NCBI GenBank assembly: GCA_016933025.1
Contig: JAFGBT010000008.1
Location: forward strand, 1 to 59,529
Length of the DNA stretch: 59,529 nucleotides
Direction of reading: 5' to 3'
From: Spirochaetota bacterium
GTDB lineage: Bacteria; Spirochaetota; UBA4802; UBA5550
Made by a program: the position numbers and the translations under genes. Below are positions 1-59,529 of this stretch, piece by piece. The number at the start of each line of letters is the position of its first letter. The stretch's first letter is position 1. Below the pieces are notes generated by a model. The model saw only the letters and a program-made list of their open reading frames with translations, searched no databases and had not been told where the DNA came from.

Positions 1-1
1 G

Positions 2-28
2 AAGATTGCGAGGAGGATGCGACAGTGA
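2..28 (+). CDS. possible 3' end of an upstream gene cut by the window edge
   Basis: The second reading frame is open from the window edge to a TGA at 26-28, giving a basic tail (KIARRMRQ). That stop overlaps the GTG start of the next gene by four bases (GTGA), the same coupling used by other gene pairs in this window. This suggests the KAS III-like pair continues an operon that begins outside the window. Only eight codons are visible, so no function can be given. Confidence 0.35.
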   Translation, partial: KIARRMRQ

Positions 29-1062
29 ATAAAATCCGATTTGAAAGCCTTGGCGTATATCTGCCGGAGACGATTGTCACGACAAAAGAACTTGTCGGGA
101 GGATGAAGAATCCCCCCTCCTTTGATCTGGAGGGTTTGACCGGAATCTCAAACAGAAGGTGGAGGTCTGAAACTGACGATTCCTTCACGCTTGCCGCGCA
201 AGCCGCGAAAAAATGCCTTAATAAATCAAATTACAAGCCGGAAGACCTCGACGCGATAATATTCTGCTCGATAACCCGCTTCAAAGACGGGATGTCCTAC
301 TGGCTTGAACCGGGTATGAGCGTCATGCTGAAGCAAGAGCTCGGACTCAGGGAAACGGCTGTCGGTTTTGACATTACCAACGCCTGCGCCGGCATGTGGA
401 CAGGGATCTATCTCCTCCACAGTATGATAAAATCAGGAGCCGTCAGGAACGGCATGGTGTTAAGCGGCGAATGCATTACCACGATAGCCGAAATCGCGTT
501 AAAAGAGATCAAGGATCCGATAGACGATCAATTCGCCTCGCTCACCGTGGGCGATTCGGGCGTGGCGGTTATCCTGGATGAAGCCTCGGGCTGCGGGGAG
601 GGCATCAACTCGATTGAAATGCTGGCCATCGCTAAATACGCGGACCTCTGCTTCGGAATGCCGAGTGTTGAAAATCCCGGAGTCGCAATGTACACTAAAG
701 CTATTGAGATTCACCGGCAGGTAACCAACAACCTTCCCCAGCTTTTGGGGCACCTGAGAACAAAATACAAGATCGACGCCGACGAATTTGATTTCATCAT
801 CCCCCATCAAACCTCGCTGAACGCGCAAATGGGGGTATTGAAAAAGTGCACCGAGTTTCTCGGCAGCGAGGAAATCCCCGAGGTGCTGTTCTCGCTGCAT
901 GATTTCGGGAACACAGCGTCCACATCGCATTTCGTAGTTCTCTATGACTATATTAAGAAAGGCCGGATAAAGAATGGTGCCCGGGTCTTGTTCATTCCGC
1001 TGGCGTCAGGAATAGTGTTCGGCTTCGGCGATGTTATTCTCGGCGATCTGGAGGTTGAATGA
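25..1062 (+). CDS. 3-oxoacyl-ACP synthase III (FabH/KAS III)-like condensing enzyme
   Basis: This is a thiolase-fold condensing enzyme of the KAS III type, 345 residues, slightly longer than FabH. The full catalytic triad is visible: Cys121 in ITNACAG, His261 in IIPHQTS and Asn296 in HDFGNTAS. Such enzymes condense an acyl-CoA or acyl-ACP with a malonyl thioester. The GTG start at 25 has AGGAGG at 11-16. The stop overlaps the start of a second, degenerate KAS III-like gene (ATGA), so the two products may form a heterodimer. The family is clear, but the substrate is not; fatty acid initiation, OleA-like head-to-head condensation or a secondary lipid pathway are all possible. Confidence 0.85.
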   Translation: MNKIRFESLGVYLPETIVTTKELVGRMKNPPSFDLEGLTGISNRRWRSETDDSFTLAAQAAKKCLNKSNYKPEDLDAIIFCSITRFKDGMSYWLEPGMSVMLKQELGLRETAVGFDITNACAGMWTGIYLLHSMIKSGAVRNGMVLSGECITTIAEIALKEIKDPIDDQFASLTVGDSGVAVILDEASGCGEGINSIEMLAIAKYADLCFGMPSVENPGVAMYTKAIEIHRQVTNNLPQLLGHLRTKYKIDADEFDFIIPHQTSLNAQMGVLKKCTEFLGSEEIPEVLFSLHDFGNTASTSHFVVLYDYIKKGRIKNGARVLFIPLASGIVFGFGDVILGDLEVE

Positions 1063-1970
1063 TGGGTACGATAATCAGGGCGACCTCGATATCCCTCGGA
1101 TCAAACAGCTCCATAGATCTGGCGGTCTCGGCCGGGCAGGAATGCATCGCCAAGTCCAAAACCAACAAAAAGGACATCGATCTGCTGCTGAACGTGGGGC
1201 TCTACCGGGACGACAACATCATGGAGCCGGCGATTGCGCCCCTCTTGCAGCAGAAGCTTGATCTCAATATTGATCCGGTGCATAACAGCATGGAAAATGG
1301 GGCGCTGCGGACAACCTTCAGTCTCGACGTGGCAAACAGCACGTGCGGGTTTCTGCATGCCGCACACGTTGCGGACAGCCTTATAAAGACCGGCATGGCA
1401 AACAACGTTCTTATCGTATCAAGCGATGTGCACCCGTCAAAAAAAACAAATCCGGGATTCCCCTATAACCACATCGGCGCGGCGGTGCTCCTGTCTGGTT
1501 CAGATGACACGGAGAAGGGTTTCAGAAAATTTGTTTTCAAAAGCTCGTTTAAAGACATGGAGGGAGCTGGCGCATTATGTTTCGGGTCGCTGTCCAAATT
1601 CGGGACTACCGGAAGGGACTACTTTGAATTTGATATCCATCCCGATTATCCCGAACAAATGCTCGAGTACGCCGGGAAACTGGCCAAAAATTTCATTGAA
1701 CCCTCAAACATGTCACCGGCGGAAATTAACCACGTTGTCGCAAACGAATGCCGGCAGGACTTTGGGAAGCGCATGGTCGAGTTGATAGGGCTTAGTGAAC
1801 ATGCAACGGCGCCCGATATCTTCGGGAAATACGGCAACGGGTGCACGTCCTCGCTTATAATCGGGTATTCGATGTTACAAAATGGCGACAATCTCCGCGA
1901 CGGCGACTCCGTGCTGTTTGTTGGGGCGGGTTCGGGACCCGTTGGCGCCTGCGCGTTGTATACGGTATAA
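1059..1970 (+). CDS. KAS III-like protein lacking the catalytic His
   Basis: A 303-residue protein with the same fold as its upstream neighbour. The nucleophile Cys96 (VANSTCGF) and the later Asn260 (KYGNGCTSS) are present. The segment that normally reads PHQ is VVANECRQ, which puts Asn229 where the catalytic His should be; His225 lies four residues away. It may therefore be a non-decarboxylating acyltransferase, a chain-length partner of the upstream enzyme, or an enzyme using another residue. The start overlaps the upstream stop by four bases, implying matched production of the two subunits. Assignment to the family is good; the activity is inferred. Confidence 0.75.
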   Translation: MMGTIIRATSISLGSNSSIDLAVSAGQECIAKSKTNKKDIDLLLNVGLYRDDNIMEPAIAPLLQQKLDLNIDPVHNSMENGALRTTFSLDVANSTCGFLHAAHVADSLIKTGMANNVLIVSSDVHPSKKTNPGFPYNHIGAAVLLSGSDDTEKGFRKFVFKSSFKDMEGAGALCFGSLSKFGTTGRDYFEFDIHPDYPEQMLEYAGKLAKNFIEPSNMSPAEINHVVANECRQDFGKRMVELIGLSEHATAPDIFGKYGNGCTSSLIIGYSMLQNGDNLRDGDSVLFVGAGSGPVGACALYTV

Positions 1971-2199
1971 TTATGAGATAGTACTGCCCGGATTAACTTT
2001 ATTTTTGCGGTTATTGTCCCTATGAAATATACTTAAAGAAAAGACAGTAACAAATATCTGAGAAAAATGATAGGCTCCGCTACCAGGGCATACATCCATA
2101 GCGTAGGCAGAAACAGGTGCAGATCGGTCCCTTTGTGCACAATGGGACCATTCTGGCGAGGAGATAGTTTTCTTGGTGTTGAACCCAATTGGAGGCGAT

Positions 2200-4398
2200 A
2201 TGGCAAAAATATCATTAATAATCCTATTATTTTCATTTTTTGTTGGCAATGCGTATGCCGGCGTCTTCCCGCTGAACGACGGTCTTGAGTCCGAGAGCCT
2301 CGGTCATTACCTGGAATACCTTGCCGATAAAGATGGAACGCTTTCATTCGAAGAAATCATATCACCGGGGAAAGAAAGGCCGGCATGGGAAAAATCCGGC
2401 AGCACGACGCTGGGTTTCGGATACACCAAGACGGTGTACTGGGTGAAGTTTTCGGTCAAAAACACCGAGGAACATCCTGTAAAATGGCTTCTCCAGCAGC
2501 GCTATCCTCTTATTGAAAACATCACCCTCCACGTGCCGGACAGGGACGGCTCCTACTCGCGAATCGAGACCGGGCACGGCTTTAAATATTCGCAGAGGCC
2601 AGTTGATCACCGCACGTTCGTGTTCCCGCTGGAGACCGAAAGCGGACAGACAGACACCTTTTACATGCGGTATCAATCGGCCGGGAATATCAATATCGTA
2701 TTGAACGCCATCAAGCCAATGGTCTTCGGGAAAAAGATCTTCATTGAATACGCCCTGCTCTGGTTATGTTACGGCAGCATGCTCATCCTCTGCGTATACA
2801 ATATGCTGATCTTTGTCTCAGTCCGCCAGAAAAGCTACATATATTACGCGCTCTACATCTTCTCCGTTAACATCCTGATAATGGTGCTCAACGGTACCGC
2901 GTACCAGTACCTCTGGCCGGAACACCCGTGGTGGGGGTTCAACTGCATGCCCGTTCTGGTCGGCGTGAGCACGGCCCTGCTGATTCAATTCCTCCGTCAT
3001 TTTATCAAATCCTGGGAATTGAACGCGCGGTTTGACGCATGCATGCGGATCCTGGCCCTGGCAAGCCTGTGCAGTTGTATTCCGGTCATTTTCGACCAAT
3101 TCATGATTGGAATGGTTATTTCAATTCTCATGGCCTTCGCAGGCATCGTGATATCAGCGCCCTACGTGCTGTATCTGGCCTTCGCCGGGGTCTCCCGTGA
3201 GTCCAGGTTTCTTGTGCCCGCCTTCACTTTCTTTTTTTCCGGGATGCTCGTCTACTTTGCAAAGACTTTCGGATTGATCATCGACTCGCCGGTGACCGAT
3301 AACATCATGCAGGCGGGCTTCATGCTTCAGGTGGTCCTGTTTTCTCTCGGTCTGGCGGACCAGATCACTACCATGAAGAAAAATCTTCTGGTTCTGAACA
3401 ACGATATCGAGAAAAATGAAAAACTCTCCAGGGAAAGGGCCGAATACCTGCAGGGGGTTGTCGACACGGTCGAGAGCATTTCAGATGAATTGCAGACGGT
3501 CAGCAACGAACTCTCTGAACTTACAGGAAGTTTTTCGCGGGTATCTAGCGAGCAGGCGGCTACCAGCGAAGAGATGTTCGCGACCTTCGAGGAGCTGACT
3601 TCGTCCAACGAAAGCATTATGAATTCCATGTCCCACCAGCAGGAGGAAGGGGGCAAAACGCGCGAGCTCGCCACTACCCTGAAGCTGTCCCAGAAGGAGA
3701 TCGGCGCCGCCAGCGAATCCGTTATTGACAACATCGGCGTTATTTCGGAGTCTACCGGGACTACGGAGTACACCCTGAACGACATGATGGAAAAGATGAA
3801 CATTATCCACGAGGGCGGCACTTCAATCAACCAGTTCATTGACGTGATCAATGACATAACCGACAGAATAAATCTTCTTTCGCTGAATGCCGCCATTGAG
3901 GCGGCGCGCGCGGGCGAGCACGGGCGCGGCTTTGCCGTTGTTGCCGATGAAATCGGCAAGCTGGCCCTGGCGACTTCGGACAATTCGAAAGAAATCTCGG
4001 GTAAAATTTCCATGATAATCCACGATATCAACGAGGGCTTGATGATCGTCAAGAACACCAAGAACGCCATTGACATGACATTCACCATGGTGAATTCGAT
4101 TACCGAACAGATTGGCAGGGTCTCGGAGCTGATGACCAATCAGGGCCATGCAATACATGAAGTGGTGAACCAGGCGGCCCTGATGGATGATCTCTCCAGG
4201 GACATTACGCGCGCGACGACCGAGCAGAACATTTCGATGAACGAGACCATGTCCACTATCGGGCGGCTTGCTCAAATGGCCCAGGACATAACGGTATCCA
4301 ACCAGAAAATAATCGAGCTTTCCCTTTCGGTAGGCAAAAAAGCCGCGGACCTGGATTCAATTGTAAAAAGAGAGAAAACGAGGAACGGGGTTCCCTGA
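2200..4398 (+). CDS. 7TMR-DISM sensor with methyl-accepting chemotaxis output domain
   Basis: About 732 residues. The ATG at 2200 is preferred over an upstream TTG because GGAGG lies at 2191-2195 and the protein then begins with a signal peptide (hydrophobic stretch ending NAYA). The order is: periplasmic 7TMR-DISMED2-like sensor (to about residue 165), seven membrane segments (about 170-400), a coiled coil, and an MCP signalling hairpin near residue 555 (INLLSLNAAIEAARAGEHGRG). Family knowledge says the periplasmic domain binds a small ligand such as a sugar. The output should act on CheA, presumably the one at 48265. It lies alone, with about 230 and 270 bases of non-coding DNA on either side. 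Confidence 0.88.
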   Translation: MAKISLIILLFSFFVGNAYAGVFPLNDGLESESLGHYLEYLADKDGTLSFEEIISPGKERPAWEKSGSTTLGFGYTKTVYWVKFSVKNTEEHPVKWLLQQRYPLIENITLHVPDRDGSYSRIETGHGFKYSQRPVDHRTFVFPLETESGQTDTFYMRYQSAGNINIVLNAIKPMVFGKKIFIEYALLWLCYGSMLILCVYNMLIFVSVRQKSYIYYALYIFSVNILIMVLNGTAYQYLWPEHPWWGFNCMPVLVGVSTALLIQFLRHFIKSWELNARFDACMRILALASLCSCIPVIFDQFMIGMVISILMAFAGIVISAPYVLYLAFAGVSRESRFLVPAFTFFFSGMLVYFAKTFGLIIDSPVTDNIMQAGFMLQVVLFSLGLADQITTMKKNLLVLNNDIEKNEKLSRERAEYLQGVVDTVESISDELQTVSNELSELTGSFSRVSSEQAATSEEMFATFEELTSSNESIMNSMSHQQEEGGKTRELATTLKLSQKEIGAASESVIDNIGVISESTGTTEYTLNDMMEKMNIIHEGGTSINQFIDVINDITDRINLLSLNAAIEAARAGEHGRGFAVVADEIGKLALATSDNSKEISGKISMIIHDINEGLMIVKNTKNAIDMTFTMVNSITEQIGRVSELMTNQGHAIHEVVNQAALMDDLSRDITRATTEQNISMNETMSTIGRLAQMAQDITVSNQKIIELSLSVGKKAADLDSIVKREKTRNGVP

Positions 4399-4666
4399 AG
4401 AAGTAGCGCTCCATTTTTTGTATTTTCAAGGTATACACGCACATAATATTGCATAGGTAATGTACTTGTGGACATGATTGGTAAAAACTTCCTTATTGAT
4501 ACATATGAAATAATAAGCGCTATGCGGGAGAGGGGGATGGGGTGAGGTCAGGAAAGAAGTATGTATTAAAATTGAAATATGAACGACTTTTTCTTGCCAG
4601 CAAGCTCTGAATCATGTATATTCCCCTGGATGCGCCCTTTCGGGCCCGGTTCTAAGCGAGACGCAT

Positions 4667-5662
4667 ATGCATGATAGATACATCGCGCCCGTGCCGTTCC
4701 TTCCCGGCATCGCCGTTGCGCTGCTGTTGTCATCGTCATTGATATCCGCGACGGGATGCTCGGACAGCAAAGACCAGGGCGACCCCGGCCCGCTGATAGC
4801 CCTGTTCAGGTGCTCAGGCTCGTGCGCGGCAAAGACCGTCAATACCGAGTTTTCCAATCCTCAAAAGGTCACCATAAACGGATACGCGGGCCATGCAATG
4901 GAGCCGTTCGTCACGCGCGCGGGCACCGGGTATCTGTTTTTCAACAGCCTCAATGACGGCAATGATACATCATTATATTACGCGGTATGGGTCGATGATG
5001 TGACGTTTACGTCACAGGGAAAAATTAATAACGTTAATGGATCGCCACCCCATCTAGACGCTGTCGCGAGCATGGATACATCCAACAACTTCTATTATAT
5101 ATCCACAAGGAACTGGCCGATAGAAATCCGTAATGTTTATACAGGAACCTTCGCGGCCGGCACAGTGACCCCCAATCCCCCGCTCTCTCTGGACGGCGAC
5201 TTCTACATCAGCGATCCCGGCGGGTGGATCATCATGGACTGCGAGATCAGCCCGGACGGTAATCACCTTTATTTCGTGAACGCGCATTTCTCCGGCGGCT
5301 CCGTACCGGACAGGTCGAATATCGGGATCGCGGAGTATTCCGCGCCGAACACCTTTAACAAGGCCATTGGTAACGAAACGGTCATGGCAGCGGTCAACAC
5401 TAACAACTGCCTCGAGTACGCGCCCTGCATCAGCGATAACGGCCTGGAGCTTTTTTTCACCAGGCTTGATCTCTGTACGGCTGTCTCGGAGATACTGGTG
5501 GCGAAGAGGGCGGATGCGTCCGATCCCTTCGGCGAGCCGGCGCGCATCGGCGCGATCAGCGGCTTTGTTGAGGCGCCGTCTCTCACCGCTGACGGGAAAA
5601 CCCTCTACTATCATATGAATGACGGGGGCGTATATACCATCTACAAGGTTTCACGGCCATGA
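4667..5662 (+). CDS. lipoprotein with PD40/TolB-like beta-propeller repeats
   Basis: A 331-residue secreted protein with a lipobox (SATGC, lipidated Cys31) after a hydrophobic segment. The mature part has propeller-like signatures, for example MDCEISPDGNHLYFV near the middle and APSLTADGKTLYY near the end, typical of WD40-like PD40 blades. It is probably anchored to the outer membrane or in the periplasm. Its stop overlaps the start of the outer-membrane barrel gene downstream (ATGA at 5659-5662), which suggests the two proteins work together. The start has no strong Shine-Dalgarno sequence, so it is less certain than the frame. Confidence 0.75.
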   Translation: MHDRYIAPVPFLPGIAVALLLSSSLISATGCSDSKDQGDPGPLIALFRCSGSCAAKTVNTEFSNPQKVTINGYAGHAMEPFVTRAGTGYLFFNSLNDGNDTSLYYAVWVDDVTFTSQGKINNVNGSPPHLDAVASMDTSNNFYYISTRNWPIEIRNVYTGTFAAGTVTPNPPLSLDGDFYISDPGGWIIMDCEISPDGNHLYFVNAHFSGGSVPDRSNIGIAEYSAPNTFNKAIGNETVMAAVNTNNCLEYAPCISDNGLELFFTRLDLCTAVSEILVAKRADASDPFGEPARIGAISGFVEAPSLTADGKTLYYHMNDGGVYTIYKVSRP

Positions 5663-6558
5663 AAACACGCCTGAGGAATAGTTTCGCAATCATCATATCG
5701 GTCTGTATAATTACTGCCGCATTCCTGCCGGCGTTTGCCGATGATGCGGAAGAATCGGCCGCGCCCGACATGCGGAAAACGCGCGTGAGCCTCGGCGTGT
5801 CGCTCGATTACCTCTGGTGGGACCCGGTGTGGAGGAGAATCAGCCAGGCGGGCGATATGTTCTTCTACTACCTGCTCAATCGCTCCGTCCCCTTCCTCAA
5901 AATCGAGAAGCGCTCCCGGCTTTACGACGTCGACCCGGCGCTGCTCGCCGGCGTCGATCTGGACGTCCGGTTCCCGAAGGGGTGGGGGCTTTCCGCCTCG
6001 GCGCGGGCCGGCGCCTACCGCGACTCCTCGGTCATGGTCGCGTCCGTCACGACGAACCTGTTCTCGCCCTCGGAATACATCAGGTACCGGATCGACACCG
6101 TGAACTTCGGGGGCTCGCTCCTCGCGGCGTACCGGTTCGCGGAGTGGGGCGGGGTGTCGCTGGGCCCGGTCTACCGGGGCTGCGTCCTCAGGGACCGGAC
6201 CTCGAGCTACCTGTCGTCGCAGTCGAGGAAGGAGACGATCCACGAGGTCGGCCTCAGAGCCGGCGCCTCGTTCGATGTCCGGCTGGTCGACAACCTGTTC
6301 ATCAGGCCGTCGGCTTCATTTCTGTATCTCTACGGCACCGTGACCGGGCAGTCGAACGTCTCGGCCCGGGACCACTCCCACGCGGTGGGCGGAGACGCGG
6401 AGGCGTCGCTCGCCTATTTCGTCGAGAAGATACGGATCACCTTTTCGCTCGGCTTCAGGTGCCGGGTGCTCCACTATCTTGAGGTGACCAACCCCGACTA
6501 CCTTAACCGCTGGGACAGCAGCTACGGCCTGACCGAGTCAATCACGTATACGTTTTAA
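5659..6558 (+). CDS. outer-membrane beta-barrel protein with a WWDPVW signature
   Basis: 299 residues with a signal peptide (cleavage near AFA-DD), then alternating polar and hydrophobic strands and a C-terminal aromatic ending (YTF) typical of outer-membrane barrels. Just after the first predicted strand it carries WWDPVW (residues 53-58). The same motif appears at residues 52-57 of the barrel encoded at 33934, although the rest of the two proteins has diverged. It is translationally coupled to the lipoprotein upstream. I do not recognise a named family; a channel or surface-attachment role is only a guess. The codon use is richer in G and C than in the lipoprotein gene. Confidence 0.7.
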   Translation: MKTRLRNSFAIIISVCIITAAFLPAFADDAEESAAPDMRKTRVSLGVSLDYLWWDPVWRRISQAGDMFFYYLLNRSVPFLKIEKRSRLYDVDPALLAGVDLDVRFPKGWGLSASARAGAYRDSSVMVASVTTNLFSPSEYIRYRIDTVNFGGSLLAAYRFAEWGGVSLGPVYRGCVLRDRTSSYLSSQSRKETIHEVGLRAGASFDVRLVDNLFIRPSASFLYLYGTVTGQSNVSARDHSHAVGGDAEASLAYFVEKIRITFSLGFRCRVLHYLEVTNPDYLNRWDSSYGLTESITYTF

Positions 6559-6667
6559 TGAGATCTCTTTAAGGCCTGAATACTCCCCATTTTTTTCTTA
6601 AACTGCATCCCGCATTCCAAAAAGAAGTTGCTTATCACCGCTTAATATGAAATAGTTTTTCTGTCTA

Positions 6668-6770
6668 ATCCCCCCCCCCCTTGGGGGGGGGCATTGAGAA
6701 TTTATCTTGCAACCTTCTCCCCTCTCCCTGTGGGAGAGGGGAGAAGGGGGTGAGGGGGGATTTAGGGGGC
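6668..6770. repeat. C/G-tract inverted-repeat element with a 16-bp perfect hairpin
   Basis: This intergenic block has three parts: an 11-C run joined to a 9-G run by TT (6670-6691), a perfect 16-bp hairpin (6713-6728 with 6732-6747, loop TGT) of the CCCTCTCCC type, and a right end GGGGGATTTAGGGGGC (6755-6770). That right end is the exact reverse complement of 16869-16884 and matches the unit of the array at 59411. It is likely a dispersed, non-coding repeat inserted between genes. A shorter relative of the central hairpin is at 52443-52465. Confidence 0.75.
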
Positions 6771-6822
6771 TGGTTATTCTGGGATTATCATTATCAGAGG
6801 ATCTGCAGGCTGATTTCGGCTC

Positions 6823-8919
6823 ATGAGCGATCGCAGATTTCCACATATCGTCCTTGTTCCGCTATACGCGGCAGTACTGACCGTCGTTTTATCCGGCTGC
6901 GCATACCATAAAAAGCCGCCCGTTGCCTCCAGGGGAGTGCTCGATTGCACCGGATGGAATTTCGATGCGGATGGAATCATTCCGCTCGACGGCGAATGGG
7001 AGTTCTACTGGAACCGGCTCCTCGGTCCGGAGGATTTCAGGAACGCCGGCCTTGAACAGTCGCGTTGGTATATACCGGTGCCGGGAGTCTGGAGCGGCAT
7101 GGTCATCGACAACAGAGAGATCGACTGCGATGGCTTTGCCACCTACCGTCTGCGCGTGCTGATCGGGAGGATTGATGGCCTTCTGGCGCTCAAGCTCCAG
7201 GAAGTGAACACGGCCTGCACCCTGTGGGTCAACGGACGGCAGATACTATCCAACGGCAGGGTCGGAACAAGCAGGGATGGCTATGTCCCGCAGAACTACC
7301 CGAAGTCCGCGGTGTTCCGGCCCGAAGGCGGCCGTCTTGAGCTGATCATGCAGGTGGCAAACTACGACGACGTCATCTGCGGGATTATCAGGAGCGTCCG
7401 GCTCGGCCCGGAGCGTGACATGGCAAGGAGCGGCAATATAAGCCTTGCTTTCGATCTCTTCCTGTTCGGGAGCCTGATGATAATGGGCATCTATCATTTC
7501 GGAATTTTCGCCATCAGGAAAAGCGACCGGTCCGCTCTCTATTTCGGGAGCTTCTGCCTCATTATCGCGGCCCGGCTCGTTTTTACATCCGAGAGGTTTA
7601 TAGAGAGCATTTTCCCCTGCATGCCATGGGGGATCAGCCTGCGCGTCGAATTATTTACCCTGCTTGCATCCCTCTTTTTCGCCCTTTTCATATACGCTCT
7701 CTATAAAGAGGAGATGAGCAGGACCGTGCTGTATATCTTCGCGGTATCGTGCGCCGCGTTCGGCATCATCGTGGTTTCCACGCCGCTCTATGTCTCGATA
7801 CGCGTTCTCCCGGTCTTCCAGGTCATCATTGTCGCCATGGGCCTGTACGGGCTCTATGTCCTGATCAGGGCGGTGATCAACAGGCGGGAGGGTGCGCTGA
7901 TTTTCATTGTCGGCTTTATCATGATCATCCTGACGCTGGTCAACGACATTCTCCATTCGCGGATGATTATCCAGACCGCCTACCTGGTGCCCTTCGGCCT
8001 GTTTCTCTTCATCTTTTCGCAATCCTTCATCCTCTCCGTGAGGTTTTCCAAATCATTAACGAAGGTGGAAGAAATGACGATTAAGCTCGGGGAATACTCG
8101 GACAATCTCGAAGACATGGTGGAACAGCGCACCATGGAGCTTGAGGCGGAAAAAAACAAGCTCGCCCTCCAGAACGAAATCATGGAGAAGGAGCTGAAGC
8201 TGGCGCGCAAGATTCAGCTGCAGTTGATGCCGCAGCGCTACCCCTCCGGAGCCATCTACTCGCTGTACCGGCCGATGCACCTCATAGGCGGCGATTACTA
8301 TGATTTCATCAAGTTCCGGGACGCGGGCAAGATCGGCATATTCATCTGCGACGTGTCAGGGCATGGCGTGCCGGCGGCCCTGGTCGCCTCGATGCTCAAG
8401 AGCATACTCCTCCAGGCGGGGGTGAAGCGGGACGACCCGGCCGAGCTCCTCATGTACCTGAACGGGCTCCTTTTCGGGCAGACCGGAGATAACTTCGTCA
8501 CCGCGTTTTACTGCGTCATCAACATGAAGGAGCGGTCCATCGTCTACTCCAATGCGGGCCACCATCCGCCCTATTTTCTTTCCGGCAACGAGGCCAGAAT
8601 GCTTGACCGGGGGAAGAGCATCCCGCTCGGCATCGTCGACAACGAGGAGCTGTCCTGGCACAGTAAGACGTACCGAAACCACGAGGAGGTCCTCCAGAGA
8701 GACGGCAAGATCGTCCTGTACACCGACGGGCTCGTGGAGGCCGCGGACACGCGCGATTATTCCAGGTTCTTCGGCGGCGCCGAAATGGAATCGGCAATGC
8801 TGGGGATGGCCGCGCTGCCGCACCGGGATTTTGTCGAGGGGCTGTTCGGCAGGCTCGTCGAATTCAGGGGGAGCCAGAGCTTCGACGACGATGTCTGCAT
8901 AATATGCGTGGAGGTATAA
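6823..8919 (+). CDS. lipoprotein 7TMR-DISM sensor with SpoIIE/PP2C phosphatase output
   Basis: 698 residues. It starts with a signal peptide ending in a lipobox (LSGC, Cys26), so the N-terminus may be lipidated as well as membrane-spanning. Then come a jelly-roll, carbohydrate-binding-like sensor (about 35-200), seven membrane segments (about 210-405), a coiled coil (about 410-465) and a SpoIIE-type PP2C phosphatase (about 475-698) with GGDYYDF and CDVSGHGVPAAL metal-binding motifs. Such phosphatases dephosphorylate STAS-domain proteins in partner-switching pathways; a STAS protein is encoded at 52162. The sensor half is organised like that of the MCP at 2200. No strong Shine-Dalgarno sequence precedes the start. 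Confidence 0.87.
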   Translation: MSDRRFPHIVLVPLYAAVLTVVLSGCAYHKKPPVASRGVLDCTGWNFDADGIIPLDGEWEFYWNRLLGPEDFRNAGLEQSRWYIPVPGVWSGMVIDNREIDCDGFATYRLRVLIGRIDGLLALKLQEVNTACTLWVNGRQILSNGRVGTSRDGYVPQNYPKSAVFRPEGGRLELIMQVANYDDVICGIIRSVRLGPERDMARSGNISLAFDLFLFGSLMIMGIYHFGIFAIRKSDRSALYFGSFCLIIAARLVFTSERFIESIFPCMPWGISLRVELFTLLASLFFALFIYALYKEEMSRTVLYIFAVSCAAFGIIVVSTPLYVSIRVLPVFQVIIVAMGLYGLYVLIRAVINRREGALIFIVGFIMIILTLVNDILHSRMIIQTAYLVPFGLFLFIFSQSFILSVRFSKSLTKVEEMTIKLGEYSDNLEDMVEQRTMELEAEKNKLALQNEIMEKELKLARKIQLQLMPQRYPSGAIYSLYRPMHLIGGDYYDFIKFRDAGKIGIFICDVSGHGVPAALVASMLKSILLQAGVKRDDPAELLMYLNGLLFGQTGDNFVTAFYCVINMKERSIVYSNAGHHPPYFLSGNEARMLDRGKSIPLGIVDNEELSWHSKTYRNHEEVLQRDGKIVLYTDGLVEAADTRDYSRFFGGAEMESAMLGMAALPHRDFVEGLFGRLVEFRGSQSFDDDVCIICVEV

Positions 8920-8930
8920 GGAGGTTGAAG

Positions 8931-10319
8931 ATGAAAATTACGGTTTTAAACGGCAGCCCCAAGGGGGACATGAGCGTGACGATGCAGTATGTGGAATACA
9001 TCAGCAGGGCCTTTCCCGGGCACACGGTCGTTATTCATAACATCTCCCAGAGGATCAAGCTCCTCGAGAAGGAGAGGAATGAGTTCGACGCCGTGCTGGG
9101 CGATGTACGGTCCGCCCGCCTCGTCATGTGGGCGTTCCCGCTCTACTATTTCCTTGTGCCCGCGCAATACAAGCGGTTCATCGAGCTGGTTTTTGAGCGG
9201 AAGGCGGCCTCCGCGTTTAAATCGAAATACGCCGCGGTCCTGACAACCTCCATACATTTTTTCGACCACACGGCGCACAAGTACATGCGTTCCATTTGCG
9301 ACGACCTCGACATGAAGTTCGCCGGCTCCTTCTCGGCCTCCATGTACGACCTGATGCGCGGCGCGGAGAGGGAGCGCCTGAGGGAGTTTGCCCGGATGGC
9401 GTTCGACGCGGTTGCGAGCGACATGCCGGCCGCGCGGGCCTATGCGCCGGTCAGGAGGACAGCCTTTGTGTACCGTCCGGCGGCGCCCAAGAAGAGAATC
9501 GATACGGGCGGCAAAAAGGTCCTCATCATACACGATGCGAAAAGCGGCTCATCGAACCTGGGGAAAATGGTTGGCCGCCTTAAGGATTCGTTCGCCGGCG
9601 AGGTCCCAACGGTGAGCCTTCACGACCTGGACATCAAGGGAGGCTGCCTCGGGTGCATACAGTGCGGCTATGACAACCGGTGCGTCTATGGCGACAGCGA
9701 CGGCTATCACGACTTCATGGAGAAGAACGTGAAGGCCGCGGACATACTCTTCTACGGGTTCGAAACGAGGGACCGCTATTTCTCCGCGCGCTGGAAGGAG
9801 TTTTTCGACCGGAGCTTTTACAACAACCACGTCCCCTTCCTCCAGGGGCGGCAGATCGGGTTTCTCGTGTCCGGGCCGCTTTCCGACATGGACGCCCTCG
9901 GTGAATTTCTCCATGCGTATCCGGAGCTGCAGCTATCGGGGCTGGTCGACATCGTCACGGACGAGTCGGCCAATTCCCGCGAGCTGGACCTCGGGATTCA
10001 GTGGATGGCGCGCAAGGCGGTCATGGCGGCGGAGAAGGGCTACGCCGCGCCGAGGACCTTCCTCGGCGTGGGGGGCGGCAAGGTGTTCAGGGACGATATA
10101 TGGAACTGGCTCCGCTTCCCGTTCGTCGCGGACCACCGGTACTACAAGAGTCACGGGTTTTACGATTTCAGGAAGGGGTTCCGCAAGCAGCGCCTCGTGA
10201 GTTCGATGCTGATAGCGCTCTCGGCCATACGGCCCTTCAGGGAGGTCGTTTACAAGCAGCGGATGAAGGAGGAGATGCTGAAGCCGCTTAAGTCTGTCCT
10301 GAAGCGCACCCGGCTCTGA
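8931..10319 (+). CDS. two-domain flavodoxin-like NAD(P)H:FMN oxidoreductase
   Basis: 462 residues. The start at 8931 follows AAGGAGG (8918-8924), which overlaps the stop of the phosphatase gene. The N-terminal domain (about 1-165) opens with MKITVLNGSPKGDMS, the FMN-phosphate loop of the NADPH-dependent FMN reductase family. A second flavodoxin-like domain (about 185-330) begins KKVLIIHDAKSGSSN and contains a Cys cluster, GGCLGCIQCGYDNRCVYGD, resembling the iron-sulfur flavoprotein motif. A basic C-terminal tail follows. The doubled architecture is uncommon. It probably makes an operon with the upstream phosphatase; the electron acceptor is unknown. Confidence 0.75.
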   Translation: MKITVLNGSPKGDMSVTMQYVEYISRAFPGHTVVIHNISQRIKLLEKERNEFDAVLGDVRSARLVMWAFPLYYFLVPAQYKRFIELVFERKAASAFKSKYAAVLTTSIHFFDHTAHKYMRSICDDLDMKFAGSFSASMYDLMRGAERERLREFARMAFDAVASDMPAARAYAPVRRTAFVYRPAAPKKRIDTGGKKVLIIHDAKSGSSNLGKMVGRLKDSFAGEVPTVSLHDLDIKGGCLGCIQCGYDNRCVYGDSDGYHDFMEKNVKAADILFYGFETRDRYFSARWKEFFDRSFYNNHVPFLQGRQIGFLVSGPLSDMDALGEFLHAYPELQLSGLVDIVTDESANSRELDLGIQWMARKAVMAAEKGYAAPRTFLGVGGGKVFRDDIWNWLRFPFVADHRYYKSHGFYDFRKGFRKQRLVSSMLIALSAIRPFREVVYKQRMKEEMLKPLKSVLKRTRL

Positions 10320-10371
10320 GAGGGCCCGGGCCGCTCCCCGATATCATGAAAAAAAAATTAAGAAGAATATC

Positions 10372-10399
10372 TTGACAACATTGCGCGGTTATGGATTGT
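10372..10399 (+). promoter_or_regulatory. promoter for tRNA-Thr
   Basis: TTGACA at 10372-10377, then a 16-base spacer and GATTGT at 10394-10399, ending 16 bases before the mature tRNA. The -35 is perfect and the -10 is weak. Confidence 0.45.
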
Positions 10400-10415
10400 T
10401 AAGTAAATTTTTCAG

Positions 10416-10488
10416 GCCAGCATACCTCAGTTGGTAGAGGAGTCGATTCGTAATCGACCTGTCCCCGGTTCGATTCCGGGTGCTGGCT
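10416..10488 (+). tRNA. trnT: tRNA-Thr (anticodon CGU)
   Basis: A complete cloverleaf: acceptor GCCAGCA with TGCTGGC, D stem CCTC/GAGG, anticodon stem GTCGA/TCGAC with loop TTCGTAA (anticodon CGT, reading ACG), T stem CCCGG/CCGGG with TTCGATT, discriminator T. The CCA end is not encoded. The next open reading frame starts two bases after the discriminator. Confidence 0.97.
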
Positions 10489-10489
10489 C

Positions 10490-10993
10490 ATGAAGCGGAC
10501 CTATCGATTTAAGAGCCTGCTCCTGGCGCCGGTTCACCCGGGGGAGGGCGAATCAATCACCCACGATATCGTTTCCGGCCGCACCGTGAAGACCGGCGGC
10601 ATGGCCTATGACCTCGGCAGCGTCAGAGACCATGTGATGTCAGCGGGGCCGCTCCAGTTCCTTTTCTGCAGGTCGTGGGTGCCGACCTTCTTCCTCACGC
10701 TCATGGTCGTCTCCCTGCTGTTCGGGGTCGTCTACGCCATTCTGGTTATCGGACTGAAGGTCGACTTTGCTTCGCCTGTCGGCGCTCGCGCCGGGAAGAT
10801 CTATATCATCGCGCTCGTTATCTGTTTCGCAGTACTCTGGCTCGGCCTGGGGATACCGGCAGCGGTCAAGAGGCTGAAGCGCGACCATGTGGTGGCTGAG
10901 CGCGGAAAGGGCAACTGGGTGCTGGTTGACGAGGACCGGTGGGAGCGGTTTTACAGGATCGTGAGGCTTTCGCAGGAAGAAAAATCGGAATAA
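10490..10993 (+). CDS. small membrane protein, unknown function
   Basis: Up to 167 residues with two strong membrane segments (around residues 64-86 and 105-123) and a cytoplasmic basic C-terminal part. The ATG at 10490 lies directly behind tRNA-Thr, so translation from it would need a ribosome site inside the tRNA T arm, and none is visible. A start further downstream, such as the ATG near 10601, is possible. It stands 20 bases upstream of the acyltransferase gene and is probably co-transcribed with it. I do not recognise the family. Confidence 0.6.
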   Translation: MKRTYRFKSLLLAPVHPGEGESITHDIVSGRTVKTGGMAYDLGSVRDHVMSAGPLQFLFCRSWVPTFFLTLMVVSLLFGVVYAILVIGLKVDFASPVGARAGKIYIIALVICFAVLWLGLGIPAAVKRLKRDHVVAERGKGNWVLVDEDRWERFYRIVRLSQEEKSE

Positions 10994-11013
10994 CGGCGGT
11001 CACGAAGGGCGTT

Positions 11014-11748
11014 ATGGACCTTGTCATACGATACGCGAAGATATTCTGGATCTACTTCTGGGCCGCGGGCATGACCCTTATCCTCTTCGTGCCGGTCATA
11101 CTGGCGTCGTTGCTCAGCACCACCGGGAACCTCGCCTTTTCCATCACGAAGATCTGGGCCAGGGTCATGCTCCTGATATCGGCGGCGCGCGTGACGATTG
11201 TCGGGAAGGAAAAGATCGGCAAAGGCGTGTCCTATGTCATCGTTTCGAACCACCAGTCGCTGTTCGACATCCTCTCGCTGGTCACCTCGCTCGGCACCCA
11301 GTACCGGTGGACCATCAAGAAAGAACTCCTCAAGATTCCCCTTTTTGGCTACGCGCTCTACGCCTCGCGCAATATTTTTATTGACCGCTCTCATCCGGAT
11401 AAGGCGCGGGAGAGCATTCGGAAGGGCCTGGACCGCCTGCCGGCCGGGGTGAGCGTCATGTTCTTCCCCGAAGGGACACGGTCGACCGACGGCCGGCTCA
11501 GGGACTTCAAGAAAGGGGCGTTCACCGTCGCACTGGAGCGGCACTACCCGATTCTCCCGGTTACCGTCAACGGCAGCAGGAAGGTGCTTCCCAAGGGGAG
11601 CATCGTCTTCAAACCGGGCCGCATTTCGGTGACCGTAGCCGACCCGATAGAGACCACCGGTTACGACCATGACCGGATGGGCGAACTGATCGAGAAAACC
11701 CGCGCCGCGGTCCAGTCAAATCTGGCGATAGGGAACGGGGAGAATTGA
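11014..11748 (+). CDS. plsC: 1-acyl-sn-glycerol-3-phosphate acyltransferase
   Basis: 244 residues with both hallmark motifs: HQSLFD (HX4D, His80 and Asp85) and FFPEGTRS (FPEGTR at 151-156). The enzyme acylates lysophosphatidic acid to phosphatidic acid at the inner membrane; a hydrophobic N-terminal segment (about 9-35) fits membrane attachment. I place the start at 11014, after AAGGG at 11005-11009; an in-frame upstream start would overlap the preceding gene. The stop overlaps the start of the next gene (TTGA). The length fits the usual range for PlsC. Confidence 0.9.
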   Translation: MDLVIRYAKIFWIYFWAAGMTLILFVPVILASLLSTTGNLAFSITKIWARVMLLISAARVTIVGKEKIGKGVSYVIVSNHQSLFDILSLVTSLGTQYRWTIKKELLKIPLFGYALYASRNIFIDRSHPDKARESIRKGLDRLPAGVSVMFFPEGTRSTDGRLRDFKKGAFTVALERHYPILPVTVNGSRKVLPKGSIVFKPGRISVTVADPIETTGYDHDRMGELIEKTRAAVQSNLAIGNGEN

Positions 11749-13649
11749 CCGGCGTGCAAAAACTCAGGGGATACCTGCCGCTCCTGTTTCTGCCTCTGCC
11801 ATTTCTGTTCTATTTCTTCACCATGTGCCCGGCCATCGGGCTCGGCGACACGGCCCTCCTCATAGACGGCATGGCGAAGCTGAAGGTAAATTCGCACGTC
11901 AACAACCATAACCTCACGGTTATCGCCGGGCACTTCTTGCAGCTCGTTTTGCCGGGGGAGATGGCCTTCAGGGCAAACCTGGTGTCCGTGTTTTTCGGGG
12001 GGTTGGCCGTTGTTTCCTTCTATATCATGGGGATACGGATGACCGGCAGGCCGCTCCTCGCGGCCGCCGTATCGCTGGCGCTCATGGTGTCCCGGTCCCT
12101 CTGGTGGCACAGCACCATCGCCGAGGTCTATGCGCTCAACGCCTGTTTTACGGTCTGGATCGCCCACTGCCTCTTCCTGTTTTCCGAAACGCGGCGGTTA
12201 CGCTTTCTGTATATAGCGTCGGCCCTGTCCGGCCTCGCGCTTTTCAATCACGTGCAGATGGGCATCTGGATTCCGGCCATTTTCATCTTCATCATCCTGA
12301 ATTTTAAGAATGATAAAAAGGCGCTGCTGCGGGTCCTTGCGGCGTCGTCACTCTGTTACCTGGCCGGGTTCCTGCCGTACGTGATCGTATTTATCAGGGA
12401 CGCGGCGGCCGGGGAGTCGATACGCAAGGTCTTGTACTGGGCGTTGGGCGGCGATTTCCAGGGGATAATGTTCGGGGAGGGCTTTTTCAGGGGCCTGTAC
12501 GATTTTCTCTATCTGACCTTTCTGCAGTATCCGTCTCCGTACCTCCTGCTCGTGATAGCCGGGCCGGTGCTGGCGTTCCGGGACCGGCGCTATCGGGACC
12601 TGATCATCGCCCTGGCAGCCGGTTTTTGCGTGAACACCTATTTCTTCATGCGCTATCCGACCTGGGATAAGTTCGCCTTCCTCCTTCCGTCATTTGTCAT
12701 GCTCGGTATCGCCGGCCTGGCCGGCGCCGACGTCGCGCTGAGGAAATGGCTTGCCGGCAGTAGATGGGGGAGGGCCGCGGTCATCGCCGTGATCGCTGCC
12801 GGCGCCTTGATTCCGCCGTTTCTCTACGCCGCTATTCCCAGGTGGGCCCGAAACCCCGGATCGGCCTGGCACGCCCGGTACAACAACGACTACACCGAAA
12901 ACACGCACGACTGCGCCGCCTACATCGTAAACCCGGACAAGAGGAACTATCGAGACATCAGCGAGCTCGCGGACCTCATTTTCGAAAAGCTTCCGGCCGG
13001 CTCCCTGCTCGTCGACGACGATTCCCGCACCTATTATCCGCTCGCCGAATATTACCAGCGCTATTATGACCGGCGGCCCGATGTAACCATTGTGCTGATC
13101 AACTCGTGGGGCTTTCGCGGCTGGGGGGAATCCAGAGAACGTCTGGCGTCCGTTATCCGGAGGTCGATCGGCAGCAGGCCGGTATTCCTGATCTCAACGA
13201 AGCACCCCTACGTCGATCTGGTGAACGAGCTTTTCTGCGACGGCATCGTCACTGAGAAATTCGATCTCGGCGGGCGCCGCTGGATCTACCGGCTTCGGCG
13301 CGAACCGTCGGCCGTTGAGAGGGGCGCCCGCCTCGAGATCGACGGCATCATCACCGGGAGGAACATTGAAAGCGGGAAGAACCAGGAGGTGAAGGGCATC
13401 TTCAGGCCCGGTGAGATAGTCACGGCAATGGTTTCATTCAAAAAGAACAGCGTCCCCGTGAGGATTGAGTTCCTCTGGAAGGACGGGTCCGGCCGGATCG
13501 TTCACCGGAGCAGGCCTATCATAGTCCCGCCCGAAAACACCATGGCATGGGCGCGCCTTGACGGCAAAGGCCGTTCTCCGGGGCGGTGGAGCGTCGAGGT
13601 GCTGGCGAACGGGCGTTTTTTGAAATCAACATATTTTATTATACGCTAA
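11745..13649 (+). CDS. DUF2723-type polytopic membrane protein, probable glycosyltransferase
   Basis: 634 residues. The first 370 or so contain about ten membrane segments and the DUF2723 signature region: an early acidic loop (IGLGDTALLIDG), then paired His/Asn residues (VNNHNLTVIAG) and SLWWHSTIAEVYALN. The last 250 residues are a soluble domain. The family is related to GT-C glycosyltransferases of the protein O-mannosyltransferase type. The TTG start at 11745 overlaps the acyltransferase stop; a GTG at 11754 is an alternative. The acceptor and donor cannot be told from sequence. Confidence 0.75.
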   Translation: MTGVQKLRGYLPLLFLPLPFLFYFFTMCPAIGLGDTALLIDGMAKLKVNSHVNNHNLTVIAGHFLQLVLPGEMAFRANLVSVFFGGLAVVSFYIMGIRMTGRPLLAAAVSLALMVSRSLWWHSTIAEVYALNACFTVWIAHCLFLFSETRRLRFLYIASALSGLALFNHVQMGIWIPAIFIFIILNFKNDKKALLRVLAASSLCYLAGFLPYVIVFIRDAAAGESIRKVLYWALGGDFQGIMFGEGFFRGLYDFLYLTFLQYPSPYLLLVIAGPVLAFRDRRYRDLIIALAAGFCVNTYFFMRYPTWDKFAFLLPSFVMLGIAGLAGADVALRKWLAGSRWGRAAVIAVIAAGALIPPFLYAAIPRWARNPGSAWHARYNNDYTENTHDCAAYIVNPDKRNYRDISELADLIFEKLPAGSLLVDDDSRTYYPLAEYYQRYYDRRPDVTIVLINSWGFRGWGESRERLASVIRRSIGSRPVFLISTKHPYVDLVNELFCDGIVTEKFDLGGRRWIYRLRREPSAVERGARLEIDGIITGRNIESGKNQEVKGIFRPGEIVTAMVSFKKNSVPVRIEFLWKDGSGRIVHRSRPIIVPPENTMAWARLDGKGRSPGRWSVEVLANGRFLKSTYFIIR

Positions 13650-13689
13650 TTCGTATCGGCGACCTGCATGAAAACATCCTGTAAAGCAG

Positions 13690-13712
13690 ATGAAATACCT
13701 CATGTATTTCAT
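13690..13712. promoter_or_regulatory. 9-bp inverted repeat upstream of the TetR gene
   Basis: ATGAAATAC (13690-13698) and GTATTTCAT (13704-13712) are perfect inverted repeats around CTCAT. Its centre is about 47 bp upstream of the centre of the second inverted repeat. No T tract follows, so it looks more like a protein-binding site than a terminator. Confidence 0.5.
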
Positions 13713-13734
13713 GAGCAGAATATTAAAAAATGTA

Positions 13735-13761
13735 TTTGACAATTTTACGATAATTGTCAAA
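13735..13761 (+). promoter_or_regulatory. probable TetR operator overlapping a TTGACA promoter element
   Basis: TTTGACAATT (13735-13744) and AATTGTCAAA (13752-13761) form a perfect 10-bp inverted repeat with a 7-base spacer. The left arm contains a consensus -35 (TTGACA, 13736-13741), so a bound repressor would block RNA polymerase. It lies 26 bp ahead of the TetR-family start, which fits autoregulation of the whole export operon. No good -10 is visible. Confidence 0.7.
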
Positions 13762-13786
13762 ACGACACATCATGGCTGGAATTCAT

Positions 13787-14392
13787 ATGGAAACAAAAGA
13801 GATAGAGCAGAAGCAGATGGACATCATATGCGCGGCGCAGTCGGCCTTCGCGGAATACGGCTTCAGAAAAGTGACCATGGGTGACATAGCGCGGCATCTC
13901 GACATTTCCCGGAGCGCCCTCTACTATTATTATAAAAACAAGGAGGAGCTCTTTGCCGCGGTGCTCGAGCATGAACTGGCGCTCTATGAAAAGGAGCTCG
14001 GCGACCTGATCGAGCAGGCCGGCACACCCGAGGAGAAGCTTGTCGCGTTCGGCGCCACCTACGTTTATCTCCGCAGCAATTTTATCAACATGTACAAGCT
14101 CACCTATCAGGACATGTCGGTGAGCCACGACATCATCAACAGGTTCAGGAGCAGGGTCCTGTCCCTGCACGGCAGCACGATCGCGAGGATTTTGAAAAAA
14201 GACGAGGCGCTGGCCCGCGTATCGCATGTCAACGCCATATCGCAGATGCTGAGCATGTCGCTCCGCGGGGTGGTGTTCAATTCAGCGGATATGACCGACG
14301 AGCGGCTGCGGCGGGACCTCGTCTTTCTCTGCAAAATATTTTATAACGGGCTGCGCAGCATGCCCGAGCAACAGGTGAAAAACGGCGAATGA
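13787..14392 (+). CDS. TetR/AcrR-family transcriptional regulator
   Basis: 201 residues with an N-terminal helix-turn-helix (about 30-55; VTMGDIARHLDISRSALYYYY) and a helical ligand-binding C-terminal domain. I use the ATG at 13787 because the earlier in-frame TTG at 13754 sits inside the operator. It heads an operon of TolC, HlyD, MFS and MMPL genes and overlaps the TolC start by four bases, so it most likely represses that operon and responds to an exported compound. The inverted repeat at 13735-13761 is the natural target. Ligand unknown. Confidence 0.85.
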   Translation: METKEIEQKQMDIICAAQSAFAEYGFRKVTMGDIARHLDISRSALYYYYKNKEELFAAVLEHELALYEKELGDLIEQAGTPEEKLVAFGATYVYLRSNFINMYKLTYQDMSVSHDIINRFRSRVLSLHGSTIARILKKDEALARVSHVNAISQMLSMSLRGVVFNSADMTDERLRRDLVFLCKIFYNGLRSMPEQQVKNGE

Positions 14393-15828
14393 AGACTATG
14401 AATACACGGCGTTTCGCAATCATGAATCATTCATTAACGCGCGCGGCCTTTGCGGCGCTGGCGCTGATGTTCGCGGCCGGGCCGTCGCCCGCGGGTGAAG
14501 TGTTGAGTCTCCGGAGCGCCATCGGCCTCGCGCTTGAAAACAACAACCGGTATAAAATAGCGGACGAGAAGGTGCGCGAAAGCAGGCTCAGGGTGCGCGA
14601 GGCATGGGGAAAGCTCTGGCCGGAGTTCGGCACCGACGCGGCGGCGACCTGGTGGGGCGCAGACAAGGGCATCATGGCGATGAACGACGGCCAGTACGAC
14701 CTGAAGTTCGTGAAGGCTTCCATTGCGGTCAATCCCGGCGTGTTCTACAACAGCCTCAAAGCGTCACAGGACGGCCATGTCATCGCGGTGAACGACGAGA
14801 AGCGGATCAGGCTCGATACGACCATCATGACCATACGGCTCTATTACCGGATACTCCTGACCGACGAGATGGTCGGCATGAGGACCGATTCCCTCAGGGC
14901 CCTCGAGGAGAACCTCCGCGTGGTGGCGGCCGGCTACAAGATCGGGACTGTTACCCGGCTCGATTATCTCAGGGCCAAGGTTGCGGCGGCCAACGAGAAG
15001 ACACGGCTCATCAACGCGCAGAACGACAACCTGAGCGCTCGGGCGGCCCTGAACATCCACATGGGACGCGAGATCGACGCGCCCCTGGAGCTTGACCGGG
15101 GGGCGATCACGGTGGATACGGGTGAATCGGACGCGATCCTGAAATGGACGGACCAGGAACGGAGGGGGCGTCTGGCGGGGATGACAGCCGAGTCGCTCAA
15201 GAACCGTCCCGAAATTTTTCAGATAAAATCGAAAAAAGACGCGCTGATGCACGGCGCCCGCGTCGGAGAGTCTACGTACATATGGCCCACGCTGTTCGCC
15301 TCCGGAAGTTATGGGATGAACAAGACGATAAAAAAGGACATCGTCCAGACAACCGGCGATATTCACGCCGATTACGCCCTGTACGATATCGGCAAGATGC
15401 TGTCACCGGCCGGGTGGAACAAGAACTGGAGCGTCACCATAGGCGCGACATATCGGTGGGGCGGCTTTCTTCCCTTCGACGCGGCGCACGCGAAGTCGGA
15501 CCAGCTGAAGAGCCAGGCGAGGCAGGCGGACCTGGAGATGGACGATTTCGTGCGGAGCGTGCGCCTTGACATCCAGCAGGGTCTCCTGAAGCTCATATCC
15601 TCGTCGAACGCCATACTCTCCCAGAAGGAGAACATTGCGTCCGCCGAGGAGTCGCTCAGGGTTGCCATTGTTCAGTTTAAAAACGGCATGATAGACAACA
15701 CCAGGCTCCTTGACGCCAACGTCGAACTGGCGAGCGCCAAAACGATGTTCATACAGGCACTCTACGACCTCCAGTCGTCGAAAGCGGAACTGAACCGGGC
15801 GGTGGGGTACGATTATTTTGAATTCTAG
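14389..15828 (+). CDS. TolC-family outer-membrane efflux protein
   Basis: 479 residues with a signal peptide (ending PSPAG) and the two repeated coiled-coil/barrel halves of TolC: LRSAIGLALENNNRYKIADEKVRESRLRVREAW-type helices early, and IASAEESLRVAIVQFKNGMIDNTRLLDANVEL late. It forms the outer-membrane duct of a tripartite exporter. The first ATG overlaps the regulator stop (ATGA), while another ATG lies four codons in. Membrane fusion and MFS components follow in the same operon. Confidence 0.88.
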   Translation: MKTMNTRRFAIMNHSLTRAAFAALALMFAAGPSPAGEVLSLRSAIGLALENNNRYKIADEKVRESRLRVREAWGKLWPEFGTDAAATWWGADKGIMAMNDGQYDLKFVKASIAVNPGVFYNSLKASQDGHVIAVNDEKRIRLDTTIMTIRLYYRILLTDEMVGMRTDSLRALEENLRVVAAGYKIGTVTRLDYLRAKVAAANEKTRLINAQNDNLSARAALNIHMGREIDAPLELDRGAITVDTGESDAILKWTDQERRGRLAGMTAESLKNRPEIFQIKSKKDALMHGARVGESTYIWPTLFASGSYGMNKTIKKDIVQTTGDIHADYALYDIGKMLSPAGWNKNWSVTIGATYRWGGFLPFDAAHAKSDQLKSQARQADLEMDDFVRSVRLDIQQGLLKLISSSNAILSQKENIASAEESLRVAIVQFKNGMIDNTRLLDANVELASAKTMFIQALYDLQSSKAELNRAVGYDYFEF

Positions 15829-15884
15829 GAGCCCCGGGCCATCAACATGTCGGGACTGTATCACAGGTCGATTGATGTGAGCCA

Positions 15885-15900
15885 CCCCCCGGAGGGGGGC
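15885..15900. repeat. short C6-G6 palindrome
   Basis: CCCCCCGGAGGGGGGC followed by TTGTGAC. It resembles the hairpin core (C-tract, two or three bases, G-tract, then CTT) of the repeats at 16869 and 59411 and may be a decayed copy. Confidence 0.45.
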
Positions 15901-15966
15901 TTGTGACACAGCCCGGCGGGAATGAGTCGACGATCATTGAAGGTAAAAAATTGTTGAGGTTTAGTA

Positions 15967-16839
15967 ATGATGAAAGGCAAAAAGAATGGCATGCAGATCA
16001 ACGGCGTCTCTGAAAACGGCGCGGAGGCCGACGCCTGGTGGAAGACGCGCCATGCGCGCATGGCGTTCATCGGCATAGGCATCGCCACAGTGATCGGCAT
16101 TATTTTGTGGTTCTTTTTCTTCCACCCATATGTCAGGACCGACGATGCCAGGGTCGACGCGGACATTATACGGGTTGCCAACCGGGGCTCGAGCCAGCGC
16201 ATCGAGGAGGTGCACGTGCAGGAGGGGGACCGGGTGACGAAAGGGAAGCTCCTTGCGGAGCTTGACCGGCGCACTGCCGAGGCCCAGCTCGATCGTGCAA
16301 AGGCCCGTGCGCGCCTCACCTCGATGGACCTGAAGCGTGCCGAGTCGCTCGCGCAGCAGAGCGGCATGAGCCAGCAGCAGCTTGACCGGATACGGGCCGA
16401 GGCCCAGGCTGCTTCGGCGGACCTACGCCTCGCCGAAATAGCACTGGAAAACACGTATCTGAAGAGCCCGGTCGACGGCATCGTCGTCCAGAAGCTGGCG
16501 AAGGTCGGGAACATCCTGGAGACGAACCAGGCGGCCATAACGGTGGTGGACATCGAGCACGCGTGGGTCTCCGCCAATATCGAGGAGACCGAGGTGGGCC
16601 TGGTCAAGCCGGGCCAGAAGGTGAAGATATCGGTGGACGAGGGGGGCACCCTCGCCGGCAAGGTAATCGAAGTGCGTAAGGCTGCGGCGTCGCAGTTCGC
16701 CCTGATCCCGTCTGATAACGCCGCCGGCAATTTCATCAAGCTGGTTCAGAGGATACCCATAAAGATAGCCCTCGACCCGCATCCGGGAAGGATCCTCCGC
16801 GTCGGACAGTCGGTGGAGATCAGGATCACGGTACGGTAA
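15967..16839 (+). CDS. HlyD/EmrA-type membrane fusion protein
   Basis: 290 residues: a short cytoplasmic N-terminus, one membrane segment (about 34-51), a biotinyl-lipoyl-like half (VQEGDRVTKGKLLAELDRR), a short coiled-coil hairpin, the second lipoyl half (YLKSPVDGIVVQKLAKVGNIL) and a beta-barrel (SANIEETEVGLVKPGQKVKIS). It joins the MFS pump in the inner membrane to the TolC duct. GAGGT at 15956-15960 supports the start. It is shorter than E. coli EmrA (390), mostly because of a short hairpin, which may mean a shorter periplasmic reach. Confidence 0.88.
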   Translation: MMKGKKNGMQINGVSENGAEADAWWKTRHARMAFIGIGIATVIGIILWFFFFHPYVRTDDARVDADIIRVANRGSSQRIEEVHVQEGDRVTKGKLLAELDRRTAEAQLDRAKARARLTSMDLKRAESLAQQSGMSQQQLDRIRAEAQAASADLRLAEIALENTYLKSPVDGIVVQKLAKVGNILETNQAAITVVDIEHAWVSANIEETEVGLVKPGQKVKISVDEGGTLAGKVIEVRKAAASQFALIPSDNAAGNFIKLVQRIPIKIALDPHPGRILRVGQSVEIRITVR

Positions 16840-16868
16840 ATATATTATGTGAAGGCGCGGTTTTACGA

Positions 16869-16945
16869 GCCCCCTAAATCCCCCGAAGGGGGACTTTATT
16901 TGGCAGCAACAGTTGAAAAGCCCCCCTCTGGGGGGTTTGGGGGGC
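16869..16945. repeat. 77-bp C/G-tract inverted-repeat element
   Basis: GCCCCCTAAATCCCCC (16869-16884) and GGGGGGTTTGGGGGGC (16930-16945) are inverted repeats (14 of 16 bases). Each end carries an additional C-tract/G-tract hairpin. The left end is identical in reverse to 6755-6770 and matches the tandem array at 59411. It sits inside the export operon between the HlyD and MFS genes and could form a hairpin in the mRNA. Confidence 0.75.
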
Positions 16946-17000
16946 GCAGCAAAGATTATTGGTGTCGCGCCTTCAGCGGGCGTCAAAAGGACATATAACA

Positions 17001-18611
17001 TTGAATCATAATATAAAAGGAAATCTTCCCTCCGATATGCCCCACAATTACCGGTGGATCGTCATGGGCATCGTGATGATAGGGACGATGATGGCGACGC
17101 TGGATTCGAGCATCGTGAACGTTTCGATACCGGCCATCATGGCTGATTTCGGCGCCAGCGTCGATGACATCGAGTGGGTAATGACCGGCTACATGATCGC
17201 CTTCGCGACCCTGATGCCGCTGACCGCGTGGATGCGCGACCATATAGGCTACAAGCAGCTCTATCTCGGCAGCCTCTTCGTGTTCACTATCGGCTCGCTC
17301 CTCTGCGGCGCCGCGTGGAACCTCGAATCCCTGATCGGGGCGCGCATCATCCAGGCCCTGGGGGGAGGGGCCATCACCCCGACCGGCATGGCCATGATAT
17401 CCGAGGTGTTCCCGCCGGAGGAGAAGGGCAAGGCGATCGGCATCTGGGGCGTCGGCGTCATCCTCGGCCCGACCATCGGTCCGACCCTGGGCGGCTACCT
17501 GACTAAGACCTTCGGGTGGCGGTCGATCTTTCTGGTGAACCTGCCGGTCGGCATCATCGCCTTCATAGCCGCGTCGATGCTCCTTATCAGAGACCGGCCC
17601 CATGAAAGCAGCCACCGCTCCTTTGACCTCTGGGGATTTATATTTCTCACCCTGTTCCTGGTTTCCTTCCTTCTCGGCCTGTCCAAGGGCGAGAAGGAGG
17701 GGTGGACATCGGCATATATACTTACCTGCGCCTTTATATCTATCGTGAGCCTTATTCTGTTCCTGGTCGCCGAAAGCCACGCGCCCCACGGCATCATTGA
17801 CCTGGGGCTTTTCCGATACCCGGTCTTTTCGATCTGCTCACTCATCATCGTGGTGCGATCGGTCGCCCTGTTCGGCGGGATTTTCCTCATGCCGCTCTTT
17901 CTGCAGCAGCAGATCGGGTATGACGAGATGCAGAGCGGCCTCATCATGATGCCCGGGGCCCTGATGGTCATGCTGTTCATGCCGATCACGGGACGAATGG
18001 GCGACCGTATCGGCGCGCGGATCCCTACCATTATTGGCATTTTTCTTCTGGGGGTTTCCCTGTACCTTTACAGGAATCTTGACGTGAATATGAGCCTGTA
18101 CGCGATCATAATGCCGACTCTTCTCCGCGGCATCGGCCTGGCCTTCCTGATGGCCCCGATAATGGCGGCCGCTCTCAACGCCATTCCCCATCAAAAAGCG
18201 GGGATGGCCTCCTCGATGCTCAACATCACCATGCAGGTGGCCGGTTCCATCGGCATCGCCTCACTCGCCACGGTCCTGAGCAACAGGATCCACTACCATC
18301 TTGGCGTTGTCGGGGCCGCCGCGAAGACGGGAACGCCGGAATTCATGGAAACATTCAGGCGCGTCTTCCAGCATGCGCATTCAATCGGGTATCCGTACGC
18401 CCAATCGAGGCAGGTGGCCGGCGCGCTGATCTACAGGAAGCTGGCCCAGTCGGCCGTCGTCATGTCCTTTCAGGACGCCTTCATCGTCGCCGCGATTATC
18501 GTGCTGGTCGCCTTCATCCCGGCGTTTTTCCTCCCGCGGCGCAATGCGATCCACGGGGCGCATGCGGAAACCGAGGAATTAGTCCGCGAGGAATCGGTGA
18601 TGATAGAATGA
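17001..18611 (+). CDS. MFS drug exporter, DHA2 (EmrB/QacA) family
   Basis: About 536 residues with 14 predicted membrane segments. It shows the family motifs: TLDSSIVNVSIPAI in helix 1, GGAITPTGMAMISEVFP in helix 4 and GVGVILGPTIGPTLGGYL (motif C) in helix 5. It should export amphipathic compounds by proton antiport together with the HlyD and TolC proteins. The TTG at 17001 has AAAAGGA at 16985-16991; the ATG at 17038 is an alternative. The stop overlaps the MMPL start (ATGA at 18608). Drug resistance or export of a self-made lipid are both possible. Confidence 0.88.
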   Translation: MNHNIKGNLPSDMPHNYRWIVMGIVMIGTMMATLDSSIVNVSIPAIMADFGASVDDIEWVMTGYMIAFATLMPLTAWMRDHIGYKQLYLGSLFVFTIGSLLCGAAWNLESLIGARIIQALGGGAITPTGMAMISEVFPPEEKGKAIGIWGVGVILGPTIGPTLGGYLTKTFGWRSIFLVNLPVGIIAFIAASMLLIRDRPHESSHRSFDLWGFIFLTLFLVSFLLGLSKGEKEGWTSAYILTCAFISIVSLILFLVAESHAPHGIIDLGLFRYPVFSICSLIIVVRSVALFGGIFLMPLFLQQQIGYDEMQSGLIMMPGALMVMLFMPITGRMGDRIGARIPTIIGIFLLGVSLYLYRNLDVNMSLYAIIMPTLLRGIGLAFLMAPIMAAALNAIPHQKAGMASSMLNITMQVAGSIGIASLATVLSNRIHYHLGVVGAAAKTGTPEFMETFRRVFQHAHSIGYPYAQSRQVAGALIYRKLAQSAVVMSFQDAFIVAAIIVLVAFIPAFFLPRRNAIHGAHAETEELVREESVMIE

Positions 18612-21600
18612 GCCTTTCAAAACAAAACAGATTTCGATGGTTCTCGATACTGGCGATTGTCCTCGCGGCGGCGGGAATGTCATACCTGGGCACGACCCGC
18701 CTTGCCCTGGACATGGATATCACCAGATCGCTGCCGATAGACGACCCGGTCATCGCGGACGCCGAGTATGTGATGACGCACCACCCGGTTAAGGACCGGA
18801 TCGTCATAGACCTGGGCCATGACGGGGCGGACGCCGACCTGCTGGTCGAGGGAGCGTCCGTTGTGGAGAGGCGGCTCGCCGGGAGCGGGCTGTTTAAAAG
18901 CGTCGGGCTCGAGGAATACCAGTCGGTATTCCCCGAACTCATCTCGTATGTCATGCATAACCTTCCGGTCCTCTTTTCCGCGCGGGAGCTTGACAAGAAG
19001 ATACGTCCCCTCCTTGAACCGGCGAAGGTCAGGGAAGCGCTTGCCGACAATTACGCACAGCTTCTCGACCTTCAGGGGATAGGGCAGGCGAACATGATGG
19101 CGGCCGACCCCCTCGGCTTTAGGAACACGGTCCTCGCACGGCTGGCGCACCTCGCGCCCTCCCTCACGATCAGGATGGTGCGGGGACACCTGGTTTCGTC
19201 CGACGGAAGGCATCTTCTTATAACGGCGGAGCCGAAGGATTCGGCCACGGACACGGCGCTGGCGCGGAAAATAGCTTCCCTCCTCAGCCTGTGCGAAGGT
19301 GACCTCCGGAAGGAATTCGGGCCGCGGGGCATCGCTTTCACGCTCAACCCGGTCGGGGCGTACCGGGCGGCCCTCGACAACGAGGAGACTGCCAAGAAGG
19401 ACACGCGCATGGCCGTGATCTTCGCCACGATCGGCATCGCGATACTACTCCTGCTCGGGTTTCCCCGCCCATTTCTCGGCATTCTCGCGCTGGTGCCCGC
19501 TGTCCTGGGGACCATTGCCGCGGCATTCGTCTATTCCCTGTTCTCCCGGTCGATATCGATTCTCGCTATAGGCTTCGGCGGCACGATAATATCGTTCACC
19601 GTCGATTACGGCATAGCCTATCTCCTCTTCCTCGACAGGCCCTATGAGACACGCGGTATGGACGCTACCAGAGAGGTCTGGGGGATCGGGCTGCTGGCGA
19701 TGCTGACGACGGCTGCCAGCTTTGCATTCCTGTTCGTCAGCGGATTTTCGGCGCTGGCCCAGATTGGCTTATTTGCCGCTCTCGGCGTGGTGTTTACCTA
19801 TATCTTCGTGCACACGCTCTTCCCCGTCATTTTCCCGACCATGCCACCGGCGAAACGGGGAGGCTTCATCTCCCTCCAGAAGGTGGTGGATCTGATAATG
19901 AGCTCCCGTCCGGCCTGGAAAGCCTTCGCGGCCCTCGCGTTCGGCGTTGTCATGCTGGTTTTCGCCAGGCCGAACTTCAGGGTCGACCTCGCCTCCATGA
20001 ACACGGTGAGCCGCGACACACTGAGGGCCGAGAAGCTGGTCACGGATACCTGGGGCAACGTCCTGACGAGGCTCTACATCATGACCGAGGCCGGGAGCAT
20101 CGGAGAGCTCCAGCAAAAGGGAGACAGACTCGCCGGCGAGCTCGGCAGGGAGATAGCATCCGGCGCCCTGTCATCGGCCTTTGTGCCGTCCATGCTTTTC
20201 CCCGGCGAGGCACGGATGAAGGAGAACCTGTCCGCGTGGAGCGCGTTCTGGACGCCGAAGCGTGTCGCCGTCCTGAGACAGACCATGCGTGAGTCTTCAC
20301 GCGAGATAGGGTTCGCGCCGGACGCTTTCGATACTTTTTTCAATACGATCGCGCGGAGGAATTTTACGAGCAGGGAAGTTCCCGAAAAATTCCATGGCCT
20401 CCTCGGGATCCGCCGGATGCCGGGCGGCGGGTCATGGGCTCAGTTCTCGGTCCTGACTCCGGGGGAGTCGTACCGCGCCGGGCGGTTCTACTCCCGGGTG
20501 TCGAATTCGGGCCTTGCGCGTCTCTTCGACCCGTCATTTTTCGCCGATCGTCTCGGCGCCATCATACTGTCGGCATTTCTCAGGATGACGCTCATCGTCG
20601 GCGCCATCACCGCTGCGGTCGCGTTCGTCTGCCTCCTTGATCTGAGGCTGATGCTGATATCTCTCGCGCCGACCGTCTTTTCCCTGGTGTGCACGCTCGG
20701 CGCCATGAAGCTCCTCGGCGAGCAGCCGGGCATACCCACCATTATCGTCGCGGTCATCGTGATCGGCATGGGGACCGATTACTCCATGTACCTGGTACGG
20801 GCCTACCAGCGCTACATGGACGGGGCCCACCCCTCGGTCGGCCTGATCCGGCTGACGGTGTTTCTGTCCGCGTGCTCCACCCTCATCGGCTTCGGGGTGC
20901 TCAGCTTTGCGGAGCACGCGCTCCTGAGGAGCGCGGGGTTGACCCTGGCGCTGGGGATCGGGTTCTCGTTTGCCGGTACGATCCTCATCGTGCCGCCCCT
21001 GCTGGGTATAGTGTTCAGACGCCGGGAAGAGCCGGGCGGCGCCGTGGTGCCCGGTTCGAAGGAACACCGGGCGCGCGTGGAGAGGCGCTACCGGTTCATG
21101 GAGGCGTATCCGCGGCTCTTCGCCCGCTACAAGATGCGGTACGACCCGATGTTCTCGGAGCTCCATGAATTTCTCGGAAGGCCGGACACCATCGTTGACG
21201 TGGGGACCGGCTACGGAGTGCCTGCCGCGTGGGTTCTTGAGATGCTTCCCGGCGCCAGGTTATGGGGGATCGAGCCGGACGGCAGGAGGCGCATGGCGGC
21301 CTCACTGGCCCTCAAGGGGCGCGGCACGGTAGCGCAGGGGGGCGCGCCGGAGCTCCCAGAATTTCCGGGCAGGGCGGACGCGGTCCTCATGATCGACATG
21401 ATGCACTACCTGACCGACGCCGATCTCGAGCTCCTCCTCGGCCGCGCGAGGAGGAAGATGTCGCCTAAGGGAGTGTTGATAGCCCGGGCGACCGTGCCGG
21501 GGAGAGACAGAACGATCCTCAGGATGATCGAGGCGCTCTGGATCCGGGCGAAGGGCCTGTCCATGAACTACCGCGGCGAGGAGGAGATCGTCCGCGCCAT

Positions 21601-21724
21601 GGAGCGGGCCGGGTTTGCCGTAGCCGTGAGGGAATCCTCGAACGCGAGCAGGGAGGAAAAATGGTTCATCGGCAGGCCAAAGCCGGCCCCGAAGAGAAGG
21701 GTGCGGTCTCGTGCCGGCAGGTAA
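18608..21724 (+). CDS. MMPL/RND-type exporter fused to a SAM-dependent methyltransferase
   Basis: 1038 residues. The first 810 or so form an RND-superfamily lipid exporter (COG4258-like): a membrane segment at about 12-30, a periplasmic domain, a block of membrane helices (about 255-410), a second periplasmic domain and a second helix block (about 650-805, with VIVIGMGTDYSMYLVRAY). The last 220 residues are a methyltransferase: motif I TIVDVGTGYGVPA near residue 860, an acidic residue in GIEPDGRR, and VLMIDMMHYLTD. The fusion ties methylation to export. It ends the TetR-controlled operon, coupled to the MFS gene. Substrate unknown; a polyketide- or fatty acid-like lipid is plausible. Confidence 0.85.
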   Translation: MSLSKQNRFRWFSILAIVLAAAGMSYLGTTRLALDMDITRSLPIDDPVIADAEYVMTHHPVKDRIVIDLGHDGADADLLVEGASVVERRLAGSGLFKSVGLEEYQSVFPELISYVMHNLPVLFSARELDKKIRPLLEPAKVREALADNYAQLLDLQGIGQANMMAADPLGFRNTVLARLAHLAPSLTIRMVRGHLVSSDGRHLLITAEPKDSATDTALARKIASLLSLCEGDLRKEFGPRGIAFTLNPVGAYRAALDNEETAKKDTRMAVIFATIGIAILLLLGFPRPFLGILALVPAVLGTIAAAFVYSLFSRSISILAIGFGGTIISFTVDYGIAYLLFLDRPYETRGMDATREVWGIGLLAMLTTAASFAFLFVSGFSALAQIGLFAALGVVFTYIFVHTLFPVIFPTMPPAKRGGFISLQKVVDLIMSSRPAWKAFAALAFGVVMLVFARPNFRVDLASMNTVSRDTLRAEKLVTDTWGNVLTRLYIMTEAGSIGELQQKGDRLAGELGREIASGALSSAFVPSMLFPGEARMKENLSAWSAFWTPKRVAVLRQTMRESSREIGFAPDAFDTFFNTIARRNFTSREVPEKFHGLLGIRRMPGGGSWAQFSVLTPGESYRAGRFYSRVSNSGLARLFDPSFFADRLGAIILSAFLRMTLIVGAITAAVAFVCLLDLRLMLISLAPTVFSLVCTLGAMKLLGEQPGIPTIIVAVIVIGMGTDYSMYLVRAYQRYMDGAHPSVGLIRLTVFLSACSTLIGFGVLSFAEHALLRSAGLTLALGIGFSFAGTILIVPPLLGIVFRRREEPGGAVVPGSKEHRARVERRYRFMEAYPRLFARYKMRYDPMFSELHEFLGRPDTIVDVGTGYGVPAAWVLEMLPGARLWGIEPDGRRRMAASLALKGRGTVAQGGAPELPEFPGRADAVLMIDMMHYLTDADLELLLGRARRKMSPKGVLIARATVPGRDRTILRMIEALWIRAKGLSMNYRGEEEIVRAMERAGFAVAVRESSNASREEKWFIGRPKPAPKRRVRSRAGR

Positions 21725-21765
21725 TGCGCGGATTTTCGATTCACCGGCGTGTAGACGCTTCGTTC

Positions 21766-22566
21766 CTACGAGCCGGTAAACGACGGCTTTCTTTTCTCCA
21801 GCCACGCCTTGACCGCCTCGGCGTGGTCTTCCGTCCTGGTCGCGGCGAACTGGTAATTGACGCCGATGTCCGTGGAGAGCTCAATCGGCTGCCCGCCGAT
21901 CTGGTTCATCGCCTTTTTTATGATGCCGATCGCCGCCGGTCCGCGCGCCAGCCGGCGCGCCAGCTTTTCGGCCTCCGGGAGGAGCTGGTCAACCGGCACC
22001 ACCTTTTCCACCAGCCCGATCCGCAGCGCCTCCTGCGCATTGAGGAGCTCCCCGGTGTAGCACATGTAGCGCGCCATGCCCGGTCCCACGATCCTCGGGA
22101 GTAGGCACATCCCGATCTCCGGCACCAGCCCCATCCTGACGAAGAACTCGCCGAGCTGCGCCGTATCCGCCGCGATTCGGAAATCGCAGAGGAGGGTCAT
22201 CTCAAACCCGGCGCCCAGGGCGAAGCCGTTAATGGCGGCTATGGTCACCTTGTCCAGGTTGTAGAGGCTCATGTAAAGGTCGACCAGGGGATCGAAATAT
22301 TCCTTGAACTCCTTGAGGCTCATGTTCTTCAGGGGATCGATGTCCAGGGCCACGTCGCCCCCGGCGGAGAAGTGGTCGCCGGCGCCGGTGAAGATGATGG
22401 CGCGTATCGACTTTTCGTTTTTCAAGTCCGCGTATGCCTTCTGGATTCCCTCGAACAGGTCGGGGCTGAAGGCGTTCATCTTGTCCGGCCGGTTGAACGT
22501 CACAACCGTGTAGTTGTCCTTGATGGTGACGAGACAGCTTCCGTATTCACGAGTTTCTTCGGTCAT
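21766..22566 (-). CDS. enoyl-CoA hydratase/isomerase family protein
   Basis: 266 residues of the crotonase fold. It has FTGAGDHFSAGGD (oxyanion loop), NGFALGAGFEMTLLCDFRIAA and FVRMGLVPEIGMCLLPRIVG. The last segment resembles PaaG-type isomerases, with Glu at the usual Asp position, so isomerase activity is as likely as hydration. AGGAGA precedes the ATG at 22566. It follows the thiolase gene by 10 bases, making a small beta-oxidation-like operon. It converges on the exporter operon, with 41 bases between the two stops. Confidence 0.87.
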   Translation of the reverse strand: MTEETREYGSCLVTIKDNYTVVTFNRPDKMNAFSPDLFEGIQKAYADLKNEKSIRAIIFTGAGDHFSAGGDVALDIDPLKNMSLKEFKEYFDPLVDLYMSLYNLDKVTIAAINGFALGAGFEMTLLCDFRIAADTAQLGEFFVRMGLVPEIGMCLLPRIVGPGMARYMCYTGELLNAQEALRIGLVEKVVPVDQLLPEAEKLARRLARGPAAIGIIKKAMNQIGGQPIELSTDIGVNYQFAATRTEDHAEAVKAWLEKRKPSFTGS

Positions 22567-22576
22567 ATCTTGTCTC

Positions 22577-23749
22577 CTATACCCTCTCAAATATCGTCGC
22601 CGGCGCCTGGCCGCCTCCCGTGCAGAGGGTTACCAGAGCGTATTTCGCCTTGCGGCGATGCAGTTCATGGATGGCGGTGACAGCGAGGCGGCTGCCGCTG
22701 TTTCCCACCGGGTGGCCGAGCGCCATCGCGCCGCCGTTGACGTTGAGCTTCGACATGTCCGCATTCATCTCTTTCGCCCAAGCCAGCGGTATCGGCGCGA
22801 ATGCCTCGTTCACCTCGAAGATGTCGATGTCCTTCATCGCGAGGCCCGCCTTTTTCAGCACCTTCGGAGTCGCCGTCAACGGACCGGTGAGCATAAGCAC
22901 CGGGTCGGAACCGACCACTGCGCTGGCCACGACCCGCACGAGAGGCGTGAGCCCGAGCTCCCTGGCCTTTTCGCCGCTCATGAGGAGAACTGCCGACGCT
23001 CCGTCGGTAACGGTGCTGGAAAGCCCGGCGGTGAGCCATTCGGTCCCCGGGATCACCTTGAGGGCGTCGAGGCTTTCCCTGGTGACGCCGGCGCGTATTG
23101 TCTCGTCAGATTCGCAGGTGATTTTGTTGCCTTCCTTGTCCAGGCCGGGTATGGGAATGATTTCTTTTTTAAAGTATCCTTCTTTCGTCGCTTTAAGCGC
23201 CTTTTCGTGGCTCGCGACGGCGAAATCCTGGCATTCCTCCTTTGATATCTTCCACCTGTTCGCGATAGCCTGTGCCGCTATCATCTGGCTCGGGATGCCG
23301 AAGCGGTCCATGTATGATTTGGTGATGGGGTGCCCGGCGTTCTGCCCGTTGGAGAGGGTGCAGTTCAGGTCGGACGCGATGCCGTACTTGGACATCAGCT
23401 CGCATCCGCTGGCGATGACCACGTCCATGGCGCCGGACTCTATCATGCCCGCGCCGATCTGGATGGCCGACAGGCTGCTTCCGCACTGGCGGTTGACGCT
23501 GATGCCTCCGAGCGTTACCGGAAGTTTTGAGGATAGCACACCCATGCGGGCAAGATTAAAGCCCTGTTCGCCAATCTGATATACGCAGCCGGTTACCACG
23601 TCATCAATACTGTTCACGTCAATGCCGGCGCGGTTCACCGCCTCGTCAAGGGCCATGGCGAGGAGTTCAGGGGCGATGTATTCGCGGAAATATCCTTTCT
23701 GCTTGCCGACAGCCGTCCTTGCGGCGCTCACGACAAATACTTCTTTCAT
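22577..23749 (-). CDS. acetyl-CoA acyltransferase (thiolase)
   Basis: 390 residues, typical length. Cys89 (VNRQCGSSL) is the acyl-carrying nucleophile, GHPVGNSGSR holds the catalytic His and TLCTGGGQA the second Cys. The start at 23749 is preceded by GGGAGG at proper spacing. The enzyme either cleaves 3-ketoacyl-CoA or condenses acetyl-CoA. With the downstream crotonase it forms a two-gene operon, probably for fatty acid or short-chain acid metabolism. A promoter with a palindrome in its spacer lies at 23894-23921. Confidence 0.93.
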   Translation of the reverse strand: MKEVFVVSAARTAVGKQKGYFREYIAPELLAMALDEAVNRAGIDVNSIDDVVTGCVYQIGEQGFNLARMGVLSSKLPVTLGGISVNRQCGSSLSAIQIGAGMIESGAMDVVIASGCELMSKYGIASDLNCTLSNGQNAGHPITKSYMDRFGIPSQMIAAQAIANRWKISKEECQDFAVASHEKALKATKEGYFKKEIIPIPGLDKEGNKITCESDETIRAGVTRESLDALKVIPGTEWLTAGLSSTVTDGASAVLLMSGEKARELGLTPLVRVVASAVVGSDPVLMLTGPLTATPKVLKKAGLAMKDIDIFEVNEAFAPIPLAWAKEMNADMSKLNVNGGAMALGHPVGNSGSRLAVTAIHELHRRKAKYALVTLCTGGGQAPATIFERV

Positions 23750-23893
23750 GGCATACCTCCCGTCAGTACTGGTGCTCCCTCCGGGCAACGCGATGGGACC
23801 CGGAGAGATGTCCGAACCGAATGCAAAATCTTTTTATGATTATTGTTATTCGGCGCGTATTGCCAGATAACAGTGATAAATTCTTCTATAAAA

Positions 23894-23921
23894 ATAATAA
23901 TATTGTAATACAATAAGTCAA
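23894..23921 (-). promoter_or_regulatory. thiolase promoter with a 15-bp palindromic operator in the spacer
   Basis: On the minus strand, TTGACT (23916-23921), a 16-base spacer and TATTAT (23894-23899) form a sigma-70 promoter. The spacer holds a perfect palindrome, TATTGTAATACAATA (23901-23915), where a repressor would exclude polymerase. The leader to the thiolase start would be about 138 bases. A TetR- or GntR-type regulator of fatty acid degradation is a plausible binder. Confidence 0.65.
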
Positions 23922-24030
23922 TTAAAAAAATGGAAAAATTGATGAATATAATCGTCCATAATATGCTGAATTCAGCCCATAATTTATTTTAAATGCTTCT
24001 ATTCTTTTCTGGAATATGTCTCTTTTTTAC

Positions 24031-24059
24031 TTGACGTTTTTCGATAATGTATATATTAT
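24031..24059 (+). promoter_or_regulatory. promoter upstream of the Cys-cluster gene
   Basis: TTGACG (24031-24036), a 17-base spacer and TATTAT (24054-24059). Transcription would begin about 270 bases before the next gene, leaving a long leader. Confidence 0.55.
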
Positions 24060-24107
24060 CCGCTCATTATACCTCCTTTTACAGAGGGTATATGAGAACT
24101 GAATGAG

Positions 24108-24150
24108 ATTCCCCATGCGGGAGTGCTCAGTGCAGTTTTCATGGGGGAAT
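24108..24150 (+). other. inverted repeat in the long intergenic leader (23750-24337)
   Basis: ATTCCCCATG (24108-24117) and CATGGGGGAAT (24140-24150) can form a stem with one bulged G around a 22-base loop. The 588-base gap between the thiolase and Cys-cluster genes otherwise holds two divergent promoters and AT-rich sequence. I see no riboswitch class that I recognise and no convincing small gene. Confidence 0.4.
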
Positions 24151-24337
24151 TATGAACGACGCAGACCCATGGCTGCGTATAACATCTCTCGCCGGTAATT
24201 ATTCCGCATCGGAACCTTTCATTCACGCGCCCACGCCATGCATAACAGAAAACATGTCCCGCAGGAGCATCATCAGATGAAATATTACCTGACGCCGGGC
24301 GGGTCACCATTATAGAAAGAGAGATTGGAGTCTTGCA

Positions 24338-24937
24338 ATGTCAACATACTGTATAGAATGCGCTAAAAAGGGGGATGATTGCTGCCGTTCTGATTTTTCC
24401 AAGTTCTTGACGCTGAAGGACGCGGAGAGGATAGCGGAGTTTCTGGGCGAGGATATGGGCTCGTTCGCAGTATATCGCGATGTCAGGGATAAGGACAAGG
24501 AGCTCGAGGCCTATCAGACCATGGATCCCGGTTATTATTACAGCCTCATGCGTGCTGATGGAAGGCTGCTCCAGATCAAGAACAAGAGCAACGGCGCCTG
24601 TCTCTTTCATGACGAATGCGGATGGTGCAGGATCTATCCCGCCCGTCCCCTCATTTGCCGGACGTATCCGTTCTGGTATACGCAAGCCGGGGATGTCATG
24701 TTTGACGGGAGCAGCAAGGACTGCCAGATTGTAAAGGCGCTGGCCGGCAGCGGGGATCCCGAGGCGGTGGTCAGGATCGAGAACAGGGATGAATCACTGA
24801 TGAGATGCGCCCTGCAATACATCGGTCATGACGATGGGACAATGAAAAGTCTTCTCCTCCAGATGAGAAAGGAACTTGATGATTACCGCGGGCGGATCAG
24901 CCGGTTTATCGACGAGAATGAGATCGCAGGAGAATAG
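24338..24937 (+). CDS. YkgJ-family cysteine cluster protein
   Basis: 199 residues with the family's metal-binding Cys pattern: YCIECAKKGDDCC near the N-terminus, then CLFHDECGWCRIYPARPLICRTYPFW (eight or more Cys in all). These proteins are thought to bind a zinc or iron-sulfur centre; their reaction is unknown. The gene follows a long leader with a possible stem-loop. The next gene, a short-chain dehydrogenase, starts 172 bases later and could be separate. Confidence 0.85.
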   Translation: MSTYCIECAKKGDDCCRSDFSKFLTLKDAERIAEFLGEDMGSFAVYRDVRDKDKELEAYQTMDPGYYYSLMRADGRLLQIKNKSNGACLFHDECGWCRIYPARPLICRTYPFWYTQAGDVMFDGSSKDCQIVKALAGSGDPEAVVRIENRDESLMRCALQYIGHDDGTMKSLLLQMRKELDDYRGRISRFIDENEIAGE

Positions 24938-25109
24938 CACCGCTCCGCGTTCATTTCGGGCGAGGCTGAATCATTCGTGAGATGCTTTCCCGATACCGGA
25001 GCGCAGCCGGTAAATAGTTCTTGACCATGCCGCCTGACATGGCCTCATGCAAGCAGCCCCGCGATTCTGCGAATAGCATATCATACACATGGAATGACAA
25101 GGAGGACCC

Positions 25110-25919
25110 ATGGGCTATTTCGAAAATAAACGTGTTCTGATCACGGGAGCGGCGACGGGCATCGGGAGGCTGATGGCCCTCATGCTGGCGGATGAGAAAG
25201 CCGAACTTGCGCTGGCTGATATCAACAGTGAAAAACTGGAGACGGCCAGGAAGGATTGTTCTTCAAAAGGCGCCGCCGCACGGGCATATCTCTGCGATAT
25301 ATCTGATAAAAACGACATAGATGGACTTGCGAGAAACGTCATCAGGGATTTCGGCCGCGTGGACATTCTAATCAATAACGCCGGAATGGTGAAGGGAAAG
25401 TATGTCCATGAGTATGAATTCGATGAGATAAAAAAGACCATGGAAGTTAACTTTATCGGCGGCGCGTATCTCACCAGGCTCATGCTGCCCGACATGATGA
25501 AGAGAAACGACGGTCATATAGTCAATGTCGCCTCTGCCATGGGGCTCACTCCCATGCCCCGCATGGGAGAATACGTCGCTTCAAAGTTCGCCATCGTCGG
25601 GTTCACCGATACCCTCAGAATGGAAATGAAGAAGCGGGGGTGCACGGGCGTCAAAATACTGTGCGTCTGTCCCGCGGGGATAGATACCGGAATGTTCCCC
25701 GGCTATAAGGCGCCGCTGCTCACGCCGCTGCTCAGGCCGGAGACCGTGGCCAGGGAGACCCTGGCCGCAATAAGAAAAAATAAAAAGCAGCTGAAGATTC
25801 CGCTCATTGTGAAATTCATACCCTTGCTTCGCACCCTGCCGCCGGGCGTCCAGGACGCGGTCGGTAGAGTGACCGGTCTCATAAACAGCATGGACTATTT
25901 TGAAAGGAAGAAAAAATGA
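25110..25919 (+). CDS. short-chain dehydrogenase/reductase
   Basis: 269 residues of the classical SDR fold. TGAATGIG (12-19) is the nucleotide-binding loop, NNAG follows strand 4, VASAM carries the Ser, and YVASK holds the catalytic Tyr and Lys. The Asp in ALADINSEK after strand 2 favours NAD(H). The tail past the PG motif (residues 220-265) is basic and partly hydrophobic, as in membrane-associated retinol or sterol-type dehydrogenases. AAGGAGG lies before the ATG. Substrate unknown. Confidence 0.9.
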   Translation: MGYFENKRVLITGAATGIGRLMALMLADEKAELALADINSEKLETARKDCSSKGAAARAYLCDISDKNDIDGLARNVIRDFGRVDILINNAGMVKGKYVHEYEFDEIKKTMEVNFIGGAYLTRLMLPDMMKRNDGHIVNVASAMGLTPMPRMGEYVASKFAIVGFTDTLRMEMKKRGCTGVKILCVCPAGIDTGMFPGYKAPLLTPLLRPETVARETLAAIRKNKKQLKIPLIVKFIPLLRTLPPGVQDAVGRVTGLINSMDYFERKKK

Positions 25920-26102
25920 GACCACAGGAGGCGGCCGCAGGGCCGCGCGGGTGAAGCAGGGGCCCGTCATGCCAGGTTCCGGCGAAAGTTTCCCCGACTA
26001 GTTGAAAATGGTTAACCGCACGTCACTAAAACCGTTATCACGACATCGCTGAAAATTGTTAATTATCGATTTGGCGATATTCGCGGTCAATTACTGATAG
26101 AC

Positions 26103-26130
26103 ATGACATTTCGGTAATGTAGTGTAGTAT
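26103..26130 (+). promoter_or_regulatory. candidate promoter of the PPDK-like gene
   Basis: ATGACA (26103-26108), a 16-base spacer and TAGTAT (26125-26130). The predicted start of transcription falls inside the 24-bp palindrome that begins at 26129. The -35 differs from consensus at one position. Confidence 0.45.
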
Positions 26131-26152
26131 TGCAGCGGCGCGCCGCTGCAAT
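26129..26152. promoter_or_regulatory. 24-bp perfect palindrome before the PPDK-like gene
   Basis: The half-site ATTGCAGCGGCG (26129-26140) is followed at once by its exact reverse complement (26141-26152), with no spacer. It ends 15 bases before the ATG at 26168 and overlaps the expected transcription start. It could be a repressor site, or a hairpin affecting the ribosome site GGGGG just after it. Confidence 0.75.
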
Positions 26153-26167
26153 CCATCGGGGGCCGCT

Positions 26168-29100
26168 ATGATAACCGTGGAAGAAAACAGAGGCGCCGGC
26201 GTGCGCGACCTTCTCCTGCCGGTACGGGGCATGGTGGGAGCGGTACAGAAAACCGAGAACCTCATCGCCGAGCTCACGCATCCCAATGTTGACTGGAAAT
26301 TCGTCATATCAGGCCTCCGCACATACCTCTTTGACTACATCTACGATCTTCTTCCCTACGCCGATACGGTGATGCCCGTAATCTACCGGTACCTCAGGGA
26401 AGCTACGGAAAGGAAAAAGATATCGGCGATACGCGCATGCGATACCTTTTTCGACCGTTATATCTTCACGCAGGGCAGGTTCCTGGACGGCGACGAACGG
26501 TTCCGGGAGATCTGCGCGTTTTTTGATTCCTGCCTGACGGATTACCTGGAGATCCTGACCAGGCTCAGTAACGAGGGCTTTTATTTCGAGAACATACACG
26601 ACCGGTTCCTGAGCGCGGGGGAACTGCTGTGCGCGCGAGAGGACCCGGATGAGACCGGCGGGGCCGGCGCCCTGGCCCGATTCATCCTGCTCCAGTACCG
26701 GGTCTACGTCGGGCGGGCCATCGTGGTGGAGGAGAGCGATATCGCGGAGCTCCACGACGTGCTTGGGCCGCCGCCGGGAAGGGACCGGTTTATTGAGATC
26801 CTCAACGATGTCGCCACTGGCGCGTACGAGAGGCGCCTGGAGGAGATGGAACGGCTCGCCGGGGGGGCGGCCGCGGAGCTCATTCTCAAAGAAAGAACCG
26901 TGGCCGACTTCAAGCACAACACGTTACTCTGGGAGCGTATCTGCCTGATGGCGACGGGCGCAATCGAGAACGGGGATATCGGCGGCGACGACGCCATCAT
27001 GCGCATATTTGAGTTTCTGATAAGGAAATCAAACCAGGGAGGGGACCGGGACCTCCAGCTCTTCATGTCCCGCACCCTCTCATCGCTCTGCGCCGTCCTG
27101 GTGAAGAACGGCAGGCTGGGCCTGCTCCAGAATGTCGTGAGCCTTATCATGCCGGTGCTCCTCGCCGAGATCGAGCGGGGGGGCAATTACACCGCGGCCT
27201 TCTACACGATATACAATATTGGAGAGTCAGTCATCAGGTCGGGCAACATCGGATTAATAGATTTTTTCGAGGACATCCTGGTCCGATCGAAATTCAGCTT
27301 TCCGGAGATATCCGGCATCGCTTCGGACTGGTCCGTTATCGTCAACTCGAGCCATCTCGAGAACATCAGGACATGGATGAAGCTTATCGAGATCAACCCG
27401 GCAGTGATGAAAAAGCTGTCTGCCAGCCTTATCGTCAACCTGAAGCTGTACGGCGTCTTCCTGAAGGACACGGATGTGTTCCAGCGGGACATCTCCCGCC
27501 TTCTTAACAGCAACTACCGTGACGTATTTTACCTGATCATTTCCCTGGCGTCGGTGTTCCCGGCCTTCTACCACGACATAGGGGCCACCGGCGACATCCG
27601 CGCGTTCACCGAGAGAATCGACACCAACCATCGCATGAACGACCTGATCCATTTCATGAGAAAACAGGTGCACGTCGAGTCGAGCTCCCAGACGGTGCTC
27701 CTGATCCAGCGGATCATGGAATTCTGGATGACGGGCGAACGGGAACTCTTGAAGAACATGGTGCCCCCCGAGGTCTATGAGAACCTGGGGACCTTCTTCC
27801 GACTGGTCAACCTGGACGTGGAGGACGCGCCGGGGAAGATGTACCGGGAGGCGGTGAAGCGCTTTCCAGAGCATGCGGACAAGAAATTCTGGGATTTTCT
27901 GAACGACGTGGACGAGGAGCCGTTCGCGAATTTCGCGGCGAGCAGCTCGTTCACGGGCGTCTCGGAGGACGAAAAGCTGGCGGCGCTCGAGCTGATGCGG
28001 TTATATTTCGAGACGAGGCTTCCCACCGAGATGACGAAGATTCTCCACTACATCAGGAACCGGTTCGGCCTCGATGTGTCGAAGAAGGTCATCTGGAAGT
28101 TCATCTACGAGATCTCTGACGACGACTTCCGCAAGATGTTCGAGGACGTGGGCACCCGGGACATATCCCGGGTAAACATCGAGAAGTTCATCACCTTCCT
28201 CCACGTGTACCGGCTTCTTTTTGACAAGTACAATTTCACCGACGTGCGGGTCATTGAGAAGCTCGAGCGCTACGCGGCCGAGGGGCTCTTCGATCCGCCT
28301 CCCGGTTTTTTCGAGAGTATGAAGGGAAGCGACACCCTGACCGCGCTTGACCTTCTCCTGAAGACGCAGCTGGTGCTCAAGGACCGGATACTACTGTCGG
28401 AGCAGGTGTTCGAGCCGCTCGATACGATCGACCTGAAACGCCATATTGCCTTCGGTATACCGTCCATGTACGGTTCTTATAAGGAGAAGAAGTTCGATAC
28501 CCTGAAGGTTTTCTTCCACATGAATCTCATCCGCGTCCGTTTTTTCCGGCAGATCATTGACGGCATGAACCTCGCCTCCGGGAGCCCGGCGTCCTTCAAC
28601 GATGTGAAGAGGGTCTACAAGCTGTTCATCAAGACCTTCGTCATCGACGGGCTGGCGAACCAGGAAATGCTCAACTACAACAATCTCCTCGAAACGCCGA
28701 ACCTGCGGCTCTCCCAGCTCAGGGACATCGTCACCCAGACCCTTACCGTTCACGGCGAAATCTCGGACCGGTTCAACGAGACATTCAAATACGTCTGCCG
28801 CGAGGCGATACGGAACATCGGGGTCGAGCGCATCGCGAAGCAGTACATCCCGCGCGACAATCCCGAGAGCATCGAGGTCATAATCGACCGTTTCGTCCGC
28901 GGCCAGATCATGCAGTCGCCCCTCCTGCAGCTCTTCGACAACTTCCTCATCGCGGTAAAGGAGATGCTTGCGCGGGAGAAGGGCGACCCGGTATGCCTCA
29001 ACGAGGATGAGAAGCGGAACGGCGTGCGGAACAGCGTCTGGGAGGTCATAAGGCTCCTTGACGATCCGAGCGATCCCTATGATCCGTACGATCCCTACGA

Positions 29101-30652
29101 CGAGGACCGGTACGCCCAGATACACGACATCAAGAAGCTCGGCGAGGCGCACGGCGAGGAGGACCGCTATGCTCCGGTCTGGGAGATAGGGAGCAAGGCG
29201 CACGGTCTTCTCTTCATAGCCAACATGGAGGGCGTTAACGCGCCCCCCGGAATAATCCTCTCCTCTGAGCTCTACAAGCGGCTGGGCGATTCGCTGATCA
29301 ACGACGTTGAATCGCGGCAGCAGACGATATATTTACTGAAGCGCTACATCGACAAGTTCACGGAAAACCGGTTCGGGAGCGCCAAAAATCCGCTCCTCCT
29401 GTCGGTCCGCAGCGGCGCGGTCTTTTCGATGCCCGGGGTCATGGACACCATCACCAATGTCGGGATGACACGCGAGATACTGGCCCATTACGCCCGTTCC
29501 GACCAGTGGTTCGCGTGCGACTGCTACCGGAGATTTTTGCAGGACCTGGCAATATCATATTATGGAATGGACCGGAGGATATTCGAGGACCTGATGTACG
29601 GCTACAAGGAGAAGGCCGGCGTCGGCCTTAAGGAGAACATGACCGGAGACCAGATGGCGGAGCTCGCCATTCAGTACCATGACGCGATCAGGCGCCAGGG
29701 CCACTACATTCCGGAGGACCCGTACGAACAGCTCCTCTATTCGATCGTGGCCGTTTTCCGATCGTGGAACTCGCCCGTCGCCCGCAAGTACCGCGAGCTG
29801 GTCAACATATCGGACGACTGGGGGACTGCGGTCATCATCCAGAACATGGTATTCGGCAACTCGTCGCCCGACAGCATCACCGGCGTGGTGCACAGCCGCT
29901 ACCAGGGGAAGGAAAAGATCGACCTTTTCGGCGAGTACAAGACCAGGGCGCAGGGCCATGACATCGTGAGCGGCGTCGCGCGCGTCTTTCCGGTGAGCGA
30001 GGACCAGAAGAAGGTATACCCCCGGTTCGCCGCCATGCCGTCGATGGAACAGCGCTTCCCGGAGCTGTATGACATGCTTTTCCACGCCGTCCAGAGGATA
30101 CGGGACCGGTGGGGAAACGACCTGCAGATTGAATTCACGATAGAGAACGGCATGCTCTATATCCTCCAGGTGCGCGGCGAGGTGAACCATATCTTTGAAA
30201 CCTTCGAGCTTGTCGAGTCCCCTGCGGACCTCGAGCCCTTTCTGCTCGGACAGGGGCTTGCCGCTTCGGGCGGCGCGGTTTCCGGCAGGGCGGTGTTCGA
30301 TATCGGGCGAATCGACCTGGTGAGGGAACTGCACCCGGGCGACGGGGTCGTCCTGGTCAGGCCCGAGACAAACCCGGAGGACGTTGTCGGCATGGAAAAG
30401 TCGGACGGCATTCTTACCTGTATCGGCGGGATGACGTCTCATGCCGTGCTGCAGATGAGGCGTCTGGGGAAGTCGGGGGTGAGCGATTTTTCCACGATGC
30501 GAATCGACGAGGAGAAGAACCGGGCCTGTGTCGACCCGGGCGCGGACGCCGGCGATGCAGTCATCATCGGGGAGGGAGACTTCATAACGATTGACGGCTC
30601 CACGGGGAATGTGTATCGAGGATTTCACAAAACCGTGAAGCGGAAGATATAA
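26168..30652 (+). CDS. PPDK-like ATP-grasp/phosphohistidine protein with a 930-residue N-terminal region
   Basis: 1494 residues. The last 520 resemble pyruvate phosphate dikinase: the ATP-grasp start (IGSKAHGLLFIANMEGVNAPPG near 1015), LSVRSGAVFSMPGVMDTITNVG near 1080, the conserved QIEFTIENGMLYILQVR near 1320, and the phosphohistidine loop GGMTSHAVLQMRR near 1425. The PEP/pyruvate TIM barrel found in PPDK and PEP synthase is absent: the protein ends about 70 residues after the His loop. The first 930 residues are helical, without membrane segments or a motif I know, followed by a DPYDPYDPYDED stretch. It may phosphorylate its own His from ATP and pass the phosphate to another protein or small molecule. 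GAPDH is encoded 55 bases downstream. Confidence 0.8.
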   Translation: MITVEENRGAGVRDLLLPVRGMVGAVQKTENLIAELTHPNVDWKFVISGLRTYLFDYIYDLLPYADTVMPVIYRYLREATERKKISAIRACDTFFDRYIFTQGRFLDGDERFREICAFFDSCLTDYLEILTRLSNEGFYFENIHDRFLSAGELLCAREDPDETGGAGALARFILLQYRVYVGRAIVVEESDIAELHDVLGPPPGRDRFIEILNDVATGAYERRLEEMERLAGGAAAELILKERTVADFKHNTLLWERICLMATGAIENGDIGGDDAIMRIFEFLIRKSNQGGDRDLQLFMSRTLSSLCAVLVKNGRLGLLQNVVSLIMPVLLAEIERGGNYTAAFYTIYNIGESVIRSGNIGLIDFFEDILVRSKFSFPEISGIASDWSVIVNSSHLENIRTWMKLIEINPAVMKKLSASLIVNLKLYGVFLKDTDVFQRDISRLLNSNYRDVFYLIISLASVFPAFYHDIGATGDIRAFTERIDTNHRMNDLIHFMRKQVHVESSSQTVLLIQRIMEFWMTGERELLKNMVPPEVYENLGTFFRLVNLDVEDAPGKMYREAVKRFPEHADKKFWDFLNDVDEEPFANFAASSSFTGVSEDEKLAALELMRLYFETRLPTEMTKILHYIRNRFGLDVSKKVIWKFIYEISDDDFRKMFEDVGTRDISRVNIEKFITFLHVYRLLFDKYNFTDVRVIEKLERYAAEGLFDPPPGFFESMKGSDTLTALDLLLKTQLVLKDRILLSEQVFEPLDTIDLKRHIAFGIPSMYGSYKEKKFDTLKVFFHMNLIRVRFFRQIIDGMNLASGSPASFNDVKRVYKLFIKTFVIDGLANQEMLNYNNLLETPNLRLSQLRDIVTQTLTVHGEISDRFNETFKYVCREAIRNIGVERIAKQYIPRDNPESIEVIIDRFVRGQIMQSPLLQLFDNFLIAVKEMLAREKGDPVCLNEDEKRNGVRNSVWEVIRLLDDPSDPYDPYDPYDEDRYAQIHDIKKLGEAHGEEDRYAPVWEIGSKAHGLLFIANMEGVNAPPGIILSSELYKRLGDSLINDVESRQQTIYLLKRYIDKFTENRFGSAKNPLLLSVRSGAVFSMPGVMDTITNVGMTREILAHYARSDQWFACDCYRRFLQDLAISYYGMDRRIFEDLMYGYKEKAGVGLKENMTGDQMAELAIQYHDAIRRQGHYIPEDPYEQLLYSIVAVFRSWNSPVARKYRELVNISDDWGTAVIIQNMVFGNSSPDSITGVVHSRYQGKEKIDLFGEYKTRAQGHDIVSGVARVFPVSEDQKKVYPRFAAMPSMEQRFPELYDMLFHAVQRIRDRWGNDLQIEFTIENGMLYILQVRGEVNHIFETFELVESPADLEPFLLGQGLAASGGAVSGRAVFDIGRIDLVRELHPGDGVVLVRPETNPEDVVGMEKSDGILTCIGGMTSHAVLQMRRLGKSGVSDFSTMRIDEEKNRACVDPGADAGDAVIIGEGDFITIDGSTGNVYRGFHKTVKRKI

Positions 30653-30659
30653 TAACGAA

Positions 30660-30681
30660 GGCGAGGCCGCGAGACCTCGCC
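30660..30681 (+). other. intergenic stem-loop between the PPDK-like gene and gap
   Basis: GGCGAGG (30660-30666) pairs with CCTCGCC (30675-30681) around an 8-base loop. There is no T tract, so it is probably an mRNA-processing or stability hairpin rather than a terminator. It leaves the two genes in a likely operon. Confidence 0.55.
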
Positions 30682-30707
30682 CGCATACAACAACAAGGAG
30701 ATTCACC

Positions 30708-31859
30708 ATGACAACCATTTCACCAAAATCACCGGTCGGCATCAACGGCATCGGGAGAATAGGCAAGCTTATGGCATGGCTGATGTCTACGAAAGAGGAG
30801 CTGGAGGCTATCGTCATCTCGACGGGCAGGAAGAGCGGCAAAAGCCTGGACGACCTGGCGACCTACCTGGGGTACGATTCAACATACGGCCCGTATGCCC
30901 GCTTTATATCGGGCTTCGGTCGGGAGAAGGCCATTGAGATAAACAACGACACGCTCTACCTGAACGGGAAGAAGCTGGTCTGGCTGAACGACCAGGAATA
31001 CCGCGTGCCGGGGAGCATCCCCTGGTCGAAGCACGGCGTAGAGCTGGTGTTCGACACGACGGGCAAGATGACCGACCCGACCAAAAACGAAGACAACTCG
31101 CTCCGGGGACATCTACACAACGCGAAGAAGGTGGTGCTGACCGCTCCCTTCAAGATCAAGAACAAGGGGGCGATGATGCCCGAAGACGCGGTGACGGTCG
31201 TGGGCGGCGTGAATTTCGACAGATACGATCCCGCGGCGCATACTATTATCTCCAACGCGTCGTGCACCACGAACTGCTGCGCCCCGCCTATCAAGGCGCT
31301 GGTGGACCATTTCGGGGACAAGTTCATTTCATATGCTCTGACCACGGTGCATGCGGCTACCAATTCCCAGCAGGTGCTGGACGTGCTCCCCAAGGACGGC
31401 GAGAAGGATTGCCGGAAAACGAGGAGTATTATAAACAACATCATCCCCTCGACCACCGGCGCCGCCAACGCGGTTATCGAGGTCATCCCTGAAATCCGCA
31501 CCCTGGGGATCGGCTCGCAGGCATCGTCCCTGCGCGTGCCGACCAACACCGCGTCAATCGTCATCCTGGACATATCGCTCATCGGGGAATACGACAACGA
31601 CTACATGCATTCGATATTCAGCAAGTACAGCGAGCGCAATCCGGAGATCATGAGGTTCTCGGACAAGCAGCTGGTGAGCTCCGATATCATAGGGAGCACC
31701 CATTCGACCATTTACGACGCGCTCTTCACGCACAGGAGAACGACCAAACGCGACGGACAGCTGTATACCATGGTCGACCTGAACTTCTGGTACGATAACG
31801 AGTTCGGGTATGTCTGCAGCCTGGATCGTCTCTATAACCTGATAATTGGAAAACGTTGA
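30708..31859 (+). CDS. gap: glyceraldehyde-3-phosphate dehydrogenase, divergent form
   Basis: 383 residues, about 45 more than usual. GINGIGRIGK (11-20) binds the nucleotide, Cys176 in SNASCTTNC is the nucleophile and His205 in TTVHAATN is its partner. The enzyme oxidises glyceraldehyde 3-phosphate to 1,3-bisphosphoglycerate. After strand 2 the usual NAD-selecting Asp (ND motif) is replaced by STGRKSG, whose Arg and Lys would suit NADP(H). TGAAKA reads TGAANA. The insertions lie in the first 110 residues. AAGGAG precedes the ATG. It is probably co-transcribed with the PPDK-like gene. Confidence 0.9.
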   Translation: MTTISPKSPVGINGIGRIGKLMAWLMSTKEELEAIVISTGRKSGKSLDDLATYLGYDSTYGPYARFISGFGREKAIEINNDTLYLNGKKLVWLNDQEYRVPGSIPWSKHGVELVFDTTGKMTDPTKNEDNSLRGHLHNAKKVVLTAPFKIKNKGAMMPEDAVTVVGGVNFDRYDPAAHTIISNASCTTNCCAPPIKALVDHFGDKFISYALTTVHAATNSQQVLDVLPKDGEKDCRKTRSIINNIIPSTTGAANAVIEVIPEIRTLGIGSQASSLRVPTNTASIVILDISLIGEYDNDYMHSIFSKYSERNPEIMRFSDKQLVSSDIIGSTHSTIYDALFTHRRTTKRDGQLYTMVDLNFWYDNEFGYVCSLDRLYNLIIGKR

Positions 31860-31968
31860 GGAAGGTAGAAGTACCGAAGGGGCGCCAAGAAAGTATATTC
31901 GAGGTCATCACGAATGGAGTCGAGTGACGGGTTGTTTATCCGGCGCCCGCGGCAGTCCAATTTTTTTA

Positions 31969-31998
31969 TTGACATCCGCATCCGGTTCCGGGTATAAA
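31969..31998 (+). promoter_or_regulatory. promoter of the small lipoprotein gene, with a very short leader
   Basis: TTGACA (31969-31974), an 18-base spacer and TATAAA (31993-31998). The ATG at 32015 would be only about ten bases from the transcription start, and no Shine-Dalgarno sequence precedes it. Confidence 0.65.
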
Positions 31999-32014
31999 CG
32001 ACTCGGTATTCGCG

Positions 32015-32350
32015 ATGAAAAAAATATTTTCCCTAATCACGGCCGCGCTTCTTCTCGTCGTCTCTTCGTGCTCTAAAGACTACAGCAGGGATCTGGTCGG
32101 GAGGTGGAACGCCGGGAAGGCTACTCTCAACAGCGACATTATGGTCACCATCCGTGACAACGGCACGCTCACGGCGCAGATCACCAATACGGAGATGAAA
32201 CCGGCCGATGCGTCCTACCTGGTCAGGAAAGACCGGCTGACAATAGTTTTCCCGCGCTACAGCCTTTCGTATAAAATACTCAGCCTCGACGATAAAAAGC
32301 TCGTTATGAGATCAAGATTCGGCAGGATAACGTGGACCCGCCTGAAATAG
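32015..32350 (+). CDS. small lipoprotein with a lipocalin-like fold
   Basis: 111 residues with a classic lipoprotein signal: MKKIF, a hydrophobic core and VSSC (Cys19). The mature part (LVGRWNAGK, then paired beta strands and a final WTRLK) looks like the lipocalin-like or DUF5640-type beta-barrel lipoproteins, which open with a GxW motif. It is probably tethered in the periplasm. Its stop lies three bases from the stop of the convergent phosphatase gene, so the two transcripts must overlap. Confidence 0.75.
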   Translation: MKKIFSLITAALLLVVSSCSKDYSRDLVGRWNAGKATLNSDIMVTIRDNGTLTAQITNTEMKPADASYLVRKDRLTIVFPRYSLSYKILSLDDKKLVMRSRFGRITWTRLK

Positions 32351-32353
32351 GCG

Positions 32354-33721
32354 CTATCGGATCTGGATCCCCACGATGCATACGTCGTCCTCGAACTTCT
32401 TTTTTCCGACGAAGTCGATCAGGCGGCTGTAGACCCGGTTGACGAGATCCCGGATCGGCAGGTCCCCGAGCACCTTGAGGTCATGGTGCAAAATTTCTGA
32501 GAATTGAATGCCCTCCTCATTCTCCGCTTCGATAAGCCCGTCGGTATAGAAAATAAGCTTATCCAACGGCCTGAGCGGGATCGACTTTTCCTGGTAGATC
32601 TGGCCCCGGTTAACGCCGAGCAGCATGCCCCGCGCGGTGAGGTTCAGCACCTCGTGTCCCCGTATCAGGTACGGCATGCAATGGCCGGCGCGGGCGTAGC
32701 GGAGCGTCATGGTATCCGAGTCGTATATTGCGTAGAACGCGGTTATAAACTCGAAATTGCCCATGTCCATTATTTTGTCATTTAAATAATGAAGAAAGTC
32801 GCCCGGCGAAAGCTTTTCCTTGCCCGACATGTTGGCGAGCGTTTTTACCATGCTGGTGATAAGTGCGGCCGGCACGCCGTGGCCGGTCACGTCCGCGATG
32901 AAAATACCGAACAGGTTCTGTTCCTTGAAGTATATGTAGTCATAGAGGTCTCCGCCGATCTCGTAAAGCGGCATGTATACCGAGTGTATATCAAGACCCG
33001 ACAACTCGGGTGTCGTCCTCGGGATCAGGTTGAGCTGAATGGTCCGCGCGAGCCCGAGCTGCTCCTGGAACAGGACGTTGTTCGTTTCAATGACGCGGTT
33101 TTTGTCCGTCAGCTCCCTGTTGGAGGCCTCTATTTTCTGCCGCGACAGGAATTCCCTGAAGCGGAACCGCTCCTGAATTTCGGCCGACACGCAGGCGACG
33201 ATAATCATGACAATCGGATTCGACAGGGTCACCAGAAGCTGCTTCGTCGGATCGCCCGCGACCAGGATATAGGCTACGGTCGCGGCAAAGGGAAGGGCGT
33301 AGATGGGAAGCAGGTACCGGTAGCCCCCCATCGAGGCGAAGTGTATCGCGAATATTACGGTGACCATCCCCGTGATGATGGTGTCTATGATATGAAAGCG
33401 CATGTATATGATGACAAGGCCGCACATCATCACCATGAGACTGGCGAGAAACAGATAATAGATTATCGAAATGATTCGCTTATGCTTCCGGAGAGGGGTC
33501 AGTACGAAGACGAGAAGCGTCATGCCGAAAACTAAGGGCATGAGCCGCCAGGGGCCGGAGTTGACCGGATACGATACGAGATAGGGGTCCCAGATAACAT
33601 AGAGCACCGGAAAGGAAAGCGAGAACCAACCGGCCAGTCTGCTGTACCTGAAGGTCCGCTCCTGCATGAATGCGGCGTATTTAAGGCCTATTTCTCCGCC
33701 GATGCGATCGTCCCGGGCCAT
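32354..33721 (-). CDS. membrane-bound SpoIIE-family serine phosphatase
   Basis: 455 residues: about six membrane segments (about 30-180), a coiled coil (about 190-230) and a C-terminal PP2C/SpoIIE domain with IGGDLYDYIYF and ADVTGHGVPAALITSM metal sites and a final FEDDVCIVGI. It should dephosphorylate a STAS anti-anti-sigma-type protein. The N-terminal membrane domain has no large periplasmic part, unlike the phosphatase at 6823. The promoter at 33728-33755 lies six bases from the ATG, so the mRNA may be leaderless. A downstream Met at 33667 is an alternative start. Confidence 0.87.
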   Translation of the reverse strand: MARDDRIGGEIGLKYAAFMQERTFRYSRLAGWFSLSFPVLYVIWDPYLVSYPVNSGPWRLMPLVFGMTLLVFVLTPLRKHKRIISIIYYLFLASLMVMMCGLVIIYMRFHIIDTIITGMVTVIFAIHFASMGGYRYLLPIYALPFAATVAYILVAGDPTKQLLVTLSNPIVMIIVACVSAEIQERFRFREFLSRQKIEASNRELTDKNRVIETNNVLFQEQLGLARTIQLNLIPRTTPELSGLDIHSVYMPLYEIGGDLYDYIYFKEQNLFGIFIADVTGHGVPAALITSMVKTLANMSGKEKLSPGDFLHYLNDKIMDMGNFEFITAFYAIYDSDTMTLRYARAGHCMPYLIRGHEVLNLTARGMLLGVNRGQIYQEKSIPLRPLDKLIFYTDGLIEAENEEGIQFSEILHHDLKVLGDLPIRDLVNRVYSRLIDFVGKKKFEDDVCIVGIQIR

Positions 33722-33727
33722 GCAATC

Positions 33728-33755
33728 ATTATAGAGAGGATGATTCGTCAGTCAA
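33728..33755 (-). promoter_or_regulatory. promoter of the SpoIIE phosphatase gene, possibly leaderless
   Basis: On the minus strand: TTGACT (33750-33755), a 16-base spacer and a perfect TATAAT (33728-33733), then GATTGC and the ATG at 33721. The expected transcription start coincides with the A of the ATG, and no ribosome site fits between. Confidence 0.7.
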
Positions 33756-33843
33756 GAGATTAATAGCTGCGGGCCGAGCGAACATCGACTCGTGCCATGA
33801 CGGCCCGGGATTACAGCCGGTTTATACGCGCCGGCTAAAAAAC

Positions 33844-33872
33844 TTGACATGAGCCGGGCGCCGTGGTATTAA
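33844..33872 (+). promoter_or_regulatory. promoter of the second WWDPVW barrel gene
   Basis: TTGACA (33844-33849), a 17-base spacer and TATTAA (33867-33872). The leader of about 55 bases contains AGGAGG at 33921-33926. Confidence 0.7.
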
Positions 33873-33933
33873 TAATCGCGAGTATCGCGACCGGCTCGAA
33901 CGGATTGAATACTCTACAGCAGGAGGAACGAAC

Positions 33934-34893
33934 ATGGCGAGGATCAGGGTATATCTTATTGCGGCGGCGGCACTGCTGTTCTGCTGCGCCGGTGTCGGCG
34001 GCGCGCTGGCCCAGGACGGAGGCGAGGGTGAAGCAAAGTCGGCACGGGGGAGCGTGTTCGCGATGGGATTCAAGTGCCACTATGCCTGGTGGGACCCGGT
34101 CTGGTCGGAGTCGCGGCTGACCATGCCCCTGCGTACTTCCAGTTTTCAACTGCCGGGCATCAACCATAATCTGGACATGTCCACACGGGCGAATTTTCTG
34201 TACAATCCCGCTTTTTCCATAACGCTGGCGGAGCGGTGGAGCCTCAGCGGCTCATATATGTACGGAGAATATGAATATAAGGGAAACGAGTCGTTTATGA
34301 AGTATTTCGATCCTGATAATTATTTTTATTTAGTACAGCATAAATTAGAGGTAAAAAAGCACGATGCCGACCTGCTCGTCAATTACCTCATAGCCCCGTG
34401 GGTAAAGTTTTTCTGGGGCGTGAAATACCAGGGGTATTTCATGCATGATGCTATAAACGATTACATGACAATTCTGGATACTGTCGGAGTGACGCTGCCG
34501 ATGAAGTTTTCCGACTCCATTATCTTCCATTCGATAGGCCTGGGCACCGGCTTTTCCTTTACGGCCCGTCTGGTAGAGAATTTCTATATGCTTCCGGCGA
34601 TTTCAGTGATAGCCCTTGAGGGGAGGGACTATTCCAGGTCGGATAACATTTTAAAGAGGATTGTAAATGTCTTTTACCTGGGAATAGATACCACCGGCAG
34701 TAAAAACTATTTCACCCTGGTCGGCGGGAGCGCCGCTCTATCGTTTGCGTATCATATACCGAGAGCGCACATGACCATCGACGCCGGATGCCGGGCGCAA
34801 TTTCTCTGGTATACCGAGGCGCCGAGAAAGAACAACAGGCAGAAATACGACCTGTTTTACGGGCCGTATCTCGGCGTGGCTTTTTCATTCTAG
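33934..34893 (+). CDS. outer-membrane beta-barrel protein with a WWDPVW signature
   Basis: 319 residues: signal peptide (ending ALAQ), then long amphipathic strands and a C-terminal F (VAFSF). WWDPVW at 52-57 follows the first strand, exactly as in the barrel at 5659, and the total lengths are close. The loops differ strongly. The gene has its own promoter and ribosome site and is not next to a lipoprotein gene. It converges on the cytochrome gene, with 30 bases between stops. Family name unknown; probably a porin-like or surface protein. Confidence 0.7.
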   Translation: MARIRVYLIAAAALLFCCAGVGGALAQDGGEGEAKSARGSVFAMGFKCHYAWWDPVWSESRLTMPLRTSSFQLPGINHNLDMSTRANFLYNPAFSITLAERWSLSGSYMYGEYEYKGNESFMKYFDPDNYFYLVQHKLEVKKHDADLLVNYLIAPWVKFFWGVKYQGYFMHDAINDYMTILDTVGVTLPMKFSDSIIFHSIGLGTGFSFTARLVENFYMLPAISVIALEGRDYSRSDNILKRIVNVFYLGIDTTGSKNYFTLVGGSAALSFAYHIPRAHMTIDAGCRAQFLWYTEAPRKNNRQKYDLFYGPYLGVAFSF

Positions 34894-34923
34894 GGCGGGG
34901 GTGTCCATCCTCCCCGTGCCGGG

Positions 34924-35211
34924 TCATTTCCAGTTCAGGATCGTGGCCTTGTACGAATCGTAGAGCTTGCCCATCTTGGGCATTCTGCCCGATTTCACTG
35001 AATCGATTATCATCGATTTCCTGGCGCAGATGTCCTGTTTCGTCTTGAAGTCCTTTGTGTGGCATTTGATGCAGTTGTCGTGGATCGCCTTTACGACATT
35101 GTCGTTCGGCAGGAGGCCGCACTTCTCTTTTGGGTATTGTTCCAGGCTTGCGTAGCAGCCGATCATCACCAGCGCGGCAAGCACGGCGATAAAAACGGAT
35201 GTTGTTTTCAT
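34924..35211 (-). CDS. monoheme c-type cytochrome lipoprotein
   Basis: 95 residues. The start at 35211 is set by AAGGAG just upstream. A lipobox (MIGC, Cys19) is followed by one haem-binding motif, CIKCH (Cys47, Cys50, His51), and Met77 or Met80 in GRMPKMG as the likely second iron ligand. It should be a small periplasmic, membrane-tethered electron carrier. It is the last of three minus-strand genes; the neighbours do not reveal its partner. The next gene upstream in transcription is 90 bases away. Confidence 0.8.
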   Translation of the reverse strand: MKTTSVFIAVLAALVMIGCYASLEQYPKEKCGLLPNDNVVKAIHDNCIKCHTKDFKTKQDICARKSMIIDSVKSGRMPKMGKLYDSYKATILNWK

Positions 35212-35301
35212 TGATTCACTCCTTGCTGAAAAATGTTGAATCATGATTCCCTGCCGGCGTCCCCGCGCCCCGCGTTCATGGGCGCGCCCGGCCGTGCCGG
35301 T

Positions 35302-36147
35302 CTACCACCATTTCCTGGTCATGTATTCTACCGTGAAAATGCCGGGATTGATGTTCGCCTCCTCCTCGAATTTCATGTTTTTGAAGATGAGCTCGGTCCT
35401 GGTGCCGCGTCTCACGTTTTTCATCTCCAGCGCGGTTGTGTAGTATACTTTTTTCCCGTATACGTTGTTCCGGGTAATGAAGGACTTGAGCGACAGCTCT
35501 TTTATCTTGATCTTGTGCTCGTCATAGTAGTCGAGTCTCAGGGTCAGGAGGGTCTTTTTCTCGAGGTAGGAGACCTTCCTGCCGTAGCCGGTGTCGCGCA
35601 CGATATCATCGCTCTTGGGGTTGTTTTCGATAACGTAACAATCGAACGGCTTTCCCTTGAACATGACCCGCTCATCGGGCAGGCGGCGGTAGTTGCATTC
35701 CGTGAAGTCGGGCTTCCCGATGTCGCCATTGGTGAAATCACTTCCAAAGAAACTCAGCTTCTTGTCCGCGCCGGTAACCTTTTTGGCCTTGCGGATTCCC
35801 TTGAGGTATACATATTTTATATCGGCCTGGGCCTTGTAGTTGTACGCCAGGTATGAGTTGCCGCTGTCGTCCGCCGGCGCCATGAAGTAGCAGATATAAT
35901 TTTCCTTCTGCTTCGGAGTTCCTATGTGTTCGGTATACGAGGCCATGACAAGCTTCTTCTGAAATTTCAGCTCGCCGGTGCTCGCGTATATTTTAAGGAC
36001 GGCCTCCCCCTTGATTTTCTGGAATATCGGCTGATCATCGTTCATTTTCATGATTCTGTAACCCGCCTCATCCGCCGTTTCGGAGAGGGCCGATACGATA
36101 AAGCAGAAGAGCATCGCGGCGACGGCCGGAATTTTTACCTGTTTCAT
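35302..36147 (-). CDS. LolA-like outer-membrane lipoprotein-sorting-type periplasmic protein
   Basis: 281 residues with a signal peptide (ending SALS). The body is all beta, with the features of the LolA-like family often found near RND exporters: YICYFMAPAD, KKVTGADKKLSFFGSDFTNGD and a late RRGTRTELIFKNMKFEEEANINPGIF. The ATG at 36147 follows GGAGG; an upstream Met overlaps that site. Such proteins are thought to carry lipids or lipoproteins across the periplasm. No exporter is adjacent here. It has its own promoter (36176-36204). Confidence 0.72.
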   Translation of the reverse strand: MKQVKIPAVAAMLFCFIVSALSETADEAGYRIMKMNDDQPIFQKIKGEAVLKIYASTGELKFQKKLVMASYTEHIGTPKQKENYICYFMAPADDSGNSYLAYNYKAQADIKYVYLKGIRKAKKVTGADKKLSFFGSDFTNGDIGKPDFTECNYRRLPDERVMFKGKPFDCYVIENNPKSDDIVRDTGYGRKVSYLEKKTLLTLRLDYYDEHKIKIKELSLKSFITRNNVYGKKVYYTTALEMKNVRRGTRTELIFKNMKFEEEANINPGIFTVEYMTRKWW

Positions 36148-36175
36148 GAATGCCTCCAAGCGATAAATTCGGTAC

Positions 36176-36204
36176 GTTATATATTTGACCGAGAATGATG
36201 TAAA
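36176..36204 (-). promoter_or_regulatory. promoter of the LolA-like gene
   Basis: On the minus strand: TTTACA (36199-36204), a 17-base spacer and TATAAC (36176-36181), about 29 bases before the ATG. Confidence 0.5.
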
Positions 36205-36228
36205 TAAGATTTTATTTTTTTTACAGGA

Positions 36229-37557
36229 TCACTTGTAGATGTACCGGTCCTCCAGCCGCATGTAGCCGCGGATGAGCTTTGACACGCCGAACCTGATCGG
36301 CTCCGGCGGCCACGGGATGGCTTTCCTCCCCACGAAGAAGAGAGCGGTGCGGGGCGTGCTCATCTTGCAGATCATCTCAGCGATGGTCCTGCCGTTGAGG
36401 GTGGTCATTGATACGCCGTGCCCCATGCACCCGAGCGAGTAGATGGCCTTTCGGTCATTGCCGATGTAGCCGATCGCGGGGGCCATGTCGACGGTGATGG
36501 AGACCGGCCCGCCCCAGCGGTGGGTGACCCTGATCCCCTTCAGCTGCGGGAAGACCTCGGTGATGTGGCCCTCCAGGTGGTCGAAGATTTCCCTGTTCTC
36601 GTCGCGGTCGAAATTATCGCCGAACGTAAGGGAGACGTCGCCGCCGCCCATGGCGATGCGGTTGTCCGCCGTGAGCCGGTAGTAGTGAATGAAGTCGCGC
36701 GCGTCTTCAACGCCCGCGCGGGATTTCCAGCCGATCGACTTGATCTGCTGCTTCGTAAGCGGCTCGGTAAGGACCAGGTGGGTGAAGACAGGCGCCTGCA
36801 TCGACCGAAGCTGCGGGAAGAGAAGGGAATACGCGTTTGTGGCAAACACCAGGTACTCGCAGCGGACCTCGCCCTTCGCGGTTTTGACGAGAAAGCGCCC
36901 GTCGCTTTTTTTCTCGAAGCCGGTGACCGGCGAGTTCTCATAGATGGTGACCTTTTTCTGTTCGGTTATGCGCTTCATCTCGCGGGCGAGCCTTGCAGGG
37001 TTGAGGATGGCGCAGCGCGGCTCGAACCATCCCAGTTTATAGAAATCCGTGTTGAATTCGCCCGCCAGCCTGTCGCGCTCCCAGCGCTCGATTCCGGTGA
37101 GTCCCCACCGCTCGATTATCCTGAAATCGTGCTCGAGGCGCTTGATTTGCGCCGGGCTCGTCGCCACCAGGAGGTAGCCGCTCCGTTCGTAATCGCATGC
37201 GAGCTTGTTTTTTGTTATCATGTCGTGGAGGTACTCGACGGCCTCTTCCATGTAGAGCTGGGCCGCCTTCGCCTTTTCGTCGCCGAAGCGGAATTTCGTG
37301 ATTCCCTTGGTGAGGCCGAACAGGGTCATTGAGAACCCGCCGTTCCTGCCGCTGGCGCCGAAGCCGCAGATTTCGCCCTCGAGTATTCTCACGTCAAGCT
37401 GTGACTTCAGCAGCTTCAGGTGGTAGCCGGCTGAAAGGCCGGTGTATCCGCCGCCGATGATCACGACATCCGCTTTTTCCGAGGATTCAAGGGGCCTGTT
37501 CGGTTTGATGTCCGCCGGGAGAGTTTCCAGCCACCAGCTTTTTTCGCGGTAATTCAT
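36229..37557 (-). CDS. FAD-dependent amine/amino acid oxidoreductase (DadA/PuuB-like)
   Basis: 442 residues. VVIIGGGYTGLSAGYHL near the N-terminus is the FAD-binding loop, RNGGF follows, and the C-terminal region has the second FAD contact YSLGCMGHGVSMTTLNGRTIAE. The layout matches D-amino acid dehydrogenase and gamma-glutamylputrescine oxidase. It oxidises an amine or amino acid, passing electrons to oxygen or quinone. GGAGGCG precedes the ATG. A strong promoter is at 37601-37629. No puu or dad genes are nearby, so the substrate is open. Confidence 0.85.
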   Translation of the reverse strand: MNYREKSWWLETLPADIKPNRPLESSEKADVVIIGGGYTGLSAGYHLKLLKSQLDVRILEGEICGFGASGRNGGFSMTLFGLTKGITKFRFGDEKAKAAQLYMEEAVEYLHDMITKNKLACDYERSGYLLVATSPAQIKRLEHDFRIIERWGLTGIERWERDRLAGEFNTDFYKLGWFEPRCAILNPARLAREMKRITEQKKVTIYENSPVTGFEKKSDGRFLVKTAKGEVRCEYLVFATNAYSLLFPQLRSMQAPVFTHLVLTEPLTKQQIKSIGWKSRAGVEDARDFIHYYRLTADNRIAMGGGDVSLTFGDNFDRDENREIFDHLEGHITEVFPQLKGIRVTHRWGGPVSITVDMAPAIGYIGNDRKAIYSLGCMGHGVSMTTLNGRTIAEMICKMSTPRTALFFVGRKAIPWPPEPIRFGVSKLIRGYMRLEDRYIYK

Positions 37558-37587
37558 AGCGCGCCTCCTCTCGCATGTATTGGATTA

Positions 37588-37629
37588 AACACGTGTTCCA
37601 AGTATACCGCATGGAGATCCAATTGTCAA
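37588..37629 (-). promoter_or_regulatory. promoter of the FAD oxidoreductase gene, with a palindrome at +1
   Basis: On the minus strand: TTGACA (37624-37629), a 17-base spacer and TATACT (37601-37606). The expected transcription start falls in the perfect palindrome AACACGTGTT (37588-37597), which could be a regulator site. Confidence 0.65.
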
Positions 37630-37728
37630 TAAATCGAATAGCCCGCGGTATGAATTCGGATATCAGGTCACTGCGTCCGGCCGGCCGGATGGATATTAAG
37701 AAAAATCTAAAAAACTTAACAACTCCTC

Positions 37729-37757
37729 TTGACTACGCCCGCGCGCATGTGTATATT
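37729..37757 (+). promoter_or_regulatory. promoter of the hsp20 gene
   Basis: TTGACT (37729-37734), a 17-base spacer and TATATT (37752-37757), preceded by a TG-rich extension. No CIRCE element is visible. Confidence 0.65.
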
Positions 37758-37809
37758 CACATAATTTAAAGAAGACGAAATAAGACATTATACAAGCGAG
37801 GTGAACATC

Positions 37810-38112
37810 ATGGCACAGGAAAAGATCAAAATATCACCGGAAGTTTGCACCTATAACAGCGAAGACGATAAAAAGCTTATTATTGAGGTTGAGGTACCGG
37901 GCGTTGACGGCAAGGACATAGACCTGAGGATGCTCGATGACAGCTTCACCCTCGGCGCGGCGCGTGAAGACCTTGAATATACCCTGGCGCTGTCGCTCTG
38001 CTGTCCGGTCAAGGCAGACGCAACCAAGGCAGAGTATCACAACGGCCTGCTCAGGATCGAGGCGCCGTACAGGGATTTCATGGAGAACGCGGTAAGGATA
38101 AAGGTTGCGTGA
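37810..38112 (+). CDS. small heat-shock protein, Hsp20/alpha-crystallin family
   Basis: 100 residues, short for the family because the N-terminal arm and C-terminal IXI tail are almost missing. The core alpha-crystallin domain is there: IEVEVPGVDGKDIDLRMLDDSF, then LALSLCCPVKADATKAEYHNGLLRIEAP. It should hold unfolded proteins in solution. The start at 37810 follows GAGGTG at 37798-37803. The gene has its own promoter and ends at a perfect palindrome shared with the convergent gene. Confidence 0.85.
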   Translation: MAQEKIKISPEVCTYNSEDDKKLIIEVEVPGVDGKDIDLRMLDDSFTLGAAREDLEYTLALSLCCPVKADATKAEYHNGLLRIEAPYRDFMENAVRIKVA

Positions 38113-38124
38113 TAAGATATGTAA

Positions 38125-38146
38125 GGCGGGGTCACGTGACCCCGCC
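38125..38146. terminator. 22-bp perfect palindrome between convergent genes
   Basis: GGCGGGGTCAC (38125-38135) is followed directly by its reverse complement (38136-38146). The phrase GACCCCGCC occurs again at 38158-38166, at the edge of the convergent gene. It probably ends transcription in both directions, although no clear T tract follows. Confidence 0.55.
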
Positions 38147-38166
38147 CGCATTCATTTGACCCCGCC

Positions 38167-38721
38167 TCAGCCGGGGAGCTTTGCGTTCATCATCGTTTTC
38201 CCCGCCTGCGCGAGCGCGATTTCACAGGCAATGCATCCGAGGGAGAGCAGAAGGATATACAATCTCCCGGGATAGTCGATCCCGTATGCCATGGCCACTA
38301 TTCCAATGATCGCCGAGAGTAACAGCAGAATCGATCCGATAATAATTTTTTTTATCAACAGCGGGGTCGAGAGCTTCTTGAACCTCGTTTTTCCGTCGAG
38401 CAGTCCGGCCGCGAATGCGCCGAGGACCGAGAAGGGGAGCAGCACTGAGAGCACCCAGGCCGCTCCCAGCATGGAACGGCCTACAGCGCCTCCCAGGGCG
38501 ACGCCCAACAGGATAAGAGGGGGCAGGAGGGCGGCAATGGCCTGGGGAAAATGAAGGATTATCGGATGGAGATACAGGTCGAGGATTACCTTCCTTTTTT
38601 TGGAGATGTTTTCATGATACGGCTCGAACACGGTGCGCGGCACGCCGCACGCGGGGCATACCTCCCCGAGCTTGTTTTCACGCATGATAAAACCGCACGC
38701 CTTGCACCGGACCTGTCCCAT
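38167..38721 (-). CDS. membrane protein with rubredoxin-like zinc ribbon and DUF2231-like helices
   Basis: 184 residues. The N-terminus carries a two-knuckle metal site, CKACG then CPACG, like rubredoxin or the rubrerythrin C-terminal domain. About four membrane segments follow, starting LHPIILHFPQAIAALLPPL, which resembles DUF2231. The start at 38721 follows GGAGGG. The pairing suggests a membrane electron-transfer or redox-sensing protein; this is inference. It converges with the hsp20 gene. Confidence 0.72.
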   Translation of the reverse strand: MGQVRCKACGFIMRENKLGEVCPACGVPRTVFEPYHENISKKRKVILDLYLHPIILHFPQAIAALLPPLILLGVALGGAVGRSMLGAAWVLSVLLPFSVLGAFAAGLLDGKTRFKKLSTPLLIKKIIIGSILLLLSAIIGIVAMAYGIDYPGRLYILLLSLGCIACEIALAQAGKTMMNAKLPG

Positions 38722-38850
38722 GGACTTCCCTCCTGTTAAAAACATGTTGATAAGCCGTGGCAATAATACAGCGGATGAAGATGAAACGTCAAGAAGTTAT
38801 ATAAAAGTCAAAAAAAACCATTGGATGGCGATCAAGATCATATTTTAATT

Positions 38851-38879
38851 TTGACTTATACGCCGAAGTATCATACTAA
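38851..38879 (+). promoter_or_regulatory. promoter of the START-domain gene
   Basis: TTGACT (38851-38856), a 17-base spacer and TACTAA (38874-38879), about 50 bases before the ATG at 38929, which has AGGAGG at 38917-38922. Confidence 0.6.
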
Positions 38880-38928
38880 ATAGGATAGATATGATATCAT
38901 GCCGGTATATTACACAAGGAGGCCATGA

Positions 38929-39579
38929 ATGAAGAGCATGCGCAATCTGGTGGCCATTTCCGCGATAGCGGCCCTGCTGGTCTCAGTTTCATTCTACGCA
39001 GGGGCGAAGGAAGACGCCGCCAAGAAAGAGGGTAAAAAGGAAAACCCCTGGGTCCAGAAAAAAGACAAAGACGGCATCAAGGTATTCGTGCGCAATGTTG
39101 AGGGCATCGAATTCAAGGAGTTCCTCGGCGTCATGACAATCGACGTGCCGATCGAAGCGGTGGACAGGCTCATGAAGAACGTGCCGAACCAGGTGAACTG
39201 GATGTGCGACATGATCGAATCGAAGGTGATCAAGGACGATCCGGTCAACCCGATCCAGTACAATGTCATAACAGCTCCGCTGGTATCGAACAGGGACGTC
39301 ATCATCCAGACCCGCGTGGTGCGGAGCCCGGGAAAAATCGTCAGGTACTTTCACGGCATCAAGCTGGATTCCATCCCCGAGAGGAAGGGGATCGTGCGGA
39401 TGCCGAAGATGGTGGGCATGTGGATCTTCGAAGCGCTCGGTAAAAACAGGACGAGGGTCACCTACCAGAACCTGGCAGATCCGGGCGGAAAGCTCCCCGC
39501 CGGTCTCGTGAACCTGACGGTGGTGAAGCAGCCCTATGTGACCCTCCGGGGAATGAGGAAGCAGCTGACAGGCAAGTAA
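38929..39579 (+). CDS. secreted START-domain protein
   Basis: 216 residues with a signal peptide (ending FYAGA). The rest matches a START lipid-binding fold: WVQKKDKDGIKVFVRNVEG, then VNWMCDMIESKVIKDD, NRDVIIQTRVV and the long final helix (AGLVNLTVVKQPYVTLRGMRKQL). Such proteins hold a sterol-like or other lipid in a deep pocket. Location in the periplasm and a role in lipid transport are inferred. A rho-independent terminator follows at 39607-39637. Confidence 0.82.
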   Translation: MKSMRNLVAISAIAALLVSVSFYAGAKEDAAKKEGKKENPWVQKKDKDGIKVFVRNVEGIEFKEFLGVMTIDVPIEAVDRLMKNVPNQVNWMCDMIESKVIKDDPVNPIQYNVITAPLVSNRDVIIQTRVVRSPGKIVRYFHGIKLDSIPERKGIVRMPKMVGMWIFEALGKNRTRVTYQNLADPGGKLPAGLVNLTVVKQPYVTLRGMRKQLTGK

Positions 39580-39606
39580 CATGTTACGTAAAGCCTGATA
39601 ATCGTC

Positions 39607-39637
39607 CAGGGCCGGTATCGACGGCCCTGTTTCTTTT
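39607..39637 (+). terminator. rho-independent terminator after the START-domain gene
   Basis: CAGGGCCG (39607-39614) pairs with CGGCCCTG (39622-39629) around a 7-base loop, followed by TTTCTTTT. Confidence 0.85.
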
Positions 39638-39664
39638 CAACACGCTTGAGGCCGGGAAAAACTA

Positions 39665-39692
39665 TTGACAAAACCCGTCCCGATTATAGGTT
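39665..39692 (+). promoter_or_regulatory. promoter of tRNA-Pro
   Basis: TTGACA (39665-39670), a 16-base spacer and TAGGTT (39687-39692), 12 bases before the tRNA. The -10 is weak. Confidence 0.4.
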
Positions 39693-39703
39693 GATGTGCG
39701 TTT

Positions 39704-39778
39704 CGGGGTGTAGCTCAGCCCGGTTAGAGCGCCTGCTTTGGGAGCAGGAAGTCGGAGGTTCGAATCCTCTCACCCCGA
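39704..39778 (+). tRNA. trnP: tRNA-Pro (anticodon UGG)
   Basis: Acceptor CGGGGTG with CACCCCG, D arm GCTC...GAGC, anticodon stem CCTGC/GCAGG with loop TTTGGGA (anticodon TGG), T arm GGAGG TTCGAAT CCTCT, discriminator A. CCA is not encoded. Confidence 0.96.
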
Positions 39779-39791
39779 AGGGAAGTTTTCA

Positions 39792-39825
39792 CGATGCGAT
39801 GGCTGCTTGCGCAGCCATCGCATCG
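39792..39825 (+). other. 15-bp perfect hairpin behind tRNA-Pro
   Basis: CGATGCGATGGCTGC (39792-39806) and GCAGCCATCGCATCG (39811-39825) pair perfectly around TTGC. It starts 14 bases after the tRNA. Without a T tract it may be a processing or attenuation structure, or the edge of the repeat cluster that follows. Confidence 0.7.
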
Positions 39826-39858
39826 CGGAATATAAGCGCCTCGGCATAAGCTCTCTTG

Positions 39859-39960
39859 CGCGCGGAGGCTTATCATTCGCCCGCCTCGTAAAAAACATCC
39901 TGTTTGCGAGGCGGGAGCGGCGACCTCCATGTCGCCTTCTCATTGATAAGCCTCCACGCT
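39859..39960. repeat. structured ~100-bp repeat, copy 1
   Basis: The ends are inverted repeats: GCGCGGAGGCTTATCA (39860-39875) and TGATAAGCCTCCACGC (39944-39959), 15 of 16 bases. Inside are a second hairpin, CCCGCCTCG (39880-39888) with CGAGGCGGG (39907-39915), and a third, GGCGAC (39919-39924) with GTCGCC (39931-39936). Folded, this is a closed stem carrying two arms. A further inverted repeat, GGCATAAGC (39843-39851) and GCTTATGCC (39980-39988), flanks the copy. Together with the hairpin at 39792 and copy 2, it fills the 395 bases between the two tRNA genes. Confidence 0.8.
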
Positions 39961-40023
39961 CAGTTTGGTATATTTTTAGGCTTATGCCTTGTAATAATCG
40001 CGTTTCGACACAAAGATTATCTA

Positions 40024-40123
40024 CGCGCGGAGGTTTATCATTCGCCCACCTCGCAAAAAACGTCCTGTTTGCGAGGCGGGAGCGGCGCCATCCTGCCGCC
40101 TTCTCATGATAATCCTCCACGCT
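40024..40123. repeat. structured ~100-bp repeat, copy 2
   Basis: A diverged direct copy of 39859-39960. The outer ends GGAGGTTTATCA and TGATAATCCTCC still pair, the inner stem is longer here (CACCTCGCAAA with TTTGCGAGGCG), and the third hairpin has shifted to GCGGC with GCCGC. The sequence has changed but each stem can still form. It ends 50 bases before tRNA-Arg. Confidence 0.8.
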
Positions 40124-40173
40124 GCTACAAGATTTGCTAAGACACTGTATGTGCAGTTTTCTGAATATGTAAT

Positions 40174-40246
<73 letters not shown>

Positions 40247-40497
40247 TATTCGATGTTGCTTAAATAACAGCATTCTATTGCTCTTAGTTAGCACAGCCTT
40301 GCCCTGATCCGCCCGCATCCATTAAAATAACGTTTTTCAGTTAATATCCAGTACTATTGTCTTGCCTTTCAATATCCAGAAGTGTATTTTCAAACTATCA
40401 TGCGGCCAATCGGGAATTTCAGATTCAAGCCGGTCGGCCGTAAGGCATATACTGTGTAAATTACATGCGAACGGCGGGACGAACAGGCAGGTGAGAT

Positions 40498-43400
40498 ATG
40501 GACAAGACCAGGATACTCATAGTTGAGGACAATGCAATTATAGCCAACGATCTTGCACGGGAGCTCGGCCAGTGGGGCTATGATGTTCCGGCCATCGCAT
40601 CGAAAGGAAGAGAGGCATTGGATGCCATAGAAAGGCATCGGCCCGACCTGATCATACTCGACATCGATATGCCGGGCGGGATGGACGGGATCCAGACCGC
40701 CGGTATGATCCGCGAAGAATACGGCATTCCTTTCATCTACCTTACCGCCTATTCTGATGATTCGCTTATCAGCCGCGCCAAGGAGACCGGACCGTACGGG
40801 TATATCCTGAAGCCGTATCGGTCCAACGAGCTCCGCATAACGATAGAGATGGCCCTATCGGCGCATGAAATTGAAAAGCGCCTCAGAGAGGTAAACAGCC
40901 GGCTTGAACGGGAAGTGGATGAACGCCGGCGCGCTGAAAACATGCTGAAAGAGAGCGAGGAGCGTTATTTTTCGCTTTTTAATAATTCAATAGAAATGGT
41001 CTGCGTGGCCGACCTTAACGGCGTGTTCATAGATGCGAACCGGAAGGCCTTTGAAGCCATGGGCTATACTAAAGATGACCTCGGCAGGGCTTCATTCACT
41101 GACCTGCTGGAGGGGGAGGATCTCAAGCGGGTTATCGTAGCGGTGAAGGAGATAGTACGGACCGGAAAGCAGAATGAAATAGCTGAATACCGGGTGAAAA
41201 AGAAAAACGGCGATATAATGTACGTTGAAAGCACGGGGACCATTGTATATCATCAGGGTGAGCCGACAGGGATCATTATTATCGGCCGCGATATCACAAA
41301 ACGCAAGCTTGACGAGGCGGCGCTCCGCAAGAGCGGAGAGAAATACCGGGACCTGGTCGAGCAGATGAACGATGTCCTATACAAGGTCCGAAAGGACGGA
41401 ACCCTGATCTTCGTCAGCGGCGCGGTCAGACAGGTTCTCGGGTTCAGCCCTGATGAGCTCGAGGGGCGCAATTACAGCGAGACCATCTACGAGGAAGACG
41501 TAGAATCAATCATCCGCGACTTCGGCGAGGCTCTTGCCGGAAATCGCACCATCGGCGAGTATCGCATAAAGACCAGGTCGGGCGACGTCAGATGGGCGAA
41601 ATTTTCGAGCAGGCCGTATTATGAGCAGGGGGAGCCTGCGGGCATCCTGGGCGTGATGTCGGATATAACGCTCAGGAGATTGGCCGTGGAAGAGCTGCGC
41701 AGCTCCAACGAGCGTCTGGCGGCGACCCTCAATGCTCTGCCGGATTATATGTTCGAGCTCGACGGTGAAGGACGTTTTTGGGATTACCGTACGCCGCGGG
41801 ATTCCAAACTCACTATTTCGCCCGAGACATTTATAGGAAAAACAGTACATGAGGTTATGCCTGAAAGCACGCATCCGGTCATCTTTCAGGCCATTGATGA
41901 AGCCAAAAAAACCGGGCTCCACAGGGGAGGGGTCTATTCGCTGCCGATCCGGGGCAGCGTTTTCTGGTTCGAGCTTTCAATAGCGGCCATGGGTGGTCCC
42001 CGGACGTCGGATGTCCGCCTTGTGGCGCTGGCGCGCGATATCACCGAGCGGAAGCGCTCGGAAGAGGCATTGCGACTGAGCGAGGAGAAGTTTTCGAGAA
42101 TGTTCCAGTTCTCTCCGGTCTCTCTCGCGTTCAGCACTCTGACGGATGGAAGATACCTCGATGTCAACGAGGCATTTGTGAATCTGACCGGCTTTTCCCG
42201 CGGGGAGGTGGTCGGCCGGAGTTCAGTGGACCTCGGGTTCTGGGCTGATTCGACGGTGCGGGCCCGCATAAGAAAAGCGGTATCTTCATCAGGAATAGTG
42301 CTGGGAGAACAGGTGATGCTGCGAACCGGCAACGGCTCTTTGAAGACTGTATTGTATTCGGCGGTCAGGATTGACGTTGAAGGTCAGCCTTGTATCGTAA
42401 GCGCCGCGGAAGACATAACGGAGCGCATCAGGTACGAGGAGGCGCTTGACAGGAGCCGCGGAGAGCTCCAGTCCGTGTTCGACGGCGCGCCGATAATGAT
42501 GTGCGTTGTGGGCCAGGACCGGAAGGTGCTGCGCGGCAACAGGGCGTTCAAGGAATTCTCCGGGTGGGAGGAGGGGGAATCGGTGTCAGCCCCGGCCTGC
42601 GGCGTTCTCGGGTGCGTCAACGCGCTCGATGACTCGCGTGGGTGCGGCTACGGGGAAAACTGCGCGTCATGCGCGCTGCTCCTTGCCATCGAGGGTACCT
42701 TTGGAGACCGCCTTGAGAGAACCGGTGTTGAAAAAAAGCTCGCGATCTCAAGAGGCGGAAGAGTCGGGGAGTTCTTTTTCCTCGCGTCCACGACGCTCCT
42801 TCATCCAGACAAGAGCCCCGATCTTCTCCTCTGCCTTCAGGATATCACAGCATGGAAGAGGGCCGAACAATCCCTCGTGGAAAGCGAGCAGAAGCTGAAA
42901 GCGGTGGTGGACGGCTCCTCGATACCGCAGTTTTTTATCGATACTGATCGCCGCGTCGTCTACTGGAACAAGGCCCTCGAGAGGATCAGCGGCATCCAGG
43001 CACGGGATATCATAGGCACCAGGGACCAGTGGAGGGCCTTTTATACAGAGGAACGGCCGTGTATCGCGGATCTCCTGCTGGACACGGAGGGCGCGGGGTC
43101 AAAGATGGAACAATGGTATGGCGATAAATACAGAAAATCAGAATATGTCGACGGGGCGGTCGAAGCCTTTGATTATTTTCCGAATCTGGGGGATCGCGGC
43201 AAATGGCTGCATTTTACCGCCACGGCAATCAGAAGCATAAATGGAGATATCATTGGCGCAATCGAAACGCTGGTCGATATAACCGGCCGCAGGACCGCCG
43301 AGATGGCCCTTCAGGAGAGCGAGCGGAAATACCGCGAACTCGTGGAAAACGCCAACAGCATCATTCTTCGCATGGATCCGCAGGGGAACGTTACCTTTTT

Positions 43401-45111
43401 TAACGAGTTTGCGGAGGGGTTTTTTGGATTTGGCAGGAACGAAATTATCGGCAGAAACGTCGTTGGCACGATCGTTCCACAGCTCGATTCATCCGGCAAG
43501 AACCAGAACGAAATGATACTGGATATCGCGCGCGATCCTGAAAAATATAAATACAATGAGAATGAAAATATCAAGAAGAGCGGGGAGCGCGTCTGGATTT
43601 CGTGGACGAATAAAGTAATCATAGACGATTCCGAAACTATCAGGGAGGTATTGTGTATCGGAGTCGACGTCACCGAGCGGAGACGGGCTGAAGAGGAGCT
43701 TGCCGAGAGCGAAAAAAAATACCGGGAGCTTGCCGATTTTATGCCGGAGATTATTTTTGAAATTGATGAGAACGGCTCTTTAACCTACGCCAACAGGGCG
43801 GCGTTCCCCATGATGGGGTACCAGCCTGAAGAAATGGTCCAGATACAATTCATTGAACTTTTTGCCCCTGAAGACCGGGAGCGTCTCATGAAAAATTATT
43901 TCTCCATCAGGAACGGGGAGAGAAGCGTCCCTCACGAATATACGGTAATACGGAGAGACGGCACGCGCTTCCCCGTTATAATTAACAGTCGCGCCAAAAT
44001 GATTGACGGCTCATACCGGGGCGCGCGGGGGATCGTTGTCGATATCACCGAGCGTCGCCGGATCGAAGCGGCCCTTCGCGAGAGTGAGGAGAAATTTCAC
44101 AGCCTTTTTACCGGCTCCGGGGACGCGCAGCTGCTCATGGAGGGCGCGCTCATCGTTGACTGCAACAATGCGGCGATGAACATAATGGGATGCGCGGACA
44201 GGGACGAGATTGTCGGCCAGTATATTCAAAAATTTTTCCCCGACATGCAGCCTGACGGCAGGATCTCGGTTCTGAAAGGGATCGACTTCCTGGAGCGCGC
44301 CATTGAGGAGAAAAGCCTCAAATTCGAATGGCAGCACCGGCGCGCCGACGGCTTAATGTTCATGGCCGAGGTCGTGTTTACGGCCATTCCTATCGAGGGG
44401 AAGGTGCTCTTTCACACGACGCTCCGCGACATCACAGATCGAAAGCTTCTTCAAGAACAGATCATCAATATCGTCGACATCGAACAGCAGCGGCTCGGAC
44501 AGAATCTTCACGATGGCCTCGGGCAGGACCTCACCGGCGTCGCGTTCCTCAGCAGTTCGCTGACAAAGAGGCTCAGGGACCTTGCGCTCCCCGAGGCGGC
44601 CCGCTCCGAGGAGGTCACCAGCCAGGTTTATCATATTATAACCATGGTCCGCACGCTGTCGCGCGAATTGTATCCGCCGAACCTCGTGGAAAACGAGATT
44701 TCGTTCACCCTTGCCGACTTCGCCGCCAATATCGAGAAGATGTTCGGCATATCATGCGTATTCGAGCAGGACGAGGACCTGGTGATCTCGAACATCAATG
44801 TTTCCACCCAGATTTATTTCATTACCCGGGAAGCGGTGAATAACGCCATACGTCACGGAAAGGCCCGCAATATAATAATTAAATTGACAACCGACGCGGA
44901 CAGGGTTATCCTGATGATCAGCGATGACGGTACGGGTATCCCCGAGATGCCGGATCAAACAAGGGGCCTTGGGCTGAGGATAATGGCTTACCGGATGGAG
45001 TCGATACACGGTACGTTCAGCGTGCGTCAGATCCCGGGCGGCGGGACACAGGTGACCTGCACCATGCCCGGGAGCGTAATCCTGGAGGGGGGGAGCATCG
45101 ATGAGGGATAA
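40498..45111 (+). CDS. hybrid sensor kinase: receiver, nine PAS domains, HisKA_3 kinase
   Basis: 1537 residues, cytoplasmic. An N-terminal receiver (phospho-acceptor Asp55) with the KPY motif is followed by nine PAS domains, each preceded by an SEEKY/SERKY-type linker helix. The fifth holds a Cys-rich insert (PACGVLGCVN, then GCGYGENCASC). The kinase has the HisKA_3 H-box RLGQNLHDGLGQDL (His1338) and a HATPase domain (NNAIRHGKA, SDDGTGIPE, GLGLRIM). It most likely phosphorylates the NarL-type regulator encoded immediately downstream, whose start overlaps it by 11 bases. An N-terminal receiver on a many-PAS kinase implies control by another phosphorelay. Confidence 0.9.
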   Translation: MDKTRILIVEDNAIIANDLARELGQWGYDVPAIASKGREALDAIERHRPDLIILDIDMPGGMDGIQTAGMIREEYGIPFIYLTAYSDDSLISRAKETGPYGYILKPYRSNELRITIEMALSAHEIEKRLREVNSRLEREVDERRRAENMLKESEERYFSLFNNSIEMVCVADLNGVFIDANRKAFEAMGYTKDDLGRASFTDLLEGEDLKRVIVAVKEIVRTGKQNEIAEYRVKKKNGDIMYVESTGTIVYHQGEPTGIIIIGRDITKRKLDEAALRKSGEKYRDLVEQMNDVLYKVRKDGTLIFVSGAVRQVLGFSPDELEGRNYSETIYEEDVESIIRDFGEALAGNRTIGEYRIKTRSGDVRWAKFSSRPYYEQGEPAGILGVMSDITLRRLAVEELRSSNERLAATLNALPDYMFELDGEGRFWDYRTPRDSKLTISPETFIGKTVHEVMPESTHPVIFQAIDEAKKTGLHRGGVYSLPIRGSVFWFELSIAAMGGPRTSDVRLVALARDITERKRSEEALRLSEEKFSRMFQFSPVSLAFSTLTDGRYLDVNEAFVNLTGFSRGEVVGRSSVDLGFWADSTVRARIRKAVSSSGIVLGEQVMLRTGNGSLKTVLYSAVRIDVEGQPCIVSAAEDITERIRYEEALDRSRGELQSVFDGAPIMMCVVGQDRKVLRGNRAFKEFSGWEEGESVSAPACGVLGCVNALDDSRGCGYGENCASCALLLAIEGTFGDRLERTGVEKKLAISRGGRVGEFFFLASTTLLHPDKSPDLLLCLQDITAWKRAEQSLVESEQKLKAVVDGSSIPQFFIDTDRRVVYWNKALERISGIQARDIIGTRDQWRAFYTEERPCIADLLLDTEGAGSKMEQWYGDKYRKSEYVDGAVEAFDYFPNLGDRGKWLHFTATAIRSINGDIIGAIETLVDITGRRTAEMALQESERKYRELVENANSIILRMDPQGNVTFFNEFAEGFFGFGRNEIIGRNVVGTIVPQLDSSGKNQNEMILDIARDPEKYKYNENENIKKSGERVWISWTNKVIIDDSETIREVLCIGVDVTERRRAEEELAESEKKYRELADFMPEIIFEIDENGSLTYANRAAFPMMGYQPEEMVQIQFIELFAPEDRERLMKNYFSIRNGERSVPHEYTVIRRDGTRFPVIINSRAKMIDGSYRGARGIVVDITERRRIEAALRESEEKFHSLFTGSGDAQLLMEGALIVDCNNAAMNIMGCADRDEIVGQYIQKFFPDMQPDGRISVLKGIDFLERAIEEKSLKFEWQHRRADGLMFMAEVVFTAIPIEGKVLFHTTLRDITDRKLLQEQIINIVDIEQQRLGQNLHDGLGQDLTGVAFLSSSLTKRLRDLALPEAARSEEVTSQVYHIITMVRTLSRELYPPNLVENEISFTLADFAANIEKMFGISCVFEQDEDLVISNINVSTQIYFITREAVNNAIRHGKARNIIIKLTTDADRVILMISDDGTGIPEMPDQTRGLGLRIMAYRMESIHGTFSVRQIPGGGTQVTCTMPGSVILEGGSIDEG

Positions 45112-45781
45112 AGACTTACGCGCCGGTAGACGGCGCGTGATGATTGTGGACGATCATCCCCTCATATGCAAGGGACTCGCCCAGATGATCGATGACGATG
45201 AAGGATTGATGTGCTGCGGCGTGGCGGACGACATAAATTCAGCCATGAAGCGGATTGCCGAAGCGAAGCCGGATGCGGTTATCGTCGATATATCCCTGAA
45301 AAGCTCAAGCGGCCTCGATCTCATCAAGGCGGTTTCCACACGTTATCCGGGCCTTCCGTGCCTCGTATATTCCATGCACGAAGAATCGGTGTTCGCCGAG
45401 CGGGCGCTCAAGGCCGGCGCGAAGGGGTACGTGATGAAGGACCAGACTCCTGAAATTCTGATCGGGGCCCTCCGCAAGATTATTGAGGGCAACATTTATT
45501 TCAGCGATTCCATTCTCACCAGGCTTGTCGGAAAGATTGCGGCGTCATCCGCCGACAGCGATCAGCACCCAATCAACAGGCTTACAGACCGTGAACTGGA
45601 GGTGCTCCAGCTTATCGGTCAGGAGTTGAGGAACTGGCAGATAGCGAAAAAGCTGAACATCAGCGTCAAGACCGTGGCGGCCCACCGGGAGCATATAATA
45701 AAAAAGCTCGGGCTTGATGGAGCTATGGAGTTGAACCGGTTCGCACGGGAGTGGCTCCAGGGAAATAAGCCTTCGGCATGA
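45101..45781 (+). CDS. NarL/LuxR-family response regulator
   Basis: 226 residues: receiver (Asp63 in VIVDISLKSSSG, DDHP acidic pocket, Lys in VMKDQ) and a C-terminal LuxR-type helix-turn-helix (LTDRELEVLQLIGQELRNWQIAKKLNISVKTVAAHR). It binds DNA when phosphorylated by the kinase it overlaps. GGAGGGGGGAG precedes the ATG at 45101. Targets are unknown. Confidence 0.92.
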   Translation: MRDKDLRAGRRRVMIVDDHPLICKGLAQMIDDDEGLMCCGVADDINSAMKRIAEAKPDAVIVDISLKSSSGLDLIKAVSTRYPGLPCLVYSMHEESVFAERALKAGAKGYVMKDQTPEILIGALRKIIEGNIYFSDSILTRLVGKIAASSADSDQHPINRLTDRELEVLQLIGQELRNWQIAKKLNISVKTVAAHREHIIKKLGLDGAMELNRFAREWLQGNKPSA

Positions 45782-46023
45782 TGTATTACATGATGACAGG
45801 CCTCGTGTTTTTTGTATACCTACGCCGTTCTTAGATTAATCCGGAATCATAGGAAAAGATTTATCCATCTTTAGGAATCGCCCCAACCCATTTTTTCCGC
45901 ATTTCTTAACCCGTAATCGGTCATTACCCAATTGTCACAACGCAGGGATCAGGGTACATTCAACCTGAAGGGAGCGGCTTTTGCGTAGTGTTTGATACCG
46001 GACAATCCAGGACCATCGCGGTT

Positions 46024-46401
46024 ATGAAAATATTAATCATCGAGGATTCGGAAGTGGCGAGGACCATTCTTTCTGAGCAATTAAAGCTGATGCCGGGCGT
46101 TGAGCTTTGCGGTATGGCATATGATCCCGAAGGGGGGATGCAACTGATCCGCGAGTACACACCGGACCTGGTTATTCTCGATATCGTTCTCAGGGACGGG
46201 AACGGATTCGAAGTTATGAAAATGTTACGGAACGAGGGGGTGCGCTCCCGCGTGCTGGTGCTGACAAACTATTCATTTCCCCAGTACCGTGAGATATTCG
46301 ACGGATTGGGGGCAGTATATTTTTTTGATAAATCTCTGGAAATGGATCGGGCACTGCAGGCGGTCCGTGACATGGCCTGCGGCCAGCAAAGATCACAATA
46401 A
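46024..46401 (+). CDS. stand-alone receiver (response regulator)
   Basis: About 125 residues with only a receiver domain: MKILIIEDSE, Asp53 in LVILDIVLRDGNG, a Thr in LTNYS and Lys in FFDKS. The ATG at 46024 starts exactly at the conserved strand 1, but the ribosome site is weak; an upstream in-frame GTG at 45988 is possible. It ends 77 bases before the chemotaxis operon and could act as a diffusible phosphate carrier for either neighbouring system. Confidence 0.8.
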   Translation: MKILIIEDSEVARTILSEQLKLMPGVELCGMAYDPEGGMQLIREYTPDLVILDIVLRDGNGFEVMKMLRNEGVRSRVLVLTNYSFPQYREIFDGLGAVYFFDKSLEMDRALQAVRDMACGQQRSQ

Positions 46402-46478
46402 CTTTGGAGGTATGTGATGTGTAAGAAAATGTTAGGGAGTCTGGAGACGATCTTATCTTCATCAGGAGGAGCAGAATT

Positions 46479-48233
46479 ATGAGAATCAAGGACATAAAAC
46501 TGTCGACCAAAAGCGCGGCAATTATTGCATTCGTGGTGCTCTGTTTCGCAGGGGTAATCGGGTGGATCAGCCTGAGGATGAGCGATTCGCTTTCGGATAC
46601 CCGATATGCAACGGCACAGGCCGCCACGGAGATAGGCAGGGGAATCCTCGAGTTCTACGCCGGGGAGGCCAAATCGGGGAGGATGACGGTCGAAGAGGCG
46701 CAGAACGCCGCCAAAGCGGCGGTGAGGGCGCTGCGGTACGAGGGGAGCGAGTATTTCTGGATAAACGATACCACGCTTCCATATCCGAAGATGATCATGC
46801 ATTCGGTAAACTCGGCCCTGGACGGGCAGGTTCTGGACAGCCCCTCCTATAATGTCGCCATGGGAAGAAACCAGAACCTCTTCCAGGCCTTTGTCGAGGT
46901 CTGCAAAAAAAGCGGCAGCGGTTTCGTCGATTACCTCTGGCCGAAGCCGGGGGAGCCGCAGCACCTGTTGTTTCCGAAGATATCATATGTGACGCTTTTC
47001 CCGGAATGGAACTGGATCATCGGGACCGGTGTCTACACCGACAATGTCGGGGCCATGCTGAAGGCGGTTCTCATTCCGATAATCATAGTCAGCATCGTGA
47101 TGATCGGAATCATCGTGCTGGCCTTGATGGTGCTGGTGCGGTCGATTCTGAAGTCGATCAGGATACTCATGTCCCATGTGCAGCGGCTGGCTGAAGGGGA
47201 TTTCACCAAGCGGAGCGGTGTAGAGCAGAGGGACGAAGTGGGCGTTCTCACCGCCACCCTCGACGCCTCCATGGATAATCTCGAACGCCTTGTCTCCGAG
47301 GTGATGGTATCGACCCAGAACCTGGGCCAGGCCGTCCAGGAGATCGCCAACGGGAACGAGAACCTGTCGCAGCGCACAAGCGAGCAGGCGTCGTCGCTCG
47401 AGGAGGTGGCGTCCACCATCGAGGAGGCCACGGCGAGCATCAAGCAGAACGTCGAGAACTCGATATCTGCGAACAAGAAGGCGATCGAGTCGTCGCGCAT
47501 GGCGGAGGACGGCGGCCAGGTCGTCGCCGAGGCCGTTGCGGCCATAAACGAGGTGAGCCAGTTCAGCAAGAAGATCGGCGACATTATTTCAGTAATTAAC
47601 GAGATCGCGTTCCAGACCAACCTCCTGGCCCTCAACGCCGCGGTCGAGGCCGCGCGGGCGGGCGAGCAGGGCCGCGGGTTCGCGGTGGTGGCCGGCGAGG
47701 TGCGGAACCTGGCCCAGAGAGCGGGCAGTTCGGCCAAGGAAATCGGCCAGCTGATCAAGGATTCCGTCGACAAGGTCGCTATCGGCACGGAGCTGGCGAA
47801 CAAGAGCGGCGAGGCCCTCAAGGAGATCATCCAGTCGGTCAAGTCTGTCGCACAGCAGGTGGCCGAGATCTCGGCGGCGAGCGAGGAGCAGAAGCGCGGG
47901 GTCGACCAGATCAACATCGCCATAGCGGAGCTTGATACCATGACGCAGCAAAACGCGGCGCTGGTGGAGGAGACCGCCTCGGCGAGCGAGGAAATGTCGA
48001 ACCAGTCCCAGGAACTCGGCATGCTGGTAGGGAAATTCAAGATCCGGAGCGAAGTCAGGAACGATATTTTCACGAAGAAGACCAAGGAAGTCCACCTTCA
48101 TGCCGGGACGGGCGCAGACGCCAAGAAGGATAACGGAAACGGCAGGAAGAGTGTCGCCGCTGCGGCCGCGATCGACGCGAAGAGCAGGGACATCAAGGAA
48201 ATCCTGACGAAAGAAGGATTCGAGGAGTTTTAG
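46479..48233 (+). CDS. methyl-accepting chemotaxis protein with a Cache sensor
   Basis: 584 residues: a membrane segment (12-32), a periplasmic single-Cache domain ([39 protein letters not shown]), a second membrane segment (about 192-214), HAMP and an MCP signalling domain ([36 protein letters not shown]). The tail of about 45 residues ends in GFEEF. That fits the loose aromatic-x-x-aromatic pattern of CheR-binding pentapeptides such as NWETF. AGGAGGAG precedes the ATG. It is the first gene of the che operon and likely its main receptor. Confidence 0.93.
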
Positions 48234-48264
48234 GAGAGGCGGAGCGCCGTAAACGGAGAGAGAC

Positions 48265-50367
48265 ATGAAGGCAACGTCCATAAAAGATGTATTCCTGAAC
48301 GAGGCGCGCGAGATCCTGTCTAGCGTCGAATCGGATCTCGTGCTTCTCGAACAGGGCGCCGACGCCGACCTCCTGAATCGGATTTTCAGGTGCGCCCATA
48401 CCCTGAAGGGGAGCTCCGCAATGGCGGGGTTCGGCGAGGTGAGCGAATTCATGCACGGCCTTGAGAGCGTTCTGGACCGGCTCCGGTCCGAAAGCCTCAA
48501 GGCCGATGACCGTCTCATCGATCTCCTCCTCGGAAGCTTCGACTGGGTGAAGCTTGCGCTTTTCAGCGGCGAAGGACGGAAGGAGGACGGTGGATTAAAG
48601 CAGCATCTCGTTGACTCTCTGTCCGGGTTCACCGGCGACGCGGTGGGACCCTGTAATTCCGGAGATGTTCAGGAGCCGGAGGCGAAGGACGAGGGCTGCC
48701 GCTATTACCGGGTGCGGGCGCGGTTCAGGGAGAACATATTCGAAAGCGGCATCGATCCCCTCTCGATTATCGAGGATTTTCTGTCTCTTGGAAGCGTGGT
48801 GGACCTCCAGGTCGACCATTCGGCCATGCCGGAGTTCGAAGATCTCGATCCGGAGAAATGTTATCTCGGCTGGAATGCGACTGTCAGGACCAGATTGCCG
48901 ATGCGGAAGGTTGAAGAGTCCTTCCTGTTCGTGAGGGACGACAATGAGATCGTGATAGAGGACGCCACCGGCGAGTATGTCGATGAATTCGAGGAAGAGA
49001 GTATCCTCGAGGACAGGAAGATCGGCGACATCCTGGTGCGCAAAGGGATCGTGAGCAGAAGGGAGCTCGAGGACCTGTTGCAGGCTCAGGAAAACAGGAA
49101 CAGGAAGCTCGGGGACATCGTGGTTGAGAAGGGACTGGCCACCGAGGGAGACATACGTATCGCTCTTCAAGAGCAGGAGCGGATACGGACGAAGATCGGT
49201 ATCGGCACGGTTCGCGTCGATACGAAGAAGCTCGACAGCCTCATGAACCTCCTGGGTGAAATCGTGATCGGCCAGTCGGGGCTCGCCCGCATCGCCGAGG
49301 ACCTTCCCGAAGAGCAGGGGCAGCGTCTCAAAAACGCCCTGTACGGCCTGGAGCGGACGACGCGGGAATTCCAGGAGCAGATCATGTCGATCCGCATGAT
49401 CCCCATCGGGCCGACATTCGATCAGTTCAGAAGGTTCGTGCGCGACGCGGCTCGCGACCACGGCAAGGAAATCAGGCTCGAGATTTTCGGCGAGGAGACC
49501 GAGCTGGACAAGACCGTTATCGAGAAGATCGGAGACCCGCTGAAGCACATGATACGGAACGCCGTCGACCACGGCATTGAGCCGCCGGATGAGCGTGTCG
49601 TTGCGGGCAAGGAGCGCGAGGGACTCATCCGGCTGAACGCGTACCACCAGGAGGGTAATGTCTACATTGAGGTGTCGGATGACGGGAGGGGGCTGAGCAG
49701 AAATAAAATCCGCGAGAAAGCCGTTTCACTCGGTCTGCTGAAACCGGACGAAGAAGTAACCGACGATTTTCTCTATTCATTTGTGTTCACCCCCGGGTTC
49801 ACGACCGCGGAAACGGCCGGTGATCTGTCGGGCCGCGGGGTCGGCATGGATGTCGTGAAGACCAACATCGCAACACTGCGCGGAAGCGTGGAAATCGAGA
49901 CCGGAGAGGGCATCGGCACGACCTTTCGCATCAAGCTGCCGCTCACCCTCGCCATTATCGAGGGGATGCTGGTACGGTCGGGGCAGAACGTGTTCATCGT
50001 TCCCCTTCTTTCCATTATCGAATGCATTCGTCCCGGGAAAGAAGAGATCGATACTGTTGAAGGCAGGGGCGAGCTCATAATGGTGCGGGGCTCATACGTC
50101 CCGCTGGTGCGGCTTTATACATATTTCGGGATCGAAGCTGAGGTGCGTGAAATAGGAGAGGCTCTCGTGGTAATTGCCGAATCGGGCCGCGACAGGCTCG
50201 GCATCATGGTCGACGAGATCGTGGGCCAACAGCAGATCGTTATTAAGAGCCTGGGAGGCAGGGTCTCAACCACGCGCGCAGTGTCGGGGGCGGCCATCCT
50301 CGGAGACGGGAGAGTGGCTCTTATACTTGATATTCACGGTCTCATGAGCGAAATAGCCAGTTGCTGA
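48265..50367 (+). CDS. cheA: chemotaxis histidine kinase CheA
   Basis: 700 residues. The HPt domain has His45 (RCAHTLKGSS). A second module (about 150-235) resembles domains found after HPt in some CheA. Between about 245 and 305 there is a duplicated segment, ILVRKGIVSRRELEDLLQAQ and DIVVEKGLATEGDIRIALQEQ, like the MshEN/GspE N-terminal repeat. Dimerisation (LMNLLGEIVIGQSG), HATPase (IRNAVDHGIE, DDGRGLS, GRGVGMDVV) and CheW-like P5 domains follow. It phosphorylates CheY and CheB. Confidence 0.95.
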   Translation: MKATSIKDVFLNEAREILSSVESDLVLLEQGADADLLNRIFRCAHTLKGSSAMAGFGEVSEFMHGLESVLDRLRSESLKADDRLIDLLLGSFDWVKLALFSGEGRKEDGGLKQHLVDSLSGFTGDAVGPCNSGDVQEPEAKDEGCRYYRVRARFRENIFESGIDPLSIIEDFLSLGSVVDLQVDHSAMPEFEDLDPEKCYLGWNATVRTRLPMRKVEESFLFVRDDNEIVIEDATGEYVDEFEEESILEDRKIGDILVRKGIVSRRELEDLLQAQENRNRKLGDIVVEKGLATEGDIRIALQEQERIRTKIGIGTVRVDTKKLDSLMNLLGEIVIGQSGLARIAEDLPEEQGQRLKNALYGLERTTREFQEQIMSIRMIPIGPTFDQFRRFVRDAARDHGKEIRLEIFGEETELDKTVIEKIGDPLKHMIRNAVDHGIEPPDERVVAGKEREGLIRLNAYHQEGNVYIEVSDDGRGLSRNKIREKAVSLGLLKPDEEVTDDFLYSFVFTPGFTTAETAGDLSGRGVGMDVVKTNIATLRGSVEIETGEGIGTTFRIKLPLTLAIIEGMLVRSGQNVFIVPLLSIIECIRPGKEEIDTVEGRGELIMVRGSYVPLVRLYTYFGIEAEVREIGEALVVIAESGRDRLGIMVDEIVGQQQIVIKSLGGRVSTTRAVSGAAILGDGRVALILDIHGLMSEIASC

Positions 50368-50385
50368 TGCGAAGGGGGTACAGTT

Positions 50386-52128
50386 ATGAATGTCATGCTT
50401 TGTGATACATCCGGGACGAAGGGACTCGAACATGAGAAGACGGCCCTGCTGGAGCTCAGGGAAGGCATTACGAAGATATACCGTGAAATGGGAAATTTTA
50501 TTGTGAAGACAACGGAGCGGATGCGCGATTTCAGGAAGATGATAACCCCCTATGTGAAATACTTCTACCCTTCCGAGAACGGAGCGCAGAACGACTGCTT
50601 TATATCCGAGGTGGTTACGCCGAGCCGGGGAGAGTTGGACAGAGCCATCGACGCGGCAGTGAAGATAATGACCGGCGATGAAAAGATGAACGAGCGGGTC
50701 TCGGGCGCCATCGAGGCCGTCCTCGATCTCGCGAAGAGCGTCGATACGATACTCGAGCTTATAGACGAGATCGACCTGTACGCGGAGAACATGCTTATCA
50801 TATCGACCAAATATGGCGAAAAGGGCCTGTCCCTCGCGCGAATATCGAACGAGGTCGGCGCCATGGCCGGGATGGTCAACGGCATCGGGGGAAAATTCAG
50901 GGACTACCTGGCCAACCTCGAGGTGTATCGCGGGGAATTCAATGATATCCGGAGGCGCATCGAGGTCATAAGCGAGAATTATCTGACCAGAATGAAGATC
51001 AACCTGTCGATGGTCTTCGGCGAGATGGTGCAGGAGCTCGGGGGCGTTTCCAGGAACGTCAATGACATGCTGACAAGCTCGGACGAAGTGGAACATTCCA
51101 TGAAGGCGTTCATCAACAGCATGCAGATGGAGGACGTTATCCGGCAGAAGATCGAACGGATAGTCCTTTTCCTCGATGAAAACGAGTATCCCGATGACCC
51201 GTTCATGCGGCAGGAAATCGGCCCGGTCGCCGTTCACCTCGCGTCGGAGCGTCTCGGCGAGCTCGAACAATCCCTGTTTGATCAGTACCGCGAGGTGGAG
51301 GGGTTGTGTGACCGCACGTCCTCGATACTGGGCGGCATGGTCTCGCGGTTTTACAGCGGGGCGGAGACCGAGGCGGAGCGGGAGCAGAGCCGTATGGACG
51401 CCATATACCGGAGGATTGAGCAATTAAAGGATGAATACATTCATCACATGGAAGAAATCATATCGGGAAAGGAGAACCTTCTAAGCCTCTGTGAATCGTT
51501 TACGGTCATTCTCAACGAATTCGAGGGGCTTTTCAACGGCATAGCGGAAACGGTCAAGCGGTTCGAGGCGCTCAACATGATCACCCGGATCGAGCTCGCC
51601 CGCCACGCGAAGCTTTCGCGCACCCTCGGCGGCGCGCTGACTTCGGTCATGTCGCTCCCGGTGCAGATGAAACGGATCGTTGATCATTCGATGGCCCTCT
51701 ACAAGGAAATACGGGGCAATATCATGGATGCGGTGAATCAGTACGCCGAGAACTTCAAGGTTCAGCAGGATGTCCTCGTGGATTGCATCGATTCCATGAA
51801 GAAGGTCTCCGTCAAACTATATGAATCGCAGAAGTATTACTGGGATATATCACAGGAGATAGGACGATACTGCGGTCATGTACTCGGGTTCATCGATGGT
51901 GAATACAAAAAGGATGTTCTGCTTGAGGCGGGGGAGTCCGCGCGCGGGATATCCGAGGGCGTAAAATCGTATTTTAAATCTGCCTACGGAAATATCCGGC
52001 CGGACCTCGAGGGCACCTGGCGTCGCGTACGCCAGGCGTCAGGGGACGCGCCAGCCGGGTCGGTGATGGCTGCGCTGGGGAGCGAGCTGGCGAACGGAAA
52101 AACGGCCAAGCGTGTAATCATATTTTGA
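50386..52128 (+). CDS. degenerate MCP-like coiled-coil protein in the che operon
   Basis: 580 residues, helical, without membrane segments. Two parts look like worn MCP signalling hairpins. Residues 123-170 (ELIDEIDLYAENMLIISTK, then YGEKGLSLARISNEVGAMA) keep the spacing of the canonical tip, including the Gly pair and EV..MA. Residues 378-430 (VKRFEALNMITRIELARHAK) keep LN.I..IE.AR. The usual CheA/CheW contact residues are largely changed. It may be a soluble scaffold or competitor in the array. The gene is intact and sits between cheA and the STAS gene. Confidence 0.6.
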   Translation: MNVMLCDTSGTKGLEHEKTALLELREGITKIYREMGNFIVKTTERMRDFRKMITPYVKYFYPSENGAQNDCFISEVVTPSRGELDRAIDAAVKIMTGDEKMNERVSGAIEAVLDLAKSVDTILELIDEIDLYAENMLIISTKYGEKGLSLARISNEVGAMAGMVNGIGGKFRDYLANLEVYRGEFNDIRRRIEVISENYLTRMKINLSMVFGEMVQELGGVSRNVNDMLTSSDEVEHSMKAFINSMQMEDVIRQKIERIVLFLDENEYPDDPFMRQEIGPVAVHLASERLGELEQSLFDQYREVEGLCDRTSSILGGMVSRFYSGAETEAEREQSRMDAIYRRIEQLKDEYIHHMEEIISGKENLLSLCESFTVILNEFEGLFNGIAETVKRFEALNMITRIELARHAKLSRTLGGALTSVMSLPVQMKRIVDHSMALYKEIRGNIMDAVNQYAENFKVQQDVLVDCIDSMKKVSVKLYESQKYYWDISQEIGRYCGHVLGFIDGEYKKDVLLEAGESARGISEGVKSYFKSAYGNIRPDLEGTWRRVRQASGDAPAGSVMAALGSELANGKTAKRVIIF

Positions 52129-52130
52129 TA

Positions 52131-52147
52131 CCCTTCATGATGAAGGG
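52131..52147 (+). other. short hairpin inside the che operon
   Basis: CCCTTC (52131-52136) pairs with GAAGGG (52142-52147), and ATGAT forms the loop; the ATG-CAT bases can extend the stem. It lies just before the ribosome site of the STAS gene and may modulate its translation. Confidence 0.4.
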
Positions 52148-52161
52148 AAAAGGCGGTGCAT

Positions 52162-52413
52162 ATGAAAACAATTAAGATCCAGGAAGATTGCGGGATAAAA
52201 AAAATCGGGGAATTTTACGACGAAATCATGCTGGCGATGGAGAACGAGGACAGCTTCGTTCTTGATTTTTCCGGGGTCCGCCGGGTTGACCTCTCGGTTG
52301 CCCAGGTCGTGAAGGCGCTGCGGCGCTACTGCGAGTACAAGGGCGGGATATGCGAGATACGGAACGCCAGCGAAGAGACGGCGAGGCTGCTGTCATACGC
52401 GGGAATACACTGA
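52162..52413 (+). CDS. STAS-domain protein (anti-anti-sigma/regulatory type)
   Basis: 83 residues, a single STAS domain. The phospho-acceptor region reads DFSGVRRVDLSVAQVV, with Ser45 at the place of the phosphorylated Ser of SpoIIAA. AGGCGG at 52151-52156 supports the ATG at 52162 over an upstream GTG. It could be the substrate of the SpoIIE phosphatases in this window, joining partner switching to chemotaxis. No anti-sigma-type kinase gene is adjacent. Confidence 0.8.
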   Translation: MKTIKIQEDCGIKKIGEFYDEIMLAMENEDSFVLDFSGVRRVDLSVAQVVKALRRYCEYKGGICEIRNASEETARLLSYAGIH

Positions 52414-52442
52414 CATGACCCGGATATTTTCCTCGCCCCTGC

Positions 52443-52465
52443 CCCCTCTCCCGGAGGGAGAGGGG
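52443..52465. repeat. CCCTCTCCC-type 10-bp hairpin
   Basis: CCCCTCTCCC (52443-52452) pairs with GGGAGAGGGG (52456-52465), loop GGA. It is the shorter form of the hairpin at 6713-6747 and stands between the STAS and cheY genes. Confidence 0.65.
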
Positions 52466-52506
52466 AGAGCGGGCGTAAGATATAAATTGATTATCGGGAG
52501 GCGGAT

Positions 52507-52878
52507 ATGAAGCATATCATGGTAATAGATGATTCCCCTACCATCCGGACAAGCGTGGAGTTCGCCCTGAACGGGCTGGGCTACGCTATGGATCAGGCGG
52601 AAAACGGCTCCGATGCGCTGGAAAAGGTTAAGTCGATCAAGGGCAAAGGGGAAGACGTGGCGCTCTGCATTGTTGATATCAACATGCCGGTAATGGACGG
52701 CATAACGTTTATAGGCGAATTCCGTAAAGTGGACCGGTTCACGCCGGTGCTGGTGCTCACGACAGAATCGGAAGAGGGCAAGATCAAGGCCGGGAAGGAG
52801 GCGGGCGCCTCCGGATGGATCGTCAAGCCCTTCAAGAACCAGGACATGATGGATATCGTGCAGAAGCTGGTCAAGTGA
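52507..52878 (+). CDS. cheY: chemotaxis response regulator CheY
   Basis: 123 residues, receiver only: MKHIMVIDDSPTIR, Asp57 in IVDINMPVMDG, Thr in LTTES and Lys in IVKPF. Phosphorylated by CheA, it binds the flagellar motor switch. GGGAGG precedes the ATG. The position between the STAS and cheW genes is unusual but within one operon. Confidence 0.93.
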   Translation: MKHIMVIDDSPTIRTSVEFALNGLGYAMDQAENGSDALEKVKSIKGKGEDVALCIVDINMPVMDGITFIGEFRKVDRFTPVLVLTTESEEGKIKAGKEAGASGWIVKPFKNQDMMDIVQKLVK

Positions 52879-52956
52879 GGGGCTCGTGACGCCCGGCGGC
52901 CCGCGGGTGAACGGCGGAACATGAGGGCCAATTTATAATTATCATTGGAGGTTGTC

Positions 52957-53475
52957 ATGAACAGTACTGCGATACACGAGAGCAGGGGAGGCAAGCAGGA
53001 GGGAGTGGTGAAGGACCAGAAACAATTTGTGACCTTCGTGATTTCGAACGAGAACTACGGAGTGCCGGTCCTTAAGGTCCAGGAGATCATCGGGATGACG
53101 GAGATAGTCCATGTCCCCAATTGCCCGGATTTCATGAAAGGGGTCATCAACCTCCGCGGCTCGGTGGTACCGGTCATTGATATGCGCAAGCGGTTCAATA
53201 TGGAGGAGCGGCAATACGATATGTTCACGGTTATTATAATTGTTGAAGTGCGTGATATGCTGGTGGGCATGATCGTCGATTCGGTTTCGGATGTCGTTGA
53301 CATGCCGGCGGCCGACATCCAGAAGACCCCGAACTTCACCGTGAAGATAGACACGGATTTCATCAATGGTATCGGGCAGATCGGGGAGAAGCTCGTTATC
53401 ATTCTCGATATTGAGAAGATCCTTTCGGTAGAGGAGATAGAATCGCTTGAGAGCGAAGAGACGGCAACGGCATGA
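52957..53475 (+). CDS. cheW: chemotaxis coupling protein CheW
   Basis: 172 residues. It has the CheW core: FVISNENYGVPVLKVQEIIGMTEIVHVPNCPDFMKGVINLRGSVVPVIDMRKRF and LVGMIVDSVSDVVDM. It links receptors to CheA. The start at 52957 follows GGAGG at 52946-52950. An N-terminal extension of about 25 polar residues precedes the core. The stop overlaps the first cheD (ATGA). Confidence 0.95.
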   Translation: MNSTAIHESRGGKQEGVVKDQKQFVTFVISNENYGVPVLKVQEIIGMTEIVHVPNCPDFMKGVINLRGSVVPVIDMRKRFNMEERQYDMFTVIIIVEVRDMLVGMIVDSVSDVVDMPAADIQKTPNFTVKIDTDFINGIGQIGEKLVIILDIEKILSVEEIESLESEETATA

Positions 53476-54059
53476 TACGAAGCGATAACAACAGATTCGG
53501 CAAGCCGCTCTACATCCTTTATCCCGGGGACCACCACGCGGCGGCGGACAATTCTCTCATCGCGACCGTGGTCGGCTCGTGCGTGGCGGTCTGCCTGTAC
53601 GATTACCGGAAGATGATCGGCGGCGTGGGCCACTTTATCGTGCCGGGGTCGATCGGAACCGAGGGGATCATCGCCGATGAGGTGGCGGCACAGGGGATAA
53701 CCAGCATGGAGCACCTGATAGGAGAGATCGTCAAGCTCGGGGGCGACAGGAAGTCGTTCCGGGCGACGCTGTACGGCGCGGGCGAGTTCAGCGGCGACCA
53801 CGGGCTGGACAACGTGGCGGGGAGTAATATTCAGTTTCTCCATGAATACTTCAAGCTTGAAAAGATCCAGGTCGCCCGGGAAGACCTCGGCGGCAATTAC
53901 CGGCGGAAGATATTTTTCTGCCCGCGCACGGGATCGTCGTTCAGGAAGATCCTGATGAACAACCGGGATCATTCGGAGTTCATGAGGCTCGAAAGCGAGT
54001 ATATAAACGGCGTGTTCGGGAACAACGAGAGGTTCGGGAAAGTGCTGCTCTTTGATTGA
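53472..54059 (+). CDS. cheD: CheD-family receptor deamidase, divergent copy
   Basis: 195 residues. The catalytic Cys37 (GSCVAVCLYD) and His54 (GHFIVPG) are present, but the usual FGGA/GNM segment is changed to YGAGEFSG and the C-terminus is longer than in the second copy. CheD deamidates Gln residues of receptors and binds CheC. Start and stop are coupled to cheW and cheR. Having both residues suggests it is active, perhaps on a different receptor set. Confidence 0.88.
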   Translation: MIRSDNNRFGKPLYILYPGDHHAAADNSLIATVVGSCVAVCLYDYRKMIGGVGHFIVPGSIGTEGIIADEVAAQGITSMEHLIGEIVKLGGDRKSFRATLYGAGEFSGDHGLDNVAGSNIQFLHEYFKLEKIQVAREDLGGNYRRKIFFCPRTGSSFRKILMNNRDHSEFMRLESEYINGVFGNNERFGKVLLFD

Positions 54060-54067
54060 GGTGTAAC

Positions 54068-54904
54068 GTGGTAACCATAAACGGAATCCATGCGCTCAGA
54101 GACTCTGAATTTTATCATATCAAAGACGTTGTCTACAGGGAGTGCGGGATACGTCTTACCGAGATGAAGAAGGCCCTCGTCCAGGCCCGGTTGATGAAGA
54201 GGCTCAGGGATTTGAAGATAGGTGGCTATGAGGACTATTGCCATTACCTTAACGACAACTACGACAATGAGATCATTAACCTCATCAACTGCATCACGAC
54301 GAACAAGACCGATTTCTTCCGCGAGCCGAGGCATTTCGATTTTTTAAGGGAGGTCGCCCTCCCCGAATTCGAGCACTCCGGGAGAAATGCGATCAGAATC
54401 TGGAGCGCCGGCTGTTCCATAGGCGCAGAGCCGTACAGCATAGCCATCACCGTGTCAGAGTACTTCCATGACAAAAACATGCCGGATATAAAAATATTGG
54501 CCACGGACATCGACACGCAGGTGCTGCAGAAGGGTGAGGAAGGCATATACTGCGTCAACGAAGTCGACTTCATGGACCTGGAGATCCTGAAAAGATATTT
54601 CAAGAGGGGGGCCGGCGAAAACGAGGGGTTTTTCAGGGTGAAGGACGAGGTTCGCAAGCTTGTATCGTTCAGAAGGCTTAATCTCCATGACGAATCATAT
54701 CCGATGAGGGGGCATTTTGATATTATATTCTGCCGCAACGTCATCATTTATTTCGATGCCCCGTCACGGGCGCGTCTTTTTGACAAGTTTTACGATCGCC
54801 TGGCCGATGACGGTTATCTGATCATGGGCCATTCGGAGACACTGGCGGGAATGACAAGCAGGTTTCGCTACGTCGGCCATACTATATACAGCAAGGTGGT
54901 TTGA
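54068..54904 (+). CDS. cheR: chemotaxis receptor methyltransferase CheR
   Basis: 278 residues. The N-terminal helical domain is followed by the SAM-binding domain: IRIWSAGCSIGAEPYSIAI, KILATDIDTQVLQKG and FDIIFCRNVIIYF. It methylates receptor Glu residues. The GTG at 54068 has GAGGTG at 54058-54063; a TTG at 54056 overlapping the cheD stop is an alternative. Flanked by two cheD genes. Confidence 0.95.
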   Translation: MVTINGIHALRDSEFYHIKDVVYRECGIRLTEMKKALVQARLMKRLRDLKIGGYEDYCHYLNDNYDNEIINLINCITTNKTDFFREPRHFDFLREVALPEFEHSGRNAIRIWSAGCSIGAEPYSIAITVSEYFHDKNMPDIKILATDIDTQVLQKGEEGIYCVNEVDFMDLEILKRYFKRGAGENEGFFRVKDEVRKLVSFRRLNLHDESYPMRGHFDIIFCRNVIIYFDAPSRARLFDKFYDRLADDGYLIMGHSETLAGMTSRFRYVGHTIYSKVV

Positions 54905-54905
54905 T

Positions 54906-55466
54906 ATGCACGTCCCACATTCAACAAAATTCGGGAAGAAGGTCAAGATAATACAGCCGGGCGAGTACCATGTATCGTCCGAAGACGAAATGATCGGAAC
55001 GATGCTCGGATCATGCGTGTCCGTCTGCCTCTACGACCCGGTCGTCAAGGTGTCAGGCATGAATCATTTCATGCTTCCGGGCAGGATCGTGCAATCGGAC
55101 ATGTTCAACGACAAGTCGGCCCGCTACGGAGTGACGGCGATCACCGAACTGCTGATGCTGATGGAGAAACACGGCGCCGAACGGAAGAATATAAGGGCAA
55201 AAGTATTCGGCGGCGGAAACGTGATCCCGGCAATGCGCGGGACAAATTCCATTCCCTTCGATAACGTGCGACTTGCGTGCCTGATGCTCGAGATCGAGGA
55301 TATTCCGATAGACGAAATGGCGGTGGGCGGCTCCAATGCGAGGAAGATTATCATGGAAGTCGCGACAGGCACCGTATTTATGAAGACGATCACCAGAAGC
55401 GATGTCATAGAGAAGATAAAGGATCAGGAGTCTTCGTATGTGCGGGGGAGACTTGACGTGGCATGA
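54906..55466 (+). CDS. cheD: chemoreceptor glutamine deamidase CheD, second copy
   Basis: 186 residues with Cys37 (GSCVSVCLYD) and His54 (NHFMLPG), and a more typical KVFGGGNVIPAM segment than the first copy. It starts one base after the cheR stop and overlaps cheB (ATGA). The similarity to the first copy is low, so the duplication is old or one copy was acquired. Confidence 0.92.
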   Translation: MHVPHSTKFGKKVKIIQPGEYHVSSEDEMIGTMLGSCVSVCLYDPVVKVSGMNHFMLPGRIVQSDMFNDKSARYGVTAITELLMLMEKHGAERKNIRAKVFGGGNVIPAMRGTNSIPFDNVRLACLMLEIEDIPIDEMAVGGSNARKIIMEVATGTVFMKTITRSDVIEKIKDQESSYVRGRLDVA

Positions 55467-56572
55467 AGAAGGTAAAAGTCCTCATCATTGACGATTCGGC
55501 GGTTGCGAGAAAATATCTTTCGGAGGCGCTATCGGGATCAAAGAATATTGAAATCGTGGCGACAGCCCTGGACCCCATTATCGCCACCGAAAAGATCAAG
55601 AAATTCAACCCCGATGTTCTGACCCTGGACGTCGAGATGCCCCGGATGGACGGACTCACCTTCCTGTCAAAGCTCATGGTCGCACGGCCGATGCCGGTCA
55701 TTATGGTCAGCTCTTTCACTGACGCGGGCGCACGGGTGACCATGAAAGCTCTCGAGCTGGGCGCGGTCGACTTCATTTTGAAGCCGACCATAGGCGCCGA
55801 AAGCTCTCTTGAGGGTTTTTCCGGAGAGCTTGCGGAAAAGATCATTGCGGCGAGTCAGTCGAAGGTTAAAAAGCGCGGTTCCTCCCTGAACGCCATCGGA
55901 GGGGCTCCCGCGATTATCGCCAGGCATTCCGCGGACGTGATTCTGCCGCCCAAGAGAGCGATTAAGGTAAAACACAGGAGCGAGAGCGTAATCGCCATAG
56001 GGGCGTCCACCGGCGGCACCGAGGCGATAGCCGCACTGTTCAGGGTGCTGCCCGACGACCTTCCGGGGATTGTGATCGTCCAGCACATGCCGGAGAAGTT
56101 CACAAAGGCCTTTGCCGACAGGATAAACGGAATGTCGAGGCCGTACGTGAAGGAGGCGGAGAACGGCGATCGGGTCTACCGCGGCATCGCCCTGATCGCG
56201 CCGGGCAACAAACATCTCATACTGAGATCTGACGCGAGCGGTTATTACGTCGAGGTCAATGACGGCCTGCCGGTTAACCGCCACAAGCCGTCGGTCGATG
56301 TCCTGTTTCGATCCGTTGCCCAGACGGCGGGATCGAACGCCACCGGCATTCTTCTTACGGGCATGGGCGCCGACGGCGCATCCGGTCTTCTGGAGATGAG
56401 GGAGTCGGGCGCCGCGACCATCGCCCAGGACGAGTCGTCATGCGTTGTCTTCGGCATGCCACGGGAGGCGATACGGATTGGCGCGGCCGCCATGATAATG
56501 GGCATAAGCGATATAATCAGATATATCGAGGATAATAAAAATATGCCGCTTTCCGCACACAAACCAGCCTGA
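55463..56572 (+). CDS. cheB: receptor methylesterase CheB
   Basis: 369 residues: a receiver (Asp56 in LTLDVEMPRMDG), a linker of about 55 residues and the methylesterase/deamidase domain with Ser182 (IGASTGGTEAI), His208 (VQHMPEKFT) and the late Asp in LTGMGADGASG. Phosphorylated by CheA, it removes methyl groups from receptors. It is the last gene of the operon; no terminator is visible. Confidence 0.95.
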   Translation: MKKVKVLIIDDSAVARKYLSEALSGSKNIEIVATALDPIIATEKIKKFNPDVLTLDVEMPRMDGLTFLSKLMVARPMPVIMVSSFTDAGARVTMKALELGAVDFILKPTIGAESSLEGFSGELAEKIIAASQSKVKKRGSSLNAIGGAPAIIARHSADVILPPKRAIKVKHRSESVIAIGASTGGTEAIAALFRVLPDDLPGIVIVQHMPEKFTKAFADRINGMSRPYVKEAENGDRVYRGIALIAPGNKHLILRSDASGYYVEVNDGLPVNRHKPSVDVLFRSVAQTAGSNATGILLTGMGADGASGLLEMRESGAATIAQDESSCVVFGMPREAIRIGAAAMIMGISDIIRYIEDNKNMPLSAHKPA

Positions 56573-56669
56573 ATCAGCGTATTTTTTCGTAATATATTAT
56601 ATAAGCAGGCTTGTTAAGATCAGGTATCAGAAATTAACAATTATTACACTATTTTGTGCCAGTATTTTG

Positions 56670-56699
56670 TTGGACAAGCAATCAGCGTCTTTGTATATT
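56670..56699 (+). promoter_or_regulatory. candidate promoter of the vWA lipoprotein gene
   Basis: TTGGAC (56670-56675), an 18-base spacer and TATATT (56694-56699) in an AT-rich stretch. The leader would be about 100 bases. Confidence 0.45.
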
Positions 56700-56804
56700 G
56701 TCATTGATTCTATGCAATTAATTTGATAACATGCTGTTGTCATAACAGCCGGTAAAAAGCGCCGGCAACGCAATGTTCTTACTATAATTTGCAGGGTGGG
56801 TTGT

Positions 56805-58505
56805 ATGAATAAAACAATTCAAAGAAGATCAGCACTTTTGATCCGGTCGCTGCTCTCCTCGACGATGCTGTTTCTTTTCATTCTATTCACCAGTTGTTAT
56901 GTCGCGGACGATAGAAGCCCTAAGATTGAAGAAGCGGCAATGCTCGGCATGGCGGGGAAGGCGGCCAGTCTCCTCGTTGCGAACGATGGCGCAGTGGCCG
57001 CGGCCCTCAGGCCTGGAGAAAGCGTCACGGTATCCAAGACCGTCACGATAACCGGGTCGGTCCCCAAAGCCGACATACTGTTTGTCTTTGACGTCACCGG
57101 GAGCATGGATGCGGAGCTTGCGCAGATGAAGACAAACGCCATCGCCATCATGAACAATCTGGACACGCTTATCAGCGATGCGCAGTACGGCGTCATATCC
57201 TTCAAGGACTATGTTGGGTACCTGTCATCATGCGGATATTACGGCAACTACGGCAGCAGCGGCGATTACCCTTATCGGCTCGACCAGAACCTGACGGATA
57301 ACAGGGCCCTGGTGCAGGTCGCCATCAACGGGCTTACAACCGGCGGCGGCGCGGACATTCCCGAGTCCTATTCCCGGGTCATGTACGAAGCGTATTCGGA
57401 CCCGGCAATAACCTATCGGAGCGGTTCGAAGCGCATCCTGGTAATGTTTGGCGATGCGGTTCCCCATGACTGCGACCTGAACGAGGGGGTGCCGGGCCTG
57501 ACAACGGTCAACTCGACCGGCAAAGATCCGGGAAGGGACGGCCTCCTTGACACCGCGGACGACCTAGATCTACAAGAGGTCCTCGCGGGCGTTGCGGCCA
57601 GTGATATCACGCTCCTCATGATTTACAGCGGCGGCACCTCCGACATGACCCTGTGGAAGCACTGGAGCGGCCTTACCGGCGGAGACGCGTACCAGCTGAC
57701 CACCGCCAGCGAGATACCGGCAGCAATAAAACAGCTTATCGAGAACGAACTGCTCCATATAGACGAGCTTACCCTCAAGGTAACGACCCCCGGCTATGAG
57801 GACTGGCTGACCAGCGTCACGCCGGTGTCGTACACCGACATTACCATAGAGGGGACCATGGAATTCACCTTCGAATACGTGCTGACCGTTCCTCTGGACG
57901 CGTGCGCCTCCGGTGAAACGGCGACGCGCGATTTCATGGTGAGCGCCATGGGCGACGGCGCCAATTACGGAGACGACAACGTCGCCATAACCGTGCTGTG
58001 CAGCGATCCGATGGAGACGTTCAACGTAACGATATTCATGGCCGCCGACAAGAACTGGTGCGGCAAACCGATCGACAGGATTCTCGGCCTCGGGTCGCTG
58101 AGGCTTGCTGACAGCGGCGAGGCATTTGACCCGGAAACCGACGACGTGGTACTGACCGCCAATGACGTTGAAATCCTCATTCCGGCCGGCTCTTTCCGGA
58201 AGCAGCACTGGCTCAGGCGCCACTCCCAGAACGTTTTCACATATAATGGCCGCATTGCCGGAGTGGGCCATGTCGCCATGGTGCTGAATTTCAAAATGAG
58301 ATTCTGGAAGATAGCGGTGTACGGCGGGGAGGCCGCTGGCCTGGTTTCCGGCGACACCGTCAATGTGAGGCTTGATATCGGCAACAACGTGGGCGAAGAC
58401 AACTTCGCGTGGACAAAAAAATGGAGCATAGACGACAGCTCATTCGCCCTGTATATCGAAAGGCATCCGCCCCATCATCACACAAAGCACTGTAAAAAGA
58501 AGTAA
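56805..58505 (+). CDS. lipoprotein with a von Willebrand factor A domain
   Basis: 566 residues. The signal ends in a lipobox (LFTSC, Cys31). A vWA domain (about 80-310) opens with ILFVFDVTGSMD, a MIDAS of the DxTxS kind in place of the more common DxSxS, and a later GGGADIPES supplies a Thr-less second loop. The remaining 250 residues are beta-rich with no motif I know and end in a His/Lys-rich tail (HPPHHHTKHCKKK). AGGGTGG precedes the ATG at 56805. Probably a surface or periplasmic adhesion or assembly protein. Confidence 0.78.
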   Translation: MNKTIQRRSALLIRSLLSSTMLFLFILFTSCYVADDRSPKIEEAAMLGMAGKAASLLVANDGAVAAALRPGESVTVSKTVTITGSVPKADILFVFDVTGSMDAELAQMKTNAIAIMNNLDTLISDAQYGVISFKDYVGYLSSCGYYGNYGSSGDYPYRLDQNLTDNRALVQVAINGLTTGGGADIPESYSRVMYEAYSDPAITYRSGSKRILVMFGDAVPHDCDLNEGVPGLTTVNSTGKDPGRDGLLDTADDLDLQEVLAGVAASDITLLMIYSGGTSDMTLWKHWSGLTGGDAYQLTTASEIPAAIKQLIENELLHIDELTLKVTTPGYEDWLTSVTPVSYTDITIEGTMEFTFEYVLTVPLDACASGETATRDFMVSAMGDGANYGDDNVAITVLCSDPMETFNVTIFMAADKNWCGKPIDRILGLGSLRLADSGEAFDPETDDVVLTANDVEILIPAGSFRKQHWLRRHSQNVFTYNGRIAGVGHVAMVLNFKMRFWKIAVYGGEAAGLVSGDTVNVRLDIGNNVGEDNFAWTKKWSIDDSSFALYIERHPPHHHTKHCKKK

Positions 58506-58510
58506 CGCCG

Positions 58511-58540
58511 GGGCCGCCCACAGGGGCGGCCCTTTTATTT
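58511..58540 (+). terminator. rho-independent terminator after the vWA gene
   Basis: GGGCCGCC (58511-58518) pairs with GGCGGCCC (58525-58532), then TTTTATTT. Confidence 0.88.
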
Positions 58541-58553
58541 CACCGTTTTTTTG

Positions 58554-58581
58554 TTGACCGCCCCGGTAAGAACCCTATCGT
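58554..58581 (+). promoter_or_regulatory. promoter of the sirtuin gene
   Basis: TTGACC (58554-58559), a 16-base spacer and TATCGT (58576-58581), 15 bases before the ATG. Confidence 0.45.
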
Positions 58582-58596
58582 TTAGCTGGATACGGC

Positions 58597-59415
58597 ATGG
58601 CACGGTACGATAAAGAGATCTCACAGGCGGCGGAAATCCTCATGAAGGCGAAGAGGGCCGCAGCCTTCTGCGGCTCCGGGATTTCAGCGGAAAGCGGCAT
58701 CTCGACGTTCCGGGACCCGGGCGGCATCTGGGACAGGCTCGATCTGGCCGAGGTGGGCACAGCGGACGGCCTCATGTCCGTGCTGGCGCATGACCCCGGC
58801 AGGCTTATGCCCGTTTTTTTGGAGCTGCTGGATGCCTTCGAAAATGCCGATGCCAACCCGGGGCACGCGGCGCTCGCCGACCTCGAACGGATGGGCATCC
58901 TCGGTACCGTGATCACCCAGAACATCGACAATCTCCAGCATGAAGCGGGCAGCGGTGACGTCATCGAGGTGCACGGCAACCTGTTCCGCATGGTCTGCCT
59001 CGGCTGCGGGGCGCAGAAGAAATTCGAACGCAAACCCCTCGTGGCCGATATCAGGCAGAAGCTCGGGCTCATGAAGTATTTCAGCCTGGCGGAGCTGGCC
59101 GCCCTGGTGCCGCGCTGCGGCGCGTGCGGCGCACTCATGAGGCCGGACATCGTCATGTTCGGCGAGGCGGTCAAGGACCTCGACAGGGCCTTCGAGGCGT
59201 CGCGGGAGTGCGACGCCATGCTGGTACTCGGGACTTCCGGCATCGTGTATCCGGCGGCCGCGCTTCCCTATGAATCGAAGCAGAAGGGAGCGCCGATCAT
59301 AGTGGTCAACCCGAATGAAAACGCCTTTTTCGACATATCCGACGTCTATGTCCCGATGAAGACCGGCGAGGCGTTACCAGCGATCGTTGGAAAGATAAGG
59401 AAGAAAGCCCTCTAA
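58597..59415 (+). CDS. cobB: NAD-dependent protein deacylase, sirtuin (SIR2) family
   Basis: 272 residues. GSGISAESGISTFRD is the NAD-binding loop, TQNIDNLQHEAG follows, and EVHG holds the catalytic His. A zinc ribbon has two pairs (CLGCG and CGACG), and RPDIVMFGEAV completes the site. It removes acyl groups from lysine, using NAD. The first loop has GSGIS in place of GAGIS. The stop codon (59413-59415) is supplied by the first unit of the repeat array that begins at 59411. Confidence 0.9.
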   Translation: MARYDKEISQAAEILMKAKRAAAFCGSGISAESGISTFRDPGGIWDRLDLAEVGTADGLMSVLAHDPGRLMPVFLELLDAFENADANPGHAALADLERMGILGTVITQNIDNLQHEAGSGDVIEVHGNLFRMVCLGCGAQKKFERKPLVADIRQKLGLMKYFSLAELAALVPRCGACGALMRPDIVMFGEAVKDLDRAFEASRECDAMLVLGTSGIVYPAAALPYESKQKGAPIIVVNPNENAFFDISDVYVPMKTGEALPAIVGKIRKKAL

Positions 59416-59529
59416 ATCCCCCGAAGGGGGACTTCCTCCCCCTAAATCCCCCATAGGGGGACTTACACCCCCCTAAATCCCCCATAGGGGGACTTACACC
59501 CCCCTAAATCCCCCATAGGGGGACTTAAC
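59411..59529. repeat. tandem array of 30/31-bp C-tract/G-tract repeats
   Basis: Four units of CCCCCTAAATCCCCC, ATA or GAA, GGGGG, ACTTACA follow one another with spacings of 30, 31 and 31 bases; the last is cut by the window end. Each unit holds a C5/G5 hairpin. The first unit overlaps the sirtuin stop. The unit is identical in its core to 16869-16884 and the reverse of 6755-6770. There are no unique spacers, so it is not a CRISPR array. Confidence 0.85.

Follow-up and report, generated by a model that had tools for sequence, protein, structure and literature searches.

What a PPDK-type protein does without the PEP/pyruvate barrel of pyruvate, phosphate dikinase (PPDK) is the question raised by a giant gene on contig JAFGBT010000008.1 of a Spirochaetota bacterium. 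The window, meaning the whole stretch of DNA that was analysed, is 59,529 nucleotides long.

Domain organization of the giant protein

The originally predicted open reading frame was recovered exactly, and its catalytic half is organized as follows:

26168..30652, + strand: giant PPDK-type protein P0001, 1494 aa, ATG start (exact ORF match)
29183..30187, + strand: PPDK-type ATP-grasp domain, residues 1006-1340 (profile, PDB alignment, structure comparison)
30200..30649, + strand: swivel domain, residues 1345-1494 (Pfam, PDB and structure alignment)
30440..30442, + strand: codon of the predicted phosphohistidine H1425, equivalent to PPDK H455 (alignment to PPDK)

The frame is not a chance one, given its 1494 open codons, full-length close homologues of 1451-1504 aa, and an architecture seen again in proteins named from several phyla. 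Retention of the ATP-grasp and phosphohistidine domains was confirmed by Pfam matches to PPDK_N (residues 1068-1339, E 3.3e-18) and PEP-utilizers (1392-1480, E 1e-13). The expected SVRSGA and TSHA motifs lie at 1079-1084 and 1423-1426, and the swivel domain carries the GGxTSHA phosphohistidine motif. The ATP-binding residues, said to be kept, are indeed present on alignment (K1010, R1081, E1322, Q1334 and R1336; PPDK K22, R92, E323 and Q335 are all retained), except that PPDK Asp321, a metal-site residue, is replaced by Q1320. This position is Gln in 22 of 216 family proteins and Glu in most relatives.

The third PPDK domain is missing, as predicted. In phmmer searches of the PDB, residues 1007-1489 at most were alignable, to PPDK, with the best row pairing 1021-1489 with 1kbl 31-511. 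A model of residues 300-1494 superposes on 1kbl 2-517 and not on the barrel. The chain stops at PPDK residue 511-517, and the Pfam scan found no PEP/pyruvate TIM barrel family. Furthermore, the protein falls below the cut-off of the PPDK equivalog TIGR01828 (331.9 bits against 843.45).

The family is large, with at least 2501 members at E≤1e-10; one search gave 114 matches, including the giant itself. Among the matches listed, members carry PPDK_N and, where complete, PEP-utilizers, without the barrel family. When 32 members were scanned singly, any other Pfam family was matched in three at most. Alignments were restricted to proteins of 1280-1600 aa, a range outside which fell 8 of 114 proteins in one set and 16 of 232 in another. 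No relative was found on viral contigs. The plasmid matches listed cover 34% of a distant query (P0077), its C-terminal part, and wherever they name a feature it is pyruvate, phosphate dikinase. Several named relatives of the giant bear the same database label, which in their case is in all likelihood wrong.

The N-terminal region

Upstream of the catalytic half, the following features were mapped:

26168..27292, + strand: variable helical N-terminal part, residues 1-375 (AlphaFold2 model, alignment)
27293..29002, + strand: conserved helical core, residues 376-945, putative acceptor domain (AlphaFold2 model, alignment)
27467..27490, + strand: motif DTDVFQRD, residues 434-441 (D434, T435, D436, F438 and D441 at least 98% invariant)
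27560..27682, + strand: conserved block, residues 465-505 (conserved-residue alignment)
28427..28495, + strand: hairpin motif I754-F776, IDLKRHIAFGIPSMYGSYKEKKF (15 of 23 positions at least 98% invariant)
29003..29182, + strand: low-confidence linker, about residues 946-1005 (AlphaFold2 model)

The original prediction described a 930-residue helical region. The AlphaFold2 model (mean pLDDT 86.5, pTM 0.82) agrees that it is helical, but its extent is nearer 945 residues, it is interrupted by short strands, chiefly around 755-772, and it is followed by the low-confidence linker. The view that it contains no known domain was upheld, with no Pfam family above cut-off before residue 930 and no Foldseek match in the PDB at E≤0.001.

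Conservation is uneven along the chain. Against the distant group, mean identity is 13% over residues 10-340, 30% over 340-940, and 36% in the catalytic C-terminal half. Within block 465-505, residues P465, G472, A473, G475, R478, D485, H495, F496, R498, K499, Q500, H502 and E504 are at least 98% invariant; within the hairpin motif, pLDDT drops below 50 at 758-761. The earlier suggestion that this region may bind another acceptor fits the two blocks of invariant residues. The large helical domain, which has no assigned family, has what looks like an active site.

Pairing with a divergent GAPDH

The giant was originally treated as a single-gene unit. This has to be revised, as the unit comprises two genes, the second being:

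30708..31859, + strand: GAPDH-like partner P0115, 383 aa, 55 nt downstream of the giant (Pfam, alignment, tree, locus survey)
30825..30830, + strand: Gly40-Arg41 in the NAD-Asp32 loop (alignment)
31263..31265, + strand: codon of catalytic Cys186, in SCTTNC (alignment)

Whether GAPDH always adjoins the giant had been posed as a check, and it does so wherever the contig is long enough. In 23 of 25 loci, a set without Acetobacterium and other distant relatives, the divergent GAPDH directly follows the giant in the same orientation, and in the remaining two the contig ends within the giant. An all-against-all comparison of these loci recovered the giant in 25 and a GAPDH-like ORF in 22, with one more found by tblastn. 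Other neighbours are sporadic (a ~280-aa family in 8 loci, the rest in five or fewer, mostly related loci), and in this set the pair has no widely conserved third companion gene. Among 30 genomes of the order that are at least 90% complete, the divergent GAPDH occurs in 18 of 18 with the giant and in none of the 12 without it. Matching by the length of the longest contig weakly linked 16 of 61 close giants to a GAPDH-like match, using the best 120 of 2210 GAPDH matches, and the locus survey takes precedence over it. In one relative of Desulfobacterota type, a GAPDH of this kind forms part of the same chain; the junction lacks the end of the giant and the first residues of the GAPDH, so the fusion may stem from misassembly or a deletion, and it shows adjacency either way. 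Co-transcription is not assured, since sequence resembling a promoter occurs where the giant gene ends (30624-30653).

The partner retains the catalytic Cys149/His176 pair and T179 and R231, which presumably bind the C3 phosphate. In the GAPDH alignment, from which rows of 300 aa or less were left out, Gly-Arg replaces the NAD-ribose-binding Asp32 in all 114 covering GAPDH-like rows, and this replacement suggests use of NADP(H). Y178 and R195 are altered in the group, the Pi-site Arg195 being Lys in most. The group sits on a long branch (2.11) in the tree, and P0115 scores below the cut-off of the type I GAPDH equivalog TIGR01534 (291.7 bits against 367.2).

A second, canonical-type GAPDH is present in 30 of 30 genomes, and so is PFK, which therefore offers no contrast. 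Phosphoglycerate kinase (PGK) was found in 19 of 21 genomes, the gaps being one genome without the giant (G002) and one with it (G037); replacement of a lost PGK is thus unsupported. With canonical GAPDH, PFK and mostly PGK in place, the pathway shows no gap that the pair would have to close, and nothing indicates that sugar breakdown has been lost.

Proposed reaction and alternatives

Our best explanation, held tentatively and at somewhat less than even confidence, is a swivel dikinase with a predicted N-terminal acceptor core that would make an acyl phosphate for the adjacent GAPDH variant. The pair likely represents an undescribed step, probably running in the sugar-building direction. From the domain type and the residues kept, the ATP-grasp domain would bind ATP and probably Pi, His1425 would take the beta-phosphate, and AMP and probably PPi would leave. 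By analogy with PPDK and rifampicin phosphotransferase (RPH), the swivel domain would then move to the N-terminal core with its phosphoryl group. There it would pass to the acid of the GAPDH reaction, which the gene pairing predicts to be 3-phosphoglycerate, giving 1,3-bisphosphoglycerate. The GAPDH-like enzyme, with its catalytic residues kept and its NAD Asp lost, would reduce this product, probably with NADPH, to glyceraldehyde 3-phosphate. The pair would stand to PGK as PPDK and PEP synthase stand to pyruvate kinase, costlier, strongly driven and in the sugar-building direction. In its fullest form, which we regard as doubtful, the giant would be a phosphoglycerate dikinase (3-phosphoglycerate + ATP + Pi -> 1,3-bisphosphoglycerate + AMP + PPi) that supplies its product to a GAPDH dedicated to it and dependent on NADPH. 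Spirochaetes, sulfate reducers, acetogens and others would then possess a strongly driven bypass of the PGK/GAPDH step that has stayed hidden, its dikinase long mistaken for PPDK.

The acceptor might instead be another small molecule, such as a sugar phosphate, a polyol or a cofactor, with the GAPDH paralogue using a different phospho-aldehyde of that pathway. Glucan is one acceptor of swivel dikinases. Others vary widely, with rifampin, phenols and hydroxyphenylethanones named in the excerpted text of two reports (PMC12167813, PMC4844700), and the long branch and the changes at Y178 and R195 also favour this reading. The retained T179, R231 and catalytic pair and the lack of a widely conserved third gene count against it, leaving it somewhat unlikely. 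The giant could also be a regulatory histidine kinase or scaffold that, autophosphorylated on His1425, regulates the neighbouring GAPDH or anchors it through contact between the proteins. A precedent is VadK, a barrel-less PPDK derivative described, in the available part of its report, as a regulatory histidine kinase acting with methylcitrate-cycle enzymes (PMC13400623). However, the invariant polar blocks 376-505 and 754-776 look like a site for catalysis or for a small molecule, conservation is lowest in residues 10-340, and 945 residues seem excessive for a regulator, so we consider this role unlikely.

It is quite unlikely that the pair runs catabolically, with 1,3-bisphosphoglycerate produced by the GAPDH-like enzyme and then consumed by the giant, together with AMP and PPi, to form ATP in a PPi-saving substitute for PGK. 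PPDK runs catabolically in bacteria and protozoa according to the portion consulted of PMC5371819, and PFK is universal in the genomes, but Gly-Arg in place of Asp32 points to NADP(H), and canonical-type GAPDH and mostly PGK are already there. It is highly improbable that the giant is an ordinary PPDK with its barrel supplied by another gene, in spite of the PPDK label on several named relatives: contig 29 of this genome carries a separate PPDK-like ORF (920 aa), none of the scanned neighbours in the window has the barrel family, and the constant follower is GAPDH.

Literature and implications

The literature search found no published description of the giant family or of its pairing with GAPDH, and no co-mention of "pyruvate-binding domain-containing protein" with GAPDH. 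In the literature searched, "phosphoglycerate dikinase" turns up in a single paper, where pyruvate phosphate dikinase is meant. The original description as an undescribed system therefore stands for the function, as far as this search reached, but the proteins are common and a barrel-less derivative is known in VadK (PMC13400623, in part). In the sections available, two PPDK genes are listed for gluconeogenesis in Desulfotignum phosphitoxidans (PMC4046663) and one PEP synthase/PPDK gene in Desulfococcus biacutus (PMC4103992), and a review names only GAPOR and GAPN as variations of the glycolytic trunk (PMC8100219). If the proposed reaction is correct, it would add a further architecture at one of the most conserved steps of lower glycolysis, with different energetics (two phosphoanhydride bonds against one) in anaerobes near the energetic limit. 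Even if the acceptor differs, giant relatives annotated as pyruvate, phosphate dikinase are no basis for inferring PEP synthesis.

Comparison with known systems

Compared with PPDK (EC 2.7.9.1; 1kbl), the giant has no PEP/pyruvate barrel, carries about 945 extra N-terminal residues, has exchanged Asp321, and is paired with a GAPDH. Glucan water dikinase has N-terminal starch-binding CBM domains; scanning the giant and 32 family members against Pfam gave no CBM family at E≤0.1. RPH is ordered as ATP-grasp, RIF-binding (acceptor) and His domains, and its chain ranges in the structure alignment agree with an acceptor domain between ATP-grasp and His. In the giant, the additional helical domain comes ahead of the ATP-grasp domain, which is of PPDK type. 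The RPH rows listed align only within model residues 675-1187 (giant 974-1486), and none on the N-terminal region.

The analogy originally drawn to RPH and to further swivel dikinases is sound, judging from the structure alignment and the available portion of PMC12167813. That portion describes the two-component phenolic dikinases HpeHI, CreHI and PpsAB, which share the swivel mechanism and a non-barrel acceptor domain but differ in having two chains, a PEP-synthase-like nucleotide motif and aromatic acceptors, and it mentions no GAPDH partner (PMC12167813). Unlike these separate chains, the giant has its ATP-grasp and His domains in a single ORF. VadK consists of ATP-binding and His domains only, without the large N-terminal region of the giant. 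Like the giant, this mycobacterial protein is a PPDK without the pyruvate domain and tied to a metabolic step, as described in the accessible part of PMC13400623.

If 3-phosphoglycerate is indeed the acceptor, the giant would convert between the same carbon compounds as PGK, yet PGK is an unrelated protein (PF00162 has no Pfam match in the giant) that converts ATP to ADP, where the giant would release AMP and probably PPi. The pairing of the giant with a GAPDH gene nevertheless recalls that of GAPDH and PGK genes in gap-pgk operons.

Genomic context and co-occurrence

The giant PPDK-type protein and its partner gene are arranged as follows.

26168-30652 (+), giant PPDK-type protein, 1494 aa
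30708-31859, GAPDH-like protein, 383 aa, 55 nt downstream of the giant

The original prediction had asked whether GAPDH always adjoins the giant. Among 25 loci from other genomes, the GAPDH-like gene immediately follows the giant, in the same orientation, in 23, and in the remaining two (L047 and L048) the contig stops inside the giant. No third gene family occurs around the giant in more than 8 of these 25 loci. Co-occurrence was assessed in 30 genomes of the window's order (its own genome included, completeness ≥90%), with GAPDH-like proteins defined by ≥69% identity and >450 bits. They were found in 18 genomes, exactly the giant carriers (the gene is split by contig ends in G011), and in none of the 12 genomes lacking the giant. 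All 30 genomes carry another GAPDH, 37-42% identical to the GAPDH-like protein. The giant and the GAPDH-like gene form a tight two-gene context.

Across Spirochaetota, the giant architecture was detected in 25 of 296 genomes, all from the window's order or nearer; three of them (G035, G042, G043) give a partial match, and one additional genome (G045) holds a contig-end fragment. At locus L046 of G042 (8633-13212, -), the reading frame of the giant is broken near residue 427 into two ORFs, through either an assembly error or a real split, and in G023 the extended profile-search match contains one TAG. A promoter-like match (30624-30653, +; TTCACA-18-TATAAT, 11/12) runs across the giant's stop codon, so the GAPDH-like gene may be transcribed from a separate promoter; the stretch holds 5 such matches against 3.1 expected.

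Other features of the window are:

10416-10488, 39704-39778 and 40174-40246 (+), three tRNA genes
39738-40109 and 39770-40120, ORFs overlapping one tRNA gene, which may be spurious
18608-21724 (+), 1038-aa protein matching MMPL/RND-type transporters, with a methyltransferase domain after them at the C terminus
40498-45111 (+), 1537-aa signalling protein that combines a response regulator receiver with many PAS domains and a histidine kinase; chemotaxis receptor and CheA-type genes lie downstream (46479-50367)

Distribution beyond spirochaetes

A homology search with residues 1-930 returned 114 proteins, the query counted: 63 close relatives, the named ones from Spirochaetes or Spirochaetota, and 50 distant giants, mostly 1330-1420 aa, with names including Acetobacterium, Desulfobacula, Riflebacteria, Fermentibacter and Peptococcaceae. 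One distant giant, P0111, carries a hemerythrin domain (PF01814) fused ahead of the helical region. The core of the Desulfobacula giant retrieved at least 2501 proteins at E≤1e-10; among the best 120 of these, the named ones are Desulfobacula, Desulfobacter, Desulfotignum, Desulfospira, other Desulfobacterales or carry wider "Proteobacteria" labels. The family is real and widespread, and in all likelihood misannotated.

One protein, P0351 (1588 aa, 66% identity to the Desulfobacula core), is a giant running in frame into the N-terminal part of a GAPDH. The end of the giant and the first residues of the GAPDH are missing at its junction, so it may be a product of deletion or assembly; genuine or not, the two genes adjoin in its source. 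In a tree of 65 GAPDHs, built by a quick method and with a program warning of long branches, P0351 clusters with the Desulfobacterota-type GAPDH-like proteins (support 90), and one branch (SH-aLRT 100) separates these and the spirochaete GAPDH-like proteins from 24 others. The longest branch is L072, a very divergent homologue (33% identity) that is the third GAPDH of one same-genus genome (G005:C9:156790-157818).

Fold and conserved residues of the giant

The front region had been described as helical and of unknown fold, and the structure prediction and fold searches agree with both descriptions. The predicted structure of residues 1-1010 (pLDDT 86.5, pTM 0.82) is helical up to ~945 apart from short strands, the main ones forming a hairpin at 755-772, and continues into a low-confidence linker. 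Foldseek (E≤0.001) returned no match for the N-terminal region and VIA nothing above background; its sequence-profile matches are designed helical repeats.

In an alignment of 216 of the 232 giants retrieved, 54 of the first 960 positions reach ≥98% invariance, 30 of them within 352-520 and 15 within 754-776. They include R401, D434, D441, R478, D485, H495, R498, K499, H502, E504, K687, K757, R758, H759, S766, Y771, E773 and K775. Mean identity between the window giant and the distant group is 13% over residues 10-340, 30% over 340-940 and 36% over 1000-1490. Such a distribution is what an active site within the N-terminal core would give, and this is predicted to be the acceptor site.

The ATP-binding residues, expected to be intact, are largely so: equivalents of PPDK K22, R92, E323, Q335 and R337 are present in 216/216 giants, and the equivalent of H455, the predicted phosphohistidine, in 215 (one gap). 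The exception within the ATP site is the D321 position, where 192 giants have Glu, 22 (the window giant among them) have Gln and 2 have Asp. This altered metal ligand need not abolish activity, since work on rifampin phosphotransferase (RPH) describes an Mg-coordinating Glu as dispensable and Lys22 as essential (PMC4844700).

Residues of the GAPDH-like group

Among 116 GAPDH-like rows (80 spirochaete-type, 36 Desulfobacterota-type), the catalytic Cys is present in all, while the catalytic His is seen in 115, the remaining row having a gap there. The group also retains residues equivalent to T179, T208 and R231. Some NADP-using GAPDHs retain Asp32. At this site the canonical GAPDHs, a tally that took in six GAPDH-like loci, have Asn-Asp, and the GAPDH-like group has Gly-Arg in 114/114 covering rows. 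Asp32 is described as bonding the adenosine 2'-hydroxyl of NAD+ (PMC3728087). The GAPDH-like group likely uses NADP(H), and the window genome carries, beside a canonical-type GAPDH, another that is probably of NADP type and linked to the dikinase.

Proposed function

Swivel dikinases are described as taking up phosphate at an ATP-grasp site and delivering it to an acceptor domain elsewhere in the enzyme, the acceptors being pyruvate in PPDK, rifampin in RPH and hydroxyphenylethanones in HpeHI (PMC12167813). The giant is a new variant among them, with the helical core most likely as its acceptor domain. Given the strict pairing, and from the pairing alone, the best guess for the acceptor is the acid of the GAPDH reaction, 3-phosphoglycerate. 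The giant would convert it to 1,3-bisphosphoglycerate, spending ATP to AMP and probably PPi, and the GAPDH-like enzyme would then reduce this product with NADPH. Phosphoglycerate kinase (PGK) was found in 19 of 21 genomes tested and PFK in 30/30, so there is no need for a bypass, which counts against the proposed step. A regulatory role like that described for VadK (PMC13400623) is a well-defined rival. If the giant does phosphorylate 3-phosphoglycerate, the pair would constitute a driven gluconeogenic step parallel to PGK, resembling PPDK and PEP synthase beside pyruvate kinase.
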